The notes under the pieces were generated by a model. That model did no database searches. It was given only the letters and a program-made list of their open reading frames with translations, and was not told the DNA's origin. 64,000 bases of DNA from Stigmatella ashevillena (lineage in GTDB: Bacteria; Myxococcota; Myxococcia; Myxococcales; Myxococcaceae), in contig NZ_JAQNDM010000002.1 in NCBI RefSeq assembly GCF_028368975.1, positions 3,590,425-3,654,424 of the forward strand, read 5' to 3'. Each line of letters begins with the position of its first letter. The stretch's first letter is position 1. The position numbers were made by a program, and so were the translations under genes. Shown here one piece after another: positions 1 through 64,000 of the stretch.

Positions 1-337
1 GCAGACCTTCCCCAACCCGGCGGCCGAGCGCGACTATGAGATCGCCTTCGACGTTCCGGAGTTCACCTGCCTGTGCCCGATGACCGGGCAGCCCGACTTC
101 GCGCACTTCAAGATCCGCTATGTGCCGGACGAGCTGTGCGTGGAACTCAAGAGCCTCAAGTTCTACATGTGGTCCTACCGCAACGAGGGCGCGTTCCACG
201 AGAAGGTGACCAACACCATCGCGGACGACATCATCCGGGCCATCAAGCCCCGCAAGCTCACGGTGGTGGGAGACTTCTTCGTGCGCGGCGGCATCGGCAC
301 CGTCGTCACCGTGACGCACGAGAAGAAGAAGGGCTAA
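1..337 (+). CDS. queF: NADPH-dependent 7-cyano-7-deazaguanine reductase QueF (3' part)
   Basis: QueF reduces the nitrile of preQ0 to the aminomethyl of preQ1 with NADPH, a cytosolic step in queuosine synthesis for tRNA. The gene enters from the left edge; the frame is open from base 2. The fragment holds the catalytic stretch FTCLCPMTGQPDF, with the thioimide-forming Cys in LCPMTG and the partner Asp in QPD. It also holds the QueF family motif ELKSLKFYMWSYRNEG. It ends about where the short, single-domain QueF type ends. Its substrate preQ0 is also the base inserted by the putative Dpd DNA-modification genes about 5 kb downstream, so the two could compete. The missing start lies outside the window. 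Confidence 0.95.
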   Translation, partial: QTFPNPAAERDYEIAFDVPEFTCLCPMTGQPDFAHFKIRYVPDELCVELKSLKFYMWSYRNEGAFHEKVTNTIADDIIRAIKPRKLTVVGDFFVRGGIGTVVTVTHEKKKG

Positions 338-1248
338 AGCCCTCCGCGCAGCTCCAGCTTCATCCGGAACGTGCCCTCCTGCTCTTGCAGGAGCGCCACC
401 CACCGGCCGAGGTGGAAGCCCCGCACGGGCGCCTGGGGATCCGGGAAGCCCGGCGGCAGACGCCACTCCGGAGGCAGACGCCGCCCCAGCGCAATGGGCC
501 GCTCCCGCCGCAGCTCCCCCACCTCCGCATCCGAGAGCTCTCGCAGGGCGCTCCAGGGCAGCAACTGGCGTCCGTGCAGCCCCACGCGCCGCCCAGGCCC
601 CGGGTCCTCCCAGGGACCGATGGCCGTGCGGTGCAGCCGGGCCAGGTGGGCCCCACACCCGAGGCGCCTTCCCAGCTCCCGGGCCAAGGAGCGCACGTAG
701 AAGCCTCCCCGGCACACCAGCTCCAGCCGGCTGGAGCGCGGCAGATCGTGGGAGAGCCAACGCGCCTCGTGCAAGTAGACGCGTGAGGGCGGCAGCACCA
801 CCTCCTCGCCCCGGTGGGCCTTGCGGTACGCGGGCTCTCCGCCCAGCTTCTTCGCGCTGGTGGCGGGAGGCACCTGGTCATGCCACCCCCGGAAGCCCCC
901 GAGCGCCGCCTCCAGCGCCTCGGGCGTCAGGGCAGAGGGGTCTCCCTGGTGAACCACCCGGCCCAGCAGATCTCCGTTGTCCGTCTCCGAGCCCCAGAGG
1001 ACCTGCGCCACATAGCGCTTCGGCACGGCGTGCAGCAGGTCCATCAGCCGCGTGGCCTGGCCCACCAGCAGCAGCAGCAGCCCCTCGGCGAACGGATCCA
1101 GCGTCCCACCGTGGCACACGGGCACCCGCTTGCCAGGGCGCGCGGCCTCGAGCTCGGCCATCGCGGCGCGCACCGAGGTGAAGCTCGTCTCCCCCAGCGG
1201 CTTGTGGACGAGGTGAATGCCGGGCTCCAGCGGCGCGGCCTCCCTCAA
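334..1248 (-). CDS. truB: tRNA pseudouridine synthase TruB family
   Basis: Predicted to isomerise a uridine to pseudouridine in tRNA (U55 in the TruB family). The core motif CHGGTLDPFAEGLLLL carries the catalytic Asp, followed by VGQATRL and the RYVAQVLWGSETDNGD segment typical of TruB. The frame is open up to 1350, but that extension runs inside the kinase gene and looks unrelated. I chose the TTG at 1246-1248, whose last bases overlap the kinase stop codon (TTGA); this gives 304 residues, the usual TruB length, and a purine-rich AGAAGAAG lies upstream. It follows the Ser/Thr kinase with a 4-base overlap, so translation is probably coupled. Its 3' end overlaps queF by 4 bases, tail to tail. 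TruB often sits beside rbfA and rpsO instead; a second copy elsewhere is possible. Confidence 0.85.
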   Translation of the reverse strand: MREAAPLEPGIHLVHKPLGETSFTSVRAAMAELEAARPGKRVPVCHGGTLDPFAEGLLLLLVGQATRLMDLLHAVPKRYVAQVLWGSETDNGDLLGRVVHQGDPSALTPEALEAALGGFRGWHDQVPPATSAKKLGGEPAYRKAHRGEEVVLPPSRVYLHEARWLSHDLPRSSRLELVCRGGFYVRSLARELGRRLGCGAHLARLHRTAIGPWEDPGPGRRVGLHGRQLLPWSALRELSDAEVGELRRERPIALGRRLPPEWRLPPGFPDPQAPVRGFHLGRWVALLQEQEGTFRMKLELRGGL

Positions 1249-2369
1249 CGCTTCATCTTCTTCTCGACGGGAGGAGCCCACTGGTCCTGGGTGAGGTAGA
1301 TGCCCGTGCCCGTGGCGGTGGCCAGGGCGAGCAACGCCGCCACGACCCACTTGAGCTTCCCGCCTCCCGACCGCTTGCGGCGGCCCGCCGCGTAGGAGTC
1401 CAGCACCCCCAGCTCCGCTTGCGTCAGGTGCGCCAGCGCCTCCGACTCCGTGAGCTTCTCCCGGTGGCGCAGGAAGGCCACCAGCAGGGCCGGGTGAGAG
1501 ACTTCGATCTCCCGGGCCAGGAACAGGTCCAGCTCGCGCCGCATCGCCGCCGCGTCCGGGTAACGGTTCTCCGGCTTCACCTCCAGGGCGCGCTGGACGA
1601 TGTTCGCCAGGGGCTTGGGCACCTCGGGGGCCACCTTGTGCAGCGGCTTGTACAGGCCATCGCGGATCTTCGCGAACACCTCGCCCGCGGTCCGCCCCTG
1701 AAAGGGACGCGCCCCGGTCAGCGTCTCGTAGAGCAACACCCCCAGCGAGAAGATGTCGGTCCGGGCATCCAGCTTCGCCCCGGTCACCTGCTCCGGAGAC
1801 ATGTACGCCGGCGTGCCCACCGCCACGCCCTGCTGGGTGAGCGCCACCATGTCCACATCCTTGGCGATGCCAAAATCCATCAGCTTCACCTCGCCGGACT
1901 TGGCGAGCATGACATTGGCGGGCTTGAGGTCGCGGTGGATGATGTGGCGGAAGTGCGCATGGTCCAACGCGCTGGCGATGCGCGCGCAGATGACGGCGGC
2001 CACATCGGCCGGCAGCGGCCCCTCCTTGATGAGCTCCTGAAGGGTGGGCCCATCCACGAACTCCAGCACCATGAAGAGGCTGTCGTTCTTCTCCACCATG
2101 TCATACAGGGTGACGATGTTCTGGTGGCGGAAGGCGGCCAGGGCGAGCGCCTCCCGGTGGAAACGCGAGAGCGACTCCTTGTCCCGCTGGCCCTCGGGCA
2201 GCAGCTCCTTGATGGCGGCCTCGCGCTGAATGGCCTCGTGCAGGCCCCGGTACACCTGGGCCATTCCCCCGCGGCCCAGCTCTCCGAGCACGCGATAGGG
2301 GCCGATCTTCCGGTGACGAATGGGGTTCTTGTCCGACTTGTCCTTCTGGGGGTCAGCCACGGGCCACAC
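1245..2369 (-). CDS. Membrane-anchored serine/threonine protein kinase
   Basis: Eukaryotic-type (Hanks) kinase of 374 residues. All catalytic elements are visible: glycine loop [12 protein letters not shown], the Lys in [23 protein letters not shown] and [10 protein letters not shown]. After the kinase domain (about residues 25-285) comes a basic stretch RRKRSGGGK and one hydrophobic segment [19 protein letters not shown] near the C-terminus, so the kinase domain should be cytosolic with a very short outer tail and no sensor domain. GTG at 2367-2369 is the longest start; a second GTG at 2358-2360 is as plausible, since neither has a clear ribosome site. It overlaps the truB-like gene by 4 bases. 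The partner and substrate are unknown. Confidence 0.93.
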
Positions 2370-2553
2370 GGTAGCGGCTTGTGCCCGGACCGTCGACAGG
2401 TCTCACGCGTCCTCCTTGCCTGCTCCCGGTCGAAGCAGGCTCAACCGGGTTTCTCCGCGACACCGTGAAGCCTCGCCGAGTGGACAGCGCCCAGGCACGG
2501 AGACGTAACATCCTCCCACTGGAGCGCACCGCGGAACACCCTGCGCCCCCGGG

Positions 2554-4044
2554 ATGCCCCTCATGTCCGCTTCGTCCGACGCCCGCCTCTCCGTAGGCCT
2601 CCGCCTGCTGCTCCATGGCGGCTCGGTGCTCGTGGGGCTCTTCACGTTCGTCTACGCACGGCTCGTGTGCACCTTCATCTGCGGCCTGCCCACGCCCGTG
2701 CTGGCCCGCACCGTCGCGATCCTCACGGTGCTCCACATCTCGCTCCGGGAATTGCTGCTGCAGCTCGTCCCCTTGTCCGGAAAGGGCTCTTCCCCCGCCC
2801 GGCGGGCCTGGCTCCTGTCGACCCTCGCCTGGGGCGTGACAGGCCTGGCCGCCAGCATCCTTCACAAGGCCCAATACCCCTCCTTTCCCCTGTTCAGCCA
2901 CGTGAAGTTCGCCGTGGGCTATTGGCTCCTGGGCGGAGCGCTCCTGGGCCAACTGGAGTACCTCCTCTTCGAGCGCGCGTTGCCCCCCGCCCCCTCCGTC
3001 TCCCGGACCGAGCAGCTTCGCGAGCGGCTGGGACGGCGGCTGCTCGAAGGCTATGTCATCTTCACCACCGTCCCCGCCGGGGTCCTGCTGCTCACGCTGC
3101 TGCGCTTCATCTGGGAGTTCCAAGGCGAAGCGCACTACGTGGTGGAAGCGGCCGTGATGTCCCTGGGCTTCACGGGCATCGCGCTCGGGGTGGCGGTCGC
3201 CTATGGCCGGAGCGTGCGCCGGGACACCGAGCGGCTGCTCGAGGCGGTGCGCCGCGTGGGCAGCGGAGACTTCCAGCCGGGCGCCGCCACGAGCCGACCG
3301 GACGAGCTGTTCCTCGTCGCCGAGGGCATCAACGAGATGGCCGGAGGGCTCCAACTGCGCGAACGCATCCGCGAGGCCTTCGGACGCTTCGTCTCGCCGC
3401 AGGTCGCCTCCGAGTTCATCGAGAAGTACGCGCGCCACGGAAAGGCGGCGGTGATGGGAGGGGAGCGCAAGGACGTGGTGGTGCTCTTCAGCGATCTGCG
3501 CGACTTCACGCACCTGTCGGAATCCCTGGCGCCCGAGGTGCTCATCGAGGTGCTCAACGGCTACTTCCAGGAGATGGTCGGCGCCATCCAGCAGCACGGG
3601 GGCATGGTGGACAAGTTCATCGGAGACGCGGTGCTGGCCGTGTTCGGCTTGACCGAGGGGGCTGGCAACCCCGCGCGCGCGGCCGTGGCCGCGGGCCTGG
3701 AGATGCAACGGCGCCTGGAGGCCTACAACGCGCGGCTGGCCGCGCGAGGCATCCAGCTCCGCTCGGGCGTGGGCATCCACGCGGGCGAGGCCGTCGCCGG
3801 CTACCTGGGGAGCACCGACCGGATGGAGTTCACGGTCATTGGGCACACGGTCAACGTGGCCTCTCGCATCGAGGGCCAGGCCCGCGAGCCCCGCCCTGCC
3901 CTGCTCTTCAGCGAGGAGGTGGCCCGCCGCTTCGGCGATGCCTTCCGCGTGAAGGAGGTCGGCAGCGTGGCCCTCAAAGGCGTGGCCCAGGAGGTCCGCC
4001 TGCTCTCGGTGACGGGCGAGGCGGGCTCGGCCCAGGTGGCCTGA
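2554..4044 (+). CDS. Membrane class III adenylate/guanylate cyclase
   Basis: Makes a cyclic nucleotide from ATP or GTP at the inner membrane. The first ~215 residues hold about six hydrophobic segments with no sensor family I recognise. A HAMP-like segment follows (about 225-280), then a class III catalytic domain from about 305. The metal-binding Asp pair appears in VVLFSDLRDFT and GDAVLAVFG. The Lys of VDKFIGDA matches the adenine-selecting position, but the usual Asp-Tyr-Thr before VIG is Glu-Phe-Thr, and VIGD is VIGH. The transition-state Asn and Arg are present in VNVASRIEG. Nucleotide choice is therefore uncertain. It is divergent from the kinase across about 180 bp. Confidence 0.92.
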   Translation: MPLMSASSDARLSVGLRLLLHGGSVLVGLFTFVYARLVCTFICGLPTPVLARTVAILTVLHISLRELLLQLVPLSGKGSSPARRAWLLSTLAWGVTGLAASILHKAQYPSFPLFSHVKFAVGYWLLGGALLGQLEYLLFERALPPAPSVSRTEQLRERLGRRLLEGYVIFTTVPAGVLLLTLLRFIWEFQGEAHYVVEAAVMSLGFTGIALGVAVAYGRSVRRDTERLLEAVRRVGSGDFQPGAATSRPDELFLVAEGINEMAGGLQLRERIREAFGRFVSPQVASEFIEKYARHGKAAVMGGERKDVVVLFSDLRDFTHLSESLAPEVLIEVLNGYFQEMVGAIQQHGGMVDKFIGDAVLAVFGLTEGAGNPARAAVAAGLEMQRRLEAYNARLAARGIQLRSGVGIHAGEAVAGYLGSTDRMEFTVIGHTVNVASRIEGQAREPRPALLFSEEVARRFGDAFRVKEVGSVALKGVAQEVRLLSVTGEAGSAQVA

Positions 4045-4054
4045 GGGCCTCGCG

Positions 4055-4525
4055 TCACTTCGCTGCGTCGTCCATGGCCCGCTGGAGCGTGGCGCCCAGC
4101 GAGTTCACCTCCCGCTGGTGCGTCTCGAGGATCTCGGTCACGGCCGTACAAGGCCCAAGCGAGGAGCCCCCACGGCGGCCCTCGGGCTGGTTCTCGCAGC
4201 ACTGGGCCTCCATGCTGACGCTAATGGTGCTGCCGGACGAGGCGGTGGGCGCCACGGTGGTGGTGAAGCGCCGCATCAGCGCGCCTTCCTTCTGGTTGGG
4301 CAGGTAGCAAACGCTCGTGGGCTCCCACTGCGTGTGGATGATGCCCAGGCCCGGCTCGACGCTCTCGGGGGGATGGCCCGCGGACACCAGGGCCCTCACG
4401 AGCGTGTCGAGGGGAGACTCAGGCCCCTGAGGCGCCTTGAAGATATAGGGCCGCTGCGGCTGCGTGCAGCCCCCGAGGACAAGGGCCAGGACAACACCGA
4501 AACGGACGGAGCAAACACGCGACAC
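4055..4525 (-). CDS. Putative lipoprotein, unknown function
   Basis: A 156-residue protein with a clear lipoprotein signal: a short basic start, the hydrophobic stretch FGVVLALVL and the lipobox LGGC near residue 18. I chose the GTG at 4523-4525 because GGAGG lies five bases upstream; the open frame goes on to 5278 but has no comparable start. The mature part has scattered Cys residues (VCYLP, AQCCENQ, LGPCTAV) that could form disulfides, and a helical C-terminus. I do not recognise the family. The gene is divergent from the PaiB-like gene with only 45 bp between starts, so their promoters must overlap. Confidence 0.75.
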   Translation of the reverse strand: MSRVCSVRFGVVLALVLGGCTQPQRPYIFKAPQGPESPLDTLVRALVSAGHPPESVEPGLGIIHTQWEPTSVCYLPNQKEGALMRRFTTTVAPTASSGSTISVSMEAQCCENQPEGRRGGSSLGPCTAVTEILETHQREVNSLGATLQRAMDDAAK

Positions 4526-4570
4526 AGAACCTCCAAACCGGGAAGGAGCCCCCCGTGTTACCACACACCC

Positions 4571-5188
4571 ATGTACACACCTCCCCATTACAAGGAAGAG
4601 CGCCCCGAAGCGCTCCAGGCCTTCATCCACCAGCACAGCTTCGGCCTGCTCATCAGCCCAGGGCCCCAAGGCATGGAGGCCACGCACCTGCCCTTCCTCT
4701 TGGAAGTGGACGGCGCCGGCCCCGGACGGCTCCTGGCGCACCTGTCCCGGGCCAACCCGCAGTGGAAGCACCTGGAGGAGGCCGGCGAGGTGCTGACCGT
4801 CTTCTCCGGGCCCCACGCCTACATCTCCGCTTCCTGGTACACGGAGCGCACGGACGTTCCCACGTGGAACTACGTGGCCGTTCACGCCTATGGGCGCGCC
4901 CGGCGGGTGGACGGAGAGCGGCTGCACGGCATGCTCGCGCGGATGGCCCAGCGCTACGAAGCGACCAGCGCCGTGCCCTGGTCGCTCGGGGAAGTCCCCG
5001 AAGCCTCTCTCCAGGCCATGACGAAGGGAATCGTGGGCATCGAAATCGAACTCACCCGGCTGCAAGGCACACGAAAGCTGAGCCAGAACCGCTCGGCCGA
5101 GGACCAGCAACGCGTCCTCCAGGCGCTGCGGGAACGAGGCAGCCCGGACGATCTCGCCCTCGCCGCCCTCATGGAGCGCCCATCCTAG
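4571..5188 (+). CDS. PaiB-like FMN-binding negative transcriptional regulator
   Basis: 205 residues matching the PaiB/FMN-binding split-barrel family along their full length: the start MYTPPHYKEERPE, THLPFLLE, the segment VFSGPHAYISASWY, VPTWNYVAVHAYG, and the tail KLSQNRSAEDQ. Bacillus PaiB is linked to repression of sporulation and degradative-enzyme genes; other members bind flavin and are probably oxidoreductase-like. The family name is safe; a regulatory role here is only inferred. The ATG at 4571 fits the family's usual N-terminus. Confidence 0.88.
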   Translation: MYTPPHYKEERPEALQAFIHQHSFGLLISPGPQGMEATHLPFLLEVDGAGPGRLLAHLSRANPQWKHLEEAGEVLTVFSGPHAYISASWYTERTDVPTWNYVAVHAYGRARRVDGERLHGMLARMAQRYEATSAVPWSLGEVPEASLQAMTKGIVGIEIELTRLQGTRKLSQNRSAEDQQRVLQALRERGSPDDLALAALMERPS

Positions 5189-5344
5189 ACCGCACCGAAG
5201 CGCACGGGGTGAAACCCTATCGACAAGGTTGGGTGATACATGCTCTACCTCCGAGGTCACCTCACGGTCCCTACCCATCAGGGGAGTTCTCGGTTCAAGC
5301 CCTCCCCCACGCGAACGCCCTAGACCTCATCACGAGCGGATACC

Positions 5345-6346
5345 TTGAGCGTGCTCTGCTCCCCTATGCCTGTCGACCTTCACATCATCGCAAGTTGTAC
5401 AGACCGCAAACGGATGGCTGTGCCGGACACACTCCGGTTGCGGAGCGTGAAAGCCTCAGGTATCGAAGCCCGTGCTCGCCAATGGTGGGGCCGCCTGGAG
5501 CAGCACGCCGCTCCGCCTGTCTGTGCAATGGAACTCTACGCAGGTGACCACTGGCGCATCATCCGGGAACTTCCGGCAGTCGCAGTCGAGGCGGGATTCT
5601 CCCCCCAACTCTGGATCGCCTCCGCGGGATATGGGCTCATTCCTTCCAACGCAGTCATTCACCCGTACTCCGCCACCTTCGCTCCTGGAAAACCTGACTC
5701 CGTGACGGTGGACCAGGCCGGTCTGCGCACGCGGGCACAGCACCAGCACTGGTGGGACGCGCTCTCGCGAATGGACTGCCCTGCCCCCCGTGCGCCGCGG
5801 CAGGTCCAGCACCTCGCCGAGTCTGGACGCAACCCCATCATCCTCATCGTCGCGTCACCGTCCTATGTCGCCGCGCTCGAGAAGGATCTCGTGCGCGCGG
5901 CCCAGGCACTTCATCGCCCCGAGCGGCTCATCATCATCTCGGCGCGCTCCAGCATCTCTCGCGGCACCTTGGCGCCCCATTGGGTCCCGTCGAGCGCCCA
6001 CCTCCAGGCACGGCTGGGAGGAGCGCGCCTGTCCCTCCATGCCCGCGTGGCCCGGAAGGCCCTTCAGCGCGCGAGACACGGGATTCTGGACGCACGCGAA
6101 CTCCGAGGGTATTACGGGCGGCTCATCCAAGGTAGCCATCCCCTCGTCCGCTACGAGCGGACTCCTATGACAGATGACGACGTACGGGCTTTCATCGCGC
6201 AGGCGCTGCGCACGGATCCTCTCTCCTGCAGCGCCACCCTCCGGAAGTTGCGCGACAGTGGCCATGCGTGCGAGCAGCAGCGATTCAAGCGACTCTTCCT
6301 CGAACTCCGGGGATGCGCGTTTCCACCTGGCGGGGCCGCCACGTGA
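5345..6346 (+). CDS. First gene of Dpd-type operon; DpdC candidate
   Basis: A 333-residue cytosolic protein. The N-terminal half has features I associate with the YaaA/DUF6884-like fold: ASCTDRKR (residues 16-23 from the TTG start), ELYAGDHWR and the segment ASAGYGLIP. The C-terminal third is helical and basic. It overlaps the dpdA-like gene by four bases (GTGA), so the genes are translationally coupled. In Salmonella Montevideo, DpdC turns DNA-bound preQ0 into its 7-amido form; gene context makes this the natural DpdC candidate, but I cannot prove homology by eye. The longest start is TTG 5345 with a weak GAGCGGA site; ATG 5366 also keeps the conserved core. Confidence 0.6.
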   Translation: MSVLCSPMPVDLHIIASCTDRKRMAVPDTLRLRSVKASGIEARARQWWGRLEQHAAPPVCAMELYAGDHWRIIRELPAVAVEAGFSPQLWIASAGYGLIPSNAVIHPYSATFAPGKPDSVTVDQAGLRTRAQHQHWWDALSRMDCPAPRAPRQVQHLAESGRNPIILIVASPSYVAALEKDLVRAAQALHRPERLIIISARSSISRGTLAPHWVPSSAHLQARLGGARLSLHARVARKALQRARHGILDARELRGYYGRLIQGSHPLVRYERTPMTDDDVRAFIAQALRTDPLSCSATLRKLRDSGHACEQQRFKRLFLELRGCAFPPGGAAT

Positions 6347-7650
6347 AATTTTTTCTCCCTGACAGCCAGGATCTCGTCGACCCCTCCTTTGACTTCGAGA
6401 ATGAGCAGCGCGCCAAGGACCGGCGGCGCCAGCGGCATGATCTCTACGCGCATGAGGTTTTTTCTCAGCCTGCCTTTGACGGATTCCTGGTCTCCAAAGG
6501 CATGGTGGATGGCTTCGGGGCGCTGGGCAGCCGCTATACGCTTTCGCAGCGCCTTCGCTTGTCACAGATAGGGGCTCCGGAGTTCTTCCGCGTGAACCGA
6601 GCCCCTCATCCTCTCCAGATCATGGGGGACTGCGGCGCTTTCACATACGTGAAAGAACAGAAGCCTCCCTACAGCGTCGATGACGTGATGGATTTCTACG
6701 CCACCTGCCGGTTCGACTATGGCGTTTCACTGGACCACGTCATCCTCGACTTCCTCCCAGAGGCGGACGCGCCGGGGGCAGGCCCTCGGGCGGTGCCCGC
6801 CGCCATCCGCCGTCGACAGGAATTGACGCTCGAGTACGCCTCCGAATTTCTCCACAAGCACACGCGGGGCCGCCATGCCTTCAAGCCCCTGGGCGTCGCC
6901 CAGGGCTGGAGCCCTCAATCCTACGCCACCAGCGTCAAGCGCTTGCAGCAGATGGGTTACGACTACATCGCGCTGGGAGGCATGGTCCCCCTCAAGACCC
7001 AAGACATCCTCCGGTGCCTGCAAGCCATCCAGGCCCAGCGCGCCCACGGCACGCGCCTGCACCTGCTTGGCGTGACACGCACCGAACACATCGAGGAGTT
7101 CTACCGGCTGGGGGTCGCCTCGTTCGACAGCACCTCGCCCCTTCGACAAGCCTTCAAGGATGCCCATGACAATTACTATCACAATGGGCTCACCTACACC
7201 GCCATCCGCATCCCTCAAGTCGAGGGCAATACGAGCCTACAGCAACGGATTGCCTCGGGCCAGATATCACAAAACCAGGCGCGCAAGCTGGAGACCGCCT
7301 GCCTTCAGGCCATGCGGCTGTTCGATTCGGGCCGCCGTTCCATCTCCAAGGTCATCGAGGTGCTCCTCGAGTACGAGGACCTGTATGCACCCGACGCGAA
7401 ACGCAATCATGCCAAAGACTATGAGCGGACACTCCGGGATGCGCCCTGGCGCCGGTGCGCCTGCGACATCTGCAAACACCTCAAACACCATGTCATCATC
7501 TTCCGAGGAGCGGAGCGCAACCGGCGGAGGGGCTTTCACAACATCTGGAGCTTCTATCGCCATATGCGCGACTCCGGTACGGACACCCATGAGTTCACCG
7601 TAGGGCAACAGGTTGCTGGCTTGAAGGAACGCGCATGTCGGACGAATTGA
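6343..7650 (+). CDS. dpdA: DpdA-like DNA guanine transglycosylase (TGT superfamily)
   Basis: A distant tRNA-guanine transglycosylase relative of 435 residues. TGT enzymes swap a guanine base for a 7-deazaguanine; DpdA does this in DNA with preQ0. The general-base Asp sits in IMGDCGAF (residue 96), the nucleophile Asp in ASFDSTSP (residue 262), and a TGT-type zinc site Cys-x-Cys-x-x-Cys at 372-377 is followed by His residues. The sequence is much more divergent than tRNA-modifying Tgt, and the flanking DGQHR gene points to DpdA. GTG 6343 is chosen because it overlaps the previous stop codon; the frame also extends up to 6268. It overlaps the next gene by 16 bases. Confidence 0.85.
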   Translation: MKFFLPDSQDLVDPSFDFENEQRAKDRRRQRHDLYAHEVFSQPAFDGFLVSKGMVDGFGALGSRYTLSQRLRLSQIGAPEFFRVNRAPHPLQIMGDCGAFTYVKEQKPPYSVDDVMDFYATCRFDYGVSLDHVILDFLPEADAPGAGPRAVPAAIRRRQELTLEYASEFLHKHTRGRHAFKPLGVAQGWSPQSYATSVKRLQQMGYDYIALGGMVPLKTQDILRCLQAIQAQRAHGTRLHLLGVTRTEHIEEFYRLGVASFDSTSPLRQAFKDAHDNYYHNGLTYTAIRIPQVEGNTSLQQRIASGQISQNQARKLETACLQAMRLFDSGRRSISKVIEVLLEYEDLYAPDAKRNHAKDYERTLRDAPWRRCACDICKHLKHHVIIFRGAERNRRRGFHNIWSFYRHMRDSGTDTHEFTVGQQVAGLKERACRTN

Positions 7651-8756
7651 GGCTTCCCGCCCTGGAAGTGCACCAATCCAAGGGACGCAAGCTGTACTCC
7701 TTCGCCGTGGACGGGAAGCTGTTGCAGGACTTCGTCACCGTCTCGCGTGTGCGCCGAGGTGACGGAAATGAGCTGTCAGGCTACCAGCGGCCCGAGGCGC
7801 TTGCTCACATTCAAGAGATCCGCGCCTACCTGGAAGCCCCCTCCCCCCTGATCCCCAACTCCATCATCCTGGCCTTTGACTCCCGGGTCCGGTTCGAGCC
7901 CGCCAAGGGCAAGACCTCGCTGCCCTACGTGCGAACGGGGACCCTCGTGATTCCCCTGGAAAAAAACATCGCCGACCCAGACAAACCCGGCTTCGTCGTG
8001 GATGGACAGCAACGCCTGGCGGCCATCCGGGATGCGAACATCCACCGGCTTCCCGTCTGTGTCACGGCGTTCATCACCAACGACGTCAGGCAGCAGACCG
8101 AACAGTTCATCCTCGTCAATTCGACGAAGCCCCTCCCCAAAGGGCTCATCTACGAGCTCTTGCCCGGCACGGACGCACACCTTCCCTCTCCCCTGCACCG
8201 ACGCAAGCTCCCAGCGCTCCTGATGGAGCGGCTGAACCTGGACGAGGACTCTCCGCTCTCGGGCCGCATCCGCACGACGACCAATCCAACGGGCACCATC
8301 AAGGACAACTCCGTCCTCAAGATGATTGAGAACAGCCTGAGCGATGGCGTCCTCTTTCATTTCCTGCGCCCGGAGCGGGCCCATGGCGCGGATGTGGCCT
8401 CGATGGGGGAGGTGCTGCACCACTTCTGGGCCGCCGTGGCCCGGGTCTTCCATGCCGCCTGGGGACTGCCTCCGAAGAAGTCCCGGCTCCTGCACGGCGC
8501 GGGGATCATCAGCCTGGGCCATGTCATGGATGCCATCAGCCGGGTGCGCAATGTCCCCCTCATTCCGACGGAAGCCCAGTACGTCGAGAAGCTGATGCCC
8601 CTCCAGGAGCTCACCCATTGGACCGGGGGTTCTTGGAATTTCGGCAATGGCGAGCGCCGGAAATGGAACAACCTCCAGAACACGCCCGGCGATATCGAGC
8701 TGCTCTCCAAATACCTCTGCACCCCATACCAAAAGCAAGCCAGCCGGTCACTGTGA
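7635..8756 (+). CDS. dpdB: DpdB-like DGQHR-domain protein
   Basis: 373 residues with the motif FVVDGQQRLAAIRDA (Asp at residue 123), the DGQ-x-R signature of the DGQHR/ParB-like family that includes DndB and DpdB. The surrounding pattern also fits: NSIILAF before it, and TEQFILVNSTKPL after it. In Salmonella, DpdB is needed together with DpdA to place preQ0 in DNA, and probably acts with it; DndB relatives control phosphorothioation. ATG 7635 lies 16 bases inside the dpdA end and has GAAGGAAC just upstream, so it is the last gene of the three-gene operon. No helicase, nuclease or AAA gene follows. Confidence 0.82.
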   Translation: MSDELRLPALEVHQSKGRKLYSFAVDGKLLQDFVTVSRVRRGDGNELSGYQRPEALAHIQEIRAYLEAPSPLIPNSIILAFDSRVRFEPAKGKTSLPYVRTGTLVIPLEKNIADPDKPGFVVDGQQRLAAIRDANIHRLPVCVTAFITNDVRQQTEQFILVNSTKPLPKGLIYELLPGTDAHLPSPLHRRKLPALLMERLNLDEDSPLSGRIRTTTNPTGTIKDNSVLKMIENSLSDGVLFHFLRPERAHGADVASMGEVLHHFWAAVARVFHAAWGLPPKKSRLLHGAGIISLGHVMDAISRVRNVPLIPTEAQYVEKLMPLQELTHWTGGSWNFGNGERRKWNNLQNTPGDIELLSKYLCTPYQKQASRSL

Positions 8757-8826
8757 AACAGATCACTCCCGGGTGATGTGCATTCCCCATGGGCGATTGC
8801 CGCATCAACCGTTATGAGGGAGCCCC

Positions 8827-9819
8827 ATGACCTTCCTCAAGCGCTTCCTCCTCACGGGTGCCCTGCTGGGCGCATTGCCGGGCGCCGCGCAAACCAGCGC
8901 GGCGGCTCCTTCCTTCCAGACCGCCCAGGACATTGACGCCTGGAAGGAGAAGAACCGGAACTGGAACCGCTGGGGGCCGGAGGATCAGCTCGGCGCCGTG
9001 AACCTGATCACCCCCGCCAAGCGGAAGGAGGCCGCGAAGCTCGTCCGGGAAGGCGTCTCCGTCTCCCTCGCGCACCCCCTGGAGACCCAGAAGGCCGAGG
9101 ACGTCCCCTCGCCCCTCGGTCATCGCATGCTCTTCACGGGTGAATCCCCGGAGTCCCAGTACACCGCCGACGCCCTGTCCCTCGAATTCCATGGCTTCAC
9201 GCACACCCACCTCGATGCGCTCTGCCACGTCTTCGATCACGGCAAGATGTACAACGGGTATCCGCAGAGCCTCGTCACCGCGAAGGGATGCGCGAAACTC
9301 GCCGTGAGCGCGCTCAAGGACGGCATCCTGACACGCGGCGTGCTCATCGACATCCCGGCCCTCCAGGGCGTTGCCTACCTGGAGCCAGGAACCCCCATCC
9401 ATGCGAAGGACCTGGAGGCCTGGGAAAAGAAGACGAAGGTCCGCGTGTCGAGCGGTGACGCCGTCATCATCCGCACCGGCCGCTGGGCCCGCCGCGCCGC
9501 CGTGGGCCCCTGGGACGTCTCGCAGCACTCCGCGGGACTGCACGCCTCCACCGCCGACTGGTTCAAGAAGCGCGGCGTTGCCCTCATCGCCACGGATGTC
9601 GGCCTGGATGTGCTTCCCTCGGGAGTGAAAGACGACCCGTTCCCGACGCACGTGATGGTGATCAACGCCTTGGGCATTTCCGTCCTCGACAATGCCGACA
9701 CCGAGGCGCTGGTCCAGGCTGCCGCCGAGCGGAAACGCTACGACTTCCTCCTCAGCATCGCCCCCCTGCGCGTGGAAGGCGGCACGGGCTCTCCGGTCAA
9801 CCCCATCGCGACCTTCTGA
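8827..9819 (+). CDS. Exported cyclase-family (kynurenine formamidase-like) hydrolase
   Basis: 330 residues with a cleavable signal peptide (FLLTGALLGALPGAAQTSAAA) at the start, so periplasmic or secreted. The mature protein matches the metal-dependent cyclase/formamidase family (PF04199): NRWGPEDQLGAVNLIT near the start, the metal-binding stretch FHGFTHTHLDALCH, and VIIRTGRW further on. Members hydrolyse amides such as N-formylkynurenine or related cyclic substrates; the substrate here is unknown. AGGGAGCCCC precedes the ATG at 8827. It lies 70 bp after the Dpd-like operon on the same strand but has its own ribosome site, and nothing links it to DNA modification. Confidence 0.85.
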   Translation: MTFLKRFLLTGALLGALPGAAQTSAAAPSFQTAQDIDAWKEKNRNWNRWGPEDQLGAVNLITPAKRKEAAKLVREGVSVSLAHPLETQKAEDVPSPLGHRMLFTGESPESQYTADALSLEFHGFTHTHLDALCHVFDHGKMYNGYPQSLVTAKGCAKLAVSALKDGILTRGVLIDIPALQGVAYLEPGTPIHAKDLEAWEKKTKVRVSSGDAVIIRTGRWARRAAVGPWDVSQHSAGLHASTADWFKKRGVALIATDVGLDVLPSGVKDDPFPTHVMVINALGISVLDNADTEALVQAAAERKRYDFLLSIAPLRVEGGTGSPVNPIATF

Positions 9820-9830
9820 GCCCCGCGCGA

Positions 9831-10307
9831 CTACTCCGCGCAGGGAAAGGACGTGTCGAGCGTCTTGCTGCCCTTGACCCCGGGCCCCGTCAACGTGACG
9901 GTCACCTGGACCTTCGAGGCGCACGCGTAGGGCAGCAGAAAGGGCACCTGGGTGGTGCCCTCCTCGGACAGGGCGTGCAGGGTGCGCGTCTGGGTGACCT
10001 TCCACGCGGGACGGTCACCGGAGGCCTCGGAGGACTCCTTCGGGGCGCTGACCACGAGCTTCAGCTTCAGCGGAGCATCCCCCTCGTGCGTGCCCTGCAC
10101 CTTCACGACGATGAAGGCATCCACGTTCATGCCGTAGGGGTCGGAAGCCTCTTCCACCGAGACGATGGCGCCCTTCTGCCGGTCATAGACGCGGGCCTCG
10201 ACGCTGACAAGGGAGGGCTTGGGTGCGGCAGGCGCTCCCCCCGCGGCGAGGGACTGCAAGAGCATGCCGCCCAGCACGAGCGGGCGCAGGGATCGCCACG
10301 AATTCAT
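9831..10307 (-). CDS. Exported protein of unknown function
   Basis: 158 residues. The N-terminus MNSWRSLRPLVLGGMLLQSLAAGGAPAAP reads as a Sec signal peptide with an Ala-rich cleavage region. The mature part is beta-rich (VSVEARVYDR, DAFIVVKVQG, KLKLVVSAPK, KVQVTVTLTG), has Cys residues only near the end, and looks like an immunoglobulin-type sandwich. The ATG at 10305-10307 is the first start that gives a signal peptide; the open frame runs on to 11258 but crosses the esterase gene. It converges on the cyclase-family gene with 11 bp between the stop codons. I do not recognise the family. Confidence 0.7.
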   Translation of the reverse strand: MNSWRSLRPLVLGGMLLQSLAAGGAPAAPKPSLVSVEARVYDRQKGAIVSVEEASDPYGMNVDAFIVVKVQGTHEGDAPLKLKLVVSAPKESSEASGDRPAWKVTQTRTLHALSEEGTTQVPFLLPYACASKVQVTVTLTGPGVKGSKTLDTSFPCAE

Positions 10308-10604
10308 CCGAAGCTCCGGGTTCCAGGCCGCGCCTTCGCGGCGGTGCGCCCGCTTACCATCCGGCCTTCCGGCACGGAAGCCTCCCCCTTCCGGGCGCAA
10401 CTGCTGCTCGAACCCCACGGAGAAAGGCCCCACGCGATCAAACGTACCGGGCGGCCCGCAGGGACCGGCACCAGTTCGACCAGCTTCGGGGCCACGCGCG
10501 TGCGCGCGCCGCCCCGCCGCTGACCCGACCCGCCACGACCTTGAAACGCTTCTCCGCTCGACGTTCCAATCGCTCAGCGAAGCATACGAAAGGGGACATC
10601 GCGG

Positions 10605-12110
10605 ATGACCATCCATACCGTGAACACAGAGGCAGGGCGACTCACCGGTGACCACACCGACGGGGTCGCCCGCTTCCTGGGAATCCCCTACGCGGCAGCT
10701 CCAGTAGGCGAACGCCGATTCGCCCCCCCGGGCCCTACCGAACGATGGGCAGGGACCCGGAACGCCACCGGTTACGGCGCTACCGCACCCCAGCCGGCAT
10801 TGCACCCCGCTCACGCGTATCTGGCGCCACTGATCGGGCCCGGATGGGTCACCGGAGACGGCGACTACCTCAATCTCAACGTCTGGACACCCGACCCCGG
10901 CACGAGTGGGCTTCCGGTGATGGTCTACGTCCACGGCGGCGGGTTCATGATCGGCTCGGGCGCAGCCCCCGCCTTCGACGGCACCTCGTTCGCGCGGGAC
11001 GGCGTCGTCCTGGTCACGGTCAACTACCGACTCGGGGCGGAGGGCTTCCTCGCACTGTCCGGTGGAATCACGAACATCGGATTGCGCGATCAGATCGCAG
11101 CACTGCACTGGGTTCGCGACAACATCGCTGGGTTCGGCGGGAACCCGGACAACGTCACCCTCTTCGGCGAATCGGCTGGCGGCTCCTCGGTCGCGTTCCT
11201 GCTGCGCTCCCCGCTGGCCGTCGGACTGTTCCGGCGAGCGATCGTCCAGAGCGGACACGACGAGATGGCCCGTCGGCTCGAGCTCACCGAAGAACTCACG
11301 AAGGCACTCGCCGCCCGGCTCGGAACCTCCCCGACAACAGGCGCATTCCGAGCAATCTCAGCCCCCAACCTGCTGCGCGGTCAGGCAGCTCTGCTCAGAA
11401 GCGAACCCCGCCCAGACCTGCGCGATGACAACGGTGTCGACCCAGGCCATCGTCGTGCACTGTTCCTCCCCACCACGGGTGACGACGTCCTCCCTGACCC
11501 AGTCGGGGTACCGAGCACACTCTCGCGCGGCGTCGACCTGTTGATCGGCACAACACTCGAGGAAGCCAACCTCGGTTTGGGTGCCGACGCGTTCGCCGCC
11601 TTCGACGCGCATGACGCCGTAGCCGAGCTGGCCGCCACCTACCCCGATGCCGAAACGCTCCTCGAACGACACGGTCTCCACGACCCGGCTGTCACTCCCG
11701 CGCAAGCACTCACAGCCGCCTACACGGACCTGATGTTCCGAGCACCGAGCCGCCGCACCGCGCGCCGCCACCCAGGCCCCGCCTACGTCTACGAATTCGC
11801 ATGGCGATCACCCCTGCATGGCGCCGCACACGGCCTCGACGTCCCCTTCGTCTTCGACACCACACAGGCATGCCGCGGCCTCATCGGCGACGCCGCACCC
11901 GACGCCCTCACCCAAGCGATGCACCAAACCTGGCTCGACTTCGCAACCCACGGAAATCCCGGCTGGCCCACCTACGACGACGCCAGAAAAGCGATGAGGT
12001 TCGATGCCAGCCCCCACCTCTGCGAGGACACCGCTCCCAACGACACCGGTGCCGAATACTTGCCGAAACGCAGCGGGCAAAGAACCTCCACTTCGCGAGG
12101 CTCTCGGTAA
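10605..12110 (+). CDS. Type B carboxylesterase
   Basis: 501-residue alpha/beta hydrolase of the carboxylesterase type B family (PF00135). It has the oxyanion-hole motif YVHGGGFMIGS, nucleophile elbow LFGESAGGSS with the catalytic Ser, an acidic residue in GTTLEEANLG, and the His in GAAHGLDVPFVFD. No signal peptide, so cytosolic. AAAGGGGA lies nine bases before the ATG. Upstream, TTGAAA (10541) and TCCAAT (10565) with an 18-bp spacer could form a promoter, weakly. Protein wording and codon habit look actinobacterial to me, and a gene acquired from that group is possible but untested. Substrate unknown. Confidence 0.92.
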   Translation: MTIHTVNTEAGRLTGDHTDGVARFLGIPYAAAPVGERRFAPPGPTERWAGTRNATGYGATAPQPALHPAHAYLAPLIGPGWVTGDGDYLNLNVWTPDPGTSGLPVMVYVHGGGFMIGSGAAPAFDGTSFARDGVVLVTVNYRLGAEGFLALSGGITNIGLRDQIAALHWVRDNIAGFGGNPDNVTLFGESAGGSSVAFLLRSPLAVGLFRRAIVQSGHDEMARRLELTEELTKALAARLGTSPTTGAFRAISAPNLLRGQAALLRSEPRPDLRDDNGVDPGHRRALFLPTTGDDVLPDPVGVPSTLSRGVDLLIGTTLEEANLGLGADAFAAFDAHDAVAELAATYPDAETLLERHGLHDPAVTPAQALTAAYTDLMFRAPSRRTARRHPGPAYVYEFAWRSPLHGAAHGLDVPFVFDTTQACRGLIGDAAPDALTQAMHQTWLDFATHGNPGWPTYDDARKAMRFDASPHLCEDTAPNDTGAEYLPKRSGQRTSTSRGSR

Positions 12111-12179
12111 GGGGTCCACGGGAGCGGGGGCGGGCCCCGCATCCCGTTTGAGCTTCGGCACGGGGGGTTCAGGGACGGC

Positions 12180-12515
12180 TCAGCACTCGTCCCACTTGGC
12201 CGAAAGGAATTTCCAGCCGTGCTGCGCGCAGCGGAACTTCCCGAAGTTACCGCAGTTGCCGTACTCGACGCCCGGATAGGGGCCGTACCAATGGCCCGGA
12301 TTGTTTGAGCATCGGATGAAGCAGCACGCTTTCAGCTCGCCCACCGTGTCCTCGTCCGGATCCAAAGTTCCTCCCGAGGGGGGCCACGAGGCGTTCTCGG
12401 CAGGGGAAGGAGCCTCCTCCTTCGTTTCAGGTTCTCCTCCGCAACCCGCGGACAGAAGGGCTCCGAACAGGAGGGCACTCGTGATGCTGAATCCATTCGA
12501 GCTTCGGCGTCTCAT
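12180..12515 (-). CDS. Small Cys-rich lipoprotein, paralogue of the next gene
   Basis: 111 residues. ATG at 12513-12515 has GGAAAGGA upstream; the signal ends in the lipobox LLSAGC. The mature chain has an acidic spacer (EPETKEEAPSPAE) and then a compact C-terminal domain of about 50 residues containing CCFIRC, WYGPYPGVEYGNC, FGKFRC and a terminal Cys. The same pattern of Cys, Trp-Gly-Pro and Tyr-x-x-Cys recurs in the neighbouring lipoprotein, so the two are tandem duplicates. Six or more Cys in a short domain suggest a disulfide-knotted module displayed on the outer membrane. No function is recognised. Confidence 0.75.
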   Translation of the reverse strand: MRRRSSNGFSITSALLFGALLSAGCGGEPETKEEAPSPAENASWPPSGGTLDPDEDTVGELKACCFIRCSNNPGHWYGPYPGVEYGNCGNFGKFRCAQHGWKFLSAKWDEC

Positions 12516-12541
12516 GAGAATGTCCTTTCCAGATGACGGCG

Positions 12542-12841
12542 CTAACACTTCTTCCACGCATTGCCCTCATAGGGCAGATGCCGCTGACCACAGTGATACC
12601 TGCCGAAAGAGGGGCAGTTATTGTAGACAACCGACTTGAAAGGCCCTGCCCAGTCCACGCCCGCGCATTTGACGTAGCAACAAACGGCTTGCTCTTCCGG
12701 GGCGCTTGAGGACTCCTGCTCCGATACGGGCGCTTCGGGCTCCAGCATCCCGTCTTCCTCCGGCAAGCCCACGTCTCCGCATCCCGCCGCGAAACCTGCT
12801 CCGGCCAAGAACAGCCACATCCTGCTGAAACACTGCTTCAT
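12542..12841 (-). CDS. Small Cys-rich lipoprotein, paralogue of the previous gene
   Basis: 99 residues. ATG at 12839-12841 has AGGGGGG upstream; the signal peptide ends with the lipobox FAAGC. An acidic Ser/Glu-rich linker leads to a C-terminal domain CCYVKC ... DWAGPFKSVVYNNC ... FGRYHCGQ ... KKC, which aligns with the domain of the 111-residue lipoprotein downstream. The two genes are 26 bp apart in the same direction and likely form one transcript. Linker sequences differ while the Cys frame is kept, suggesting selection on the domain. Function unknown. Confidence 0.75.
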   Translation of the reverse strand: MKQCFSRMWLFLAGAGFAAGCGDVGLPEEDGMLEPEAPVSEQESSSAPEEQAVCCYVKCAGVDWAGPFKSVVYNNCPSFGRYHCGQRHLPYEGNAWKKC

Positions 12842-13193
12842 GAAGCCCCCCTGTCTGTGTTCAGAACCCAAGAAACCGAGCCTGGCCCGTCTCAAGGCTC
12901 GGCACTGTAAGCCGCCCCCTGCCCGAGCAGGACAGCAGGGGGTCCGGAAAGGGACAGGGGCGTTGACCGCTGGATGATACGCACACACGAGACATTGCTG
13001 AGACAACACTCACACCCTCCTGGAGGGTACAGCCCCTCAGTCAAAACCCGAGATCCAAGTTTGCCGCTTGAGATCAATTGAAGATCATGGGGGGGGTTCA
13101 AGGAATGGCATGTCCGAACCTCGGACGTCCAGGCTCGTAAAACGCCCCAAGATCCGGATCTTCACTTCCACGTAAGCACAAGGGGTCTTGCAT
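12842..13193. other. 352-bp divergent intergenic region with several inverted repeats
   Basis: No gene seen. It separates the Cys-rich lipoprotein pair (minus strand) from the GNAT pair (plus strand) and is less G/C-biased than the genes. Four inverted repeats stand out: CCGAGCCT/AGGCTCGG around 12875-12900, ACCCTCC-T-GGAGGGT at 13014-13028, GTCCGA-ACC-TCGGAC at 13112-13126, and the perfect palindrome listed separately at 13149-13162. It presumably holds promoters for both directions, but I see no convincing -35/-10 pair. Confidence 0.6.
13149..13162. promoter_or_regulatory. Perfect 14-bp palindrome, possible operator
   Basis: AAGATCCGGATCTT reads the same on both strands and lies about 32 bp upstream of the ATG of the first GNAT gene, where a repressor site would be expected. 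Half-site length and symmetry suit a helix-turn-helix dimer. No regulator gene is adjacent, so the binding factor is unknown, and a chance palindrome cannot be excluded. Confidence 0.35.
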
Positions 13194-13916
13194 ATGCGAA
13201 GGCAGCGCACCACGGACGTGATGCAGTGGCGGGGTTTGCAGGAGATGCTCGGCGAACTCGGAACCCCTCCGGGCTACTCCTTCGAGCAGCTCGCGCGGGA
13301 GGACATTCCCCGGACCACGGAGCTATTGCACACCTGGTATCCGGACATCTGTGTCGGCACGGAGAGCCGTCACCTGGAGCCTGCCTTTTACGAGCGGGAG
13401 GTCTTCCTGCGAGGCGAGTCGCCTGACCGCCCGCTGTACGCGGTGCTGTCACGCTCCACGGAGACCGGCGACATCATCGGGCTGCTGACGCTCGAAAAGA
13501 ACATCCGGGGGCTTCAGATCTCGGCCTCCATGGGCGCGGTCGAGCCCTCACACCGGGGGCTGGGCCTGGGCCAGCACGGCCTCACCCTCCTGGAGGTCAT
13601 CGGCCGAAGCATCGGCGCCGAGGTGGCCCTGTATTACTCCACGCTGAAGGCCGCCCGGGGCCAGCTCAACGCCGAACGCCGGGGCTTCCTGCTCGTGGGC
13701 ATCGTCCCCGCCTTCGACATGGATGCCATCGCGCCCGGCACGGTGAAGCGCGTCTACGAGGCCCTGTATGCCAAGGTGCTCGCCCACCCGGAGCGGGTCC
13801 ACATTCCCGATTGGAATGCCCTCATCCCCTCGACGCGGGCGCTCTTCACCCACCTGTTTGGCCCGCACCCCGCCGACCTCACCGCACGCCCCGAGAGGAA
13901 GCTGCGCCATGGTTGA
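13194..13916 (+). CDS. GNAT-family N-acyltransferase
   Basis: 240 residues. The acetyl-CoA-binding GNAT core is recognisable: a strand and turn in ISASMGAVEPSHRGLGLGQHGL (motif A pattern, R/Q-x-x-G-x-G/A with RGLGLG) followed by LYYSTLKAARGQLNAERRGFLLVG. The first ~50 residues and the C-terminus are family-specific. ATG 13194 is chosen over TTG 13188, with AAGGGG nine bases before it. It overlaps the second GNAT gene by eight bases, so the pair is one operon. The substrate is unknown; such twin GNAT genes often sit in natural-product or self-modification contexts. Confidence 0.75.
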   Translation: MRRQRTTDVMQWRGLQEMLGELGTPPGYSFEQLAREDIPRTTELLHTWYPDICVGTESRHLEPAFYEREVFLRGESPDRPLYAVLSRSTETGDIIGLLTLEKNIRGLQISASMGAVEPSHRGLGLGQHGLTLLEVIGRSIGAEVALYYSTLKAARGQLNAERRGFLLVGIVPAFDMDAIAPGTVKRVYEALYAKVLAHPERVHIPDWNALIPSTRALFTHLFGPHPADLTARPERKLRHG

Positions 13917-14961
13917 AATCCGCACCTTCGAGGGAGATGCCGAAGAAGCCTCCCGGTTCGTCAACGGTGTCTGGCAGGCCACCTATGGCCAGGAGCTTCC
14001 CCTGTCCGTCTGGGATGCGCGCTTTTTGGACTGGCTGCTGTTCCGTGGAGGACAGGCGGACCGGGGCTACCTGGTCGCGGCCTATTCGGGCAGAACGCTG
14101 GTGGGCACCCTCTTCGCGGAACCCGCCCGGATCCGGCTCGGAAACCGGGAGGTGGAGGGCGCCTATGGGAGTTGGAACAGCGTGGCCCCCGAGTACCGGG
14201 GGCAAGGCATTGGACACAGGCTGGCGGAAGAGCTGTTCCGGCGCCACCGCGAGCGCGGTGCACACCTCACGCTGAGCTGCGTGGCGTCCAGCACCGCGCT
14301 GGCGCAGCGGTTCTGGGGCAAGTCTCCCAGCGCCCGCCTTCTCAACAACCTGGGCCTCTGGATACATGTCTTCGAGCCGGAGGCGGTGGCCCGCTGGTCA
14401 CTCCACGCCTCGGAGCGGGCGCTCTTCACCCTGGCCAGGCCCTTTCTCCGGCAAGGCTTCCACCACGCGAGCACGCAGGGCATCCGGCCCTACCGCCCCG
14501 CGGACCTCCTGCCCTGCATGGCCCTGGTCCAACGAATGATGGAGCCGGTGAACCTGGGCTACGCCTACACCACCGAGCGACTTGCCCATCAACTTCAGTA
14601 CCGGCAGGTACCGCGCACCTTCGTGCTGGAGCGCGGTGGCGAGGTCCACGGCCTCGTCAACTACTACACGTTGCAGATGACGGCCCACGGCGAGTTGACC
14701 ACGGGGGTCGTGGACCTCCTGGCGTTCAAGGAGGGCCTGCCTACCCCCGAGCGCCAACGGCTGTTGGAGGTGGCCATGCAAGACATGGTGTGTCAGGGCG
14801 TGAGCTGTGCAGCGATGCTCCGCGGGCCGTGCATCCCAGCCCCCCTGATGTGGCGCTCGGGGTGGCTGCCCTGGCCAGGAGGCGCGAAGGTGACGTGTTT
14901 GCTGCCCACGCCGGACGTCGAGCTGCCGGCAACACCTCGCGTATTCACACACCTGCGCTGA
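13909..14961 (+). CDS. GNAT-family acetyltransferase, two-domain
   Basis: 350 residues. The N-terminal GNAT domain shows YGSWNSVAPEYRGQGIGHRLAEELFRR (motif A, Q/R-x-x-G-x-A/G) and then CVASSTALAQRFWGK. The C-terminal half (from about residue 190) looks like a second, degenerate acyltransferase fold with YRPADLLPCMALVQRMM and a substrate-like strand HGLVNYYTLQM, as in NMT-type fused GNATs. Start ATG 13909 sits inside the end of the previous gene, preceded by GAGAGGAAG. The open frame extends upstream to 13768 inside the first GNAT gene and is not used. Substrate unknown. Confidence 0.8.
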   Translation: MVEIRTFEGDAEEASRFVNGVWQATYGQELPLSVWDARFLDWLLFRGGQADRGYLVAAYSGRTLVGTLFAEPARIRLGNREVEGAYGSWNSVAPEYRGQGIGHRLAEELFRRHRERGAHLTLSCVASSTALAQRFWGKSPSARLLNNLGLWIHVFEPEAVARWSLHASERALFTLARPFLRQGFHHASTQGIRPYRPADLLPCMALVQRMMEPVNLGYAYTTERLAHQLQYRQVPRTFVLERGGEVHGLVNYYTLQMTAHGELTTGVVDLLAFKEGLPTPERQRLLEVAMQDMVCQGVSCAAMLRGPCIPAPLMWRSGWLPWPGGAKVTCLLPTPDVELPATPRVFTHLR

Positions 14962-14979
14962 AGTCTTAGACTCTTGAAT

Positions 14980-17241
<2,262 letters not shown>

Positions 17242-17256
17242 GCAAACGAATCCCCC

Positions 17257-17293
17257 AGCGGGAGGGTCAACGCGAGGCGTTCTCCCTCCCGCT
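17257..17293. terminator. Bidirectional terminator hairpin
   Basis: Perfect 10-bp stem AGCGGGAGGG / CCCTCCCGCT with a 17-base loop, between two converging genes and reaching into the last codons of the minus-strand gene. No clear T-run on either side, so it may act as a barrier or need Rho. Confidence 0.6.
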
Positions 17294-17977
17294 CCTGTGA
17301 CCCAAGAACTCGGCCACGAAGTCCAAGTATTTACGAATGGCCTGCGCGTGGTCTCCATGACAGTCCCGTAGAAATTTCGCAGGCCACCCCTCCCCAGGCA
17401 TCTCCTGCTTCACATCACGGAGCCATTCGAAGAAGTGGCCATACTCATCATCAGCGAATCCATTGGCCAGCAAACACGCGTGGCAGCCTTCGACGAAGGT
17501 TTCGAAGCACTCTGCACTCGCTTCGCAGAGAGGCACAGCAAGCTGCCCTTGAATCAGCTCCTGACGCACCCGACACAACACATCGAGCGTCCCGGCGTCA
17601 CTGGCTCTCCCCGCTGTCGCCTCGGCGTCTCTGCCTTGAAGCGTTGCCGCCACGTCCTTGACGGCGATGAACTCGGCCACCAGGTCCAGGTACTTTCGAA
17701 TCGCCTTCTCGTGGTCGCCGTGACAATTCAGCAGATATTCTGCGGGCCAGTCTCTCCCTGAAGCGTCCTGCTTGATATCCCGACGCCAGTCCGTGAAGCG
17801 CTCGTATTCATCGCTCTCGGAACCGTTGGCACGAAGGCATGCACGGTATCCGTCAATGAAGCAGGCGAGCCGCTCGACACGGATGTCACCAATATACATC
17901 CGCAACCGCCTCCGCTGCATATCCGAGCGAATGCGGAGGAGATAAGAGAGCGTCTCAAGATGCATCACAGGGTCCAT
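17267..17977 (-). CDS. Hypothetical protein with two tandem copies of one domain
   Basis: 236 residues with no signal or membrane segment. Two repeats of about 60-65 residues align closely (about 45-105 and 150-225). Each reads F-x-D/E-G-Y/C-x-ACL-x-ANG-x-x-x-DEY, then F-x-x-W-x-RD-I/V-KQ, then WPA-Y/F-L-x-x-CHGDH-x-x-AIRKYLD-x-VAEF. The conserved Cys-His-Gly-Asp-His could bind a metal. ATG 17977 is chosen, with GGGAAG upstream, over TTG 18010. It is divergent from the kinase gene at 18122. I do not recognise the family; single-domain relatives are likely, and a role as an immunity or partner protein is only a guess. Confidence 0.7.
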   Translation of the reverse strand: MDPVMHLETLSYLLRIRSDMQRRRLRMYIGDIRVERLACFIDGYRACLRANGSESDEYERFTDWRRDIKQDASGRDWPAEYLLNCHGDHEKAIRKYLDLVAEFIAVKDVAATLQGRDAEATAGRASDAGTLDVLCRVRQELIQGQLAVPLCEASAECFETFVEGCHACLLANGFADDEYGHFFEWLRDVKQEMPGEGWPAKFLRDCHGDHAQAIRKYLDFVAEFLGHRSGRENASR

Positions 17978-18121
17978 CTCATTCTTCCCACGTTGCTCAT
18001 GATCGAGCAAGCGGCCCCGCCCCGGCTGGGCTGGCCAGTCTGTGGATCTGAGGCTTCACCAAAGGGATGCGACGCAGCGTAACCCTTGAGGTAAGATGCT
18101 TTTCTCCTACCTGAGGGACCC

Positions 18122-19531
18122 ATGCCAAGCCCCCGAGCCCCCGAGTTGAACCCTGCGCTGCTTCCTCCTGGCACCGTGGTGGGCTCCTGGCGTGTGGTCT
18201 CCTGGGCGGGCCGTGGCGTCCACGGCGTCGTCTACCAAGCAGTCCCGGTCACCGATGAGCATGCCGTTCCCACAGCGCTCAAGCTCGCCCTGCTCCCCCG
18301 AGATTCCCGCTTCGCCCGCGAGGTAGAGTTGCTCTCCCGCGTGCGGCATCTCTGCATCCCTCGGCTGAGGGACTCCGGCACATGGCAGCACCCGGGGGAT
18401 ACGCTTCACCCCTTTCTCGTGATGGACTGGGTGGATGGAACGCCTTTGTATGACTGGGCCCAGCAGCACAGTCCCTCCTCCCAACGAGTGCTGCGGCTGC
18501 TCGCCCAACTGGCGCGCGCCCTCCAAGCCGTGCATGCCCAGGGCTGCCTTCACCGCGACGTCAAGGGCGACAACGTCCTGGTGCGCCACTCCGATGGCAG
18601 CGCCCTGCTCACCGACTTTGGCTCTGGCCGATTCCCAGATGCCGCCACCCTCACCCCTGGCACCCTACCTCCGGGTACCCCGGCCTACCGCTCCCCGGAG
18701 GCCTGTCTGTTCGAACTCCAGTTCTTCCGTGATCCCCGGGCCCATTACGCCGCCCAGCCAACCGATGACCTCTACGCCCTGGGCGTCACCGCCTACCGGC
18801 TCGTCACGGGCCAGTACCTTGAGTTCGGAGACCCGATTCGAGATGCATCTGGCACCTGGCACCTGGAGGGCCTTGTCTCGGCCGCTCCCCTTGCCCTCAA
18901 CCCCTCCCTGGATCCGCAGCTCAATGCCTTGATCCTTCGCATGCTCTCCATGCGCCCCGAGCAGCGCGGCACCGCAATGGAACTGGCCTGCGCGCTGGAG
19001 CAAGCAGCGCAGTGCTCCAGTCCTGAGAGCACCCCTTCGTGTCTCGGGCCGGATGCCGCCGCACGTGTCGGGCCTCCAACACGAGCCCCACCGAGGCAAG
19101 GCTTGTTCGCGGCGGCAGCAGCGCTCATGGTGTGGATCATCTGGGTTTGCGGGAGCACGCCCCTGAACGTCCCAGCGCCGCCCACCGTCGTCAGGCAAGA
19201 GTCGGACGCGGCCGGTTTGGAGGACGGTGGTACCTCAGGGCTCGGCGATGAGGCCGTCGCGTCCTCCGTGGCCCCCTCCGTTCCCTCCGTGTCAGGAGAG
19301 CCGGCCGAGAGCACACTCCCCGAGCCGCTTCCAGGCCAAACACGACCCAATGCGAAGGGCCGATGCCCTCACCCACGACAAATTCCCCTCAATGGCGGTT
19401 GTTGGGTCAAGACCTCGGTGGATCGAGAGGGATGCGAGGCTCTCACCGGCACCATGATTGATGGAAATTGTTATGTGCCCGTCGCTACCCGTGAGCGTCA
19501 GCCCACGTCACACCCTGTGTGCACTCCGTAA
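18122..19531 (+). CDS. Serine/threonine protein kinase with C-terminal Cys-rich tail
   Basis: 469 residues. The kinase domain (about 20-275) has GRGVHGVVY, the Lys in ALKLALL, HRDVKGDNVLV, DFGSGRF and GTPAYRSPEA, so it should be active; the Ala-Pro-Glu position reads Arg-Ser-Pro-Glu. A membrane segment (LFAAAAALMVWIIWVCG) at about 325-343 is followed by a Ser/Pro-rich stretch and an outer tail with CPHPRQIPLNGGCW and GTMIDGNCYVP, a Cys-pair module common in myxobacterial kinases. GAGGGACCC precedes the ATG. The target and the signal sensed by the tail are unknown. Confidence 0.93.
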   Translation: MPSPRAPELNPALLPPGTVVGSWRVVSWAGRGVHGVVYQAVPVTDEHAVPTALKLALLPRDSRFAREVELLSRVRHLCIPRLRDSGTWQHPGDTLHPFLVMDWVDGTPLYDWAQQHSPSSQRVLRLLAQLARALQAVHAQGCLHRDVKGDNVLVRHSDGSALLTDFGSGRFPDAATLTPGTLPPGTPAYRSPEACLFELQFFRDPRAHYAAQPTDDLYALGVTAYRLVTGQYLEFGDPIRDASGTWHLEGLVSAAPLALNPSLDPQLNALILRMLSMRPEQRGTAMELACALEQAAQCSSPESTPSCLGPDAAARVGPPTRAPPRQGLFAAAAALMVWIIWVCGSTPLNVPAPPTVVRQESDAAGLEDGGTSGLGDEAVASSVAPSVPSVSGEPAESTLPEPLPGQTRPNAKGRCPHPRQIPLNGGCWVKTSVDREGCEALTGTMIDGNCYVPVATRERQPTSHPVCTP

Positions 19532-19559
19532 TTCGCTGGCATTCTGATATGCCATCAGA

Positions 19560-20375
19560 ATGAACGGAGCCAAGGTCGTCCTCGTCACGGGAGCCTCGTC
19601 CGGCATTGGCCGGGCTTGCGCGGAGCTGCTGAGTGCGCGCGGCCATACGGTCTATGGCACAAGCCGCAAGCCCGCCCAGGCCCTGGCGGGCTTCCGGATG
19701 CTGGAACTGGACGTCACCCGGGACGACTCGGTCCAGGCGGCCGTGTCCACCGTGCTCGCGGAGCAGGGGCACCTCGATGCCGTGGTGAACAACGCGGGCT
19801 ATGCCTTGGCAGGGCCCCTCGAGGAGACGTCTCTCGAGGAGGCACAGCACCAGCTCGACACCAACTTCTTTGGCGTGCTTCGCGTGTGCAAGGCAGTGCT
19901 TCCCTCCATGCGGACGCACCGCTCAGGGCTCATCATCAATGTGAGTTCGCTGGGGGGTGTGGCGGGCCTGCCCTTCCAGGGGCTCTACAGCGCCAGCAAG
20001 TTCGCGCTGGAGGGGCTGACGGAGAGCCTGCGCCTGGAGGTGGCATCGTTCGGCATCCAGGTCACCTCGATCCAACCTGGAGATGTGTACACGCCCATCA
20101 CCGAGAATCGCGTGCAGGCCCGTCAGTGTGGACCGGACTCCCCCTACCGGAGCGCCTTCGCGACAGCCCTCGGCATCATCGAGCAAGAAGAGCGGACCGG
20201 AGCACCCGCTGGGCTCGTGGCGAGGCAGGTGCTGAAGTTGATGGAGCGCAAGCACGTGGGCGTACGCTACACCGTGGGCCGCCTGTCACAGCGGATCATC
20301 ACCGCGGCCAAGGCGTTCCTGCCGTCGCGCCTCTTCGAGCGCCTCCTCAAATCCTATTACGGCCTTCAGCAGTAG
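19560..20375 (+). CDS. Short-chain dehydrogenase/reductase
   Basis: 271-residue classical SDR. It has the NAD(P) glycine motif LVTGASSGIGRAC, NNAGYA, and the catalytic triad Ser (NVSSLGG), Tyr and Lys in LYSASKFALEG. An Arg after the second strand in GTSRK suggests NADPH preference. The C-terminal extension of about 30 residues is basic. It ends 9 bp before the FAD-monooxygenase and is cotranscribed with it, which suggests a two-step oxidation/reduction on an unknown small molecule. No membrane or export signal. Confidence 0.9.
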   Translation: MNGAKVVLVTGASSGIGRACAELLSARGHTVYGTSRKPAQALAGFRMLELDVTRDDSVQAAVSTVLAEQGHLDAVVNNAGYALAGPLEETSLEEAQHQLDTNFFGVLRVCKAVLPSMRTHRSGLIINVSSLGGVAGLPFQGLYSASKFALEGLTESLRLEVASFGIQVTSIQPGDVYTPITENRVQARQCGPDSPYRSAFATALGIIEQEERTGAPAGLVARQVLKLMERKHVGVRYTVGRLSQRIITAAKAFLPSRLFERLLKSYYGLQQ

Positions 20376-20384
20376 GAGAGACCC

Positions 20385-21905
20385 ATGAACAAACAGGATG
20401 TTCTGATTGTCGGTGCGGGCCCCACGGGCCTTGTCCTCGCGCTTTGGCTGACCCAACAGGGCATCACGGTTCGCATCATCGACAAGAGTACCGGCCCCGG
20501 CACCACCTCCCGCGCCCTGGCCGTACAGGCGCGCACGCTTGAGCTTTACCGGCAGCTGGATCTGGCGGATGCGGTGATCGCGGCCGGAAATCGGAACCTG
20601 TCGATCAACCTCTGGATCAAGGGCAAGCGAAAGGCGCACATCTCCGTCGGCGAGGCTGGAGCAGGACTCTCGCCTTATCCCTTTGTTCTGATCTATCCGC
20701 AGGACTTGCACGAACAGCTGTTGGTCGAGCGACTGGAAACCCTGGGCATCCGGGTTGAACGGCAAACGGAGTTGATCGACTTCGAGGACAAGGGTGACAA
20801 GATCACTGCCCGGCTGCAGATGCCCAACGGTGAGGAGGAAACCTGTGAGGCGCAGTATCTGGCCGGATGCGATGGCGCACGCTCAACCATCCGACACAAG
20901 ATAGGGGCTGCCTTTGAAGGCGGTACCTACAGTCAAGTCTTCTACGTTGCCGATGTCGAGGTGAGCGGCCTGACCCCTCCCGACGAGGTGCACCTCGCGC
21001 TGGATCATTCGGATTTCGTCGCCGTGCTGTCCTACGGAAAGAATGGCCAGAGTCGGCTCATTGGGACAGTCCGCGACGAGCGTGCGGAGCGCGCGGAGAC
21101 CTTGACCTTCGATGACGTCGGCCAACAGGCCATCAGAAACCTGGGGCTTCAGGTTCATCAGGTTAACTGGTTCTCCACCTACCGCGTGCATCACCGCGTC
21201 ACCGACCGGTTCCGCAGCGGGCGCGCTTTCCTGCTGGGCGATGCCGCGCATATCCACAGTCCGGCAGGCGGTCAGGGGATGAACACAGGCATCAGCGACG
21301 CCATCAACCTGGCGTGGAAACTGGCCGCCGCCGTGAAAGGCGAAGCGCCGGACAGCCTGCTGGACAGCTATCAGGCGGAGCGCCTCCTTTTCGCACGCAA
21401 GCTGGTGGATACGACGGACCGGGTGTTCACGTTCGTCACCGCCGAAAGCAGTTTCGCCGACTTCGTGCGTACCCGGATTGCGCCCCTCTTTCTGCCCGTT
21501 GCCTCGACCATGGGCCCCGTCCGTGAATTCATGTTCCGCGTCATCTCACAAACGACGCTGAGCTATCACGAGAGCCCCTTGAGCCAAGGCGTGGCTGGCA
21601 AGGTGCACGGGGGTGACCGCCTCCCTTGGGTCTCTGTGGATGGCACGGACAACTACGAGCCGCTGAAGACCATCACCTGGCAGGTTCATGTCTACGGCTC
21701 AGCCCGTGCCGAGCTGAAGACCTGGTGCGAAGCCCACCACCTCCCGCTGCATGTCTACGCCTGGGGACCCGAGTACGAGAAAGCCGGGTTTGCGCGCGAC
21801 GCGGCCTACCTGTTGCGCCCCGATACCTATGTCGCATTGGCGGCCCCCTCCGGCGCACCGGCCGACCTGGAGACCTACTTGAAGGATTGGATTCACGGCT
21901 TGTAG
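20385..21905 (+). CDS. FAD-dependent aromatic hydroxylase-type monooxygenase
   Basis: 506-residue flavoprotein of the PheA/TfdB (group A) type. It shows the ADP-binding VGAGPTGLVLAL near residue 10, the CDGARSTIRH motif that touches NADPH and FAD, and the FAD-ribityl motif LLGDAAHIHSPAGGQGMNTGISDA. A thioredoxin-like C-terminal domain follows. Such enzymes hydroxylate phenols, polyketides or related rings; the substrate is unknown. GGAGAGACCC precedes the ATG. It shares an operon with the upstream SDR and converges on the permease gene of the amino-acid cluster. Confidence 0.9.
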   Translation: MNKQDVLIVGAGPTGLVLALWLTQQGITVRIIDKSTGPGTTSRALAVQARTLELYRQLDLADAVIAAGNRNLSINLWIKGKRKAHISVGEAGAGLSPYPFVLIYPQDLHEQLLVERLETLGIRVERQTELIDFEDKGDKITARLQMPNGEEETCEAQYLAGCDGARSTIRHKIGAAFEGGTYSQVFYVADVEVSGLTPPDEVHLALDHSDFVAVLSYGKNGQSRLIGTVRDERAERAETLTFDDVGQQAIRNLGLQVHQVNWFSTYRVHHRVTDRFRSGRAFLLGDAAHIHSPAGGQGMNTGISDAINLAWKLAAAVKGEAPDSLLDSYQAERLLFARKLVDTTDRVFTFVTAESSFADFVRTRIAPLFLPVASTMGPVREFMFRVISQTTLSYHESPLSQGVAGKVHGGDRLPWVSVDGTDNYEPLKTITWQVHVYGSARAELKTWCEAHHLPLHVYAWGPEYEKAGFARDAAYLLRPDTYVALAAPSGAPADLETYLKDWIHGL

Positions 21906-21969
21906 CGCTGGGGACGGGACTCGGGGGCGCGCTCCTTGTCGCTCGATGGCCAAGTCATGTGGTGACTGC

Positions 21970-23277
21970 CTACGCACGGACCTTGGAACGCGGCCCTCCG
22001 AGCTGCTTGCGCAGAAAGAAATGGACCAAGCCAATGGCGAGTCCCAGGACGAGTGCTGCGTAGAGAAAGCTTTGGCGGAAGAAAGGCAGAATGGCGATCG
22101 TCACAGCGATCACCAGCCAGATACACCTCCGAATGCCGTTGCCCCGCAGCAGCCGGAGCGCGGAAACAAAAGTGGCCAAGAAGATGAGCATGAACGCGGC
22201 AGAGGACGCGGTGATGAGTTCGGCCTCATCCTTTCCCGCCCATACCACCACAGCGACGACGGCGCCGTAGCCCAGCAGCAGGAAAAGCAGCGCGGCGTAG
22301 GGAGCATGGGTCTTGGCCGAGACGCGAGACAGCGCGGAGGGAAGGATCCCATCACGAGACAGGGCATACACAACCCGGGATGTCCCCAACACCCAGGCAT
22401 TCGTCGTCAACAGAAGCAGGACGAGCGCCACCCCGTTGCCCACTCGAGCCACCTCTTGACCGCCAACGATGCTCAGCACTGTCGACAACACGGTGACTCG
22501 ATCGCTGTATTGGGCTTCGGGTGGAATGACCAGCACAACGGTGAGCGCCATCATGAAGTAGAGCAGGCCAACGAGAAGCACTGCCCAGAAAATGGCTCGC
22601 GGAAAGGTTCGCTCTGGCGCGATAACCTCCTCGGCCACTGGCGCCGCGTTCTCCCAGCCGATGAAACCAAAGAAGCAGACGATGGCTGCGGAACCGACCG
22701 CGAGCCACCCCTTCGGAGCGACTGGGGTCAGGTTGCCCAGTTCCCCCTGGGGCAGTGCAGCCGACACCACCAGTACGAGGAAGGCGATCAACGTGCCAAG
22801 AACAACTCCCTGCACCCGGGTACTGACCTTGAGGCCCAGCAGATTGAACAAGATGGAGCAGGACATGATCAGGTAACCCGCCAACAGCAACGTCGCTCCC
22901 CCCGGGAAGGGAACAAGCTTCGACAAGTAGCGCGCGGCCGCGATCCCCAAAACGGGGTTGGCGATCAACAAGGTCAACAACAGAAATAGCGCGATGACCT
23001 TGCCCCAGTAGTTGCCGAAGGCGTGCTCAACAAACGAGGCGATCCCGCGGCTGTCGGGATGAAGAACCGACAGCCGCGCGAAGATCAAGGCAAAGGGATA
23101 CGAGTAGGCAATCAAGAGCAACCACGCCAGCAGCGACGCCGGTCCCGCGATCTCGGCGGCATGACCGGGGATAATCAGGATCCCAACCCCCATGACGGAC
23201 GAGATGTAGTGGATGATCAACCCCGGTGTCCGCAATGTCTTCCGGAGGCGGTTGGGCTGGGAAATTTCAGGCTTCAT
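21970..23277 (-). CDS. APC-family amino acid permease
   Basis: 435 residues with about twelve hydrophobic segments. The start ISSVMGVGILIIPGHAAEIAGP carries the Gly-x-Gly-I-x-x-I-P signature of the first helix of APC amino-acid transporters, and FFGFIGWENAAPVAEEV matches helix 6, the substrate site. It lies last in the minus-strand run, 60 bp after the formyltransferase. In that setting it may export the product or import its amino-acid precursor; the family is mostly importers and antiporters. Start ATG is at 23275-23277. Confidence 0.88.
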   Translation of the reverse strand: MKPEISQPNRLRKTLRTPGLIIHYISSVMGVGILIIPGHAAEIAGPASLLAWLLLIAYSYPFALIFARLSVLHPDSRGIASFVEHAFGNYWGKVIALFLLLTLLIANPVLGIAAARYLSKLVPFPGGATLLLAGYLIMSCSILFNLLGLKVSTRVQGVVLGTLIAFLVLVVSAALPQGELGNLTPVAPKGWLAVGSAAIVCFFGFIGWENAAPVAEEVIAPERTFPRAIFWAVLLVGLLYFMMALTVVLVIPPEAQYSDRVTVLSTVLSIVGGQEVARVGNGVALVLLLLTTNAWVLGTSRVVYALSRDGILPSALSRVSAKTHAPYAALLFLLLGYGAVVAVVVWAGKDEAELITASSAAFMLIFLATFVSALRLLRGNGIRRCIWLVIAVTIAILPFFRQSFLYAALVLGLAIGLVHFFLRKQLGGPRSKVRA

Positions 23278-23337
23278 GGAATCGCACCTTGTTCCACGGC
23301 TGGGCGCGCAGGGACTGCATCGCGCGATGGAGTGATG

Positions 23338-24270
23338 TCAGGGGTGGCCCAGGTAGCCACCCATTTTTGGGAAGAAATCCCGGGCTGCGATGGGGCTCTG
23401 TCCCGGCGGCTGCACCTCCATCAGGATGATGCCGCAAGCGCCCACCTTCCCTGGCCCTCCGCACGCCACTGCCACTCCCTCTTCGGCATGGCAGATGAGC
23501 CGACCAGGCGTTCCACAGTAGGCCCGCTTTGGTAACTTGGCCCGCTTGAGCAGAAGCTCGCTCCCTTCGTAGTCTGTGCGTGCGTTCAGGAACGGATCGC
23601 TCTGGGCACGGATCAGGTTGTAAAGTTCAAGGCTGCTCTGGTTCCAATCCGCCCTTGTGTCCCGGGGGGCGATGCGATGGTAGAAGACCGATTGTGAGAG
23701 GTCCTGCGGCTGGCCGCGGTAGCCCTCGTTCAGCAGTGACAAGCCGCGCAGGACGAGCCCCGGATAGCGGATGAGCAACCTGTGGTACACATCGGTCGCG
23801 GTGTCTTCCACGCCAATGGGAACCCGCTCTTGGGCGATGATGTCCCCCGTGTCGAACTCACCGCTCATGAGGTGAACCGTCAGACCGGTCTCGGCCTCAC
23901 CGTTCCGGATCGCCCAGTTGACGGCGCCGAAACCTCCATATTTGGGCAGCAGGGCATCATGGATGTTGATGGCCCCAAGCCGGGGAAGCCCGAGCAGCGC
24001 AGACGGCACCAACGTGCGCCAGTTGGTTGATACGATGGCATCGGGGCGCAGCCCTGCCACTCGTGGGATCAACTCCGGTTCGGCCGCGCGAGGAGACAGA
24101 AAAGTGGGCAGCCCCTCGGCCTCCGCCACACGCAGGACATCGTTGTCTCCAAGTCCGGTGAAGTCAGGGCGATGGGTGAGCACCAGTCCGACCCGGTGCA
24201 CGGCCGCCAGCCCTTCCAGAACCGCCGCCCCCAGCTCGCCAAACCCCATGAACATCAGGTCAAGTGGCAT
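23338..24270 (-). CDS. Formyltransferase-family protein (Fmt/GART-like)
   Basis: 310 residues. The formyl-transfer domain fills the first ~190 residues and has the catalytic triad Asn102-x-His104 in [13 protein letters not shown] and Asp140 in FDTGDII, as in methionyl-tRNA and glycinamide formyltransferases that use 10-formyl-tetrahydrofolate. The C-terminal domain, after [10 protein letters not shown], resembles the Fmt/ArnA C-terminal beta barrel, but the whole is not typical Fmt. Its start lies 11 bp inside the end of the argininosuccinate synthase gene, so they are coupled. A role in N-formylating an amino acid or amine made by this operon is inferred. Confidence 0.82.
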
Positions 24271-25504
24271 CCTGCGCTCGCTCCTCGCCCGACAGAGGGG
24301 AGGTGCGAGCCGCTGCTCCCACCTGGAAGCGCAGTCCGGTCAGGCGAATGAAACCCGTGGCATCGCTTTGGTTGTAGACGTTGTCCGCTTCGAATGTCAC
24401 GTGAGCCCGGCTGTACCGGCTGGTGGGCGACTCGCGCCCAATCACCCGAACCGACCCCTTGTACATCTGCATCCGGACATCTCCCGTGACGCCCTTCTGG
24501 CTCTGGTCGATCGCGGCCTGGAGCATCAGCCGCTCTGGAGAGAACCAAAGGCCGCGATACACCAAATTGGCATAGCGGGGCATCAACTCATCCTTCAGGT
24601 GAGCCGCCTCGCCATCCATCGTGAGCGATTCGATGGCACGGTGAGCGTGGTGCAGGAGGGTACCTCCAGGCGTCTCATAGACGCTGCGCGTCTTCATGCC
24701 CAGGATTCGGTTCTCGACCATGTCCACCCGCCCAATGCCGTGTACACCGCCGAGCGCGTTCAGTCGGCGCAGCACGTTGGCGGGCGACAAAGGCTCGCCA
24801 TTCACCGCCACGGGGTCCCCCTGAAGGAACGACACCACCAGCTCTTCTGGCCGGTTCGGTGCATCCTCGGGCCGCACGGTCCGCGTGCACAGTCCCTCCG
24901 GGGGAGGGATCGAGGGATCCTCAAGCGCCTCGCCTTCATAGGAGGTGTGCAGCAGGTTGACATCAATGGAGTAGGGGCGCTGGGCTGTGCCCGCGTTCTC
25001 GATCGAAATCTGGTTTTCGCGGGCGAAGGCCAGCAGGTCGCTGCGCGAGCGGAAGCTCCAATCTCGCCAAGGCGCGATGATCTGGATGTCGGGGCTCAGG
25101 GCCAAGTAGGTGAGTTCGAAGCGGAGCTGATCATTCCCCTTGCCCGTGGCGCCGTGGGCCACGGCATCGGCGCCAACCAACCGGGCGATCTCGATCTGAC
25201 GCTTGGCGATGAGCGGCCGGGCGATGGACGAGCCCAGCAGGTAAGCCCCTTCGTACAGCGCGTTGGCGCGAAACATGGGAAAGACGAAGTCCCGCGCGAA
25301 CTCCTCCTGGAGATCCTCGATGAAAATCTCACGGACGCCGAGCTGCTCGGCCTTCTGCCGCACGCGCTTCAGTTCCTCCCCTTGTCCAAGGTCGGCGGTG
25401 AAGGTGACGATCTCGCAGCCATAGCGATCCTTGAGCCAACGCAACACCACCGACGTATCCAGGCCTCCCGAGTAAGCCAGGACAATCTTTTTCAAGGGCT
25501 TCAT
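24260..25504 (-). CDS. argG: Argininosuccinate synthase-like protein
   Basis: 414 residues, full family length. It joins citrulline and aspartate with ATP to argininosuccinate in arginine synthesis. The N-type ATP pyrophosphatase loop AYSGGLDTS is at residues 10-18; [11 protein letters not shown]-type binding sequence appears as [15 protein letters not shown], and APWRDW and RPYSIDVNL are conserved. The frame is open to 25561, but ATG 25504 has AGGAGGAAAC upstream. It stands between an oxygenase and a formyltransferase, with no argH or other arg gene in the window. It could therefore be the housekeeping enzyme or a pathway-specific copy that acts on a citrulline-like substrate. Confidence 0.9.
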
Positions 25505-25541
25505 GTTTCCTCCTGCTGAGGGGGTGACCGTGCGCGATGAC

Positions 25542-26315
25542 TCAGGACGCCCAGAGCGCATCCATGGTTTCGTGGGAGACAGGTTTCTCCAGATTTGCAG
25601 ACGAGGCGAACGCCATGTTCAGGATGACGCGGCGGCATGCCTTAAGAAGCGGGTAGACGCGATGGAGCGTCGTGTCGGCACGCAGGAAATAGAGATCTCC
25701 CGGTGCCAGCGCGACCGAGTAGATGGGACGATCAATGAAGGCCTCACACAGACGAGGCGAGCTTTTGTTCCACTTCGTATGGGGGACGCACTGGACGAAC
25801 CCTCCCAGCTCCACGGGTGGGCAATCAATGATCCAGACCAGCGCGTAGCTGTAGTCATCCCAATGCCAACCATGGGTATCTCCCGGCTGGTGGATTTGCG
25901 TGATGACATACTGCTCATCGTTGTACGGACACGGGAGGACCGGCCCCCCCGTGATGCGGCTGAGCGCCGAGAGCAGCACTTCGCTGCCGTAGAGCTGCGG
26001 AATGACGCCACCATGCTCCAGGATGTCCTGTCGCCGCACGTTCGACAGCTTGCGAGGCGTGTTGCCAGTCTCGGCGAACCTCATGTCCCGGCGCCGAGCG
26101 TGCCGCTCCAGCAAATCCTCCGCCTCTTCAGCCAGCTTCTTCTTAAGTGGCTCTGGGCAGAGGTTGCTCACTTTGGCGAGACCCGTTCGTTCAAGGCTCC
26201 GGCGCAGCCCCCGGATATCGCTGTGAGAGTAAGGGTTTTCTTGAATGTGTCGAGCCAGCATTCTCTCGGTGGAAGCAGGTGCAAGATCGGAGCTCTCAAG
26301 CATGGGAGGTTGCAT
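25542..26315 (-). CDS. 2-oxoglutarate/Fe(II) oxygenase, BesD-like family
   Basis: 257 residues from ATG 26315. The iron site is His-x-Asp in [15 protein letters not shown] (His151, Asp153) with distal His218 in TTLHRVYPL and the 2OG-binding Arg in ACRRVILN. The THGWHWDDY context resembles free-amino-acid halogenase/hydroxylase enzymes of the BesD group; an Asp rather than Gly in the His-x-Asp position predicts hydroxylation, not chlorination. The frame stays open to GTG 26414, but that start has no ribosome site. It is 37 bp upstream of the argininosuccinate synthase in the same direction. The substrate is probably an amino acid such as Arg, Lys or citrulline (inference). Confidence 0.75.
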
Positions 26316-26564
26316 CCTTTCGTCCAAGACGGAGCCCTCTGCGATCTCTTGTGACTCGACAATGGGAAGGATGAGCCTCAGGGCCACCCCTTTCGAGGCA
26401 TAGGCGAAGGCCACCCGCCAGGAGGGATGGCAAGAGGGGAAGCAGTGCTTGGAGACGACATCAAAAAGCGGTCGTCAGGCTGCTCCGTCCCCCCCCATTT
26501 GGGAGGCAGGCAAGCACGGACCGGGGGAGTTCAGACAGACCACCACGCCCCAGAGTGCACCGGG

Positions 26565-27896
26565 TCAAGGCCTGTAGCGCTGAGGCCGAGACTCAGGCAC
26601 GCACAGGGCCAAGCGCTCCATGCGGCTGGCCACCTCCGCGAGGACGCGCTCCTTGTCGAGTGTCAGCACTTGGCGATCACGCAAAAGGACCCGGCCATTC
26701 ACCAAAACGGTGTGCACGTCGCTCGCGCGTGCGCCGTACACCAGTCCAGCAGCCAGGTCATGCGGCGGCTGCCAGTGGGTGCCTCGGGTGTCCACGAGAA
26801 CGATGTCGGCCTGAGCGCCCGGCGAAAGCACACCGAGTTCCGTGCCAAGGCCCAGCGCGGCCGCACTCCCCCGCGTGGTGATGTCGAGCGCCTCGGCGAT
26901 GGGAAGAACCTCGGGATCGAGCGCGTCGTGCTTCTGCAGCATGGCCATGAGCCGCAGACTCTCGAAGAGTTCCAGCGGGTTGCCACTGGCCGTGCCCGTG
27001 GCCAGCCCCACGGGCACACCGGCCTTGCGCAGGGCACGCAGGGGCGCCACCCCCAACCCCAGCTTGAGCGCCTGCTTGGGCGCATGGGCGACGCCCACAT
27101 GCGCGCGGTGGCGAGCGAGCAGTTCGATGTCCTGGGGCAGCAGCCCGCAAGCGTGGGCGATGAGCGTGGGGACGCCCAGCACGCCCGTGTCCTGAAGCAC
27201 TTGGATGGGGGTGCGGTCCCGCCGGCTCACGCTGGCGAGCGTCTGGTTCATCTCCTCGGCGGCGTGCAGATGGATGCCTACGCCCAAACGGGTCGCATGC
27301 CCCACACAGGCACGCAGCAAGCCGTCGTCGCAGGTGTAGGGCGAAAAGGGCGCCATGCAGGTGGTGATGCGGCCCCCGGCGCCGCCCTTCCAACGCTCCG
27401 CGAACGCGGCCGTCTCGGCAAGCGCGGCGTAACCACCGCTGGAGAATGCACTCCACCCGAGCCGCGCGCGGGTCCCCGCCTCCTCGACGGCCCGAGCCAC
27501 CTCGTCCATGAAGAGGGAGTGGTCGGCCACGGTGGTGACCCCCGCCTCAATCATCTCGATGAGGCCGAGCTGTGCGCCCCAGTACACGTCCTCCGGCGTG
27601 AGATTGGTCTCCAGGGGCCAGATGAAGTCGTTGAACCACCGCTCCAGGGACACGTCCTCGGCCAGCCCCCGGAAGAGCACACTGGCCACATGGGCGTGGG
27701 TATTGATGAGCCCAGGCAGGGCCAGCATTCGCTGCCCTTCGATCACGGTCACTCCCGCGTCCAGAGGCTCACCCGTGGGCCGCAGCGCGGCAATCCGGTT
27801 GTCTCGAATGAGGATGTCCTGGTGGCGGGCCACGGAAAGCGCCCCTTGCTCGTTCGGAACGAGCGCGTGGCAATCGCGGATGCAGATCTCCGTCAT
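26565..27896 (-). CDS. TRZ/ATZ-type amidohydrolase (deaminase)
   Basis: 443 residues of the metal-dependent amidohydrolase superfamily. His-x-His is at 67-69 (LINTHAHVASV), with the further metal ligand His in HLHAAEE, and GVTTVADHSL and LIAHACGL as in the guanine/S-adenosylhomocysteine/triazine deaminase branch. The Asp of the active site is likely in the GLATGTASGNP region, the branch's usual S/D-N position, though the pattern is altered here. ATG 27896 has GGAG six bases before it and is preferred over TTG 27908. It lies upstream of the oxygenase gene with a 250-bp gap, so it may be the first gene of the same cluster or separate. Substrate unknown. Confidence 0.85.
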   Translation of the reverse strand: MTEICIRDCHALVPNEQGALSVARHQDILIRDNRIAALRPTGEPLDAGVTVIEGQRMLALPGLINTHAHVASVLFRGLAEDVSLERWFNDFIWPLETNLTPEDVYWGAQLGLIEMIEAGVTTVADHSLFMDEVARAVEEAGTRARLGWSAFSSGGYAALAETAAFAERWKGGAGGRITTCMAPFSPYTCDDGLLRACVGHATRLGVGIHLHAAEEMNQTLASVSRRDRTPIQVLQDTGVLGVPTLIAHACGLLPQDIELLARHRAHVGVAHAPKQALKLGLGVAPLRALRKAGVPVGLATGTASGNPLELFESLRLMAMLQKHDALDPEVLPIAEALDITTRGSAAALGLGTELGVLSPGAQADIVLVDTRGTHWQPPHDLAAGLVYGARASDVHTVLVNGRVLLRDRQVLTLDKERVLAEVASRMERLALCVPESRPQRYRP

Positions 27897-28311
27897 ACAG
27901 ATCTCCAAGGGAAGTTCCCGGGGAAAGTGCCCGTCCTAGTGCACTCGCCGCGCCAGTTCCAGCAGCACCTTTGCTTAAAGCTCCTAACAAAAATCGCTTC
28001 GGAGGGGACTTCCCCCCTGAGCAGGGGCTCCAGTCTTTATTTTTGTTAGGAACTCTAAGCTTTTCGGCGAGCACGTAGACAGCTGCGGTCACGACATTGC
28101 TGTCGCCTCTCAACAGGAGGGAAACCGAAGTGCCGCCCTGCGCAAGCGAGCCGCTTGCAGCAAGGCCTCTTTCCGTCCCATATCCCATACTTCACGGAAC
28201 CTTACCGTCGCATCCCACACAAAAACGGGGAAGGCTTGACGTTCCAGCGGGCAGGTCAAATGTTCCTTTCCAAGAAAGGGTTCAAAACCCACCCCACACG
28301 AAAGAGGGCTT
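27897..28311. other. 415-bp gene-free region containing a miniature element
   Basis: Divergent spacer between the amidohydrolase (minus) and a lipoprotein gene (plus). It holds the 88-bp inverted-repeat element at 27973-28060. Small frames across the rest show no start, signal or family, and I see no other feature. Confidence 0.5.
27973..28060. repeat. 88-bp MITE-like element with 22-bp terminal inverted repeats
   Basis: The two ends (27973-27994 and 28039-28060) match at 20 of 22 bases as inverted repeats around the core CTCCTAACAAAAAT. The middle is G/C-rich, with GGAGGGG and TCCCCCCT runs that can pair. No transposase gene lies inside, so it would be non-autonomous. The CCTAACA-type ends recall those of IS5-like elements, from memory. 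A diverged half copy lies at 28774. It could also fold as a long hairpin in RNA. Confidence 0.6.
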
Positions 28312-28749
28312 ATGCGTCGTCGTTCAATGGTTGCATTGACGGTATGCAGTTTGCTTTTCGGATGTGGCAGCGCTCCCGAGGACGGCGAGCCCATCGAGGA
28401 GAACGCATCGCCGGGAATGGAGGCTGCGCCGCAACAGGAGGATTTCGGTACCGTTTCCGAGTTCAAGGTCTATGTGTCCAGCCACGCTGGCGCCTATGTG
28501 ACGTTCAACTCGTATGGTGATCACTTTGTCATCCAAGACACTGCCTCGGATGGGCACTCCGCCCTGGTTCAAATTGATGCGGCGAACCTCTCTGAGTGCT
28601 GGAATAACAATGGCGCAGGGACGACCGTGGACTGCAACCGCAACTTTACCGAAGGCATCAACATCCGCTTCCGTGCTTGCGTGGGCGAGTACACAACGAA
28701 AAATGTCATCGGCTGTTCGGCATGGAAGACGGCCAACACCACGAACTGA
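28312..28749 (+). CDS. Small exported lipoprotein, unknown function
   Basis: 145 residues. Signal MRRRSMVALTVCSLLFGCGS with lipobox LFGC, then an acidic linker (EDGEPIEENASPG) and a mature domain of about 95 residues, FKVYVSSHAGAYVTFNSYGDHFVIQD, with three Cys (ECWNNNG, DCNRNF, RACVGEY, GCSAW). The linker-plus-small-domain layout resembles the two Cys-rich lipoproteins at 12.2-12.8 kb, but the domain is different; it is beta-rich. AAAGAGGG stands five bases before the ATG. It is flanked by the two inverted-repeat elements. Family not recognised. Confidence 0.7.
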   Translation: MRRRSMVALTVCSLLFGCGSAPEDGEPIEENASPGMEAAPQQEDFGTVSEFKVYVSSHAGAYVTFNSYGDHFVIQDTASDGHSALVQIDAANLSECWNNNGAGTTVDCNRNFTEGINIRFRACVGEYTTKNVIGCSAWKTANTTN

Positions 28750-28773
28750 GTGTCACCCCGAGCTTGGCCTGAT

Positions 28774-28820
28774 TTAGAGCGCCTAACAGAAGGCCCTCCG
28801 GAGGGGCATCTCCCCTCGGG
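28774..28820. repeat. Half copy of the 28-kb inverted-repeat element
   Basis: TTAGAGCGCCTAACAGAAG followed by CCTCCGGAGGGGC resembles the left end and inner part of the 88-bp element at 27973 (TTAAAGCTCCTAACA, CGGAGGGG). It contains the palindrome CCCTCCGGAGGG at 28794-28805. No matching opposite end is visible, so it is likely a one-ended remnant or a terminator-like hairpin derived from one. It lies just after the lipoprotein stop codon. Confidence 0.45.
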
Positions 28821-28846
28821 AGAATTCTTCAAACCTTACTTTGCTC

Positions 28847-29431
28847 TTAGGGCTGAGGTGATTCCCCGGAACTGTCCTGACGGCCAGGAGGCAGAGGCTC
28901 ACGGATGGCCCGAACGCGCAAATGGGCAGCCTCTCCAGAAGCCAGCGCATGAAACGAAAACTCAACCTCAATGCACTCAGGCACAGCCTGCTCCGTATCG
29001 CGCGATGGAAAGAGAGGAATGGAGATCTCTTTGCCATACCAATACCCAGGCGAAACCACCATGACATCCTCCTCCCTGAGCGGCTTCGCCAGCACATCCG
29101 CCACAATGAAGCCGGGCTTGCGTACCGTCCCGCACTCAGAGACCGTCTCCACATTCAGAGCGAAGCTCTCAATGAGCCGCTTATCCAGACAGAGTCCCCC
29201 CACAGCAGAAGTCAACAGCAAGCGCCCTGACAAACTCTCTCCATCGTAACGGACGTTCTGCAATTCCATCCCGGCACGTACAGAGCCTGTTTGACCAACA
29301 GCCGCTCCCTTCTCCTCGCAAATCTTGCCGACATCCAGTTGAGCAGGCTTGTTCCAGAACAAGAACGAGCCACCACAAGCCCCCAAACCCCAGAGCGCCA
29401 CTGGAATGAAGAACAACCTCTTCATTCGCAT
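28847..29431 (-). CDS. Putative lipoprotein, unknown function
   Basis: 194 residues. The signal MRMKRLFFIPVALWGLGACGG has the lipobox LGAC. The mature protein is about 170 residues with beta-strand-like stretches (ELQNVRYDGESLSGRLLL, VECIEVEFSFHAL) and two well-spaced Cys (GGLCLDK, SECGTVR), and ends in a Pro/Ser-rich tail. ATG 29431 has GGAG seven bases upstream and overlaps the end of the upstream zincin-like gene by ten bases, so the two are cotranscribed. Family not recognised; a companion or inhibitor of the neighbouring protein is possible. Confidence 0.7.
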   Translation of the reverse strand: MRMKRLFFIPVALWGLGACGGSFLFWNKPAQLDVGKICEEKGAAVGQTGSVRAGMELQNVRYDGESLSGRLLLTSAVGGLCLDKRLIESFALNVETVSECGTVRKPGFIVADVLAKPLREEDVMVVSPGYWYGKEISIPLFPSRDTEQAVPECIEVEFSFHALASGEAAHLRVRAIREPLPPGRQDSSGESPQP

Positions 29432-29880
29432 CTCAAATCTCCATCGTCTGCAGGCACGCCCAAGCCCTGCCTGTGTCTCCACCCACAAGAGTGAGCCAAT
29501 TCATGAACCATCGCCCTCGCGCGGCAATCACGAGACAAAGGCTCTTCGCACCAATTCACTTCGCTGACCGGCTTGCTGCAGCCAGTATCATCCGTCCGAT
29601 AGACGTACCCGAGTGAAGTGATTCCTGTCGAATTGCGCTTCTTGCATTCAGCCTTGACGTGCTCACCACAATTGACCTTGATGCCCGCGCATTGCAGTTC
29701 GACACAGCTCCGGAGACACGTGTCTGTGATCTGCTGAGCCGCAGCTCGACACTCTTCGACGGTAGGTAGCTCGCGACAGGTCGGGTGCATGGGAGTGCCA
29801 ACGTGAGCACATCCCTGCCCCACAAAAGAGCTGATCACCAAGACAACAAAGCGCTTTTCGAGGAATGTTGTAGGTAACAC
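29422..29880 (-). CDS. Cys-rich lipoprotein with metzincin-type zinc motif
   Basis: 152 residues. N-terminus MLPTTFLEKRFVVLVISSFVGQGC is a lipoprotein signal with Cys24. The mature chain has a full HExxHxxGxxH motif, HELAHSCGWRH at residues 126-136, as in metzincin metalloproteases, and about twelve Cys in all. At about 130 mature residues it is shorter than known astacin or reprolysin domains, and a Met-turn is not obvious after the motif because only 16 residues follow. It may be a minimal protease or a zinc-binding relative. GTG 29880 is the start used; AAAG upstream is weak. First gene of a two-gene operon. Confidence 0.65.
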   Translation of the reverse strand: MLPTTFLEKRFVVLVISSFVGQGCAHVGTPMHPTCRELPTVEECRAAAQQITDTCLRSCVELQCAGIKVNCGEHVKAECKKRNSTGITSLGYVYRTDDTGCSKPVSEVNWCEEPLSRDCRARAMVHELAHSCGWRHRQGLGVPADDGDLRCE

Positions 29881-29926
29881 CTTTGCAAGGCTAGGGCAGT
29901 GTTGCTCTTCCGCTCAACCCCCAGCC

Positions 29927-32116
29927 TCAACCAGTGGATGGCACAGGGGTTGCAGGCGGACGCAGCGGCTCGGCCGGTATCTCTGGCGCCGCCACATGCC
30001 GCATCAGCGACTCGATGGGCTTGGACTCCGCCACCCGCCGCGCCAGCTCCAACAACACCATCTGGCTGCGCACGGGGGAGCCCGTCCGCTCCACCGGCAC
30101 ATACGTCCCGTCCCGCTGGAGCCGCCGGGCCTTCGCGTTGTCCCTCAACGCCACCCCCAGCACCTCGTCCAGCAGCCGCTGCCGCAAGTGCGGCTCTTCC
30201 ACCGGGAACATCGTCTCGATGCGGCGCACAAAGTTCCGTGGCATCCAATCCGCGCTCGACGCCCAGACTTCCGCCTGAGCGCCTTCCCCGAACGCGAACA
30301 CCCGGCTGTGCTCCAAAAACCGGTCCACCACGCTGGTGACCTGGATGTTCTCGCTCACCCCCGGCACCCCGGGCCTTAGGCAGCAGATGCCTCGCACCAG
30401 CAAGTCGATCCGCACCCCTGCCTGGCTCGCCGCGTACAACGCGCGGATAACGCTCGGGTCCACCAACGCGTTCATCTTCGCCACGATGCGCGAAGGCTCT
30501 CCCTTGCGCGCCTTGTCCGTTTCGCGCTGGATGAGCCCCAACACCTTCTCATGCAAGCCCATGGGCGCTACCGCCAGCCGCTTCCACTGGGGCGCCGTGG
30601 AATAGCCCGTGAGCATGTTGAAGAGCGCCGTCACGTCCTCGGCAATCTCCTGCCGCGCCGTGAAGAGCGACAGGTCCGTGTAAATCCTCGCCGTGGTCGG
30701 ATTGTAATTGCCCGTGCCCAGGTGCACGTACCGGCGGATGCCATTGCCCTCTCGCCGCACCACCAGCGCCACCTTGCTGTGTGTCTTCAGGCCGATCAGC
30801 CCGTAGACGACGTGCACCCCGCTCTCCTCCATCCGCCGCGCCCAGGCGATGTTGTTCGCCTCGTCCAGCCGGGCTTTGATTTCCACCAACACCGCCACCT
30901 GCTTGCCGTTCTCCACCGCCCGCGTCAGCGCCCGGGCAATCGGGCTGTCCCCGCTGGTCCGGTACAGCGTCTGCTTGATGGCCAGCACGTTCGGGTCTTC
31001 CGCCGCCTCCTCCAGGAAGCGCACCACCGGATCAAACGCCTCATAGGGGTGGTGCAGGAGAATGTCCCGCTTGGCGATGAGGCTCAGCACCGGCTCCTCG
31101 TCCCTCAGCGCGGGCGGCATGGCCGGAACGAAGGGCTCCACCCGCAGCTCCGGCCGCGGGTCCAGCTCGGTCAGCGCCATCAGGTCCGAGGGCTGCAAGG
31201 GGCCGTGCAGCCGGTACACGTCCTGGCTTCCCAGCTTCAGCGCCCCCGTCAGCGCTGTCTCCAGCTCCACGCTGGCCGCCGTCTCCAACTCCAGCCGCAC
31301 CGCCGCGCCCCGGTCCCGGCGGCGCAGCTCCTCCTGCAACGTGGAGAGCAGATCCGCGCTCTCCTCTTCATCCACGTTGAGGTCCCAGTTGCGGGTCACC
31401 CGGAAGGACGCCGAATGCTCCACCGCATAGCCCGGAAAGAGCTCGCCCGCGCACAGCGCGATGAGTTCCTCCAGAGGGAGCACCGCCAGCACCGTGCCCG
31501 AAGGCGCCGGCACCGGCGCGAGCCGACTGAGCACGCTGGGCACCTGCACCACCGCCAGCGACTTCTCCCGCGCGTTGCGTCGGCGCCGGGGGCCCTCGCG
31601 CCGCAGCAGGATCGCCACGTTGAGCGACTTGTTGCGCAGGTGGGGGAACGGGTGTCCCGGATCCACCGCCAGCGGCGTGAGCGCGGGAAACACCGACGAG
31701 GTGAAGAACGTCTTCGCCGCCGCCTTCTGTTCCGCCGTCAGCTTGTCCCGCGTCAGCACCGCCACCCCGTGCGAGGCCAGCTTCGGCAGCAGCTCTTCCC
31801 TCCACAGCCGGTACATCTCCTCGGCCGACGTGTGCACCCGCTCGCTGATGGCCACCAGCTGGTCGGCCGGCAGCATGCCGTCCGCCGCCGTCTCGGCCAC
31901 GCCGCTGGCCAGCTGCTGTTTGAGCCCCGCCACCCGGACCATGAAGAACTCATCCAGGTTCGAGGAGGTGATGGCAAAGAACTTGAGCCGCTCGTAGATG
32001 GGCAGGCTCGCATCCCGCACATCGGCCAGGACGCGTTCGTTGAACGCGAGCCAGGACAACTCACGGTTGATGAAGAGCTGGGGGTCGTTGAGGTCCACGG
32101 TCACAGCCTCTTGCAT
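29927..32116 (-). CDS. ppk1: Polyphosphate kinase 1
   Basis: 729 residues. Reversibly makes polyphosphate from ATP. All PPK1 regions are seen: the N-terminal INRELSWLAFNERVL, the phosphohistidine loop GLIGLKTHSKVALVVRREG (His in KTHSK), HLGTGNYNP, and the second catalytic segment RIVAKMNALVDPSVIRALYAAS. It is divergent from the exopolyphosphatase gene with 116 bp between starts, an arrangement that allows shared control of polyphosphate level. Start ATG 32114-32116. No signal peptide; PPK1 is usually cytosolic or membrane-associated. Confidence 0.97.
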   Translation of the reverse strand: MQEAVTVDLNDPQLFINRELSWLAFNERVLADVRDASLPIYERLKFFAITSSNLDEFFMVRVAGLKQQLASGVAETAADGMLPADQLVAISERVHTSAEEMYRLWREELLPKLASHGVAVLTRDKLTAEQKAAAKTFFTSSVFPALTPLAVDPGHPFPHLRNKSLNVAILLRREGPRRRRNAREKSLAVVQVPSVLSRLAPVPAPSGTVLAVLPLEELIALCAGELFPGYAVEHSASFRVTRNWDLNVDEEESADLLSTLQEELRRRDRGAAVRLELETAASVELETALTGALKLGSQDVYRLHGPLQPSDLMALTELDPRPELRVEPFVPAMPPALRDEEPVLSLIAKRDILLHHPYEAFDPVVRFLEEAAEDPNVLAIKQTLYRTSGDSPIARALTRAVENGKQVAVLVEIKARLDEANNIAWARRMEESGVHVVYGLIGLKTHSKVALVVRREGNGIRRYVHLGTGNYNPTTARIYTDLSLFTARQEIAEDVTALFNMLTGYSTAPQWKRLAVAPMGLHEKVLGLIQRETDKARKGEPSRIVAKMNALVDPSVIRALYAASQAGVRIDLLVRGICCLRPGVPGVSENIQVTSVVDRFLEHSRVFAFGEGAQAEVWASSADWMPRNFVRRIETMFPVEEPHLRQRLLDEVLGVALRDNAKARRLQRDGTYVPVERTGSPVRSQMVLLELARRVAESKPIESLMRHVAAPEIPAEPLRPPATPVPSTG

Positions 32117-32232
32117 GGAACGTTCCCCTGCGTCACGTCACGGGCATGTCACGTCGGCTCCCCCCAGGCAAGCGTCTGGCATGATTCCTTACATGGGAGC
32201 GTTGAGGCGGTACACTTTCCCCCGTCCTCTTT

Positions 32233-33735
32233 ATGGCCCCTTCAACGCTTCCCCCCGTCCTCGCCGCCATCGATGTAGGCACCAACGCCGTGCGCCTGGA
32301 GCTTGCCCGCCCGGACGCGGACGGCGCGCTGGAGACCCTCCATCAGGAGCGTGACCCCATCCGCCCCGGCGAGGGCGTCTTCGCCACGGGCGCCATGCCC
32401 GAGGAGACGGCGGAGCGCTTGCTGTCCACGCTGCGCCGTTATGCCGCACTGTGTAAACGCCACAAGGCGCTGGTCCGGGCCGTGGCCACCAGCGCCCTGC
32501 GCGAGTCGCGCAACCGCGACGACATCGTCCGGCGCGTGCGCGAGGAGACGGGGCTGGACCTGGAGGTGGTGAGCGGCAAGGAAGAGGCGCGCCTCATCTG
32601 CCTGGGCGTGCTGCACCGCAAGCCCCCCAACACCCGCTCGCTGCTGATTGACATCGGAGGAGGCTCCACCGAGGTGGCCGTCACCACGGGCGAGCGGCCG
32701 GACCACCTCTGGAGCCTGGCCCTGGGGGCAGTGCGACTCACCGAGGTGTTCGACGCCTCCCAGGAGGTCTCCTCCAAGCACCTGCGGCTGATGCGCAGCT
32801 TCGTGGCCGAGACGGTCCGCAAGACGCTGCCCGAGAAGGTCTCGGGCGCTCCCCAGAGGGCCCTGGGCTCCTCGGGCACCATCAACGCCGTGGTCTCCTT
32901 CGCCTGCGGGGAGAGCGGCAGCCTCGCCACCGCGCGGCAGATCAGCCAGGCGGTGGACGCGCTCGCGGCCCTGCCCCCGGAGCGGCGGCGCAAGCGGTTC
33001 GATCCCCGCCGGGCGGACATCATCGTCTCCGGGGCCCTCATCCTCGAAGGGGTGATGAAGCACCTGGGCGTGGAGTCCGTGTCCGCCGTGAACCGGGGGC
33101 TGCGCGATGGGCTGCTGGTGGATCTGCTCTACCGGCAGGACGCCTCGCACAAGGACAACCGTCTGACGGCCGCGGCGCTGGAGATTGGCAAGCGCTTCTT
33201 CTTCGATGAGAAGCACTCCCGGCAGGTGTCCCGGCTGGCCGTCACCCTCTTCGATGCGCTGGCGGCGCTGCATCAGCTTCCGCTGTCCACCCGGCCCTAC
33301 CTCGAGGTGGCCGCGCTGCTGCACGACATCGGCAATGCGGTGAGCTACGAGCGCCACCACAAGCACACCTATTATCTCATCCACAACGCGGACATCCCCG
33401 GCCTGTCCGAGCGCGAGCGGGAGCTGGTGGCGCTGGTGGCCCGCTACCACCGCCGCAGCTTGCCGAAGGTGTCCCACCCCAACATGGTGGGGCTGCCCAC
33501 CTCCGAGGCTCGGACGGTGCGAAAGCTCGCCACCTTGCTGCGGGTGGCGGACTCGCTGGATTGCAGCCACCAGCAGCTCATCGAGTCCCTCCGGGCCACC
33601 ACCCTCCGGGACGTCGTCACCCTGCACCTGAACGCCCGGCAGCCCTTGGACTTGGAACTGTGGGATGTGAACCGGGAGGTGGCCTACTTCCGCTCGGTGT
33701 TCGGCAAGCGGCTCTCCTTTCACGTCAGCAAGTAG
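32233..33735 (+). CDS. ppx: Exopolyphosphatase / pppGpp phosphohydrolase (Ppx/GppA)
   Basis: 500 residues. The N-terminal acetate/sugar-kinase fold has AAIDVGTNAVRLELA (phosphate loop 1), the Glu-bearing segment VSGKEEARLICLGV, the second phosphate loop DIGGGSTEVAV and GSSGTINAVVSFA. The C-terminal HD-like domain is seen as LLHDIGNAVSYERHHKHTYYLI, as in long Ppx/GppA proteins. It removes terminal phosphate from polyphosphate and perhaps pppGpp. Divergent from ppk1, so the pair encodes synthesis and breakdown of the same polymer. Confidence 0.95.
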   Translation: MAPSTLPPVLAAIDVGTNAVRLELARPDADGALETLHQERDPIRPGEGVFATGAMPEETAERLLSTLRRYAALCKRHKALVRAVATSALRESRNRDDIVRRVREETGLDLEVVSGKEEARLICLGVLHRKPPNTRSLLIDIGGGSTEVAVTTGERPDHLWSLALGAVRLTEVFDASQEVSSKHLRLMRSFVAETVRKTLPEKVSGAPQRALGSSGTINAVVSFACGESGSLATARQISQAVDALAALPPERRRKRFDPRRADIIVSGALILEGVMKHLGVESVSAVNRGLRDGLLVDLLYRQDASHKDNRLTAAALEIGKRFFFDEKHSRQVSRLAVTLFDALAALHQLPLSTRPYLEVAALLHDIGNAVSYERHHKHTYYLIHNADIPGLSERERELVALVARYHRRSLPKVSHPNMVGLPTSEARTVRKLATLLRVADSLDCSHQQLIESLRATTLRDVVTLHLNARQPLDLELWDVNREVAYFRSVFGKRLSFHVSK

Positions 33736-33831
33736 GCCCGCCCCCTCCTCTGCCCTTCAGGGAAGGAAGTGGCGCGCCGTGGCTCCACCCTGGAGGGATG
33801 GACACCCTGCATGGCGAGAGGAGCTGTCGCG

Positions 33832-35052
33832 ATGAAAGCCGTCGTTTTTCACGGGATTGGGGACATCCGGCTCGATGACGTGGAAGAGCCGAAGCTCGAA
33901 AAGCCCACGGATGCCATCGTCCGGGTCAGCGCCAGCGCCATCTGCGGCACGGACCTGCACATGATCCGCGGCACCCTGCCGGGGATGAAGCCGGGCACCA
34001 TCCTCGGCCACGAGGGGGTGGGCTACATCGAGGAGCTGGGCGAGGACGTGCGCAACTTCAACGTGGGAGACCGCGTCGTCATCCCCTCCACCATCGCCTG
34101 CGGAAGCTGTGTGTACTGCCGCTCTGGCTATTACGCGCAGTGCAACGAGGCCAACCCCCACGGCCCCTTGGCGGGCACGGCCTTCTTCGGAGGGCCGATG
34201 ATGACGGGGCCCTTCCACGGCATGCAGGCCGAGAAGGTCCGCGTGCCGTTCGCCAACGTGGGACTGGTGCGCGTGCCGGAAGGGGTCTCGGACGAGCAGG
34301 CCATCCTCATCTCGGACATCTTCCCCACCGGGTACATGGGGGCGGAGATGGCGGAGATCAAACCCGGCGACACGGTGGCGGTGTTCGGGTGCGGCCCCGT
34401 GGGCCAGTTCGCCATCGTGAGCGCCAAGTTGCTGGGCGCAGGCCGGGTCTTCGCCATCGACTGCCATGAGGACCGGTTGGAGATGGCGCGGGCACAGGGG
34501 GCCGAGATCATCAACTTCGACGAGGAAGCGCCGGTGGAGACGCTGCGTCGGCTCACCGGAGGCATCGGCGTGGACCGGGCCATCGACGCGGTGGGGGTGG
34601 ACTCCGTACACGCGCACCATGGGCCCTCCGCCAAGGCCGCCAAGGCCGAGCAGGCGGAGTTCAAGCGCGAGGTGAAGGAGGTGGCTCCCAAGACGAACCC
34701 GGATGGGGACAACTGGGTGCCCGGGGATGCGCCCGCCCAGGCCCTGCTGTGGGCGGTGCAGGCGCTGGCCAAGGCAGGCACCCTGTCCATCATCGGCGTC
34801 TATCCTCAGACGGCTCGTACGTTCCCCATCGGCGAGGCGATGAACAAGAACCTCACGCTGAAGATGGGCAACTGCAACCACCGCAAATACATCCCCAAGC
34901 TGCTGGAGCTGGTGCGCACCGGCGAGGTGGACCCCACCGCCATCCTCTCCCATGTGGAGCCGATGACGAGCGCCATCGACGCCTACCGGAAGTTCGACCT
35001 GCGCAAGCCCGGTTGGCTCAAGGTGGAACTCGAGCCCACGATGCTCACCTGA
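33832..35052 (+). CDS. Zinc-dependent alcohol/formaldehyde dehydrogenase-like
   Basis: 406-residue medium-chain dehydrogenase. It has the catalytic zinc ligands in ICGTDLH and GHEGVG, the structural zinc Cys cluster CGSCVYCRSGYYAQC, and the NAD-binding VFGCGPVGQFA. Insertion around AKAAKAEQAEFKREV and length match the glutathione-independent formaldehyde dehydrogenase/threonine dehydrogenase-like group. Probable substrates are small alcohols or aldehydes. ATG 33832 has GAGAGGAG upstream; the frame is open back to 33769 but lacks this. It is followed by a strong bidirectional hairpin. Confidence 0.9.
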   Translation: MKAVVFHGIGDIRLDDVEEPKLEKPTDAIVRVSASAICGTDLHMIRGTLPGMKPGTILGHEGVGYIEELGEDVRNFNVGDRVVIPSTIACGSCVYCRSGYYAQCNEANPHGPLAGTAFFGGPMMTGPFHGMQAEKVRVPFANVGLVRVPEGVSDEQAILISDIFPTGYMGAEMAEIKPGDTVAVFGCGPVGQFAIVSAKLLGAGRVFAIDCHEDRLEMARAQGAEIINFDEEAPVETLRRLTGGIGVDRAIDAVGVDSVHAHHGPSAKAAKAEQAEFKREVKEVAPKTNPDGDNWVPGDAPAQALLWAVQALAKAGTLSIIGVYPQTARTFPIGEAMNKNLTLKMGNCNHRKYIPKLLELVRTGEVDPTAILSHVEPMTSAIDAYRKFDLRKPGWLKVELEPTMLT

Positions 35053-35068
35053 GTCACGGCCTTCCGTG

Positions 35069-35099
35069 CGGGCCTGCCGGGAGGCTTACGGCAGGCCCG
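35069..35099. terminator. Bidirectional terminator hairpin
   Basis: An 11-bp perfect stem CGGGCCTGCCG / CGGCAGGCCCG with a nine-base loop between the converging dehydrogenase and adenylyltransferase genes; its right arm lies over the last codons of the latter. No T-tract. Confidence 0.6.
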
Positions 35100-35934
35100 T
35101 GCCCGTGACGGCGCGAAGCAGCGTCATCGGTCCCACCGCGCGCACCCGCTCGCACAACTCCCGGTTCTTCACCAGCAATGAGCCGGCAAAGGCCAGGCAG
35201 TTCAGGGAGATGGACTCGAAGGACTCCTGGGTGCGGGGCACCACCATCGTCCAGTCCCGCGTCGTCAGGAAATTGTAGGGCGTACCGGGCTGCTCGCAGC
35301 CCACCCTTCGCAACAACTCCAAGTAGAGGGCATGTGCCTGCCCGGGTTCCCGGAGGGGCGGTCCCAAGGCGTGCCGGAACGGCACCTGGCCCCGGGCCAC
35401 CGCCTCGTCCATGGGTGTGCGGCTGCCGTCCTGGGCCAGCGGCACGGGGACGAGCTGAAGGTGCTTGTGCGGCTGACTCGCTCCGGCCAGACGTCCCCCG
35501 TTGTAGAAGCCGAGCGCGTCGAACTCCTCCATGCAGTGGAGCAGCGCCTCGAAGTCCGCGGGGGTGAGCAGGGAGTCCTGGTCCTCGTACTCCCGGGTGA
35601 GGAGCAAGGCGTGGTGCTCGTAGACATTGAACTTGTTCAGCAGGCACGCGTGCGCGGGGGCGACGGGGCCCACGAAGAGATCCTCCTCATAAGGAGGCAG
35701 GAAGGGATTCTTCGGAGGAGCCCCTTCGGGCGGGGCTTGCGCGGCCCGTGCCTTGCGCTCCAGGTTGGACACCACCCGGACGAGAAACGGAACGCCCTCG
35801 TCCTCGATGACCTCCACCTCCGTGCGGATGGGCACCAGCGCCCCGCTGGCAAGCGCCCGCGAGGCGCGCTCGACGAGGGCCTTCCACAGGGTTCCCTTCT
35901 CGAAGGAGGAAGGGCGCTCCATGAGCGGTTCCAT
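35086..35934 (-). CDS. Ap4A phosphorylase-like ATP adenylyltransferase
   Basis: 282 residues related to fungal Apa1/Apa2 of the HIT superfamily. The catalytic HxHxQ appears in GASQPHKHLQLVP, with LLNKFNVYEHHALLLTREYEDQD ahead of it and NFLTTRDWTMVVPR after it. It would split Ap4A to ADP and ATP with phosphate, controlling the level of a stress nucleotide. The ATG directly follows the stop codon of the upstream oxygenase gene, so the two are translated from one message. No signal peptide. Confidence 0.88.
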   Translation of the reverse strand: MEPLMERPSSFEKGTLWKALVERASRALASGALVPIRTEVEVIEDEGVPFLVRVVSNLERKARAAQAPPEGAPPKNPFLPPYEEDLFVGPVAPAHACLLNKFNVYEHHALLLTREYEDQDSLLTPADFEALLHCMEEFDALGFYNGGRLAGASQPHKHLQLVPVPLAQDGSRTPMDEAVARGQVPFRHALGPPLREPGQAHALYLELLRRVGCEQPGTPYNFLTTRDWTMVVPRTQESFESISLNCLAFAGSLLVKNRELCERVRAVGPMTLLRAVTGTGLP

Positions 35935-36534
35935 CTAAGCCACGTCCCGTCCGTAGTACCACGCTGTCAGCGCAAGCCTCGGCGCATGCGTGGGAAGTAC
36001 CTCGTGTTCCAGCCGCTCGCTGAGGAAGACCACCAGCGTATCCAGGGCAGGCGCCACCTCCAGGGTGCCTGCCTCCAGGTACAGCCGGAGTTGCCCCCCC
36101 TGCTCGGGCTTCCAGTCCGGGTTGGCGTAGTAGATGGCCGTCAGCCGCCGGTTGGACTGGCCCGGAAAGGCATCCCGATGGCGGACATACCGCGTCCCCC
36201 CGCCTGGATAGTGGGCGAGCTGGACATCGAAGCGGCCCAGCCCCAGGTACGCCCCCGCCGAGAGGGCCTCGCCCAGGGACGCGAAGGCCTCCCAGAGGCC
36301 TCCCAGGGCCGAGCCCGGTTCGGGGGAGAGCCAGGCAATGAAATCTCCCCGCACCGCCGCGTCCTCGGAGCGGTCCGCCCCGCGCCGGATGCCCGCGGGC
36401 CGCAGCGCTCCCGTGGCGGCGCGGGCCTGGGCCTCCGCATGGACGGCCCTCGCCTGCTGCTCGCCCAAGCAAGCGGTGCGTATGAAGAAGCCCTGGGTGC
36501 CCAGCGCCTCGATGTCTTCGTCCCGGAGGTCCAT
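35935..36534 (-). CDS. 2OG-Fe(II) oxygenase, prolyl 4-hydroxylase-like
   Basis: 199 residues with the P4H-type iron site: His-x-Asp in YVRHRDAFPGQ, distal His in RLEHEVLPTHAPR and the Arg of PRLALT for 2-oxoglutarate, and NRRLTAIYYANPDWKPEQGGQLRLY between them as in prolyl hydroxylases. Small bacterial members hydroxylate proteins or free amino acids; the target here is unknown. ATG 36534, with GGGTGGAA before it, is preferred to GTG 36543. Its stop codon touches the start of the Ap4A phosphorylase gene. Divergent from the DUF4230 gene. Confidence 0.82.
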   Translation of the reverse strand: MDLRDEDIEALGTQGFFIRTACLGEQQARAVHAEAQARAATGALRPAGIRRGADRSEDAAVRGDFIAWLSPEPGSALGGLWEAFASLGEALSAGAYLGLGRFDVQLAHYPGGGTRYVRHRDAFPGQSNRRLTAIYYANPDWKPEQGGQLRLYLEAGTLEVAPALDTLVVFLSERLEHEVLPTHAPRLALTAWYYGRDVA

Positions 36535-36596
36535 CGGTTCCACCCCGCAAGCTGCCCCAGACGCCGCGCGCTGTCAGCCAGGATAGACTGGGAACC

Positions 36597-37211
36597 ATGG
36601 CGAACGTCTCGCGGGTTCTCTCCGTTGTCGTCGCAGGGGTCCTCGGCGCCCTGGGCGCCTTCCTCGTCATGCGCGCCCAGCCCCAGGCCCTGCCTGACAC
36701 CCCCGCCCTCGTGCTTCAGATGCGCGAGGTGACGCGGCTCGAGACGCTCGATGTCTCTCTTTACAAGAAGGTGGTCTTCAGTCCGGAGCCCAAGGCCTCG
36801 GATGCGCTCTGGAAGGACGTCGTCCATTGGGCCGCCTATTCGCTGCGCACCCCCCGGGGCCGCGCCATCGTCTTCGCGGATGTCCACCTGGGCTACGAGT
36901 TCCAGCGCATCGACGCGTCGTCTCTCCAGGTCCGAGGCTCCCAAGTGGAGGTGGTGCTCCCACCGGTGACCGTGCAGGTGGAGCTGCGTCCCGGGGAGAC
37001 CGAGATCATCGACTCCAACCTCAACAGCACCGAGACCACGCAGTTGCTCGAGCTGGCCCGGACCGCCTTCGAACGGGAGGCGCGCGGAGATGTCCGGCTG
37101 AAAGAGCGCGCCCGGCAGTCCGCGGAGCGCTCCTTGAAGGCCCTGTTCCTGTCGCTGGGCTTCACCGAGGTCCACTTCGTGGACACGCTGACCCGCACGA
37201 CCGCGGGTTAG
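36597..37211 (+). CDS. DUF4230-like membrane-anchored protein
   Basis: 204 residues. One N-terminal hydrophobic segment (VVVAGVLGALGAFLVM) anchors a domain that matches the DUF4230 family as I know it: VTRLETLDVSLYKKVVF, a strand-rich core with VVLPPVTVQVELRPGETEIIDSN, then a long charged helix RTAFEREARGDVRLKERARQSAERSLKALFLSLGF. Function of the family is not known. ATG 36597 follows directly after a purine-poor stretch, so translation start is moderately sure. Its stop overlaps the end of the converging TPR gene by four bases. Confidence 0.75.
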   Translation: MANVSRVLSVVVAGVLGALGAFLVMRAQPQALPDTPALVLQMREVTRLETLDVSLYKKVVFSPEPKASDALWKDVVHWAAYSLRTPRGRAIVFADVHLGYEFQRIDASSLQVRGSQVEVVLPPVTVQVELRPGETEIIDSNLNSTETTQLLELARTAFEREARGDVRLKERARQSAERSLKALFLSLGFTEVHFVDTLTRTTAG

Positions 37212-38458
37212 GAGGCGGGGAACAAGCCCTCCGCCGTGAGGCGGAAGAGGCCGGGAATTCCGTCCGGAGCGTGCCCCCACCGGGCCAGGGCCTCACACTC
37301 GACGGCATCGGACTCACGGCACAGCAGCGCGTACTCCCGCCGCCCCAGGCTCACCCGCAGCGGCGCCTCGCCCGCGTGCAGCACCAACCGCCGCCGCTGC
37401 TCCGCCGTGAGCAGCCGCGCGCCATCGTGTCCATCGCCCTCCGCCAGCAGCCACATCCCGCTGAACGTCTCCGCCAAGCACACCTCGCCCCGGTCCAGCA
37501 CCGCTGGACGCACCCCCGCCGGGTGGGCCTCCAGGTTGAGCCACGCCACCCGATCCACTTCCTCCGCCGTCAGCCCGGCCGGCCCCAACCGCGCGGCAGG
37601 CAGGTAGCGGACGTACTCCGCATCCTCCAGGACATAGAACACCTCCAGCCCCGCGGGCCCAGGCCGGAACAGCGCGCCCGCCGCCTGCCCCCCGAACCCC
37701 GCAGGCCGCAGCACCGGGCGCAGCCTCGCCCTCCACACCACCGGGTCCTCCTCCCAGCCCGTGCCCAATCCTCCCAACCGTGCGGCCAGCCCCTCGACGT
37801 AGGCCCCCAGCGCCTGCCGACCCCCGCGATAGGCCGCGAACAGCGAGGCCACGTCGATCCGAGCCACCTCGCCTCCCGCCTGCCTCACGAGCACATCCCG
37901 CCCCTGCCGCCGGAAGGCCACTCCCGCCCGGCGGAGGGCCGCGGCCAGCGCGGCATTGAACTCGGGCCGGAGCACCTGTTCCTCTCCCCCCGGCGGAGAA
38001 GGGAGCTCCACCGCCTCCAGCTCCTCCTTTAATAGGCGGGCCTCCCCGTCGAAGGGATCCCGCTCCAGCACCTGCGCCACATACGCCTGGGCCCGGGCCT
38101 TCTCTCCCCGGCGCAGCGCCAGCACCGCCAGCACCTTGAGCGCCTCCGGGTCCCCCGGGCTCAACGCCAGGGCCTCGCCCAGCGCCTCCTCCGCGTCCCC
38201 ATGCCGCTCCAAGCCCAGCAGCGCCCGCGCCGTCCCCAGGCGCACCTGCAAGTCTTTCGGGAAGTCCCTCCGCAGGCGCTCCAGCAGCGGCAGCGCCTCC
38301 CGGTTCGCCTCGGCGTTGATGAGCGCATGCGCCACCGCCAGCCACAGCGTGGGCCCCCCGCGGACCTGGGCCGCCTCGCGCAGCGCCTCCAGCTCCGCGG
38401 CGCTCAAGCGTTCACCGGCCTCCACCTTGCGGCGGAGGCTCTCCAGGTCCGGGGTCAC
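37208..38458 (-). CDS. TPR-repeat protein with DUF1444-like C-terminus
   Basis: 416 residues, no signal. The N-terminal ~165 residues form four or five TPR helices (for example LLERLRRDFPKDLQVRLGTARALL, LGEALALSPGDPEALKVLAVLAL), a scaffold for protein contacts. The rest, from FNAALAAALRRAGV, contains LVRQAGGEVARIDVASLFAAY and RPVLRPAGFGG, loosely like the YtpQ/DUF1444 family, with a tail YALLCRESDAVECEALARWG. Function unknown. It is followed in the same direction by nothing; the next upstream gene in this direction is the sensor kinase, 9 bp away, so they may be cotranscribed. Confidence 0.72.
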   Translation of the reverse strand: MTPDLESLRRKVEAGERLSAAELEALREAAQVRGGPTLWLAVAHALINAEANREALPLLERLRRDFPKDLQVRLGTARALLGLERHGDAEEALGEALALSPGDPEALKVLAVLALRRGEKARAQAYVAQVLERDPFDGEARLLKEELEAVELPSPPGGEEQVLRPEFNAALAAALRRAGVAFRRQGRDVLVRQAGGEVARIDVASLFAAYRGGRQALGAYVEGLAARLGGLGTGWEEDPVVWRARLRPVLRPAGFGGQAAGALFRPGPAGLEVFYVLEDAEYVRYLPAARLGPAGLTAEEVDRVAWLNLEAHPAGVRPAVLDRGEVCLAETFSGMWLLAEGDGHDGARLLTAEQRRRLVLHAGEAPLRVSLGRREYALLCRESDAVECEALARWGHAPDGIPGLFRLTAEGLFPAS

Positions 38459-38467
38459 CCCGTGACT

Positions 38468-40525
38468 CTACTGGCCCTGTGCGCCGGGCCCAACGGATTC
38501 ACCCGGGGCCTCCTCGGGCGGAGAGGCCTCCTGCCCGGGGGCCCCCGACTGAGACAGGAACTCGTCCAGCGCGCCCACGTCGATGGGCTTGCGGAACACA
38601 GCGTCCACCAGCGCCAGGGTAGAGCGGTTTTGTCCCCGCACATCCATGCCCGTGACGATGGCCAGCAGCGCTTGCGGCGTGCGCTGGCGAAGCTCGCGCG
38701 CCAGCTCCCAGCCCGAGATGTCCGGCATCACCGCGTCCAGCAGCGCGGCGTCATAGCGGCGCCGCTCCCACAGCTGAAGGGCCACCTCCGCGCTCTGGGC
38801 CAGCTGCACGTCATAGCCCTCTTCCCCCAGCACTTCCGCCATCATCCGGGCATTGTCCAGGTCGTCGTCCACCACCAGCACCCGGCGCGTCTGCTGGAAG
38901 CGGCGGGGCCCTTCCATGCGGCTGCTGGCGGGCGGCTCCTCTTCGTGGCCCTCCCGCACCCGGGGAAGCCTCACCACGAAGGCGCCTCCCGCTCCCCCTT
39001 CGACGTTCTCCACCGTCAGCTCGCCGCCCCAGCGGCGCACCTGGTCCTTCACCACCGCCAGTTGCAGCGCGGCCTGTGGGGCTCCCGCCTCCCGGGTGAG
39101 CGGATCAAACATCCGCGACAGCGCTTCCACGGGGAACGGAGGCCCCGCGTCCTGGATGCGCAGGCTCAGCTCCGCATTGCCTTCCTTCCGGGTGCTCAGC
39201 GTCAGCTTCCCCGGCTGCTTCATCCGGTCCCGGGCCGCCAGCAGCAGGGTCACCACCAGCTCCCGCAGAAAGCCGGCATCCGCCCGGACATTCCCTGGCT
39301 CTCCCAGGTGCAGTTCGACTTCGAGCGGAGAATCGCCCCGCTCCAGCTCTCCGCGCATCAGCTCCAGGGCCTCGCGCACCACCGTGTCCAGCACCACGTC
39401 GGCGAGGTGCTCCTCGGTGCGCTGCACGTTGAACTCCTGCAACCGGCTCACCAGATCGCCAATCTGCCCCACCGTCCGGTCCAGCGCGTCCAGGTGCTCG
39501 GGTTTGAACTCGCGGCGCAGCAACGTGACGCGCAGGCGCACCACGTTGAGGAAGTTGTTGAGGGCGTGGGCGGCGCCGCTGGCGAGCTGCCCCAGGGACT
39601 GGGCCCGGGTCCGCTGGAGCAACTGCCCCTGCAACCTTCGCAGCTCATCCTGCGCGGTGCTCAGCTCCCGGGTCTTCTGGGCCGCCTCCGTGCGGTCCGT
39701 GAACGTCTGGATGACGCCCGCCAGCTCTCCCCCTTCCTCCCAGATGGGGGTCGCGCTCATCTCCAGGCTCGCCGCGCCGCCGCCGGGGCGCTCCACCTCC
39801 ATCATCACCCCGCGCACGGGCCGGCTCTCCTTGAGCGCCCGCATGAAGGGCATGTCCGCCACCCGGAAGGGCTCTCCCGCGGGGTGGTGCGCATTCACCT
39901 GGGACAGCACCGGGGCCAACGAGGTGAGGGCCCGGGCGCCCACCACCGAGCGGACCGGCACCCCCAGCAGGCGGCTGACCGGCTGCGTGGCGAAGGACAC
40001 GCTCTCATCCAGCTCGGCCAGCAGGATGCCCACGTCCATGTGGTACAGGACGGACTCCATCACCGCCGCCTCACGGAAGCGCACCGCCTCGGTCCGCAGC
40101 ACCCGGGAGTAGGACGCCTGCGCGGAGGCACTCGCCTCGCCGACCAGCTCGTTGATGAGGTCCGCCACCTCCGGGGGAAGCAGCCCCCCCTCACAGCGCG
40201 CGTAGACGCGCATCAGCACCGACCCGAGCGCCTTGAACTCGCGCGCCAGGTCCTCGGGCTCGAAGCGCTGGTCATACCGGAACGCCCCGTGGGAGCGGAC
40301 CACCTCGGGCCAGAGCCGCAGCGCGTCTTCCCCCCGGTCATGGAGCAGGCGCACCAGTTCGTCCAGGAGCTGACGCAAGGGGGCCCGGAGATCCTTTCCA
40401 GGCACCTCGATTTCGTACAGCTCCTCTCGCAGGCGCTTGGCCCACAAGCGCGCGACGCGCTCGCGTTCCTTCTCGAGCACCTGGGCCAATTTCTGGATGG
40501 GGTTCGTGGCACTCACCGTCAGCAT
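38468..40525 (-). CDS. Hybrid sensor histidine kinase with degenerate ATPase domain
   Basis: 685 residues. Order: an N-terminal helical domain (~1-170), PAS (~185-300), HisKA with the phospho-His in SGAAHALNNFLNVV (~319), HATPase (~420-525), and a receiver (~545-660) with VVDDDL and the phosphoacceptor Asp in LLDAVMPDISG. The HATPase motifs are all altered: the N-box reads VTLLLAARDRM without the Asn, G1 reads QDAGPPFP instead of D-x-G-x-G, and G2 has GAPQAALQL instead of a Gly-rich loop. It probably cannot bind ATP normally and may act as a pseudokinase. ATG 40525 is used; the frame runs to 40753 without a ribosome site. Confidence 0.85.
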   Translation of the reverse strand: MLTVSATNPIQKLAQVLEKERERVARLWAKRLREELYEIEVPGKDLRAPLRQLLDELVRLLHDRGEDALRLWPEVVRSHGAFRYDQRFEPEDLAREFKALGSVLMRVYARCEGGLLPPEVADLINELVGEASASAQASYSRVLRTEAVRFREAAVMESVLYHMDVGILLAELDESVSFATQPVSRLLGVPVRSVVGARALTSLAPVLSQVNAHHPAGEPFRVADMPFMRALKESRPVRGVMMEVERPGGGAASLEMSATPIWEEGGELAGVIQTFTDRTEAAQKTRELSTAQDELRRLQGQLLQRTRAQSLGQLASGAAHALNNFLNVVRLRVTLLRREFKPEHLDALDRTVGQIGDLVSRLQEFNVQRTEEHLADVVLDTVVREALELMRGELERGDSPLEVELHLGEPGNVRADAGFLRELVVTLLLAARDRMKQPGKLTLSTRKEGNAELSLRIQDAGPPFPVEALSRMFDPLTREAGAPQAALQLAVVKDQVRRWGGELTVENVEGGAGGAFVVRLPRVREGHEEEPPASSRMEGPRRFQQTRRVLVVDDDLDNARMMAEVLGEEGYDVQLAQSAEVALQLWERRRYDAALLDAVMPDISGWELARELRQRTPQALLAIVTGMDVRGQNRSTLALVDAVFRKPIDVGALDEFLSQSGAPGQEASPPEEAPGESVGPGAQGQ

Positions 40526-40641
40526 TTCAAGCTGTGCACGGCCGGCGGCCTGGGCCAGCGGGAGCAGGCAGGCAGGCAGGCCATTTTTTTCACCCGGGTT
40601 CTGCGGAGGCGGGGCCGTCTCCACTATGCAGAGGCAACGGC

Positions 40642-41418
40642 ATGCGATCCACGGGACGAGACAAGAACGCTCTGACGGCGCTGCCCGTCTCCGATACGGC
40701 GATGGTGCACCTGTACCGGGGCGAGCTGAGCCGTTCTGACAACTGGCGGACACGCCTCGATACGACGACCAACTGGGCGCTCACCACCACGGCGGCCGTC
40801 ATCTCCTTCGGCTTCGCCAACACCCAGAGCCCCCATGTGACGTTCCTCGTGGGCATCTGGATGGTGATTTCCTTCCTCCTCATCGAGGCGCGCCGCTACC
40901 GGTACTACGACTTGTGGAACCGCCGGGTCCGCCTGCTGGAGGATGGCTATTGGGCGCCCATGCTCCGCCATGAGCCCGTGGATCCCGATTCCCTGCGCGA
41001 GCTGGCCCAGGAGCTGGCCCGGCCCCAACTCCAGCTCTCTTTGATTTCCGCCATTTCCACGCGGCTCAACCGGACCTATGGCCCCATCCTCATCGTCCTG
41101 CTGCTGAGCTGGTTCGTGAAAGTCTACAGCCACCCGCAAACGCCCAGCTCCATCACGGAGTTCGTGGCGAGAGCCCACGTGGGTCCGGTGCCGGGGGAGC
41201 TGATCATGAGTGTCCTGGCCGCCATGAGCCTGCTGGCCATCTACCTCTTCGTCTCCTCGTTCTTCGTGCGCGCGCCGCTGGGAGAGCTGCGCACGCGGCC
41301 CCGGGGACGCCGCGCGGCGCTGTGGGAGTCCTTCTACCGGCCCTATGCGCTGAGCCGCACCCGGCGCCGCGCCCCTCGTTCCCAGACTTCCTCGCCATCC
41401 ATGCCCCCGGAGCCTTGA
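40642..41418 (+). CDS. DUF2270-like integral membrane protein
   Basis: 258 residues with four hydrophobic segments (LTTTAAVISFGFAN, VTFLVGIWMVISFLLIE, GPILIVLLLSWFVKVY, SVLAAMSLLAIYLFVSSFF). The start MVHLYRGELSRSDNWRTRLDTTTNWAL matches DUF2270. No function is known for the family. ATG 40642 has AGAGG upstream. The gene is divergent from the degenerate kinase, and the starts lie 116 bp apart. No sign of an operon partner. Confidence 0.82.
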   Translation: MRSTGRDKNALTALPVSDTAMVHLYRGELSRSDNWRTRLDTTTNWALTTTAAVISFGFANTQSPHVTFLVGIWMVISFLLIEARRYRYYDLWNRRVRLLEDGYWAPMLRHEPVDPDSLRELAQELARPQLQLSLISAISTRLNRTYGPILIVLLLSWFVKVYSHPQTPSSITEFVARAHVGPVPGELIMSVLAAMSLLAIYLFVSSFFVRAPLGELRTRPRGRRAALWESFYRPYALSRTRRRAPRSQTSSPSMPPEP

Positions 41419-41536
41419 GGCGCTCGACAGGTTTCCGACACTCCAGGGGGCTGCTTGTGGCTCCCATCAGCCGCGCGGGGGCCTGGGGGCTTTCGTCCTT
41501 CCGGGACCTGAATTTTTGTGTCTTGTATCCGCCACC

Positions 41537-42541
41537 ATGGCGAATACGCGCACTGTGACGATCATCAATGGCGATGGCATTGGCCCCGAGGTGATGGGAG
41601 CCACCATTCGGGTTCTCGAAGCCCTCAAGCTGCCGCTGGAGTTCGACCACAGGGACGCGGGCACCGAGGTGATTGCCAAGTATGGCACCAACCTGCCACA
41701 CGAGACGGTGGAGGCGGTGCTGCGCAGTGGCGTGGCGCTCAAGGGCCCCACGGGCACCGTGGTGGGCGGCGGCATGCCGTCGGCCAACGTGGGCCTGCGC
41801 AAGCGCTTGGATTTGTACGCGTCGCTGCGCCCGGTCAAGAGCGTGCCCAGCGTGAAGACGCGCTACGAGGACGTGGACCTCATCGTGGTGCGCGAGAACA
41901 CCGAGGGGCTCTACGTCGGCATCGAGCACATCATCGTGCCGGGCGTGGTGGAGTCGCTGAAAATCATTACCGAGAAGGCCTCCACCCGCATTGCCCGCTT
42001 CGCCTTCGAGCACGCCCGGAAGATGGGCCGCAAGAAGGTGTCGGCCGTGCACAAGGCCAACATCATGAAGCTGTCGGACGGCCTGTTCCTGGACTGCTGC
42101 CGCAAGGTGGGCCGCGAGTTTCCGGAGATCCAGTACGAGGAGGTCATCATCGACAACCTCTGCATGCAGCTCGTCAAGGACCCGTCGCGGTTCGACGTGA
42201 TGGTGATGGAGAACCTCTATGGCGACATCATCAGCGACCTGTGCGCGGGGCTGGTGGGCGGCCTGGGCGTGGTGCCGGGCGCCAACATCGGCGAGCGCAC
42301 GGCGGTGTTCGAGGCCGTCCACGGCACGGCGCCTGACATCGCCGGCAAGGGCATCGCCAACCCCACCGCGCTGCTGATGTCCTCGGTGATGATGCTCGAC
42401 TGGATGGGGCTCACCGAGGAGTCCAAGCGCGTGCAGGGCGCGCTCCAGGCGGTCTACGGCAACGGGAAGCTCCGCACCGGCGACCTGGGCGGCAGCGCCA
42501 CCACGCGCGAGTTCACCGACGCCATCATCGCAGCCCTGTGA
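41537..42541 (+). CDS. NAD-dependent isocitrate dehydrogenase
   Basis: 334-residue beta-decarboxylating dehydrogenase. GDGIGPEVM, the catalytic Arg/Tyr/Lys context in VRENTEGLYVGIEH, the metal Asp site GDIISDLCAGLVGGLG and EAVHGTAPDIAGKGIANPTA are all clear. The ENTEGLY segment and absence of the LeuB-specific pattern favour isocitrate over isopropylmalate; the NAD-type IDH3-like group is the likely home, but homoisocitrate cannot be ruled out. Start ATG 41537 after GCCACC. A 12-bp tandem repeat spans its stop codon. Confidence 0.9.
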   Translation: MANTRTVTIINGDGIGPEVMGATIRVLEALKLPLEFDHRDAGTEVIAKYGTNLPHETVEAVLRSGVALKGPTGTVVGGGMPSANVGLRKRLDLYASLRPVKSVPSVKTRYEDVDLIVVRENTEGLYVGIEHIIVPGVVESLKIITEKASTRIARFAFEHARKMGRKKVSAVHKANIMKLSDGLFLDCCRKVGREFPEIQYEEVIIDNLCMQLVKDPSRFDVMVMENLYGDIISDLCAGLVGGLGVVPGANIGERTAVFEAVHGTAPDIAGKGIANPTALLMSSVMMLDWMGLTEESKRVQGALQAVYGNGKLRTGDLGGSATTREFTDAIIAAL

Positions 42542-42562
42542 GCAGTCCTTTGAGCAGTCCTT
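42539..42562 (+). repeat. Tandem 12-bp repeat across the stop codon
   Basis: TGAGCAGTCCTT occurs twice in a row, starting with the TGA stop codon of the isocitrate dehydrogenase gene, and the next base triplet again starts TGA. It looks like a recent slippage duplication and has no visible role. Confidence 0.7.
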
Positions 42563-42577
42563 TGACCTTGGGAAACC

Positions 42578-43120
42578 ATGAAAACATTCACCCTGCTGTC
42601 CACCCTCGCGGCACTCACCTTGAGCGCCACCGCGCTCGCGGAGCCTCCCATGTCTTTCTTTGACCTGAACACCCAACGTCTCGATGGCAAGCCGGAGAGC
42701 CTGTCGGCCTACAAAGGCAAGGTCCTCCTGGTGGTGAACACCGCCTCCGAGTGCGGCTACACGCCCCAGTACAAGGGGCTGGAGAAGCTGCACCAGGACT
42801 ACAAGGGCAAGGGCGTGGAGGTGCTGGGCTTCCCCTCCAATGACTTCGGTGGGCAGGAGCCGGGCACCGCGAAGCAGATCGCCCAGTTCTGCGAGCTGCG
42901 CTTCAAGGTCACCTTCCCCATGTTCGAGAAGGTGAAGACCAAGGGCGAGGGCCAGTCGCCGGTGTATGCGTTCCTCGCGAGCAAGCACGGCGAGCCCAAG
43001 TGGAACTTCCACAAGTACGTGGTGGGCAAGGATGGGCAGGTGAAGGCCGCCTTCCCCAGCTCCGTGGAGCCGGACAGCGCCGAGCTGAAGAAGGCCCTCG
43101 ACAGCGCCCTGAAGGAGTAG
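42578..43120 (+). CDS. Exported glutathione peroxidase family protein
   Basis: 180 residues. A signal peptide MKTFTLLSTLAALTLSATALA directs it to the periplasm, then the thioredoxin-like peroxidase fold. The peroxidatic Cys is at residue 59 in NTASECGYT, with Gln and Trp partners in NDFGGQEPG and PKWNFHKYVV. A resolving Cys in QFCELRFKVTFPMF suits a thioredoxin-dependent, Cys-type glutathione peroxidase that reduces lipid or organic peroxides. It ends 13 bp before a membrane-tethered thioredoxin gene, which is its natural reductant. Confidence 0.92.
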   Translation: MKTFTLLSTLAALTLSATALAEPPMSFFDLNTQRLDGKPESLSAYKGKVLLVVNTASECGYTPQYKGLEKLHQDYKGKGVEVLGFPSNDFGGQEPGTAKQIAQFCELRFKVTFPMFEKVKTKGEGQSPVYAFLASKHGEPKWNFHKYVVGKDGQVKAAFPSSVEPDSAELKKALDSALKE

Positions 43121-43133
43121 CATCCGCGGCACC

Positions 43134-43691
43134 ATGAGGGATGCCAGTCAATGGGGAGAGGGCCCGCGAGCCGCATGGCGCCGGGCCCGCCAGCGGTGGT
43201 GGGTGCGCTGGGGCGTGGACCTGGCCGTGGTGGCCGTGGCCGCCCTGGCCGTCATGGCCTGGCAGACACGCAACCTCCCCCCTACCGGCACGCCCGCGCC
43301 TGATTTCCTGCTGCGCAGCCTCTCGGGGGAGACGGTGCGCCTGTCGGACTTGCGAGGCAAGCCCGTGGTGCTCGCCTTCTGGGCGCCCTGGTGCGGGGTG
43401 TGCCAGCAGGAGTCCTCCACCCTGTCCGCGGCCCGGCGCACGCTCGGAGACCGGGCGCACGTGCTCAGCGTGGCGGTGGATTACCAAAACGAGGCCCAGG
43501 TCCAACGTTTCATCCAGGAGCACGGCGCGGATTACCCGGTGCTCCTCGGAGACGATGCGCTGAGGAGCGCCTTCCGGGTGGACCAGTACCCCACCCTCTT
43601 CGTCATCTCCCCGCAGGGGAACATTGCCCAGGCGGCCATTGGCTACACCACCCAAGCCGGGCTGCTGTGGCGGGTCTGGCGCGCCGGATAG
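43134..43691 (+). CDS. TlpA/ResA-type thiol-disulfide oxidoreductase
   Basis: 185 residues. One N-terminal membrane anchor (VVAVAALAVMAW) leads to a periplasmic thioredoxin fold with the redox pair APWCGVC at Cys87 and Cys90, VVLAFW before it and VDYQNEAQVQRFIQEH, FRVDQYPTLFVI after it. The central Gly-Val between the Cys is typical of TlpA/ResA rather than thioredoxin. It may keep periplasmic peroxidase or apocytochrome thiols reduced. It lies 13 bp after the peroxidase gene in the same direction. Confidence 0.9.
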   Translation: MRDASQWGEGPRAAWRRARQRWWVRWGVDLAVVAVAALAVMAWQTRNLPPTGTPAPDFLLRSLSGETVRLSDLRGKPVVLAFWAPWCGVCQQESSTLSAARRTLGDRAHVLSVAVDYQNEAQVQRFIQEHGADYPVLLGDDALRSAFRVDQYPTLFVISPQGNIAQAAIGYTTQAGLLWRVWRAG

Positions 43692-43710
43692 TCCCGGGAA
43701 GGAACGCGTG

Positions 43711-44406
43711 ATGCGCGCAGTGGTTTTCGAGCACGACGAGAACACGGGGGTAGGACGGCTGGGCCCCGCGCTCCAGCAAGCGGGCTTCACCCTCATCCGG
43801 CGCTTCCGCACGGTGCGCCGCGAGGATGTGGACGCCGAGCTGGTGGTGGTGATGGGCGGGCACATGGGCGCCTACGAGGGAGAGCAGCACCCCTTCCTCC
43901 AGAGTGAGATCGCCCTGCTCGCCGAGCGGCTGGCCAATGAGCGGCCTTGCCTGGGCATCTGCCTGGGCGCGCAGATGATGGCCTCCGCCGCCGGGGTGGA
44001 GGTGTTCCTGGGAAAGAACGGGTTCGAGGTGGGTGCCGCCCCCGTGCGGTGGACGCCCGAGGGGCTGAAGGATCCGGTCATCGCGGGGGTCCGTCCCCGC
44101 ACCGTGGTGGCCCACTGGCACCAGGACACCTTCAAGCCCGTGCCCGGGGCCACGCTGCTCGCCTCCACGGACAGGTACACGCAGCAGGCCTTCCGGCTGG
44201 GCAACTCCTATGGCTTCCAGTTCCACTTGGAGTTGGAGGCCCCTGTGCTCGACAGCTGGCTGACCCAGTGGCCGGAAGAGCTGAACCACCATGGCACGGA
44301 CATCGCGGCCGTCCGAAGCCAGCTCCCCAAGCTCAAGGCCGCCCAAGCGGAACTCGACGAGCTGATGCACCGCCTGGCACACCACTTCGCCAAGACCGTC
44401 CGCTGA
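43711..44406 (+). CDS. Class I glutamine amidotransferase-like protein
   Basis: 231-residue class I GATase domain. The nucleophile is Cys84 in GICLGAQMMA, and the partner His/Glu lie in FQFHLELEAP. Membership in the standalone GMP-synthase-like group (often annotated guaA-like or gamma-glutamyl hydrolase) is likely, but no synthetase partner is adjacent, so the donor reaction is open. The start ATG 43711 has GGAAGGAA upstream. It sits 20 bp after the thioredoxin gene and 12 bp before the hybrid kinase, so it may be in one message. Confidence 0.82.
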   Translation: MRAVVFEHDENTGVGRLGPALQQAGFTLIRRFRTVRREDVDAELVVVMGGHMGAYEGEQHPFLQSEIALLAERLANERPCLGICLGAQMMASAAGVEVFLGKNGFEVGAAPVRWTPEGLKDPVIAGVRPRTVVAHWHQDTFKPVPGATLLASTDRYTQQAFRLGNSYGFQFHLELEAPVLDSWLTQWPEELNHHGTDIAAVRSQLPKLKAAQAELDELMHRLAHHFAKTVR

Positions 44407-44418
44407 GGGCCCTTCCCC

Positions 44419-47400
44419 ATGTCCGCACTGCCTCCCGGGCCTCCCTCCTCGCTCGCCAGCTCCGTGCTGGAGGGGGGGGGAGAGATGGGAGCGCTCATGC
44501 GTTCGCTGGACTGGTCCCAGACGCCGGTGGGCCCCGTAGAGACATGGCCTCAGAGCCTGCGCACGGTGCTCTCCATCGTCCTTACCAGCCGGCACCCCCT
44601 GATTGCCTTCTGGGGCAAGGAGCTCGTCCAGTTCTACAACGACAGCTACCGGCCCATGCTGGGCGCCACCAAGCACCCCCAGGCCATGGGCCAGAGCGCC
44701 ACGGAATGCTGGGCCGAGGCGTGGGATGTCCTCTCGCCCTTCTTCACGGCCGTCATGGAGCGGGGCGAGTCCACCTTTGTCGAAGACGGTCTGGTCTGCA
44801 TGGACCGCAATGGCTATCTGGAGGAGGCCTACTTCACCTATGCCTACTCGCCCATCAAGGACGAGTCCGGCGGCATCAATGGCCTCTTCAACGCCTGCAC
44901 GGAGAGCACCGGGCGGGTGCTGAGCACGCGGCGCTTCGAGACGCTGCACGCGCTGAGCGAGGGCCATGAAGTCCCCCGCAGCGCGGAGGAGGCCTGCCGC
45001 CAGGCGGCGCGGGTGCTGGAGGCCAACCGCCACGATGTCCCCTTCGCGCTGATCTACCTGACGGACTCGGAGCGCCCTTCGGCGCGCCTGGCCGGAACGG
45101 TGGGGCTTGAGCCGGGCAGCAGGGCCGCGCCCCTCCAACTGGACCTGGAAGCGCCCCTCACAGAATTCCCCTGGGCCGCCGTCGCGCGAACGGGCAAGCC
45201 CCTCCTTCTGGAATCCCTGCCGCCCTCGCTGCCCCCCTTTCCAGGAGGCCCCTGGCCCGAGCCGTCCACCTCCGCCCTGGTGCTCCCCCTGCTGAGACCG
45301 GGGCACGAAGCGCCCGTGGGGTTCCTCATGGTGGGCATCAGCCCCCGCAGGGCGCTGGATGCCCAGTACCAAGGCTTCGTGGAGATGCTCGCCCGGCATG
45401 TCTCCAACGCCATCTCCAACGCCCGGGCCTATGAGGAGGAGAAGCGGCGCTCGGAGGCGCTGGCCGAGCTGGACCGCGCCAAGACGGACTTCTTCTCCAA
45501 CGTCAGCCACGAGTTCCGCACCCCCTTGACGTTGATGCTGGGCCCCGTGGCCGACAGCCTCGCGGATACCGAGCAGCCCCTGCCCCCGCGTCAGCGCGAG
45601 CGCCAGGAGACCGTGCACCGCAGCAGCCTGCGCCTGCTGAAGCTCGTCAACACCCTGCTGGACTTCGCCCGCGTGGAGGCGGGGCGCGCGAACGCCACCT
45701 TCCGCCCGGTGGACCTGTCGGCCTTGACGGCGGAGCTCGCCAGTTCCTTCCGCTCGCTCATCGAGAGCGCCGGGATGCGGCTGGTGGTGGACTGTCCTGC
45801 CCTGCCCGAGCCCGTGTACGTGGACACCGAGGCCTGGGAGAAGGTGATCCTCAACCTGCTGTCCAACGCCTTCAAGTTCACCTTCGAGGGGGAGATTCGC
45901 GTCACCCTGCGGCCCCAGGGGCGCAAGGTCTGCGTGCAGGTGGCGGACACCGGCGCGGGCATCCCCTCCCAGGAGCTGCCCCACCTGTTCGAGCGCTTCC
46001 ACCGGATCCAAGGCGCCAAGGGCCGGACCTACGAGGGCAGCGGCATCGGGCTGGCCCTGGTGAAGGAGCTCATCAAGCAGCATGGCGGCACGGTGGAGGC
46101 CCAGAGCACCCTGGGCCAGGGAACCACCTTCACGCTGGTGCTTCCCCTGGGCTCGGCCCACCTCCCCGCCGAGCACGTCGCGCCCGCATCCCCACCTTCC
46201 GATGTGAGCGCGCGGGCCCGGTTCTTCCTGGAAGAGGCCTCCCAGTGGACACCGGACGAGAGCCCTTCCGTGCCCGCGCCGGGCCCATCCCCCGGGCGCA
46301 TCCTCCTTGCCGAAGACAACGCGGACATGCGCGCCTATGTCCAGAAGCTGCTCGGCGCGCACTGGACCGTGGAGGCGGTGGCCGATGGTTGGGATGCCCT
46401 GAAGGCCGCACGGGAGCGAAGGCCTGATCTCATCCTGAGCGACGTGATGATGCCCGGGCTGGGAGGCTTCGGGCTGCTCCGGGAGCTGCGCGCCGATCCC
46501 CGCACCGCCACCGTGCCCGTCATCCTCCTGTCCGCCCGCGCGGGAGAGGAGGCGTCCGCCGAAGGGCTGCAAGCGGGGGCCGATGACTATCTGGTGAAGC
46601 CCTTCTCGGCGCGGGAGTTGCTGTCGCGCGTGGCGGCCCGCTTGGAGATCGCCCAGGCCCACACCGCGGTCCGGACAGCCCAGGCCCGGCTCTACACCCA
46701 GCTCATGCAGGCGCCCGTGGCGATCTCCATCCTCTCGGGGCCGGAGCTGCGGTTCGAGCTGGCCAACACGCACTACCTTCAGATGGTGGGCCGCCAGGAC
46801 GTGGTGAACAAGACGTTCCGGGAAGTCTTCCACGAGCTGCCCGAGAATGCCCCCGTGTTCCAGATGGTCCGAGACGTCTTCGAGACCGGCCAGGCCTACC
46901 TCGCGGACGAGTACCACGTCTCCCTGGACCGGTACGGCACCGGCCTGGAGGACGTGTACTTCCAGTTCACCTGTCAGGCCATGCGGGATGCGGTGGGCGC
47001 CATCGAGGGCGTCTTGACGGTGGCCGTGGACGTGACGGCCCAGGTGCTGGCCCGCGCCCAGCTCAAGCGCCTTGCCCAGCAGGAGCGCGAGGCGAGGGAC
47101 CGGGCGGAGGACTCCGACAAGCGCAAGGACGAGTTCCTGGCCATGCTGGCCCACGAGCTGCGCAACCCCCTGGCCGCCTTGAGCACCGCCCTGGAGATGA
47201 TGGGCCGCCTGCCGGGGGACGAGGCCCGCCTGGCCCGCCTGCGCGACACCTGCCACCGGCAGGTCCACCACCTCGTGCGCCTGGTCGATGACCTGCTGGA
47301 CGTGTCCCGCATCACCCGGGGCAAGGTGGAGCTGCGCATTCAAGACGTGGACTTCGCCACCGTCGTCCAGAACGCCCTGAGCACGAGCCGCCCCTTCATC

Positions 47401-48255
47401 GATGGGCGCGGACATGAGGTGTCCGTGACGTTCGCCGCCGGGGGCTTTCACGTGAAGGCGGACGCCACGCGCTTGGAACAGGTGGTCTTGAACCTCCTCA
47501 ACAACGCGGCCAAGTACACCGAGCCCGGAGGACGCATCCACGTGCGCCTGGAGCGCGAGGAGACCCCCACCCACGCATGGGCCGTGCTCCGCGTGAGAGA
47601 CACGGGCCGAGGCATCGCCCAGGACATGCTGGGCCGGGTGTTCGACCTGTTCGTCCAGGTGGACCCTTCCCTCGACCGGTCGGGCGGAGGGCTCGGAATC
47701 GGGCTGACGCTGGTGGACCGGCTGGTGGCCCTGCACGGGGGCTCCATCTCCGTGCACAGCGAGGGGTTGGGCCAGGGCAGCGAGTTCACGGTGCGGCTCC
47801 CGCTGCCCCCCCGGAAGGCTGCCGCCGCGCGGGCGCCCGTGCCCATCCCCCCTCCGGCCCAGCGTGCCCTACCCAAGCGCCGGGTGGTGGTGATCGAGGA
47901 CAACGACGATGTCCGGGACATCATGAAGGAGCTCCTGGAGGACCAAGGGCACGAGGTCGAGGTGGCCTCCAACGGTCTGGACGGGGTAGCGAAGGTGCTG
48001 GCGGTGCTGCCGGACGTGGCCTTCGTGGATGTGGGCCTGCCGGGCATCGACGGCTTCGAAGTGGCCCGGCGGGTGCGGGCCACGAAGGAGGGCGCTTCGC
48101 TCTACCTGGTGGCGCTCACCGGCTATGGTGGCTCGGAGGCCAAGATGAAGGCCCAGCACGCGGGGTTCGACCTGCACCTCGTCAAGCCCATCAACTTCCA
48201 GGATCTGCCCCGCATCATGGAATCCACCCAGAAGAAAAACCCGGCGCAGTCCTGA
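44419..48255 (+). CDS. Double hybrid sensor histidine kinase
   Basis: 1278 cytosolic residues. Order: PAS-like (~25-150), GAF (~160-330), HisKA with His in NVSHEFRTPLTLM (~360), HATPase (~460-575) with FKFTFEGEIRVT and GAGIPSQEL, receiver 1 (~628-745, Asp in LSDVMMPGLGG), second PAS (~755-875), second HisKA (LAHELRNPLAAL, ~910), second HATPase (~1010-1130) and receiver 2 (~1155-1275, Asp in FVDVGLPGIDG). Both kinase cores keep their ATP-binding glycines. A phosphorelay with two kinases in one chain is unusual, though known in myxobacteria. The signal is unknown. It precedes the glycosyltransferase cluster by 14 bp, so it may regulate it. Confidence 0.95.
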   Translation: MSALPPGPPSSLASSVLEGGGEMGALMRSLDWSQTPVGPVETWPQSLRTVLSIVLTSRHPLIAFWGKELVQFYNDSYRPMLGATKHPQAMGQSATECWAEAWDVLSPFFTAVMERGESTFVEDGLVCMDRNGYLEEAYFTYAYSPIKDESGGINGLFNACTESTGRVLSTRRFETLHALSEGHEVPRSAEEACRQAARVLEANRHDVPFALIYLTDSERPSARLAGTVGLEPGSRAAPLQLDLEAPLTEFPWAAVARTGKPLLLESLPPSLPPFPGGPWPEPSTSALVLPLLRPGHEAPVGFLMVGISPRRALDAQYQGFVEMLARHVSNAISNARAYEEEKRRSEALAELDRAKTDFFSNVSHEFRTPLTLMLGPVADSLADTEQPLPPRQRERQETVHRSSLRLLKLVNTLLDFARVEAGRANATFRPVDLSALTAELASSFRSLIESAGMRLVVDCPALPEPVYVDTEAWEKVILNLLSNAFKFTFEGEIRVTLRPQGRKVCVQVADTGAGIPSQELPHLFERFHRIQGAKGRTYEGSGIGLALVKELIKQHGGTVEAQSTLGQGTTFTLVLPLGSAHLPAEHVAPASPPSDVSARARFFLEEASQWTPDESPSVPAPGPSPGRILLAEDNADMRAYVQKLLGAHWTVEAVADGWDALKAARERRPDLILSDVMMPGLGGFGLLRELRADPRTATVPVILLSARAGEEASAEGLQAGADDYLVKPFSARELLSRVAARLEIAQAHTAVRTAQARLYTQLMQAPVAISILSGPELRFELANTHYLQMVGRQDVVNKTFREVFHELPENAPVFQMVRDVFETGQAYLADEYHVSLDRYGTGLEDVYFQFTCQAMRDAVGAIEGVLTVAVDVTAQVLARAQLKRLAQQEREARDRAEDSDKRKDEFLAMLAHELRNPLAALSTALEMMGRLPGDEARLARLRDTCHRQVHHLVRLVDDLLDVSRITRGKVELRIQDVDFATVVQNALSTSRPFIDGRGHEVSVTFAAGGFHVKADATRLEQVVLNLLNNAAKYTEPGGRIHVRLEREETPTHAWAVLRVRDTGRGIAQDMLGRVFDLFVQVDPSLDRSGGGLGIGLTLVDRLVALHGGSISVHSEGLGQGSEFTVRLPLPPRKAAAARAPVPIPPPAQRALPKRRVVVIEDNDDVRDIMKELLEDQGHEVEVASNGLDGVAKVLAVLPDVAFVDVGLPGIDGFEVARRVRATKEGASLYLVALTGYGGSEAKMKAQHAGFDLHLVKPINFQDLPRIMESTQKKNPAQS

Positions 48256-48268
48256 GGCAGACACGGCC

Positions 48269-49444
48269 ATGTCCCGTCCTTCCCCCTCCCCCGCTCCTGT
48301 CACCTGGCACCTGCTCACGGGCGAGTATCCCCCCCAGCCCGGCGGGGTCAGCGACTACACGCGGCTGGTCGCACGCGCCCTGGCCCAGGCGGGTGAGCAC
48401 GTCCACGTCTGGGCCCCGGGAGCGCCCGAGGCACACGGGGAGGACGGCGTTCAGGTGCACCGGGTGCCGGGGCTCTTCACCCCGCTGGGCCTGGCGAAGC
48501 TGACGTGGGCGCTCGAGCGGCTGCCGGGCCCCCGGCGGTTGCTGCTCCAGTATGTGCCGCATGCCTTCGGGATGAAGGCGATGAACATTCCGTTCTGCGC
48601 GTGGTTCGCCGCGCGCCGGCAAGACGAGCGCTGGGTCTTCTTCCACGAGGTGGTGTACCCGTGGAGCCCTCACGCCCCGCTGCGGCACCAAGTGCTCGCC
48701 GGCGCCACGCGGGTGATGGCGCAGTTGGCCGCCGGCCACGCGGCAAGGACATTCGTCTCCATTCCCTCCTGGAAGGAGTACCTGCCCGAGGGGACGCGCG
48801 CGCGCGCCGAGTGGCGCCCCGTGCCGAGCACCCTGCCCACCGAGGCCCCCGAAGAGGCGGTGGCGCGGCTGCGCGCACAGCTCGGGCCGGGGCCTTGGAT
48901 CGGGCACTTCGGGACGTATGGGAAAGCCACCGCGGAGCCGCTGGAGCGGGTGCTGGTGCCCCTGCTGCGCGCAGCCCCGGAGCGGCGGGCCCTGCTGCTC
49001 GGCCGGGGCAGCCAGGCCTATTGCGCCGGACTGACGCAGCGCCACCCGGAGTTGGCCGGCCAGATGCTCTTCCGCGACTCGCTCTCTCCGGAGGACGCCG
49101 TGGTGCACCTGAAGGCGACCGACCTGCTCGTGCAGCCCTATCCGGACGGCGTGAGCGCGCGGCGGACGACGACCATGGCAGGGCTGGCGCTGGGCCTGCC
49201 GCTGGTGACGAACACCGGCCACCTCACCGAGCCGGTCTGGCGCGGGTTGGGAGCCGTCGCGCTGGCGGAAGGCACGGACCCCGCGCCCATGGCCGCGCTC
49301 GCCGAGCGGCTCCTGTCCCACCCCCAGGAGCGAGCCGCCCTGGGCGCGCGCGCGGCGGAAATCTACCGGGAGCGCTTCTCGCTGGAGCGCACGGTGGAGG
49401 CCTTGCGGAGCCCCCCTCCCGCCGAAGAACGGGAGTCTCCGTGA
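48269..49444 (+). CDS. GT-B glycosyltransferase (GT4-like)
   Basis: 391 residues. GT-B fold with an N-terminal Rossmann half opening at LLTGEYPPQPGGVSDYTRLVARAL (the PPxxGG motif of GT4 enzymes), a short central hinge and a C-terminal half with IGHFGTYGKATAEPLERV and LLVQPYPDGVSARRTTTMAGLALGLPLVTN, which holds the sugar-nucleotide site. The usual EX7E is imperfect in this region. It probably adds a sugar in polysaccharide or glycan synthesis. It overlaps the next glycosyltransferase gene by four bases (GTGA). Confidence 0.85.
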   Translation: MSRPSPSPAPVTWHLLTGEYPPQPGGVSDYTRLVARALAQAGEHVHVWAPGAPEAHGEDGVQVHRVPGLFTPLGLAKLTWALERLPGPRRLLLQYVPHAFGMKAMNIPFCAWFAARRQDERWVFFHEVVYPWSPHAPLRHQVLAGATRVMAQLAAGHAARTFVSIPSWKEYLPEGTRARAEWRPVPSTLPTEAPEEAVARLRAQLGPGPWIGHFGTYGKATAEPLERVLVPLLRAAPERRALLLGRGSQAYCAGLTQRHPELAGQMLFRDSLSPEDAVVHLKATDLLVQPYPDGVSARRTTTMAGLALGLPLVTNTGHLTEPVWRGLGAVALAEGTDPAPMAALAERLLSHPQERAALGARAAEIYRERFSLERTVEALRSPPPAEERESP

Positions 49445-50592
49445 GCGTGACCTCCCCGCTGAAACTCGCGCTGCTGATGGATCCGCGCGAGGAGGGCTGG
49501 CCGAGCATGGACCTCGTGGGCGAGGCCCTGCTGGAGGGCCTGTCCGCGCGGCCTCGGGAGGTGCAGGTGACGGGCGTCCGCCCCGCGCTGCACAAGGTGG
49601 TCCGCCGCCTGCCCAAAGTGGGGGCCCGCAACGCGGCGTTCAACGCGGACAGGCTGCTCACGCGCTTCGGGGCCTATCCCCTGCGCGCGCTGCTGACCCG
49701 GCGCGGGCACGAGGCCTTCCACGTGGTGGACCACTCCTACGCCCAGCTCGTCCACACCCTCCCCGCTGGCCAGACCGGCGTCTATTGCCACGATCTCGAT
49801 GCCTTCTGGTCCGTGCTGGAGCCTTCCCGGGACCCCCGGCCGGCCTGGTTCCGCGAGATGGCGCGCGCCACGCTTCGCGGCCTGGAGCGCGCGGCCCTCG
49901 TGTTCCACAGCACCCAGGCGGTGCGCAGCCAGCTCCTGGCCCATGGGGTGACCGACCCGGCGCGGCTCGTCTGGGCGCCGTATGGCGTCTCTCCCGAATA
50001 CCACCCCGGCCCCGACCCCTCGGACGCCAGCGAAGCCCTCCTCGCGCCGCTGGGGGGCAGGCCCTTTCTCCTGCACGTGGGCAGCGCCATCCCCCGCAAG
50101 CGCCTGGACGTCCTCTTCGACGTGTTCGCCGCGCTGCGGGCCCGCCACCCCGACCTCCGGCTCGTTCAGCAGGGAGGGGCCCTCACCCCCGCCCAGCGAG
50201 AGCAGGTGGCACAGCGGGGAATCGCCGGCGCGCTCCTTCAGCCCCCCAAGGTGGACCGGGCGACGCTGGCGGGAATGTACCGCCGTGCCTGGGCGGTGCT
50301 CGTTCCCAGCGAGGCGGAGGGCTTCGGGCTGCCCGTCATCGAGGCGCTCGCCTGCGGGGCAAAGGTCATCGCCAGTGACCTGGCCGTGCTGCGGGAAGTC
50401 GGCGGCGAGGCCTGCACCTACTGCCCCGTGGCGCAGGTGGAGGCCTGGGTGGAGACGCTGGACGCGCTGCTCTCGGGCCGGCAACACGCCCCCTCCCCCG
50501 AGGCGCGCCGGGCCCGCGCGGGGCGTTTCACCTGGCCACAGCACGCCCACACCGTGCTGGAGGCCTACCTTCACCTGCTCCGGCATTCTTGA
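49441..50592 (+). CDS. Glycosyltransferase family 4 protein
   Basis: 383 residues, GT4 of GT-B fold. The C-terminal half has FLLHVGSAIPRKRLDVL, the EX7E motif in SEAEGFGLPVIEALACG and VIASDLAVLREVGG, all typical of retaining GT4 enzymes. The first half is divergent (LALLMDPREEGWPSMDLVGEALLE). GTG 49441 overlaps the stop codon of the previous gene. The frame is open to 48505 inside that gene and is not used. Followed by a 285-bp gap and the pilin gene. Confidence 0.88.
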   Translation: MSVTSPLKLALLMDPREEGWPSMDLVGEALLEGLSARPREVQVTGVRPALHKVVRRLPKVGARNAAFNADRLLTRFGAYPLRALLTRRGHEAFHVVDHSYAQLVHTLPAGQTGVYCHDLDAFWSVLEPSRDPRPAWFREMARATLRGLERAALVFHSTQAVRSQLLAHGVTDPARLVWAPYGVSPEYHPGPDPSDASEALLAPLGGRPFLLHVGSAIPRKRLDVLFDVFAALRARHPDLRLVQQGGALTPAQREQVAQRGIAGALLQPPKVDRATLAGMYRRAWAVLVPSEAEGFGLPVIEALACGAKVIASDLAVLREVGGEACTYCPVAQVEAWVETLDALLSGRQHAPSPEARRARAGRFTWPQHAHTVLEAYLHLLRHS

Positions 50593-50712
50593 ACCCCGAG
50601 ACAAAAGCCGGCACCCGCTGACAATTTTGGTCACGTAGGAGTTTGGGGCCAATGCAGGCGGAGCGCGGAGAGGCGGGCACACGGTGCGTGCCGAGCCCCC
50701 ATGACAGTCGAG

Positions 50713-50735
50713 AAAATCGGGTGCGGTCCCGTTTT
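50713..50735 (+). terminator. Possible weak terminator
   Basis: AAAATCGGG ... CCCGTTTT pairs with one bulge around a six-base loop and ends in four T, about 120 bp after the glycosyltransferase stop codon and before the pilin promoter. The short stem makes it doubtful. Confidence 0.3.
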
Positions 50736-50816
50736 CATTTGCATGAGGAACGGATCATCACATCCGCCCTGTACAGCCGTTTCTCGACACTTCGGGGGGC
50801 ATTTGCACACGGCGTA

Positions 50817-50831
50817 TGGCTCGGCCCTTGC
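50817..50831 (+). promoter_or_regulatory. Sigma-54-type promoter upstream of the pilin gene
   Basis: TGGCTCGGCCCTTGC matches the sigma-54 consensus TGGC-N8-TTGC, with GG at 50818-50819, GC at 50830-50831 and exactly ten bases between. This predicts transcription from about 50842, 36 bp before the pilin ATG. A TGAC-N7-GTCA inverted repeat at 50619-50633, about 200 bp upstream, is where an enhancer-binding activator such as a PilR-type regulator could bind. Myxococcus pilA is controlled this way; applying it here is inference. Confidence 0.65.
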
Positions 50832-50877
50832 TCTCTCGTCTGCTCAGGGTGCTGTTGCCAAATCTCCAGGAGCTCCC

Positions 50878-51513
50878 ATGGTGCATCGTTCGCGTGGCTT
50901 CACCCTCATCGAGCTCATGATTGTCGTGGCCATCATTGGAATCCTGGCCAGCATCGCCATTCCGAGCTTCATGCGATTCCAGGCGCGTGCCCGGCAGTCC
51001 GAGGCCAGCACCCAGCTCAAGAGCCTCTTCACCGCGCTGCGCACCCAGCAGCGCAAGCCGACCAACAACATCCACACCTCGGGCTTCTCGCCCGATCGCG
51101 GCAACCGCTACGGCTACCACCTGGAGAACGCGTGCTCCACCTATGAGGACCGCAGCACGCTCGACATCGCCTCCAACCCCATCGACACGTGCATCGGCAC
51201 GGACAACTCCCGGTTCAAGGACTTCCCGGCCTTCTTCGAGCCGGTGTCCGTTCAGACTCCCACCTGGGATGAAGAGGGCACGTCCCACGGAATGGGCTCC
51301 GAGGCAGGCATCTACGGGGAGACGGGCAGCTGGGACTTCATCGCGTACGGCGCGGGGGATGTGGACGATCAGCTCAGCGACGCGCCCGACACCTGGCTCA
51401 TCTCCTCGGCGGACGGGATGATCGAGACGAGCTGCCCGGAATCGGATGGCGTGCCGACGAACGTCGCCGCGGGCGAGCCGTTCAACGTCAGCAACGACGT
51501 CACCTGCCCGTAG
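50878..51513 (+). CDS. Type IV major pilin-like protein (PilA paralogue)
   Basis: 211 residues. The N-terminus [29 protein letters not shown] is a type IV prepilin signal: cleavage after Gly7, Phe methylated, Glu at mature position 5, then the hydrophobic helix. [13 protein letters not shown] and DDWL-like WDFIAYGAG, and Cys pairs (ENACSTY, DTCIG, TSCPES, DVTCP) fit the PilA of Myxococcus, as I remember it. AGGAG lies five bases before the ATG. It sits alone between two pairs of glycosyltransferase genes with its own sigma-54-type promoter; no pilB, pilC or pilT is in the window, so assembly would use a machine encoded elsewhere. Confidence 0.9.
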
Positions 51514-51612
51514 CCGTCTGGCTCGGGGGAGGCTTTGCCCCCAGGACTTCTGACGACGGCCCAGGCTTCCCGGCTTGACCATTGGAAATGGGTTTGCTTC
51601 GGTCGCCGGGCC

Positions 51613-52848
51613 TTGCGCATCCTCTTCCTCAATCCCGTGGGCATCCTGGGCGGTGCCGAGCGCGCGCTGCTCGACCTGTTGGCCTGCCTGCGAAAGCTCG
51701 ACCCGAGCCTGTCGCTGTTCCTCCTGGCGGGCACCCCAGGCCCCCTTCTGGATGAAGCCCAAGCGCTCGGGGTGAATGCGCGGCTGCTGCCCCTTCCCGA
51801 AAAGCTCTCCGCCCTGGGGGACAGCGGCTTGCGGAACCAGGGGCCCCGGGCCCTGTGGGGCTTTGCGCGCAAGCTGGCGCCGACGCCCGGGTTGCTCGCC
51901 GCGTACCTGCATGCGCTGCGCCTCGAAGTCCGCGCGCTGCGGCCGCACCTGCTCCACTCGAACGGCATCAAGACCCACCTGTTGAGCCCCGCCACCGCGG
52001 GGCTGCCCGTGGCGCGCGTGTGGCACATCCACGACTTCGTGGGGGAGCGTCCCCTGGTGCGCCGGGCGCTGGGGGGGCTGCGCTCGCTGGCGACGGCGGC
52101 CATCGCCAACTCCCACGCGGTGGGAGAGGACGCCCGCGCCGTGCTCGGCCCGGTGCCCGTTCATGTCGTCTATAATGGTGTGGACGTGGAGCGGTTCTCC
52201 CCAGGCCCGGGGGAAGGCGCGCGGCTGGACAGGCTCGCGGGGCTGCCGCCCGCCCCAGCGGGCACCCTGCGCATTGGCTTGGTCGCCACCTACGCGCGCT
52301 GGAAGGGACACGAGGTCTTCCTCCAAGCCGCGGCCGGACTGGTGCGGGAATGTCCCACCTTGTCCCTCCGCTTCTATCTGGTGGGCGCGCCGCTCTACCG
52401 CACGCAGGACTCGCAGTTCTCCGAGGCGGAGCTGCGGGGCCTCGTGAAGGCGCTGGGCCTGGAGGGGCAAGTGGGGCTGGTGCCGTTCCAACAGGAGCCC
52501 GTGGACATCTACCGGTCCCTGGACATCTTCGTGCACGCGAGCACGCGGCGGGAGCCGTTCGGGCTCACCATCGCGGAGGCGATGGCCTGTGGCCGACCCA
52601 CCTTGCTGTCCCGGGCGAGCGGCGCAGCGGAGCAGCTCACCGACGGCGAGGAAGCCCTGAGCCTCCCTCCGGGAGAGCCCCTCGCGCTGACCGCCGCGCT
52701 GCGCGGGTGGGTGGAGAATGCGGACCTCCGGGAGCGGCTCGGACGAGCGGCCCGGACGGCCGCGGTCGCCCGCTTCTCCCGGGAGCGTTACGCCCGGCAG
52801 GTGCTGGCGCTCTACCGCACACTCCCCATGGCCCGGGGGACACCTTGA
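51613..52848 (+). CDS. Glycosyltransferase family 4 protein
   Basis: 411 residues from TTG 51613, or 437 from TTG 51535. The start ILFLNPVGILGGAERALLDL is the GT4 N-terminal motif; the C-terminal half has IGLVATYARWKGHEVFL, EX7E in TRREPFGLTIAEAMACG and RASGAAEQLTDGEEAL. GT4 enzymes add a sugar with retention of configuration. I prefer the later start because family members begin at about ILFLN, although a GGGGGAGG motif lies just before 51535. Overlaps the next gene by four bases (TTGA). Confidence 0.86.
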   Translation: MRILFLNPVGILGGAERALLDLLACLRKLDPSLSLFLLAGTPGPLLDEAQALGVNARLLPLPEKLSALGDSGLRNQGPRALWGFARKLAPTPGLLAAYLHALRLEVRALRPHLLHSNGIKTHLLSPATAGLPVARVWHIHDFVGERPLVRRALGGLRSLATAAIANSHAVGEDARAVLGPVPVHVVYNGVDVERFSPGPGEGARLDRLAGLPPAPAGTLRIGLVATYARWKGHEVFLQAAAGLVRECPTLSLRFYLVGAPLYRTQDSQFSEAELRGLVKALGLEGQVGLVPFQQEPVDIYRSLDIFVHASTRREPFGLTIAEAMACGRPTLLSRASGAAEQLTDGEEALSLPPGEPLALTAALRGWVENADLRERLGRAARTAAVARFSRERYARQVLALYRTLPMARGTP

Positions 52849-53987
52849 AGACACCGCGTCAGCTCGTCACCGTCTCGCACTCGTATGTCGTCACACTGAA
52901 CCGGCGCCTGGCCAACGAGATGGCGCGCGTGGGCGCCGGACGCTGGGAAGTGAAGGCCATCGCGCCCCGTGCGTTTCGCGGGGACTTGAGCCCGCTGAAG
53001 CTCCAACGGGAGCCCGGCGAGGCCAGCCAGGTGGAGGCGGTGCGGGCGCTGTTCACCCGCTCGGCACACGCCTTCCTCTATGGCCCGGAGCTGCGCACGC
53101 TGCTGGCGGGCCGGGTGAGCCTGGTGCACGCCTGGGAGGAGCCCTATGTCCTGGCGGGCGCGGAGGTGGCGCTCCTCACGCCCCGGCGTGTCCCTCTCGT
53201 CTTCTCCACGGCGCAGAACCTGCCCAAGCGCTACCCGCCTCCGTTCGCGCAGATCGAGCCCCTCGTCGTGGCCCGCTCCGCGGGCTGGGTGGCCTTCGGG
53301 GAGACGGTGAAACAGAACCTGCTCTCCCGCCCGGGCTACGCGCAGCGTCCCGCGCGCGCCATCCCCATGGGGGTGGACGTGGAACTCTTCCGGCCCGACC
53401 GGGCGATGGGCGCCGCCTTCTTGAGGGAGCTGGGGTGGGAGCCCGAGGGGCCCCCCGTGGTGGGCTACCTCGGACGCTTCGTGACCGAGAAGGGCGTGGA
53501 GCTGCTCCGGGATGCGTTGGAGCGCTTGAAGACCCCCTGGCGGGCGCTCTTCGTGGGAGGCGGACCGCTGGAAGGCCGCCTGCGGGCCTGGAGCGAGCGG
53601 CATCCTGGCCGGGTGCGCGTCGTGACGGGCGTGCCCCATGACCGTGTCCCGCAGGCGCTCAATGCGATGGATGTGCTGTGCGCGCCCAGCCAGACGGTGC
53701 CGCGGTGGAAGGAGCAGTTCGGCCGGATGCTGGCGGAGGGCTTCGCGTGCGGGGTCCCCGTGCTGGGCAGTGACTCCGGAGAGATTCCCTACACGATGGG
53801 GGACGCGGGACGCGTCCTCCCCGAGGCGGACACCGCCGCGTGGACGGCGGCCCTGGCAGAGTTGCTGGAGAGCCCGGAGCGGCGCCGCGAACGCTCCGCC
53901 CAGGGGCGCGAGCGGGCCATCCGTCACTTTGCCTGGAGCGCGGTGGCGCGCGAGCACCTGGACTTCTTCGAGTCGCTCCTCGGCTGA
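52845..53987 (+). CDS. Glycosyltransferase family 4 protein
   Basis: 380 residues. GT-B enzyme with LVHAWEEPYVLAGAEVALL, GYLGRFVTEKGVELLRDAL, the EX7E-like motif PRWKEQFGRMLAEGFACGVPVLGSDSGEIPY and a closing helix. TTG 52845 overlaps the stop codon of the previous gene with GGGGGAC upstream. The GT4 assignment is sure, the sugar is not. A hairpin terminator follows at 53997. Together the four GT genes and the pilin suggest surface glycan or pilin glycosylation work. Confidence 0.87.
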   Translation: MKTPRQLVTVSHSYVVTLNRRLANEMARVGAGRWEVKAIAPRAFRGDLSPLKLQREPGEASQVEAVRALFTRSAHAFLYGPELRTLLAGRVSLVHAWEEPYVLAGAEVALLTPRRVPLVFSTAQNLPKRYPPPFAQIEPLVVARSAGWVAFGETVKQNLLSRPGYAQRPARAIPMGVDVELFRPDRAMGAAFLRELGWEPEGPPVVGYLGRFVTEKGVELLRDALERLKTPWRALFVGGGPLEGRLRAWSERHPGRVRVVTGVPHDRVPQALNAMDVLCAPSQTVPRWKEQFGRMLAEGFACGVPVLGSDSGEIPYTMGDAGRVLPEADTAAWTAALAELLESPERRRERSAQGRERAIRHFAWSAVAREHLDFFESLLG

Positions 53988-53996
53988 ATCCCCTCT

Positions 53997-54026
53997 GCGC
54001 TTGCCCCAAGGGGACGGGGCAAGCGC
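53997..54026. terminator. Bidirectional terminator hairpin
   Basis: An 11-bp perfect stem GCGCTTGCCCC / GGGGCAAGCGC with an eight-base loop in the 91-bp gap between the converging glycosyltransferase and surface-protein genes. No T-tract. Confidence 0.65.
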
Positions 54027-54078
54027 AAACGCCCACCTCTGTCCAAGGGGTCCCAGCCAAGAACCCCCTCCATCCCTG

Positions 54079-56718
54079 TTACTGACAGATGTCGCGGTCG
54101 TACAGCACGTTGAGGTGGCCCTCAGCGTTGCCCGTCATTGACTGGGCATAGATGGCGCCATCAAAGCTCCCGGTGTTGAACTGGATATGGGCATAGGGGG
54201 CCAGCACCGTGCCCCAGAAACCATAGCCCTGGGCAGTGATGGCCGTGGCATCCACGAAGTTGAAGAGCACGCCGTGCTGATCGATGCCCCCGCTGAACGA
54301 CTGCCCGAAACCTGTGAACGTGGCGGAGCTGCCGGAGACGTTGATCACCACCAGCGAGCCAGCCGGCGCGTCGATGAGCAGCAGCTTGGCATGAGTGAAG
54401 GCGCCAGCGTTCACCTGGAACACGTTCACCTCGGGCTCCGTGCCGCGCAGCAGGATGCCGCCCCAGGACTCCAGCACCGTCGTGCCGTTGGCCGTCAGGG
54501 CGGACAGCCGAGAAGACAGGTCGCGCAGTGCAGTGCCGCGGGCGGCGAAGTCGATGGGCGAGCCCTGCGCCACGATGCCTCTTGGGTAGACCACGCTGGC
54601 GTCGGCGCTGTACCCGCCTCCGTGCCAAGCGTCACCCGAGACACCACCCTTCGAGAGCGTCAGATGGCCGCCCGCCACCAGCGTATGGGCGATGTCGCTG
54701 TCCGGCAGCCGCTGGCCGACCGAGAAGTGGTTCATGGTGATGTTGCCTCCGGCAGCCACCTTTCCTTCCACGTCTGTGCCCAGGGTGTAGTCCCCAAGCA
54801 CGAAGAGGTTGTAGTCGCGCAAGCGCACCTCAATGCAGGAGGTGCACTCGAAGCTCACGTGCGCCGAAGCGGTGTTGTTGTCCTCGCGGCATTCCAACTC
54901 ACGGGCATTGCCAGGGCCGTAGTCCACTACCACGACGATCTCGCCAAGGCCCCCGTGGGGCGGGGACAGCGTCAATGAGGCCAAGGTGCTGGAGCCCGCG
55001 AGGAGCGCGTTGGGCAGCGTGTCAATTCCGAGCAAGGTCCCCCCCGCGCCCGGCTTGCCCAGGAAGAACGCCACTTGGATTCCCGCGGAGGCCGCGGCCT
55101 CACCTTGGTTGCTTACCCGAGCGCTCAGCGTCAGGGTCTGCGTCGAGGCGTCACACGCGCTCGTGATGTTCTCCGTGATGAGGTCCGCCGCTGCGAACGG
55201 GCTGGTGGTACCAGAGCCCTGACTGTTCGAGCGAAAAGTGTTGAGGCCCGGGACAAGCCAGTTGGCCGTTGGGCTGGCCGGGATGGTGCCATCCTCGTTG
55301 ACGTTGGTGACGGAGTACGCATGCTGGTTCCAGATGCTCCGGGTGTTCACCCAGCCATCCTTCTTATCCCGGAACACGCGGATGCCAGCAAAGGAGCCAA
55401 AGCCACAACTGACGTTGGCCGCGATGACGATCTCAGCGTTGTCGTCGCCGTCCACGTCGACGATGACGGGATTCTCGTAGGTGGTGCAGGAACTGTGCGG
55501 CACCTGGAAGCGGACCGCCCCAGTAGCCCCATCGTAGATGCGCAGGTGTCTCTCATCCGCATAGACCGCTTCGGCCCTACCATCCCCCTCAAAGTCAAAG
55601 GTGGACGAGCCGGTCCGACGGGAACTGCCATCCTGGGTGGGGCTCGACCACTTCACCGTGCCGTCCGTCTCAAAGACGCTATAGAAGTAGGCACCCGCTA
55701 CGCCAATCTCGGCCCGTCCATCGTTGTCGAAGTCCGCGATGTTGGGCGCGCCGCCCTCTCCGCCTGCGGGGATGGGCGTCGTCCACAGCAGCTCGCAGGT
55801 GTCGTCCAAGAGTGAGACTTGGCCCGACCAGACCACGACAATCTCGCCTCGGTCGTCCGCGTCGAAGTTACCCACCCCCGCCAGGCCATGGCCAATCTGG
55901 GTGTTGCGGCACTTCAACGTCCCGTCGGCGCGGTACACGGCCCGATCATTGATAACCTCCTGGATGCCGTCCCCATCGATGTCCGCGGCAAAAGAGATGG
56001 GACCGGTCGTGGCATGGGGAACGCCGCCCATGCCATCAGCGCCGACCCACTTCAGGACGCCCGTGTGACTGAAGACGTGGTTGCCATCGAGGATCTCCAC
56101 GTTGCCGTCATGATCCAGATCCGCGAAGGAGACACCGCCCCAATCGTTGGCGGGGATGGAAGTGCGGAATTTGAAGGTGCCATCGTGCTCGAAGCAGATG
56201 AAGCCGTTTCCGTCCTCCGGAATGGTACACAGTTCCGGCTTGCCGTCATGGTCAATGTCACCCGCGGCCAGGGTGGACGCACCCCGGACACGGTAGGCGG
56301 GGTTCGTCACCGTCCACAGGTCGCTGCCATCCGCGCCGCTGATCGCCCGGACGACACCGTTGGTGGACCAGGGAATGCTGACGTTGCCCTTATCCACATA
56401 AGCGTTGAAAACCACGTCCGGGACGCCGTCGCCGTTCAGTTCCACCACCACCGGCGTCATCATGACCTGCTTGTGGTCAGGCAAGACGTTCGGGCTGCCC
56501 GTCCACGCCCATTCCAGCTCTGGCTCAAAGCTGGGATTGAAGGGGGGCCGCACCTCACAGCGCTCAGCGCTCACGGAGCCTTGCTGCTGTTCGAGGGCAT
56601 CCTGGTCCGAATCCACGGCGCAGGCCATTCCCCCCACCGCCATCAGCACCGCAGCCAGCTTTCCTCCGTCCCGCCTTACATCCCACGTTTCCGCACTGCT
56701 TCGATCTGTCTTCTTCAT
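54079..56718 (-). CDS. FG-GAP/VCBS propeller protein with choice-of-anchor-A domain
   Basis: 879 residues. The signal-like start GGKLAAVLMAVGGMACAVD directs export, perhaps as a lipoprotein, though the lipobox is imperfect. Residues ~80-490 hold seven or so calcium-binding repeats: DIDHDGKPE, DLDHDGNVE, DIDGDGIQE, DFDADDRGE, DFDNDGRAE, DFEGDGRAE, DVDGDDNAE, likely one beta-propeller. A CARDB-like domain follows (~540-640), then a choice-of-anchor-A domain with NLFVLGDYTLGTDVEGKVAAGGNITM. Probably displayed on the cell surface and active in adhesion. ATG 56718 has GGAGG about ten bases upstream. Confidence 0.85.
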   Translation of the reverse strand: MKKTDRSSAETWDVRRDGGKLAAVLMAVGGMACAVDSDQDALEQQQGSVSAERCEVRPPFNPSFEPELEWAWTGSPNVLPDHKQVMMTPVVVELNGDGVPDVVFNAYVDKGNVSIPWSTNGVVRAISGADGSDLWTVTNPAYRVRGASTLAAGDIDHDGKPELCTIPEDGNGFICFEHDGTFKFRTSIPANDWGGVSFADLDHDGNVEILDGNHVFSHTGVLKWVGADGMGGVPHATTGPISFAADIDGDGIQEVINDRAVYRADGTLKCRNTQIGHGLAGVGNFDADDRGEIVVVWSGQVSLLDDTCELLWTTPIPAGGEGGAPNIADFDNDGRAEIGVAGAYFYSVFETDGTVKWSSPTQDGSSRRTGSSTFDFEGDGRAEAVYADERHLRIYDGATGAVRFQVPHSSCTTYENPVIVDVDGDDNAEIVIAANVSCGFGSFAGIRVFRDKKDGWVNTRSIWNQHAYSVTNVNEDGTIPASPTANWLVPGLNTFRSNSQGSGTTSPFAAADLITENITSACDASTQTLTLSARVSNQGEAAASAGIQVAFFLGKPGAGGTLLGIDTLPNALLAGSSTLASLTLSPPHGGLGEIVVVVDYGPGNARELECREDNNTASAHVSFECTSCIEVRLRDYNLFVLGDYTLGTDVEGKVAAGGNITMNHFSVGQRLPDSDIAHTLVAGGHLTLSKGGVSGDAWHGGGYSADASVVYPRGIVAQGSPIDFAARGTALRDLSSRLSALTANGTTVLESWGGILLRGTEPEVNVFQVNAGAFTHAKLLLIDAPAGSLVVINVSGSSATFTGFGQSFSGGIDQHGVLFNFVDATAITAQGYGFWGTVLAPYAHIQFNTGSFDGAIYAQSMTGNAEGHLNVLYDRDICQ

Positions 56719-56908
56719 CCTTGCCCGTCCTCCTAAATTGTCTGGGTATTCTCCATCTGTCGGCGCCACACTTGCTGGGGCTGGTTTCATCCGGCCAGAA
56801 GGACGCTCTTGAGTTTAGCAATGCTGCGAAGGTGTGCCACATCTCATCCTTGCGGCCTGCCAGCATCCATCCTATGCGTGACCGCGTGACTCAGGCAGCC
56901 ATCCCCCC

Positions 56909-57298
56909 ATGAAGCTCGAGCGCCACGTCGGAGGGCTCTCACTCGCCCGAAAGGCTCGCTACCTGCGCGCACGAGGTTGGCGCGAGGAGAAAGGAGGGTG
57001 GTCGAACGAGATCTTCGGTCTGCTCCCGACGGCCAAGGCCCTCCACCACCAACTCACCGATGACCTGAGCCAAGCGCTCTGTCAGTGGGGATGGCGGGTG
57101 CTTGGCTACTCGGAGCGGGGCTATGTCCAACTGCGCGATGGCGAGCGGGGCAAGCCCTGTTCGCTGCCAAAGGCACTGCGCACCCAGGCCCGTCGCGAGA
57201 AGCGTCCGGTGGCCGATCTGACGTACTCGCTGTTCCTGGCTGCGCTGCTCGCGGCAGAAGACGCGGCGGGCCAGGGGACGCCCTCCCCAAAGGAATGA
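56909..57298 (+). CDS. Small hypothetical protein
   Basis: 129 residues, Arg-rich and without signal or membrane segment. Sequence reads LARKARYLRARGWREEKGGW, LPTAKALHHQLTDDLSQALCQWGWRVL and a helical tail. I do not recognise the family. The ATG at 56909 has a poor ribosome site but the codon bias is typical of its neighbours. It may be expressed alone; next gene starts 104 bp away. The low-complexity Arg/Leu content leaves some doubt that it is real. Confidence 0.45.
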   Translation: MKLERHVGGLSLARKARYLRARGWREEKGGWSNEIFGLLPTAKALHHQLTDDLSQALCQWGWRVLGYSERGYVQLRDGERGKPCSLPKALRTQARREKRPVADLTYSLFLAALLAAEDAAGQGTPSPKE

Positions 57299-57402
57299 GA
57301 ACCGGATCCCCCGGGGCCGCCCCGTTCAGGCGCCACTGTACGATGGGGTGATTCTGACGAACGTGCTTTGGCCTACGCTCTCCGAGAGCTAGTGTTCACT
57401 CC

Positions 57403-58101
57403 ATGTGCGATACGGTTGGGGGGAAACCTATCTACGTTGTCCTGGGCGCTCCGCGCTCGGGGACATCTGCGATGGCCTGGGCGTTGCGCGATCAAGGCGT
57501 GACCATGTTCATAGCGGCGGATTCGCCAGACCTCGATTCGCCCAGCGGCAATCAGGAAGACAATCTCGCCAGAACGCTCAACAACCACCTCATGACGCGA
57601 GCGTCCAACGGCACGCGCCATGATTGGGACAACCCACGTTATGTGGGCGGGGCACCGGAGCATGCCCTGCGCATGATTCGCGCCTATGTCCGCTGCCGGG
57701 CACGGCACGCGCCAGGCGTGTGGGGCGTCAAGGATCCCCGCATGTGCTTCACGCTCGAGCCTTGGGTCGCCGCGACGAAGGACCTCCCCGTGCGCTGGAT
57801 TCTCATCCGCCGGGAGCGACGGCAATCCACGGTCGCGAGCCTCACCGCGATGCTGCCCGCGAAGCTTCGCCTGGCGGGCGAGCCAGACGGACTCCAGCGC
57901 CTTGCCTCCACCTGGGCCGAGTCCTATCAAATCGCATTGGAACTCGGACTCGAGCGAACGGGGCTGCGCCCCTACAGCTTGACCTATGAGGAATTGCTCT
58001 CGCCCGAGGGACAGCGGCGACTCGCGGAGCATTTCGCCTTCGCGGCGCCACTCACCAGCGTGGTCTCGCGTCTGAACAGACGCGGTCGCGCGAGCCAGTA
58101 A
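57403..58101 (+). CDS. Sulfotransferase-like P-loop protein
   Basis: 232 residues. IYVVLGAPRSGTSAMAWALRDQG near the start matches the 5'-phosphosulfate loop (PxRSGTS) that binds PAPS in sulfotransferases. The second half has VKDPRMCFTLEPW and WILIRRERRQSTVASL, like the 3'-phosphate-binding region. It should move sulfate to a sugar or lipid hydroxyl. Next in the same direction are a family 2 glycosyltransferase (26 bp on) and an HExxH protein, so a sulfated glycan is a reasonable reading of the operon, as inference. Confidence 0.8.
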   Translation: MCDTVGGKPIYVVLGAPRSGTSAMAWALRDQGVTMFIAADSPDLDSPSGNQEDNLARTLNNHLMTRASNGTRHDWDNPRYVGGAPEHALRMIRAYVRCRARHAPGVWGVKDPRMCFTLEPWVAATKDLPVRWILIRRERRQSTVASLTAMLPAKLRLAGEPDGLQRLASTWAESYQIALELGLERTGLRPYSLTYEELLSPEGQRRLAEHFAFAAPLTSVVSRLNRRGRASQ

Positions 58102-58127
58102 TCCATCACCCAGAGAGGAGCCGAGGA

Positions 58128-59630
58128 ATGTTGAGCGCATGGGTATTCGTGTATTCGGCCGTCCTGACACTCCGCGCCTTGTGGTGCTGGCGTCAGGGAG
58201 GCCTGCGTGTCGCGCACATCGCGCGGGAGCAGCGAGAAGTCGCACGCGAGTGGTCGGCGGGCCCGCCCCCGCCCACGATCCAGGTCGTCCTGTTCCTGCC
58301 CATGCTCCGAGAGCAGGGCAACGTGAGGGATCTCTTCGAGGCACTGAACCGGCTCGATTTTCCCGCCGAGCACCTGCTGGTCGTTCCCATCACGACCGAA
58401 CGCGAGACGGCGGATCAAGCCGACCGCACCCGCGCGGCCCAGGCCCTGCTCGAGGACCTTGAGGCAAGGCGGACGGGCGCCCGCTTCTTCTGGAAGCATT
58501 CCCGGAGCTTTCCGGTCAGGAAATTGAGCGCGTGGGTGAAGACCTTCCAGCGGGACGAGGAGGGCCGACGTGAGGTCCGCGCTGCCCTTCAATCCGCCCT
58601 GGAGCAGCCGACCACCCGGGAGTGTGTCGAGCGGGCCCTGGCCGAGGGCGCCTCGCGTGCGCCCTCCTTTCACGTCCATTTTCCCGGAGTCCGCGGCAAC
58701 AAGGCCACACAGATGAACCATGCGTTGGATGTCCTGCGGGAGCGGGGGGTCCTGGCACATCCCGAGCGCACGTACATCGGTGTCTATGACGCCGACTCGC
58801 GGCCCCATCCGTTGAGCCTGGCGAGTCTCGCCCTGGCCGCACACAAGGATTTGGCGCCCGCCTTCCAGCAGTACCCCATCTACCTCAAGGGCGCGGAGCG
58901 GCTGGGCCCGCTCATGCGCAACGAGGCATGGCTCCAAACGGCACGCTCCCTGTGTGTCGAGTACCCCCGGCAGCTCGAGGTGAACCGGGCGCTCCTTCAA
59001 GGACGCATGGCCGGACGCACCTTCACCTATTGCATCGGGCATGGAGAGTTCCTGCGCGCGGACTGGCTGTTGCGCGCGCGCTTTCCGGAGCTCCAGCCCA
59101 TCGATGATCTGCCCACAGGGTACATGCTCTCGCTCGCAGGGCAGCGAATCGTGCCACTGCCTTTCTTCGACGTCTGCGAGGTCGCCGACTCACTGCCGGA
59201 GTTCATCCATCAGACGTCGACCTGGTTCGCGGGGCAATCCGACTACAGGGATCCTCCTGCGCGCGCGGCGCGGCACTTCGGCCCCATTCCCCTTGTCCGC
59301 GCGGTGCGCGGACGGGTGGAGCAGGTGCTCGCGAACGTGCAGTGGGCCACCTTGGGGCTGGTGCGGTTGGGAGTCCTCGGCGCGTGTCTGCTCACGGGCT
59401 CCTGGGCCGCGGGACTGGTGGTGTTGATGGCCTTCACCCTGGAAGCCGCGGTGAACTGGGGTCTCGCGCTCCGGCTCGTCGAGGGGCACCTCGATGCCGA
59501 GCATCTGCCTCGCCTGGCCTACCGGTGGTCATCGGTGGCGAGGCCCCTCTTCTCGTCCGTGGGGCCCTGCACGTATCTGTTGCGCAGGCTCTTTGCCCAA
59601 GAACTGCCCCGCTACAAGACGGAGCGATGA
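58128..59630 (+). CDS. Family 2 glycosyltransferase, membrane-bound
   Basis: 500 residues. A short N-terminal membrane segment (LSAWVFVYSAVLTLRALW) is followed by a GT2-like catalytic domain with VVLFLPMLREQGNVRDLFEAL, TERETADQA and the Asp-Ala-Asp metal site in YIGVYDADSRPHPL, then IDDLPTGYMLSLAGQ in acceptor position. Two hydrophobic segments close the chain (VRLGVLGACLLTGSWAAGLVVLMAFTLEAAVNW). The protein is probably a processive or polytopic polysaccharide synthase. It starts 26 bp after the sulfotransferase stop and ends directly at the ATG of the next gene. Confidence 0.82.
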   Translation: MLSAWVFVYSAVLTLRALWCWRQGGLRVAHIAREQREVAREWSAGPPPPTIQVVLFLPMLREQGNVRDLFEALNRLDFPAEHLLVVPITTERETADQADRTRAAQALLEDLEARRTGARFFWKHSRSFPVRKLSAWVKTFQRDEEGRREVRAALQSALEQPTTRECVERALAEGASRAPSFHVHFPGVRGNKATQMNHALDVLRERGVLAHPERTYIGVYDADSRPHPLSLASLALAAHKDLAPAFQQYPIYLKGAERLGPLMRNEAWLQTARSLCVEYPRQLEVNRALLQGRMAGRTFTYCIGHGEFLRADWLLRARFPELQPIDDLPTGYMLSLAGQRIVPLPFFDVCEVADSLPEFIHQTSTWFAGQSDYRDPPARAARHFGPIPLVRAVRGRVEQVLANVQWATLGLVRLGVLGACLLTGSWAAGLVVLMAFTLEAAVNWGLALRLVEGHLDAEHLPRLAYRWSSVARPLFSSVGPCTYLLRRLFAQELPRYKTER

Positions 59631-60665
59631 ATGATGAGCGAACTGGACTTGAACACGCCAGGGGCCACGGCGCGGGGCTCCTTCCGCGAGGAGCTCGACC
59701 ACTGGCGGTCGCTGGCACGGAGTGAGTGGCAGGTGCGCGCGGCCATGGCGCGGCGCCAGGATCCCCGGATCGCCGAGTCGCTGACCGGATATTTCCTCGA
59801 CCGGTTCGCCTTCCGCCTCTTCTGGGGAAAACACCGGGGGCTCGAGATCGCGGATCGCTTCACCCAGGATCTCGAGGAACTCTCCCGCTCCTGGGAGTCC
59901 AGACACCTGAAGCTCCTGCACGGCGTGCCGTCACTGGGAATCGCGCCCTCTGATTTCCACGCGCCGATCCCGGAGTCCGCGCTGCTTTCGGAACTCCTCT
60001 GGCGTTGGCGCTCCTTCCTGACCGAGCGGGGCCTTCCGCGCATCGAGGGCCAGTTTCAAAACCCCGGGGGACAGCGCTGGGGGGAGTTCTACCTGGACTC
60101 GGTCCTCTACCCGTTCTACACGCCGGTGCACGCGGGCCCGGGCTTCTACGCGCGCCTGTCTCCAGCGCAGCAGTCGGAGGTGCTCCGCCGCCATGGCATC
60201 CCTGGCGTCACGGCCCTTTATGCGTTCCTCGCCCGAAGCCACGAGGAGACGCACAGGGTTCAATTCGGTGAGCCGCTCCTGTGCGAGTACTTGCTCGCCT
60301 GGCTGTGGTGCCGGTTCCTGAACCAGGAGGAGCTCTGGTATTGGCAGCGCAACGACCAGACGGGGGAGAGCTTCAACATCGAAGCCCCCTGGGTGCTCCG
60401 CGTCGAACTCAGCCGGGATGAGGTGATCGCGCTCTTCACGGACACGCAGGTGGGCATCACGGCGGTATGCGGTCCCCGTGCGTACGAAGACCTCTGCCTC
60501 GCGGCGTGGCTGTTCGATGGAAAGGCGCTCCGCTATCGGGAGTACCTCGATGTCGTCACCGGCTACTTCGAGCATCGCGCGGATCCGTCCTGGCAGGAGG
60601 GAGCTCGCGAGCGGCTTGAGGCCCGGTTGCTCCTGAGCCCCAGGGTGCGGAGGACCGCCGACTAG
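59631..60665 (+). CDS. HExxH-motif protein of unknown function
   Basis: 344 residues, no signal. A canonical zinc motif, SHEETHRVQFGE, is at residues 204-208 with Glu213 close by and CEYLLAWLWCRF after it; the same pattern, His-Glu-x-x-His then Glu, is seen in gluzincin-type proteases. The rest, such as HWRSLARSEWQVRAAMARRQDPRIAE and FGKHR, is unfamiliar. ATG 59631 follows the GT2 stop codon directly. A role in processing the surface glycan or an enzyme-like iron-binding role is equally possible. Family not recognised. Confidence 0.6.
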   Translation: MMSELDLNTPGATARGSFREELDHWRSLARSEWQVRAAMARRQDPRIAESLTGYFLDRFAFRLFWGKHRGLEIADRFTQDLEELSRSWESRHLKLLHGVPSLGIAPSDFHAPIPESALLSELLWRWRSFLTERGLPRIEGQFQNPGGQRWGEFYLDSVLYPFYTPVHAGPGFYARLSPAQQSEVLRRHGIPGVTALYAFLARSHEETHRVQFGEPLLCEYLLAWLWCRFLNQEELWYWQRNDQTGESFNIEAPWVLRVELSRDEVIALFTDTQVGITAVCGPRAYEDLCLAAWLFDGKALRYREYLDVVTGYFEHRADPSWQEGARERLEARLLLSPRVRRTAD

Positions 60666-60843
60666 AACACCGAACGGTCTGGGAGCCTTCTCTCGCTTGC
60701 ATCTCCACCAGAAAGAGGAAGACGGGGACACCTGCCTTCCTGGCGTCGAGGCGGCGGATTCCTGAAAGAATGCAGGCCGCCGAGGGCGAGACACCTCCGG
60801 CGTCCCGGCACGAGAGAAGTCCCTTTGGATCAAGAGGTGAGTT

Positions 60844-61272
60844 GTGGGAGCAGAGAGACATTTTGGGCCGCACACGTTGTCGCTCGAGGAGCCGGGCATC
60901 GTTCGACTCACGACGAAGGGGCATCTCCAAGAAAATGAACTCCGGGAGATGATTGTCCCGATACGGGAGTTCAAAGAGCGCCATGACGCGCTCTACTTGA
61001 TGGTGGACGCGCGACACGGGACGGGCTTCTCGGCCAAAGCGCGCAAAGCCATCAATGAAGACCGCAGCCTGGTTCCCTATACGGGGGTGGTGATCTTCGG
61101 TGCCAGCTTCGCCATGAGAGCCATCTCGCACATGATGACGCGAGCCGGTGTGCTGATGGGCCGACGCCCCACGTATCAGACCGTCTTCACCGAGACCGAG
61201 GAAGAGGCACGGGCTTGGCTCGCCGTCCAACACGCCGCCCGGGCCACCGGAAGCGCCCCTGAGCCTCAGTAA
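60844..61272 (+). CDS. STAS/SpoIIAA-like domain protein
   Basis: 142 residues. The sequence ...GIVRLTTKGHLQENELREMIVPIREFKERHDALYLMVDARHGTGFSAKARKAI with the following AMRAISHMMTRAG recalls the SpoIIAA-like (STAS) fold used in anti-anti-sigma factors and other regulators, but the phosphorylated Ser is not evident. GTG 60844 has AAGAGGTGA upstream. The C-terminal ~35 residues hold an acidic helix and a low-complexity tail. It ends 118 bp before iolG. Assignment is by pattern only. Confidence 0.55.
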   Translation: MGAERHFGPHTLSLEEPGIVRLTTKGHLQENELREMIVPIREFKERHDALYLMVDARHGTGFSAKARKAINEDRSLVPYTGVVIFGASFAMRAISHMMTRAGVLMGRRPTYQTVFTETEEEARAWLAVQHAARATGSAPEPQ

Positions 61273-61390
61273 CAGAGGCAGTTGTCGTCCCAGGTGTGGG
61301 GATCCTGCGCCTCGAAGATACTGAGTTGAGTATTCGCCACATGGCGGCGCCCCAACATCTGCCCTGCAAAGCCCGGTGTATCGTCACCGC

Positions 61391-62398
61391 ATGAAACTGG
61401 CTCTCCTCGGCGCCGGGCGCATTGGCCAGATCCACGCGGCCAACATCCACCATCATCCGCGCGCCCGGCTCCATGCCGTGGCCGACGTGAACGCCGAGGC
61501 AGCGAAGTCCCTGGGCGAGCGCTACGGCGCGAAGGCCTCAACCGACATCGACGCCGTGCTCGCGGACCCAGCGCTGGAGGGCGTCTTCATCTGTACCTCC
61601 ACCGACACCCATGTGGAGCTCATCCTCAAGGCCGCGCGGCGCAAGCTGCCCATCTTTTGCGAGAAACCCATCGATCTCGATCTCGCGAAGGTGGACACCT
61701 GTCTGGCCGAGGTGACGCGCGCCGGTGTCCCGCTCATGATTGGCTTCAACCGCCGCTTCGATCCTCACTTCCGCGCCCTGCGAGACGCCGTCCGCCGGGG
61801 AGAGGCCGGGGACGTCGAGATGGTCAAAATCACCAGCCGTGACCCGGCGCCCCCGCCTCCCGCCTACGTCCGTGTCTCCGGGGGCATCTTTCGCGACATG
61901 ATGATCCACGATCTCGACATGGCTCGCTTCCTGCTTGGCGAGGAGCCCGTCGAGATCTTCGCCACGGGCTCCTGCCTGGTGGATCCCGGCATTGGCGAGG
62001 CGGGCGACATCGACACGGCGATGGTGATCCTCAAGACCCGGCGTGGCGCGCTCTGCCACATCGACAACAGCCGTCGCGCCGTCTACGGCTATGACCAGCG
62101 GCTCGAGGTCTTCGGCTCGAAGGGCATGCTCCAGGCAGCCAACCCCCTGCCCACCACCGTCACCCGCTACACGCGCGAAGCGGTGCTCTCCGACAAGCCG
62201 TACCACTTCTTCCTGGACCGCTACCCCGAGGCCTACCGCGCGGAGTTGGAGCACTTCCTCGACGTGGCGGCCGGCCGCGCCGAGCCGCTGGTGACAGGCC
62301 GCGATGGCCGAGCAGCGCTGGTCCTGGCAGATGCCGCGCACCAGTCCTTGAAGCTTGGCAAGCCCATCGCGATTCCTCCCCAAGGGGAGAGGAATTAG
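61391..62398 (+). CDS. iolG: Inositol 2-dehydrogenase (Gfo/Idh/MocA family)
   Basis: 335 residues. The NAD-binding start LALLGAGRIGQIHAANIHHHP and ADVN, the catalytic Lys in FCEKPIDLD, the Gfo/Idh/MocA motif FNRRFDPHFRALRDAV and MMIHDLDMARFLLGEEP with Asp and His match IolG closely. It oxidises myo-inositol to scyllo-inosose, the first step of inositol breakdown. ATG 61391 is used rather than 61376. The transaldolase-like gene runs tail to tail with a four-base overlap of stop codons. The next step, IolE, lies on the other strand at the right edge. Confidence 0.92.
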   Translation: MKLALLGAGRIGQIHAANIHHHPRARLHAVADVNAEAAKSLGERYGAKASTDIDAVLADPALEGVFICTSTDTHVELILKAARRKLPIFCEKPIDLDLAKVDTCLAEVTRAGVPLMIGFNRRFDPHFRALRDAVRRGEAGDVEMVKITSRDPAPPPPAYVRVSGGIFRDMMIHDLDMARFLLGEEPVEIFATGSCLVDPGIGEAGDIDTAMVILKTRRGALCHIDNSRRAVYGYDQRLEVFGSKGMLQAANPLPTTVTRYTREAVLSDKPYHFFLDRYPEAYRAELEHFLDVAAGRAEPLVTGRDGRAALVLADAAHQSLKLGKPIAIPPQGERN

Positions 62399-63450
62399 AG
62401 CATCTGGTCTCGGACCCACTCCACGAGTTGTTGGTTTCCCCCTAGAAACTGCCGCAGCGTGTGGACCGACGCACCGTACGCCGCGAACGCCTCGGGGCGC
62501 ATTCCCTCTTCGTCGTAGGCCCTCCGGAAGTCTGGGAGTTTGTGGTGGAGCGTCTCGACAACCCCGGGCGCCACCGGCACGGTCAACGTCTGACGCGGCG
62601 TGAGGTCCGAGCCGTTGAACTGCTTCCACCACGCATAGGGGATGCTCTGAATGACTCCCTCCCCGATGAGCTCCGACCAGTGCAGGGAGTGGCGGTACGC
62701 GGCTGAGAGCAGCGTGCTCCGAAACCTCCGCTGAAGGAAGAGCTGGTGCGCCTTCTTGAACACGGCGATCCCCGCCCAGTCCAAGCATCCAGGCTCGAGA
62801 GGCACGGAGTCACGCTCCGCGACTCGCTTCATGTGGTCATCGACCCGGCCCACCATGATCGTCACGTAGGGGTGCAACCGCTCCCGGGAGAAGCCCTCCC
62901 GGAGCGCCCGGTCGATCCCCCGCTCGAGCGCCTCCGCCGTGGCGAGGGCCTGCGAAACGGTGAAACTCACGGTCGCGTTGACGTTGATGCCTCGGGCCGT
63001 GAGTTCCTCCATCGCGGCGATGCCCTCCTTCGTCGAGGGACACTTGAGCGCGATGTTGGGCGCGAGCGCGGCGAGCGACAGGCCGTGCGCGATCATCCGC
63101 TCGGTGGATCGGTAGAGCTTCGGACTCACCTGCACAGAGAGGTAGCCTTGGCGGCCTCCCGTCCTGTCGTAGAGGGGCGCCAGGAGGGCGGCAGCCTCTT
63201 TCGCGACTGCCTCGATGAGCCTCCAGGCAGCGTCATCCTCTGTGTCAGCGGGATGCTCGCGCAGGAGCCGTTGGAGCACGGGGAGCCACTTCGCCGGGTC
63301 CGCACTCACGGCGGCGCCGACGATGACCGGGTTCGACGTGGCGCCGGACGCGCCATGGCCGATGGCCTCCGCCAGTTCCGGGAGCGCGCAGGAGTCACTC
63401 CAGAACTCGGTCCCCAGGGCGACGGTCTGCTGCATCCGAGATGCGGGCAC
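62395..63450 (-). CDS. Transaldolase-like protein
   Basis: 351 residues. TIM barrel of the transaldolase family; the Schiff-base Lys is in NIALKCPSTKEGIAAM, with GATSNPVIVG in the N-terminal phosphate/Asn region and VGRVDDHM further on. GTG 63450 has AAGGAGGAGCC just upstream; the frame is open to 63648 without such a site. It moves three-carbon units between sugar phosphates in classical cases; here, beside inositol genes, it may feed the carbon skeleton into the pentose phosphate pathway. It follows iolE by 40 bp in the same direction, so they probably share a transcript. Confidence 0.85.
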   Translation of the reverse strand: MPASRMQQTVALGTEFWSDSCALPELAEAIGHGASGATSNPVIVGAAVSADPAKWLPVLQRLLREHPADTEDDAAWRLIEAVAKEAAALLAPLYDRTGGRQGYLSVQVSPKLYRSTERMIAHGLSLAALAPNIALKCPSTKEGIAAMEELTARGINVNATVSFTVSQALATAEALERGIDRALREGFSRERLHPYVTIMVGRVDDHMKRVAERDSVPLEPGCLDWAGIAVFKKAHQLFLQRRFRSTLLSAAYRHSLHWSELIGEGVIQSIPYAWWKQFNGSDLTPRQTLTVPVAPGVVETLHHKLPDFRRAYDEEGMRPEAFAAYGASVHTLRQFLGGNQQLVEWVRDQML

Positions 63451-63490
63451 GGCTCCTCCTTCCACGTGGCCAAGGGAACGCTGGCGCGGC

Positions 63491-64000
63491 TCAAACGCCA
63501 GCGATTTCTCGGATGTAGCGTCGGCCCATGAGGGCGTACATGAGGGGATTCGCCTTCCCGGGATCCTGCTCGGCTTCGACGATCCACCAGCCCGAGTACC
63601 CGAGCGTGGCCAGGTGCTCGAAGAGGGGCTTGAAGTCGATGCCCCCATCGCCCGGGACGGTGAACGCGCCGGCCCGGACCGCCGCCTCGAAGCTGAGCCG
63701 CTTCGTCCGCGCCTGCTCCACGACGGCCGGGCGGATGTTCTTCAGGTGGACGTGCGCGACGCGCGGCCCGTGGTCACGCAACACCGCGAGCGGATCCGCG
63801 CCCGCGAACGCAAGGTGTCCCGTGTCGAGCAGGAGCGAGAGCCCCTTCGTGCGCTCCATCAGCCGGTCCACGTCGCGCTGATCCTGGATCACCGTGCCCA
63901 TATGAGGATGGTAGGCCACCTTCATTCCCACGGCCGCAGCCCGCGAGGAGAGCCTGTCGAGGCCCTCATAGACGCGTTCCCAAGCGCTCGCATCCAGCAG
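63491..64000 (-). CDS. iolE: myo-Inosose-2 dehydratase IolE (3' part)
   Basis: The frame is open to the window edge. The visible ~169 residues include AYHPHMGTVIQ, LLLDTGHLAFAGADPL, VAHVHLKNIRPAVVEQ, the metal-binding GAFTVPGDGGIDFKPLFE and GYSGWWIVEAEQDPGKANPL, all as in IolE. It dehydrates scyllo-inosose to a diketone in inositol catabolism. The first ~120 residues and the promoter lie outside the window. A four-gene or longer inositol operon may continue to the right. Confidence 0.92.
   Translation of the reverse strand: MLDASAWERVYEGLDRLSSRAAAVGMKVAYHPHMGTVIQDQRDVDRLMERTKGLSLLLDTGHLAFAGADPLAVLRDHGPRVAHVHLKNIRPAVVEQARTKRLSFEAAVRAGAFTVPGDGGIDFKPLFEHLATLGYSGWWIVEAEQDPGKANPLMYALMGRRYIREIAGV

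Follow-up and report, generated by a model that had tools for sequence, protein, structure and literature searches.

Replacement of guanine by 7-deazaguanines in bacterial DNA has been studied mainly as one half of a restriction system. As two reports describe it, DpdA puts preQ0 into DNA and DpdC converts it to dADG (PMC12839542, PMC6884629). Phage DpdA systems also bring 7-deazaguanines into DNA, without a Dpd restriction partner, and these bases protect the phage DNA, as described in the latter report (PMC6884629). For bacterial dpd islands, the GATOR-GC study, a cluster survey (PMC11888242), gives fully intact islands as the commonest form (over 50%) among 146 gene compositions, lists six Myxococcota windows with a reduced restriction content in which some genes are retained, and includes, among the islands lacking the restriction operon, some with dpdC, for which Archangium is named. 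An initial annotation of the DNA analysed here held that known islands carry eight further genes for restriction (dpdD-dpdK), which suits the intact majority and not the spread of compositions; its other statement, that no such minimal operon was known in myxobacteria, is contradicted by the Archangium islands of that study.

The locus considered here consists of three genes of Stigmatella ashevillena, located in a 64 kb window (the whole stretch of DNA that was analysed). As far as the Archangium islands are described in that source, the locus resembles them in holding dpdA, dpdB and dpdC together, without a restriction operon, in a myxobacterial host, while differing in genus and chromosomal site. 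Because pared-down dpd sets have already been reported in this related myxobacterium, the S. ashevillena cassette is a well-preserved further example and not a new kind of system. The full island on plasmid pPOL9A of Enterobacter cloacae, of a type described in Salmonella Montevideo, has the same gene order (dpdC-dpdA-dpdB, hereafter C-A-B) and the same three families, with 49%, 50% and 28% identity for DpdA, DpdB and DpdC, respectively; however, it carries the restriction genes D-K, which the window lacks. Islands of the C-B-A-B order also share the three families, and the window's group nests among their myxobacterial members, but they carry an additional DpdB and frequently also linked queC/queE/queD and D-K-J or E-F-G-H sets, none of which lies near the cassette. 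The cassette is like the phage systems in that it is predicted to put 7-deazaguanines into DNA with no apparent Dpd restriction partner.

Results

Three overlapping genes encode DpdC, DpdA and DpdB

Three overlapping forward-strand genes were found where the initial annotation had placed them, and its reading of them as dpdC, dpdA and dpdB agrees with the profile scores of all three, which are far beyond chance (Table 1). DpdA and DpdB score well over the curated NCBIfam cut-offs (200 and 300 bits, respectively), and DpdC was recognised by its PADLOC model. The dpdC gene likely starts at ATG 5366 rather than at TTG 5345, where the annotated reading frame began, because ATG stands at the homologous position in all five C-A-B loci compared. 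The dpdA gene likely starts at GTG 6343, in a GTGA overlap with the dpdC stop codon, and with this start the annotated numbering of Asp96, Asp262 and Cys372/374/377 in DpdA is exactly right. No sigma-70-like promoter was detected in positions 5100-8900, a search that says little for this bacterial group.

Table 1 Features of the dpd locus in the S. ashevillena window
Feature	Coordinates	Strand	Description
Left flank gene	4118..5188	+	FMN-binding PaiB-like protein; PF04299 7.7e-58 at ORF residues 152-314
Cassette	5176..8783		About 3.6 kb, absent from two same-genus genomes; filled by the three dpd genes
dpdC	5366..6346	+	326 aa (likely start); PADLOC DpdC 4e-101, no curated cut-off shown
dpdA	6343..7650	+	435 aa from GTG 6343 (likely start); DNA-guanine transglycosylase; NF041059 563.6 bits; PDB 7ui4 7e-125
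dpdB	7635..8756	+	373 aa; DGQHR-family (DndB/ParB-like) partner; NF041060 466.9 bits
Right flank gene	8827..9819	+	Putative cyclase; PF04199 1.3e-19

No cognate restriction genes were found in the S. ashevillena genome

Using the Enterobacter plasmid proteins as tblastn queries (E 1e-3), we found no DpdD-K homologue, either within the 64 kb window or in a segment extending to 14 kb upstream of it. The search for D, G, H and J covered the whole genome, and that for E, F, I and K the window and the DNA just upstream. DpdH, DpdD and DpdG had no match anywhere in the S. ashevillena genome; the same searches matched 4 of 20, 3 of 16 and 4 of 16 genomes, respectively, with all four DpdG matches under the cut-off. 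Full-length DpdJ was not found either: its search (19 of the 26 first-look candidates scored) gave only short helicase fragments in this genome, which reach at most 33.5 bits where the cut-off is 800. The annotated lack of restriction genes near the cassette is therefore borne out and extends, for D, G, H and full-length J, to the entire genome, which does not hold a complete Dpd restriction-modification island (dpdD-dpdK).

Some relatives keep the two arms apart. The nearest cassette-bearing relative, G096, carries dpdCAB at 8.4 Mb and an unlinked DpdJ-DpdK-DpdD set at 3.3 Mb, in which J and D exceed their cut-offs, so that a distant partner, perhaps of an unrecognised type, is possible in principle in S. 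ashevillena. In G062, the modification genes (C-B-A-B) lie at 1.4 Mb, and the region 8.05-8.07 Mb holds homologues of D, K, J, H, G, F and E; of these, J exceeds its cut-off, D, H and G stay below theirs, and K, F and E were detected by tblastn. Both genomes would fit an explanation in which the cassette supplies one half of a divided restriction-modification system and a partner that is unlinked, or unrecognised by the Dpd models, acts in trans. We regard this as unlikely for S. ashevillena, since DpdD, DpdG, DpdH and a full DpdJ were not found in its genome, which is true of five of the six C-A-B genomes (G139, one of these, is only 86% complete), the exception being G096.

The cassette is under purifying selection at a variably occupied site and falls in a probable myxobacterial C-A-B group

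DpdA was found in 16 of the 195 genomes of the phylum, six of which have the C-A-B order. An alignment query recovered 56 loci from genome contigs, and a single-protein query over the same contigs confirmed nothing. In the DpdA tree, which has several long branches and 5 of its 22 inner branches open, the myxobacterial C-A-B DpdAs form one group (support 85/95) nested in the myxobacterial C-B-A-B group; this C-A-B group was recovered in 88% of 200 bootstrap trees and is likely, although not established, to be real. Because of this nesting, the data suggest that C-A-B arose in myxobacteria by gene loss from C-B-A-B, a suggestion that concerns the myxobacterial group alone, five named C-A-B loci having been left out of the tree. 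The Enterobacter plasmid DpdA, also from a C-A-B locus, falls outside the group; therefore, this gene order has more than one origin or is ancient in some lineages. Three of the six genomes of genus g3 have C-A-B loci that group with the window's DpdA, and full and reduced islands occur at one site in this genus. A phage origin of the cassette was rejected: no locus was confirmed in a scan of viral contigs, and tblastn matched one of 50,697 phage records (a fecal contig, 40.7%).

Comparison within the genus showed that the cassette site is occupied in G096 and empty in G095 and G097, in which the homologues of window positions 1-5175 and of positions 8787 and 8784 onward, respectively, sit 13 and 10 bases apart. 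The left flank DNA is conserved in all three genomes, and the true start of the left flank gene is probably inside its annotated reading frame. The right flank cyclase was matched in six of the seven genomes of the genus (S. ashevillena counted), one match being weak, with 28% identity. Since the three dpd genes fill the cassette, there is no space for an integrase or transposase, and a surrounding mobile element was rejected as a candidate. Neither 5100-5500 nor 8700-8900 showed internal repeats of at least 12 bases, and the pairs detected across 5150-8830 look coincidental. An additional conserved partner gene was rejected too: among the dpd loci compared, the neighbours of the window's cassette are common to G096 only, except that a kinase gene some 9 kb from it has a 46% relative in G126, and no conserved neighbour hints at a role.

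The dN/dS values between S. ashevillena and G096 were 0.18 for DpdC, 0.09 for DpdA and 0.18 for DpdB (0.23 for the adjoining cyclase), and those between G063 and G066 were 0.19, 0.13 and 0.08, respectively, ratios that indicate purifying selection on the cassette. It is thus very improbable that the cassette is an inactive or decaying leftover from a full Dpd island, as might be supposed from the nesting of the myxobacterial C-A-B DpdAs and the missing restriction genes: in both species pairs dN/dS stays at 0.08-0.19, the three reading frames are all open in the five C-A-B loci compared, and the key DpdA and DpdB residues are intact.

Predicted activities and preQ0 supply

In DpdA, D96, D262, C372, C374, C377 and H399 are invariant among the four aligned DpdAs; the roles of the catalytic aspartates and zinc ligands we take to carry over from TGTs. 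DpdA also matches PDB 7ui4, a DNA-guanine transglycosylase. A tRNA transglycosylase, which the Pfam TGT match (34.7 bits, cut-off 26.3) and the family's NCBI name ('tRNA-guanine transglycosylase DpdA') might bring to mind, is rejected, as the protein's score of 563.6 bits on the DpdA model compares with only 24.2 for tRNA Tgt (cut-off 306.75), the genome holds two full tRNA Tgts elsewhere (517 and 436 bits), and the tree splits the DpdAs from both with 100/100 support, in line with the annotated DpdA-like identity.

The annotated DGQQR motif of DpdB is present at residues 123-127 and invariant in five of five aligned DpdBs, so its departure from 'DGQHR' is ordinary. For DpdC, Pfam gave a weak match to PF03883 (YaaA, 0.057) and one to DUF6884 (8e-4), and no NCBIfam DpdC model matched. 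With the AF2 model of DpdC (pLDDT 89.5), the top VIA row was E. coli YaaA (Z 8.4, 199 aligned, rmsd 6.0, 10% identity; next row Z 7.5), and a Foldseek search with this model found nothing at E 0.001. Neither DpdC nor DpdB retrieved a PDB sequence at E 1. DpdC is a candidate DUF328/YaaA-like protein, and it is predicted to hydrolyse preQ0 in DNA to ADG.

Away from the cassette, the S. ashevillena genome encodes QueC and QueD, both exceeding their cut-offs, and a QueE whose score (2.5e-78, 262.6 bits) falls short of its cut-off of 300, as well as a queuosine-precursor transporter that passes the TIGR00697 cut-off. Judged on QueC, QueD and QueE, preQ0 appears obtainable from the organism's own genes.

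Discussion

Overall, we consider it likely that the locus is a modification-only Dpd cassette that makes dPreQ0 and dADG in a genome without a cognate Dpd restriction module, an assessment that covers the chemistry and the absence of the module jointly. We infer both that this chemistry takes place in the S. ashevillena cell and what its biological role may be. Housekeeping enzymes of the queuosine pathway would supply preQ0, DpdA together with the helper ATPase DpdB would exchange guanine in DNA for preQ0, and DpdC would hydrolyse its nitrile to give dADG. Since the genome searches revealed no Dpd restriction module, the mark would most likely act alone, as orphan methylases do. Marked host DNA could then be a poor substrate for nucleases brought by the cell, by phages or by plasmids; this protective role, taken by itself, is tentative, with chances somewhat below even, and the modification may alternatively serve as an epigenetic mark.

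A wider scenario, to which we give slightly less credence than to the protective role, is that a myxobacterial Dpd lineage lost both the second DpdB and the restriction arm and became a selected, self-sufficient 3.6 kb orphan base-replacement cassette that moves between genera and performs its own epigenetic or anti-nuclease function, sometimes being served by a distant restriction set (G096 and, in a longer form, G062).

If true, such an orphan base-replacement mark would be the deazaguanine counterpart of orphan methylases, and a selected three-gene form without a cutter would leave the mark's own effect open to direct study. Natural test pairs are at hand in the genomes with the cassette (S. 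ashevillena and G096) versus those without it (G095 and G097), and in the full versus reduced islands of genus g3.

Identity of the dpd genes

The initial annotation had placed a DpdC candidate, a DpdA-like transglycosylase and a DpdB-like protein at 5345-8756, and profile searches bore out both their location and their identities. Gene 1 matched the PADLOC profile of DpdC (4e-101), genes 2 and 3 scored 563.6 and 466.9 bits with the NCBIfam profiles of DpdA and DpdB (cut-offs 200 and 300), and DpdA matched PDB 7ui4 at 7e-125. The DpdA residues it had named (Asp96, Asp262 and Cys372-377) also proved conserved: D96, D262, C372, C374 and C377, together with H399, were invariant in 4/4 aligned proteins (from the window, the same-genus genome G096, an Enterobacter plasmid and an Agrobacterium plasmid), and we presume their catalytic or zinc roles from tRNA TGTs. 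The DGQQR motif of DpdB was invariant in 5/5 aligned sequences and is therefore no peculiarity of the window's protein.

The dN/dS values between the window's genome (G000) and G096 were 0.18, 0.09 and 0.18 for dpdC, dpdA and dpdB, and 0.23 for the neighbouring cyclase gene (Nei-Gojobori); between G063 and G066, two other genomes with the C-A-B order, they were 0.19, 0.13 and 0.08.

According to PMC12839542, DpdA makes dPreQ0, DpdC is a DUF328 protein hydrolysing it to dADG, and DpdB is a ParB-like ATPase, perhaps dispensable in some clusters. The window's DpdC matched the DUF328 family at only 0.057 (Pfam). With its AlphaFold2 model (14 sequences, mean pLDDT 89.5), Foldseek returned no match at E 0.001; when 998 chains were realigned, E. 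coli YaaA (DUF328) ranked first (Z 8.4, rmsd 6.0), the next, unrelated row reaching 7.5. This model comparison agrees with the DUF328 fold of PMC12839542 rather than proving it. The predicted role of dpdCAB, as we infer it, is DNA modification.

PreQ0 supply

G000 encodes QueC (194.2 bits, cut-off 150.3), QueD (110.1 bits, cut-off 89.25), a queuosine-precursor transporter (151.1 bits, cut-off 50.95) and a QueE-like protein (262.6 bits, below the cut-off of 300; 2.5e-78), all distant from the cassette. A dpd-type QueE query matched the QueE of G000 weakly (2.6e-4), so the genome has no dpd-type QueE and the cassette would depend on the housekeeping one. Two tRNA Tgts were found (517 and 436 bits), and two such paralogues occurred in each of the four same-genus genomes searched.

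Absence of restriction genes

The absence of restriction genes noted initially held in wider searches. A tblastn search (E 1e-3) with Enterobacter plasmid proteins as queries matched none of DpdD-K, either within the window or within L042, a 20 kb stretch overlapping its start. DpdD, G, H and J served as genome-wide markers, and DpdE, F, I and K, covered in the window and L042, usually occurred within D-K-J or E-F-G-H sets in the loci compared. The whole-genome searches found in G000 no DpdH (matched in 4/20 genomes, two above cut-off), no DpdD (3/16, two above) and no DpdG (4/16, none above). For DpdJ, 19 of the 26 first-look candidates of G000 were scored; they were only short helicase fragments, none above 33.5 bits, whereas the cut-off of 800 was exceeded in 3/16 genomes.

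Restriction sets were also seen apart from dpdA: a J-K-D set in G096, a D-to-E set 6.6 Mb from the C-B-A-B genes of G062 (L062/L065), and a second set on contig C2 of G098, whose sole dpdA lies on C15 (L061/L075).

Chromosomal site and probable origin of the short form

Two same-genus genomes, G095 and G097, lack DpdA. In these genomes, 13 and 10 bases, respectively, separate the homologue of window 1-5175 (85% DNA identity) from that of the sequence beginning at 8787 and 8784, and the G096 cassette occupies the same site as in the window. G100 is uninformative, its similarity being confined to the cyclase and a single short stretch; the cyclase had no match in G099 and a weak one in G098. Third-position GC was 0.74-0.82 in the dpd genes versus 0.92 (gene 2554-4041) and 0.88 (gene 8827-9816), with equally low values in several other window genes. 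The empty site and the base composition suggest that the cassette was gained here, although it may instead have been lost in G095 and G097.

DpdA exceeded the cut-off in 16/195 Myxococcota genomes, with seven further weak matches below it, and DpdH was unmatched in 12 of the 16. The order was C-B-A-B in nine and C-A-B in six (G000, G096, G061, G063, G066 and G139, whose contig begins within dpdC); G046 carries a divergent DpdA. The DpdAs of the six C-A-B genomes formed one group (support 85/95), nested in a larger one (97/97) with the two C-B-A-B genomes of g3, another myxobacterial genus. The five g3 dpd loci share dpdC-side neighbours and comprise C-B-A-B with E, F, G and H homologues (G064), C-B-A-B alone (G062) and three C-A-B loci. 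From these sequence comparisons, the simplest account would be that the locus was reduced at the g3 site and that the short form then spread into the genus of the window, and a single origin of the myxobacterial C-A-B form is probable. The Enterobacter plasmid is also C-A-B but carries restriction genes, and its DpdA falls outside the myxobacterial group, which counts against a single origin of this order in general.

Named genomes were scanned with the myxobacterial DpdA alignment, and this pattern-based, non-exhaustive search yielded 56 loci, some from genomes already compared. With flanks up to ten kilobases, 45 were C-B-A-B and five C-A-B (L101, L103, L104, L105 and L131, whose contig measures 4 kb); the other six (L138, L139, L141, L143, L145, L146) were truncated, incomplete or mixed. 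At least one D-K match, helicase cross-hits being possible, occurred in 44, including L103, L104 and L105; the 12 without, several with short flanks, were L096, L097, L101 (Paraliomyxa), L110, L113, L115, L117, L126, L131, L143, L145 and L147. Plasmid loci L089 (Nostoc) and L090 (Paenibacillus) showed a Dpd-like arrangement of a different kind: a longer DpdA is accompanied by another, shorter TGT-like gene, genes for helicase or P-loop proteins lie in the vicinity, and their incomplete gene tables list no DpdB.

Other genes in the window

The halogenase, which we take to be related to BesD-type amino-acid halogenases, is adjoined by an argininosuccinate-synthase-like ligase, a formyltransferase, an amino-acid permease and an amidohydrolase, and looks like part of a small halogenated amino-acid cluster. 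In G126, a 46% relative of the kinase is encoded some 5 kb away from the dpd genes.

Positions of the features discussed (window coordinates unless a genome or locus is named)
Feature	Position	Strand	Remarks
dpdC	from 5366	+	ATG, most likely start
dpdA	from 6343	+	GTG, most likely start, overlapping dpdC stop
dpdB	to 8756	+	overlaps dpdA end
Carboxylesterase-like gene (by eye)	10605-12110		within ~10260-12610, which the otherwise colinear locus of G096 does not match at the DNA level
Two adjoining small cysteine-rich proteins	12183-13009	-	secreted-looking, mutually similar by eye
Protein kinase	18122-19525		PF00069 2.6e-27; PADLOC mad6 and PD-T4-6 kinase models
HalD-family halogenase and neighbours	21976-27908	-	PF23169 1.3e-98
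tRNA Tgt paralogue	G000:C1:924622-925698 (L086)		above cut-off
tRNA Tgt paralogue	G000:C2:1989667-1990734 (L081)		above cut-off
J-K-D restriction set of G096	L060, 9956-15734		far from dpdA

Relation to known dpd islands

The initial annotation knew of no such minimal operon in myxobacteria. This is contradicted by the GATOR-GC report (PMC11888242), according to which Archangium, among others, has dpd islands that contain dpdC but no restriction genes, and six Myxococcota windows are reduced in restriction content; the set is therefore of a kind already known. Among the best-ranked literature matches, a scope mostly excluding subscription journals, no further myxobacterial report was found. 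The present analysis adds that restriction markers are missing across the whole genome, that the site is empty in two same-genus genomes, that the genes are under selection and that the short form in myxobacteria probably arose once.
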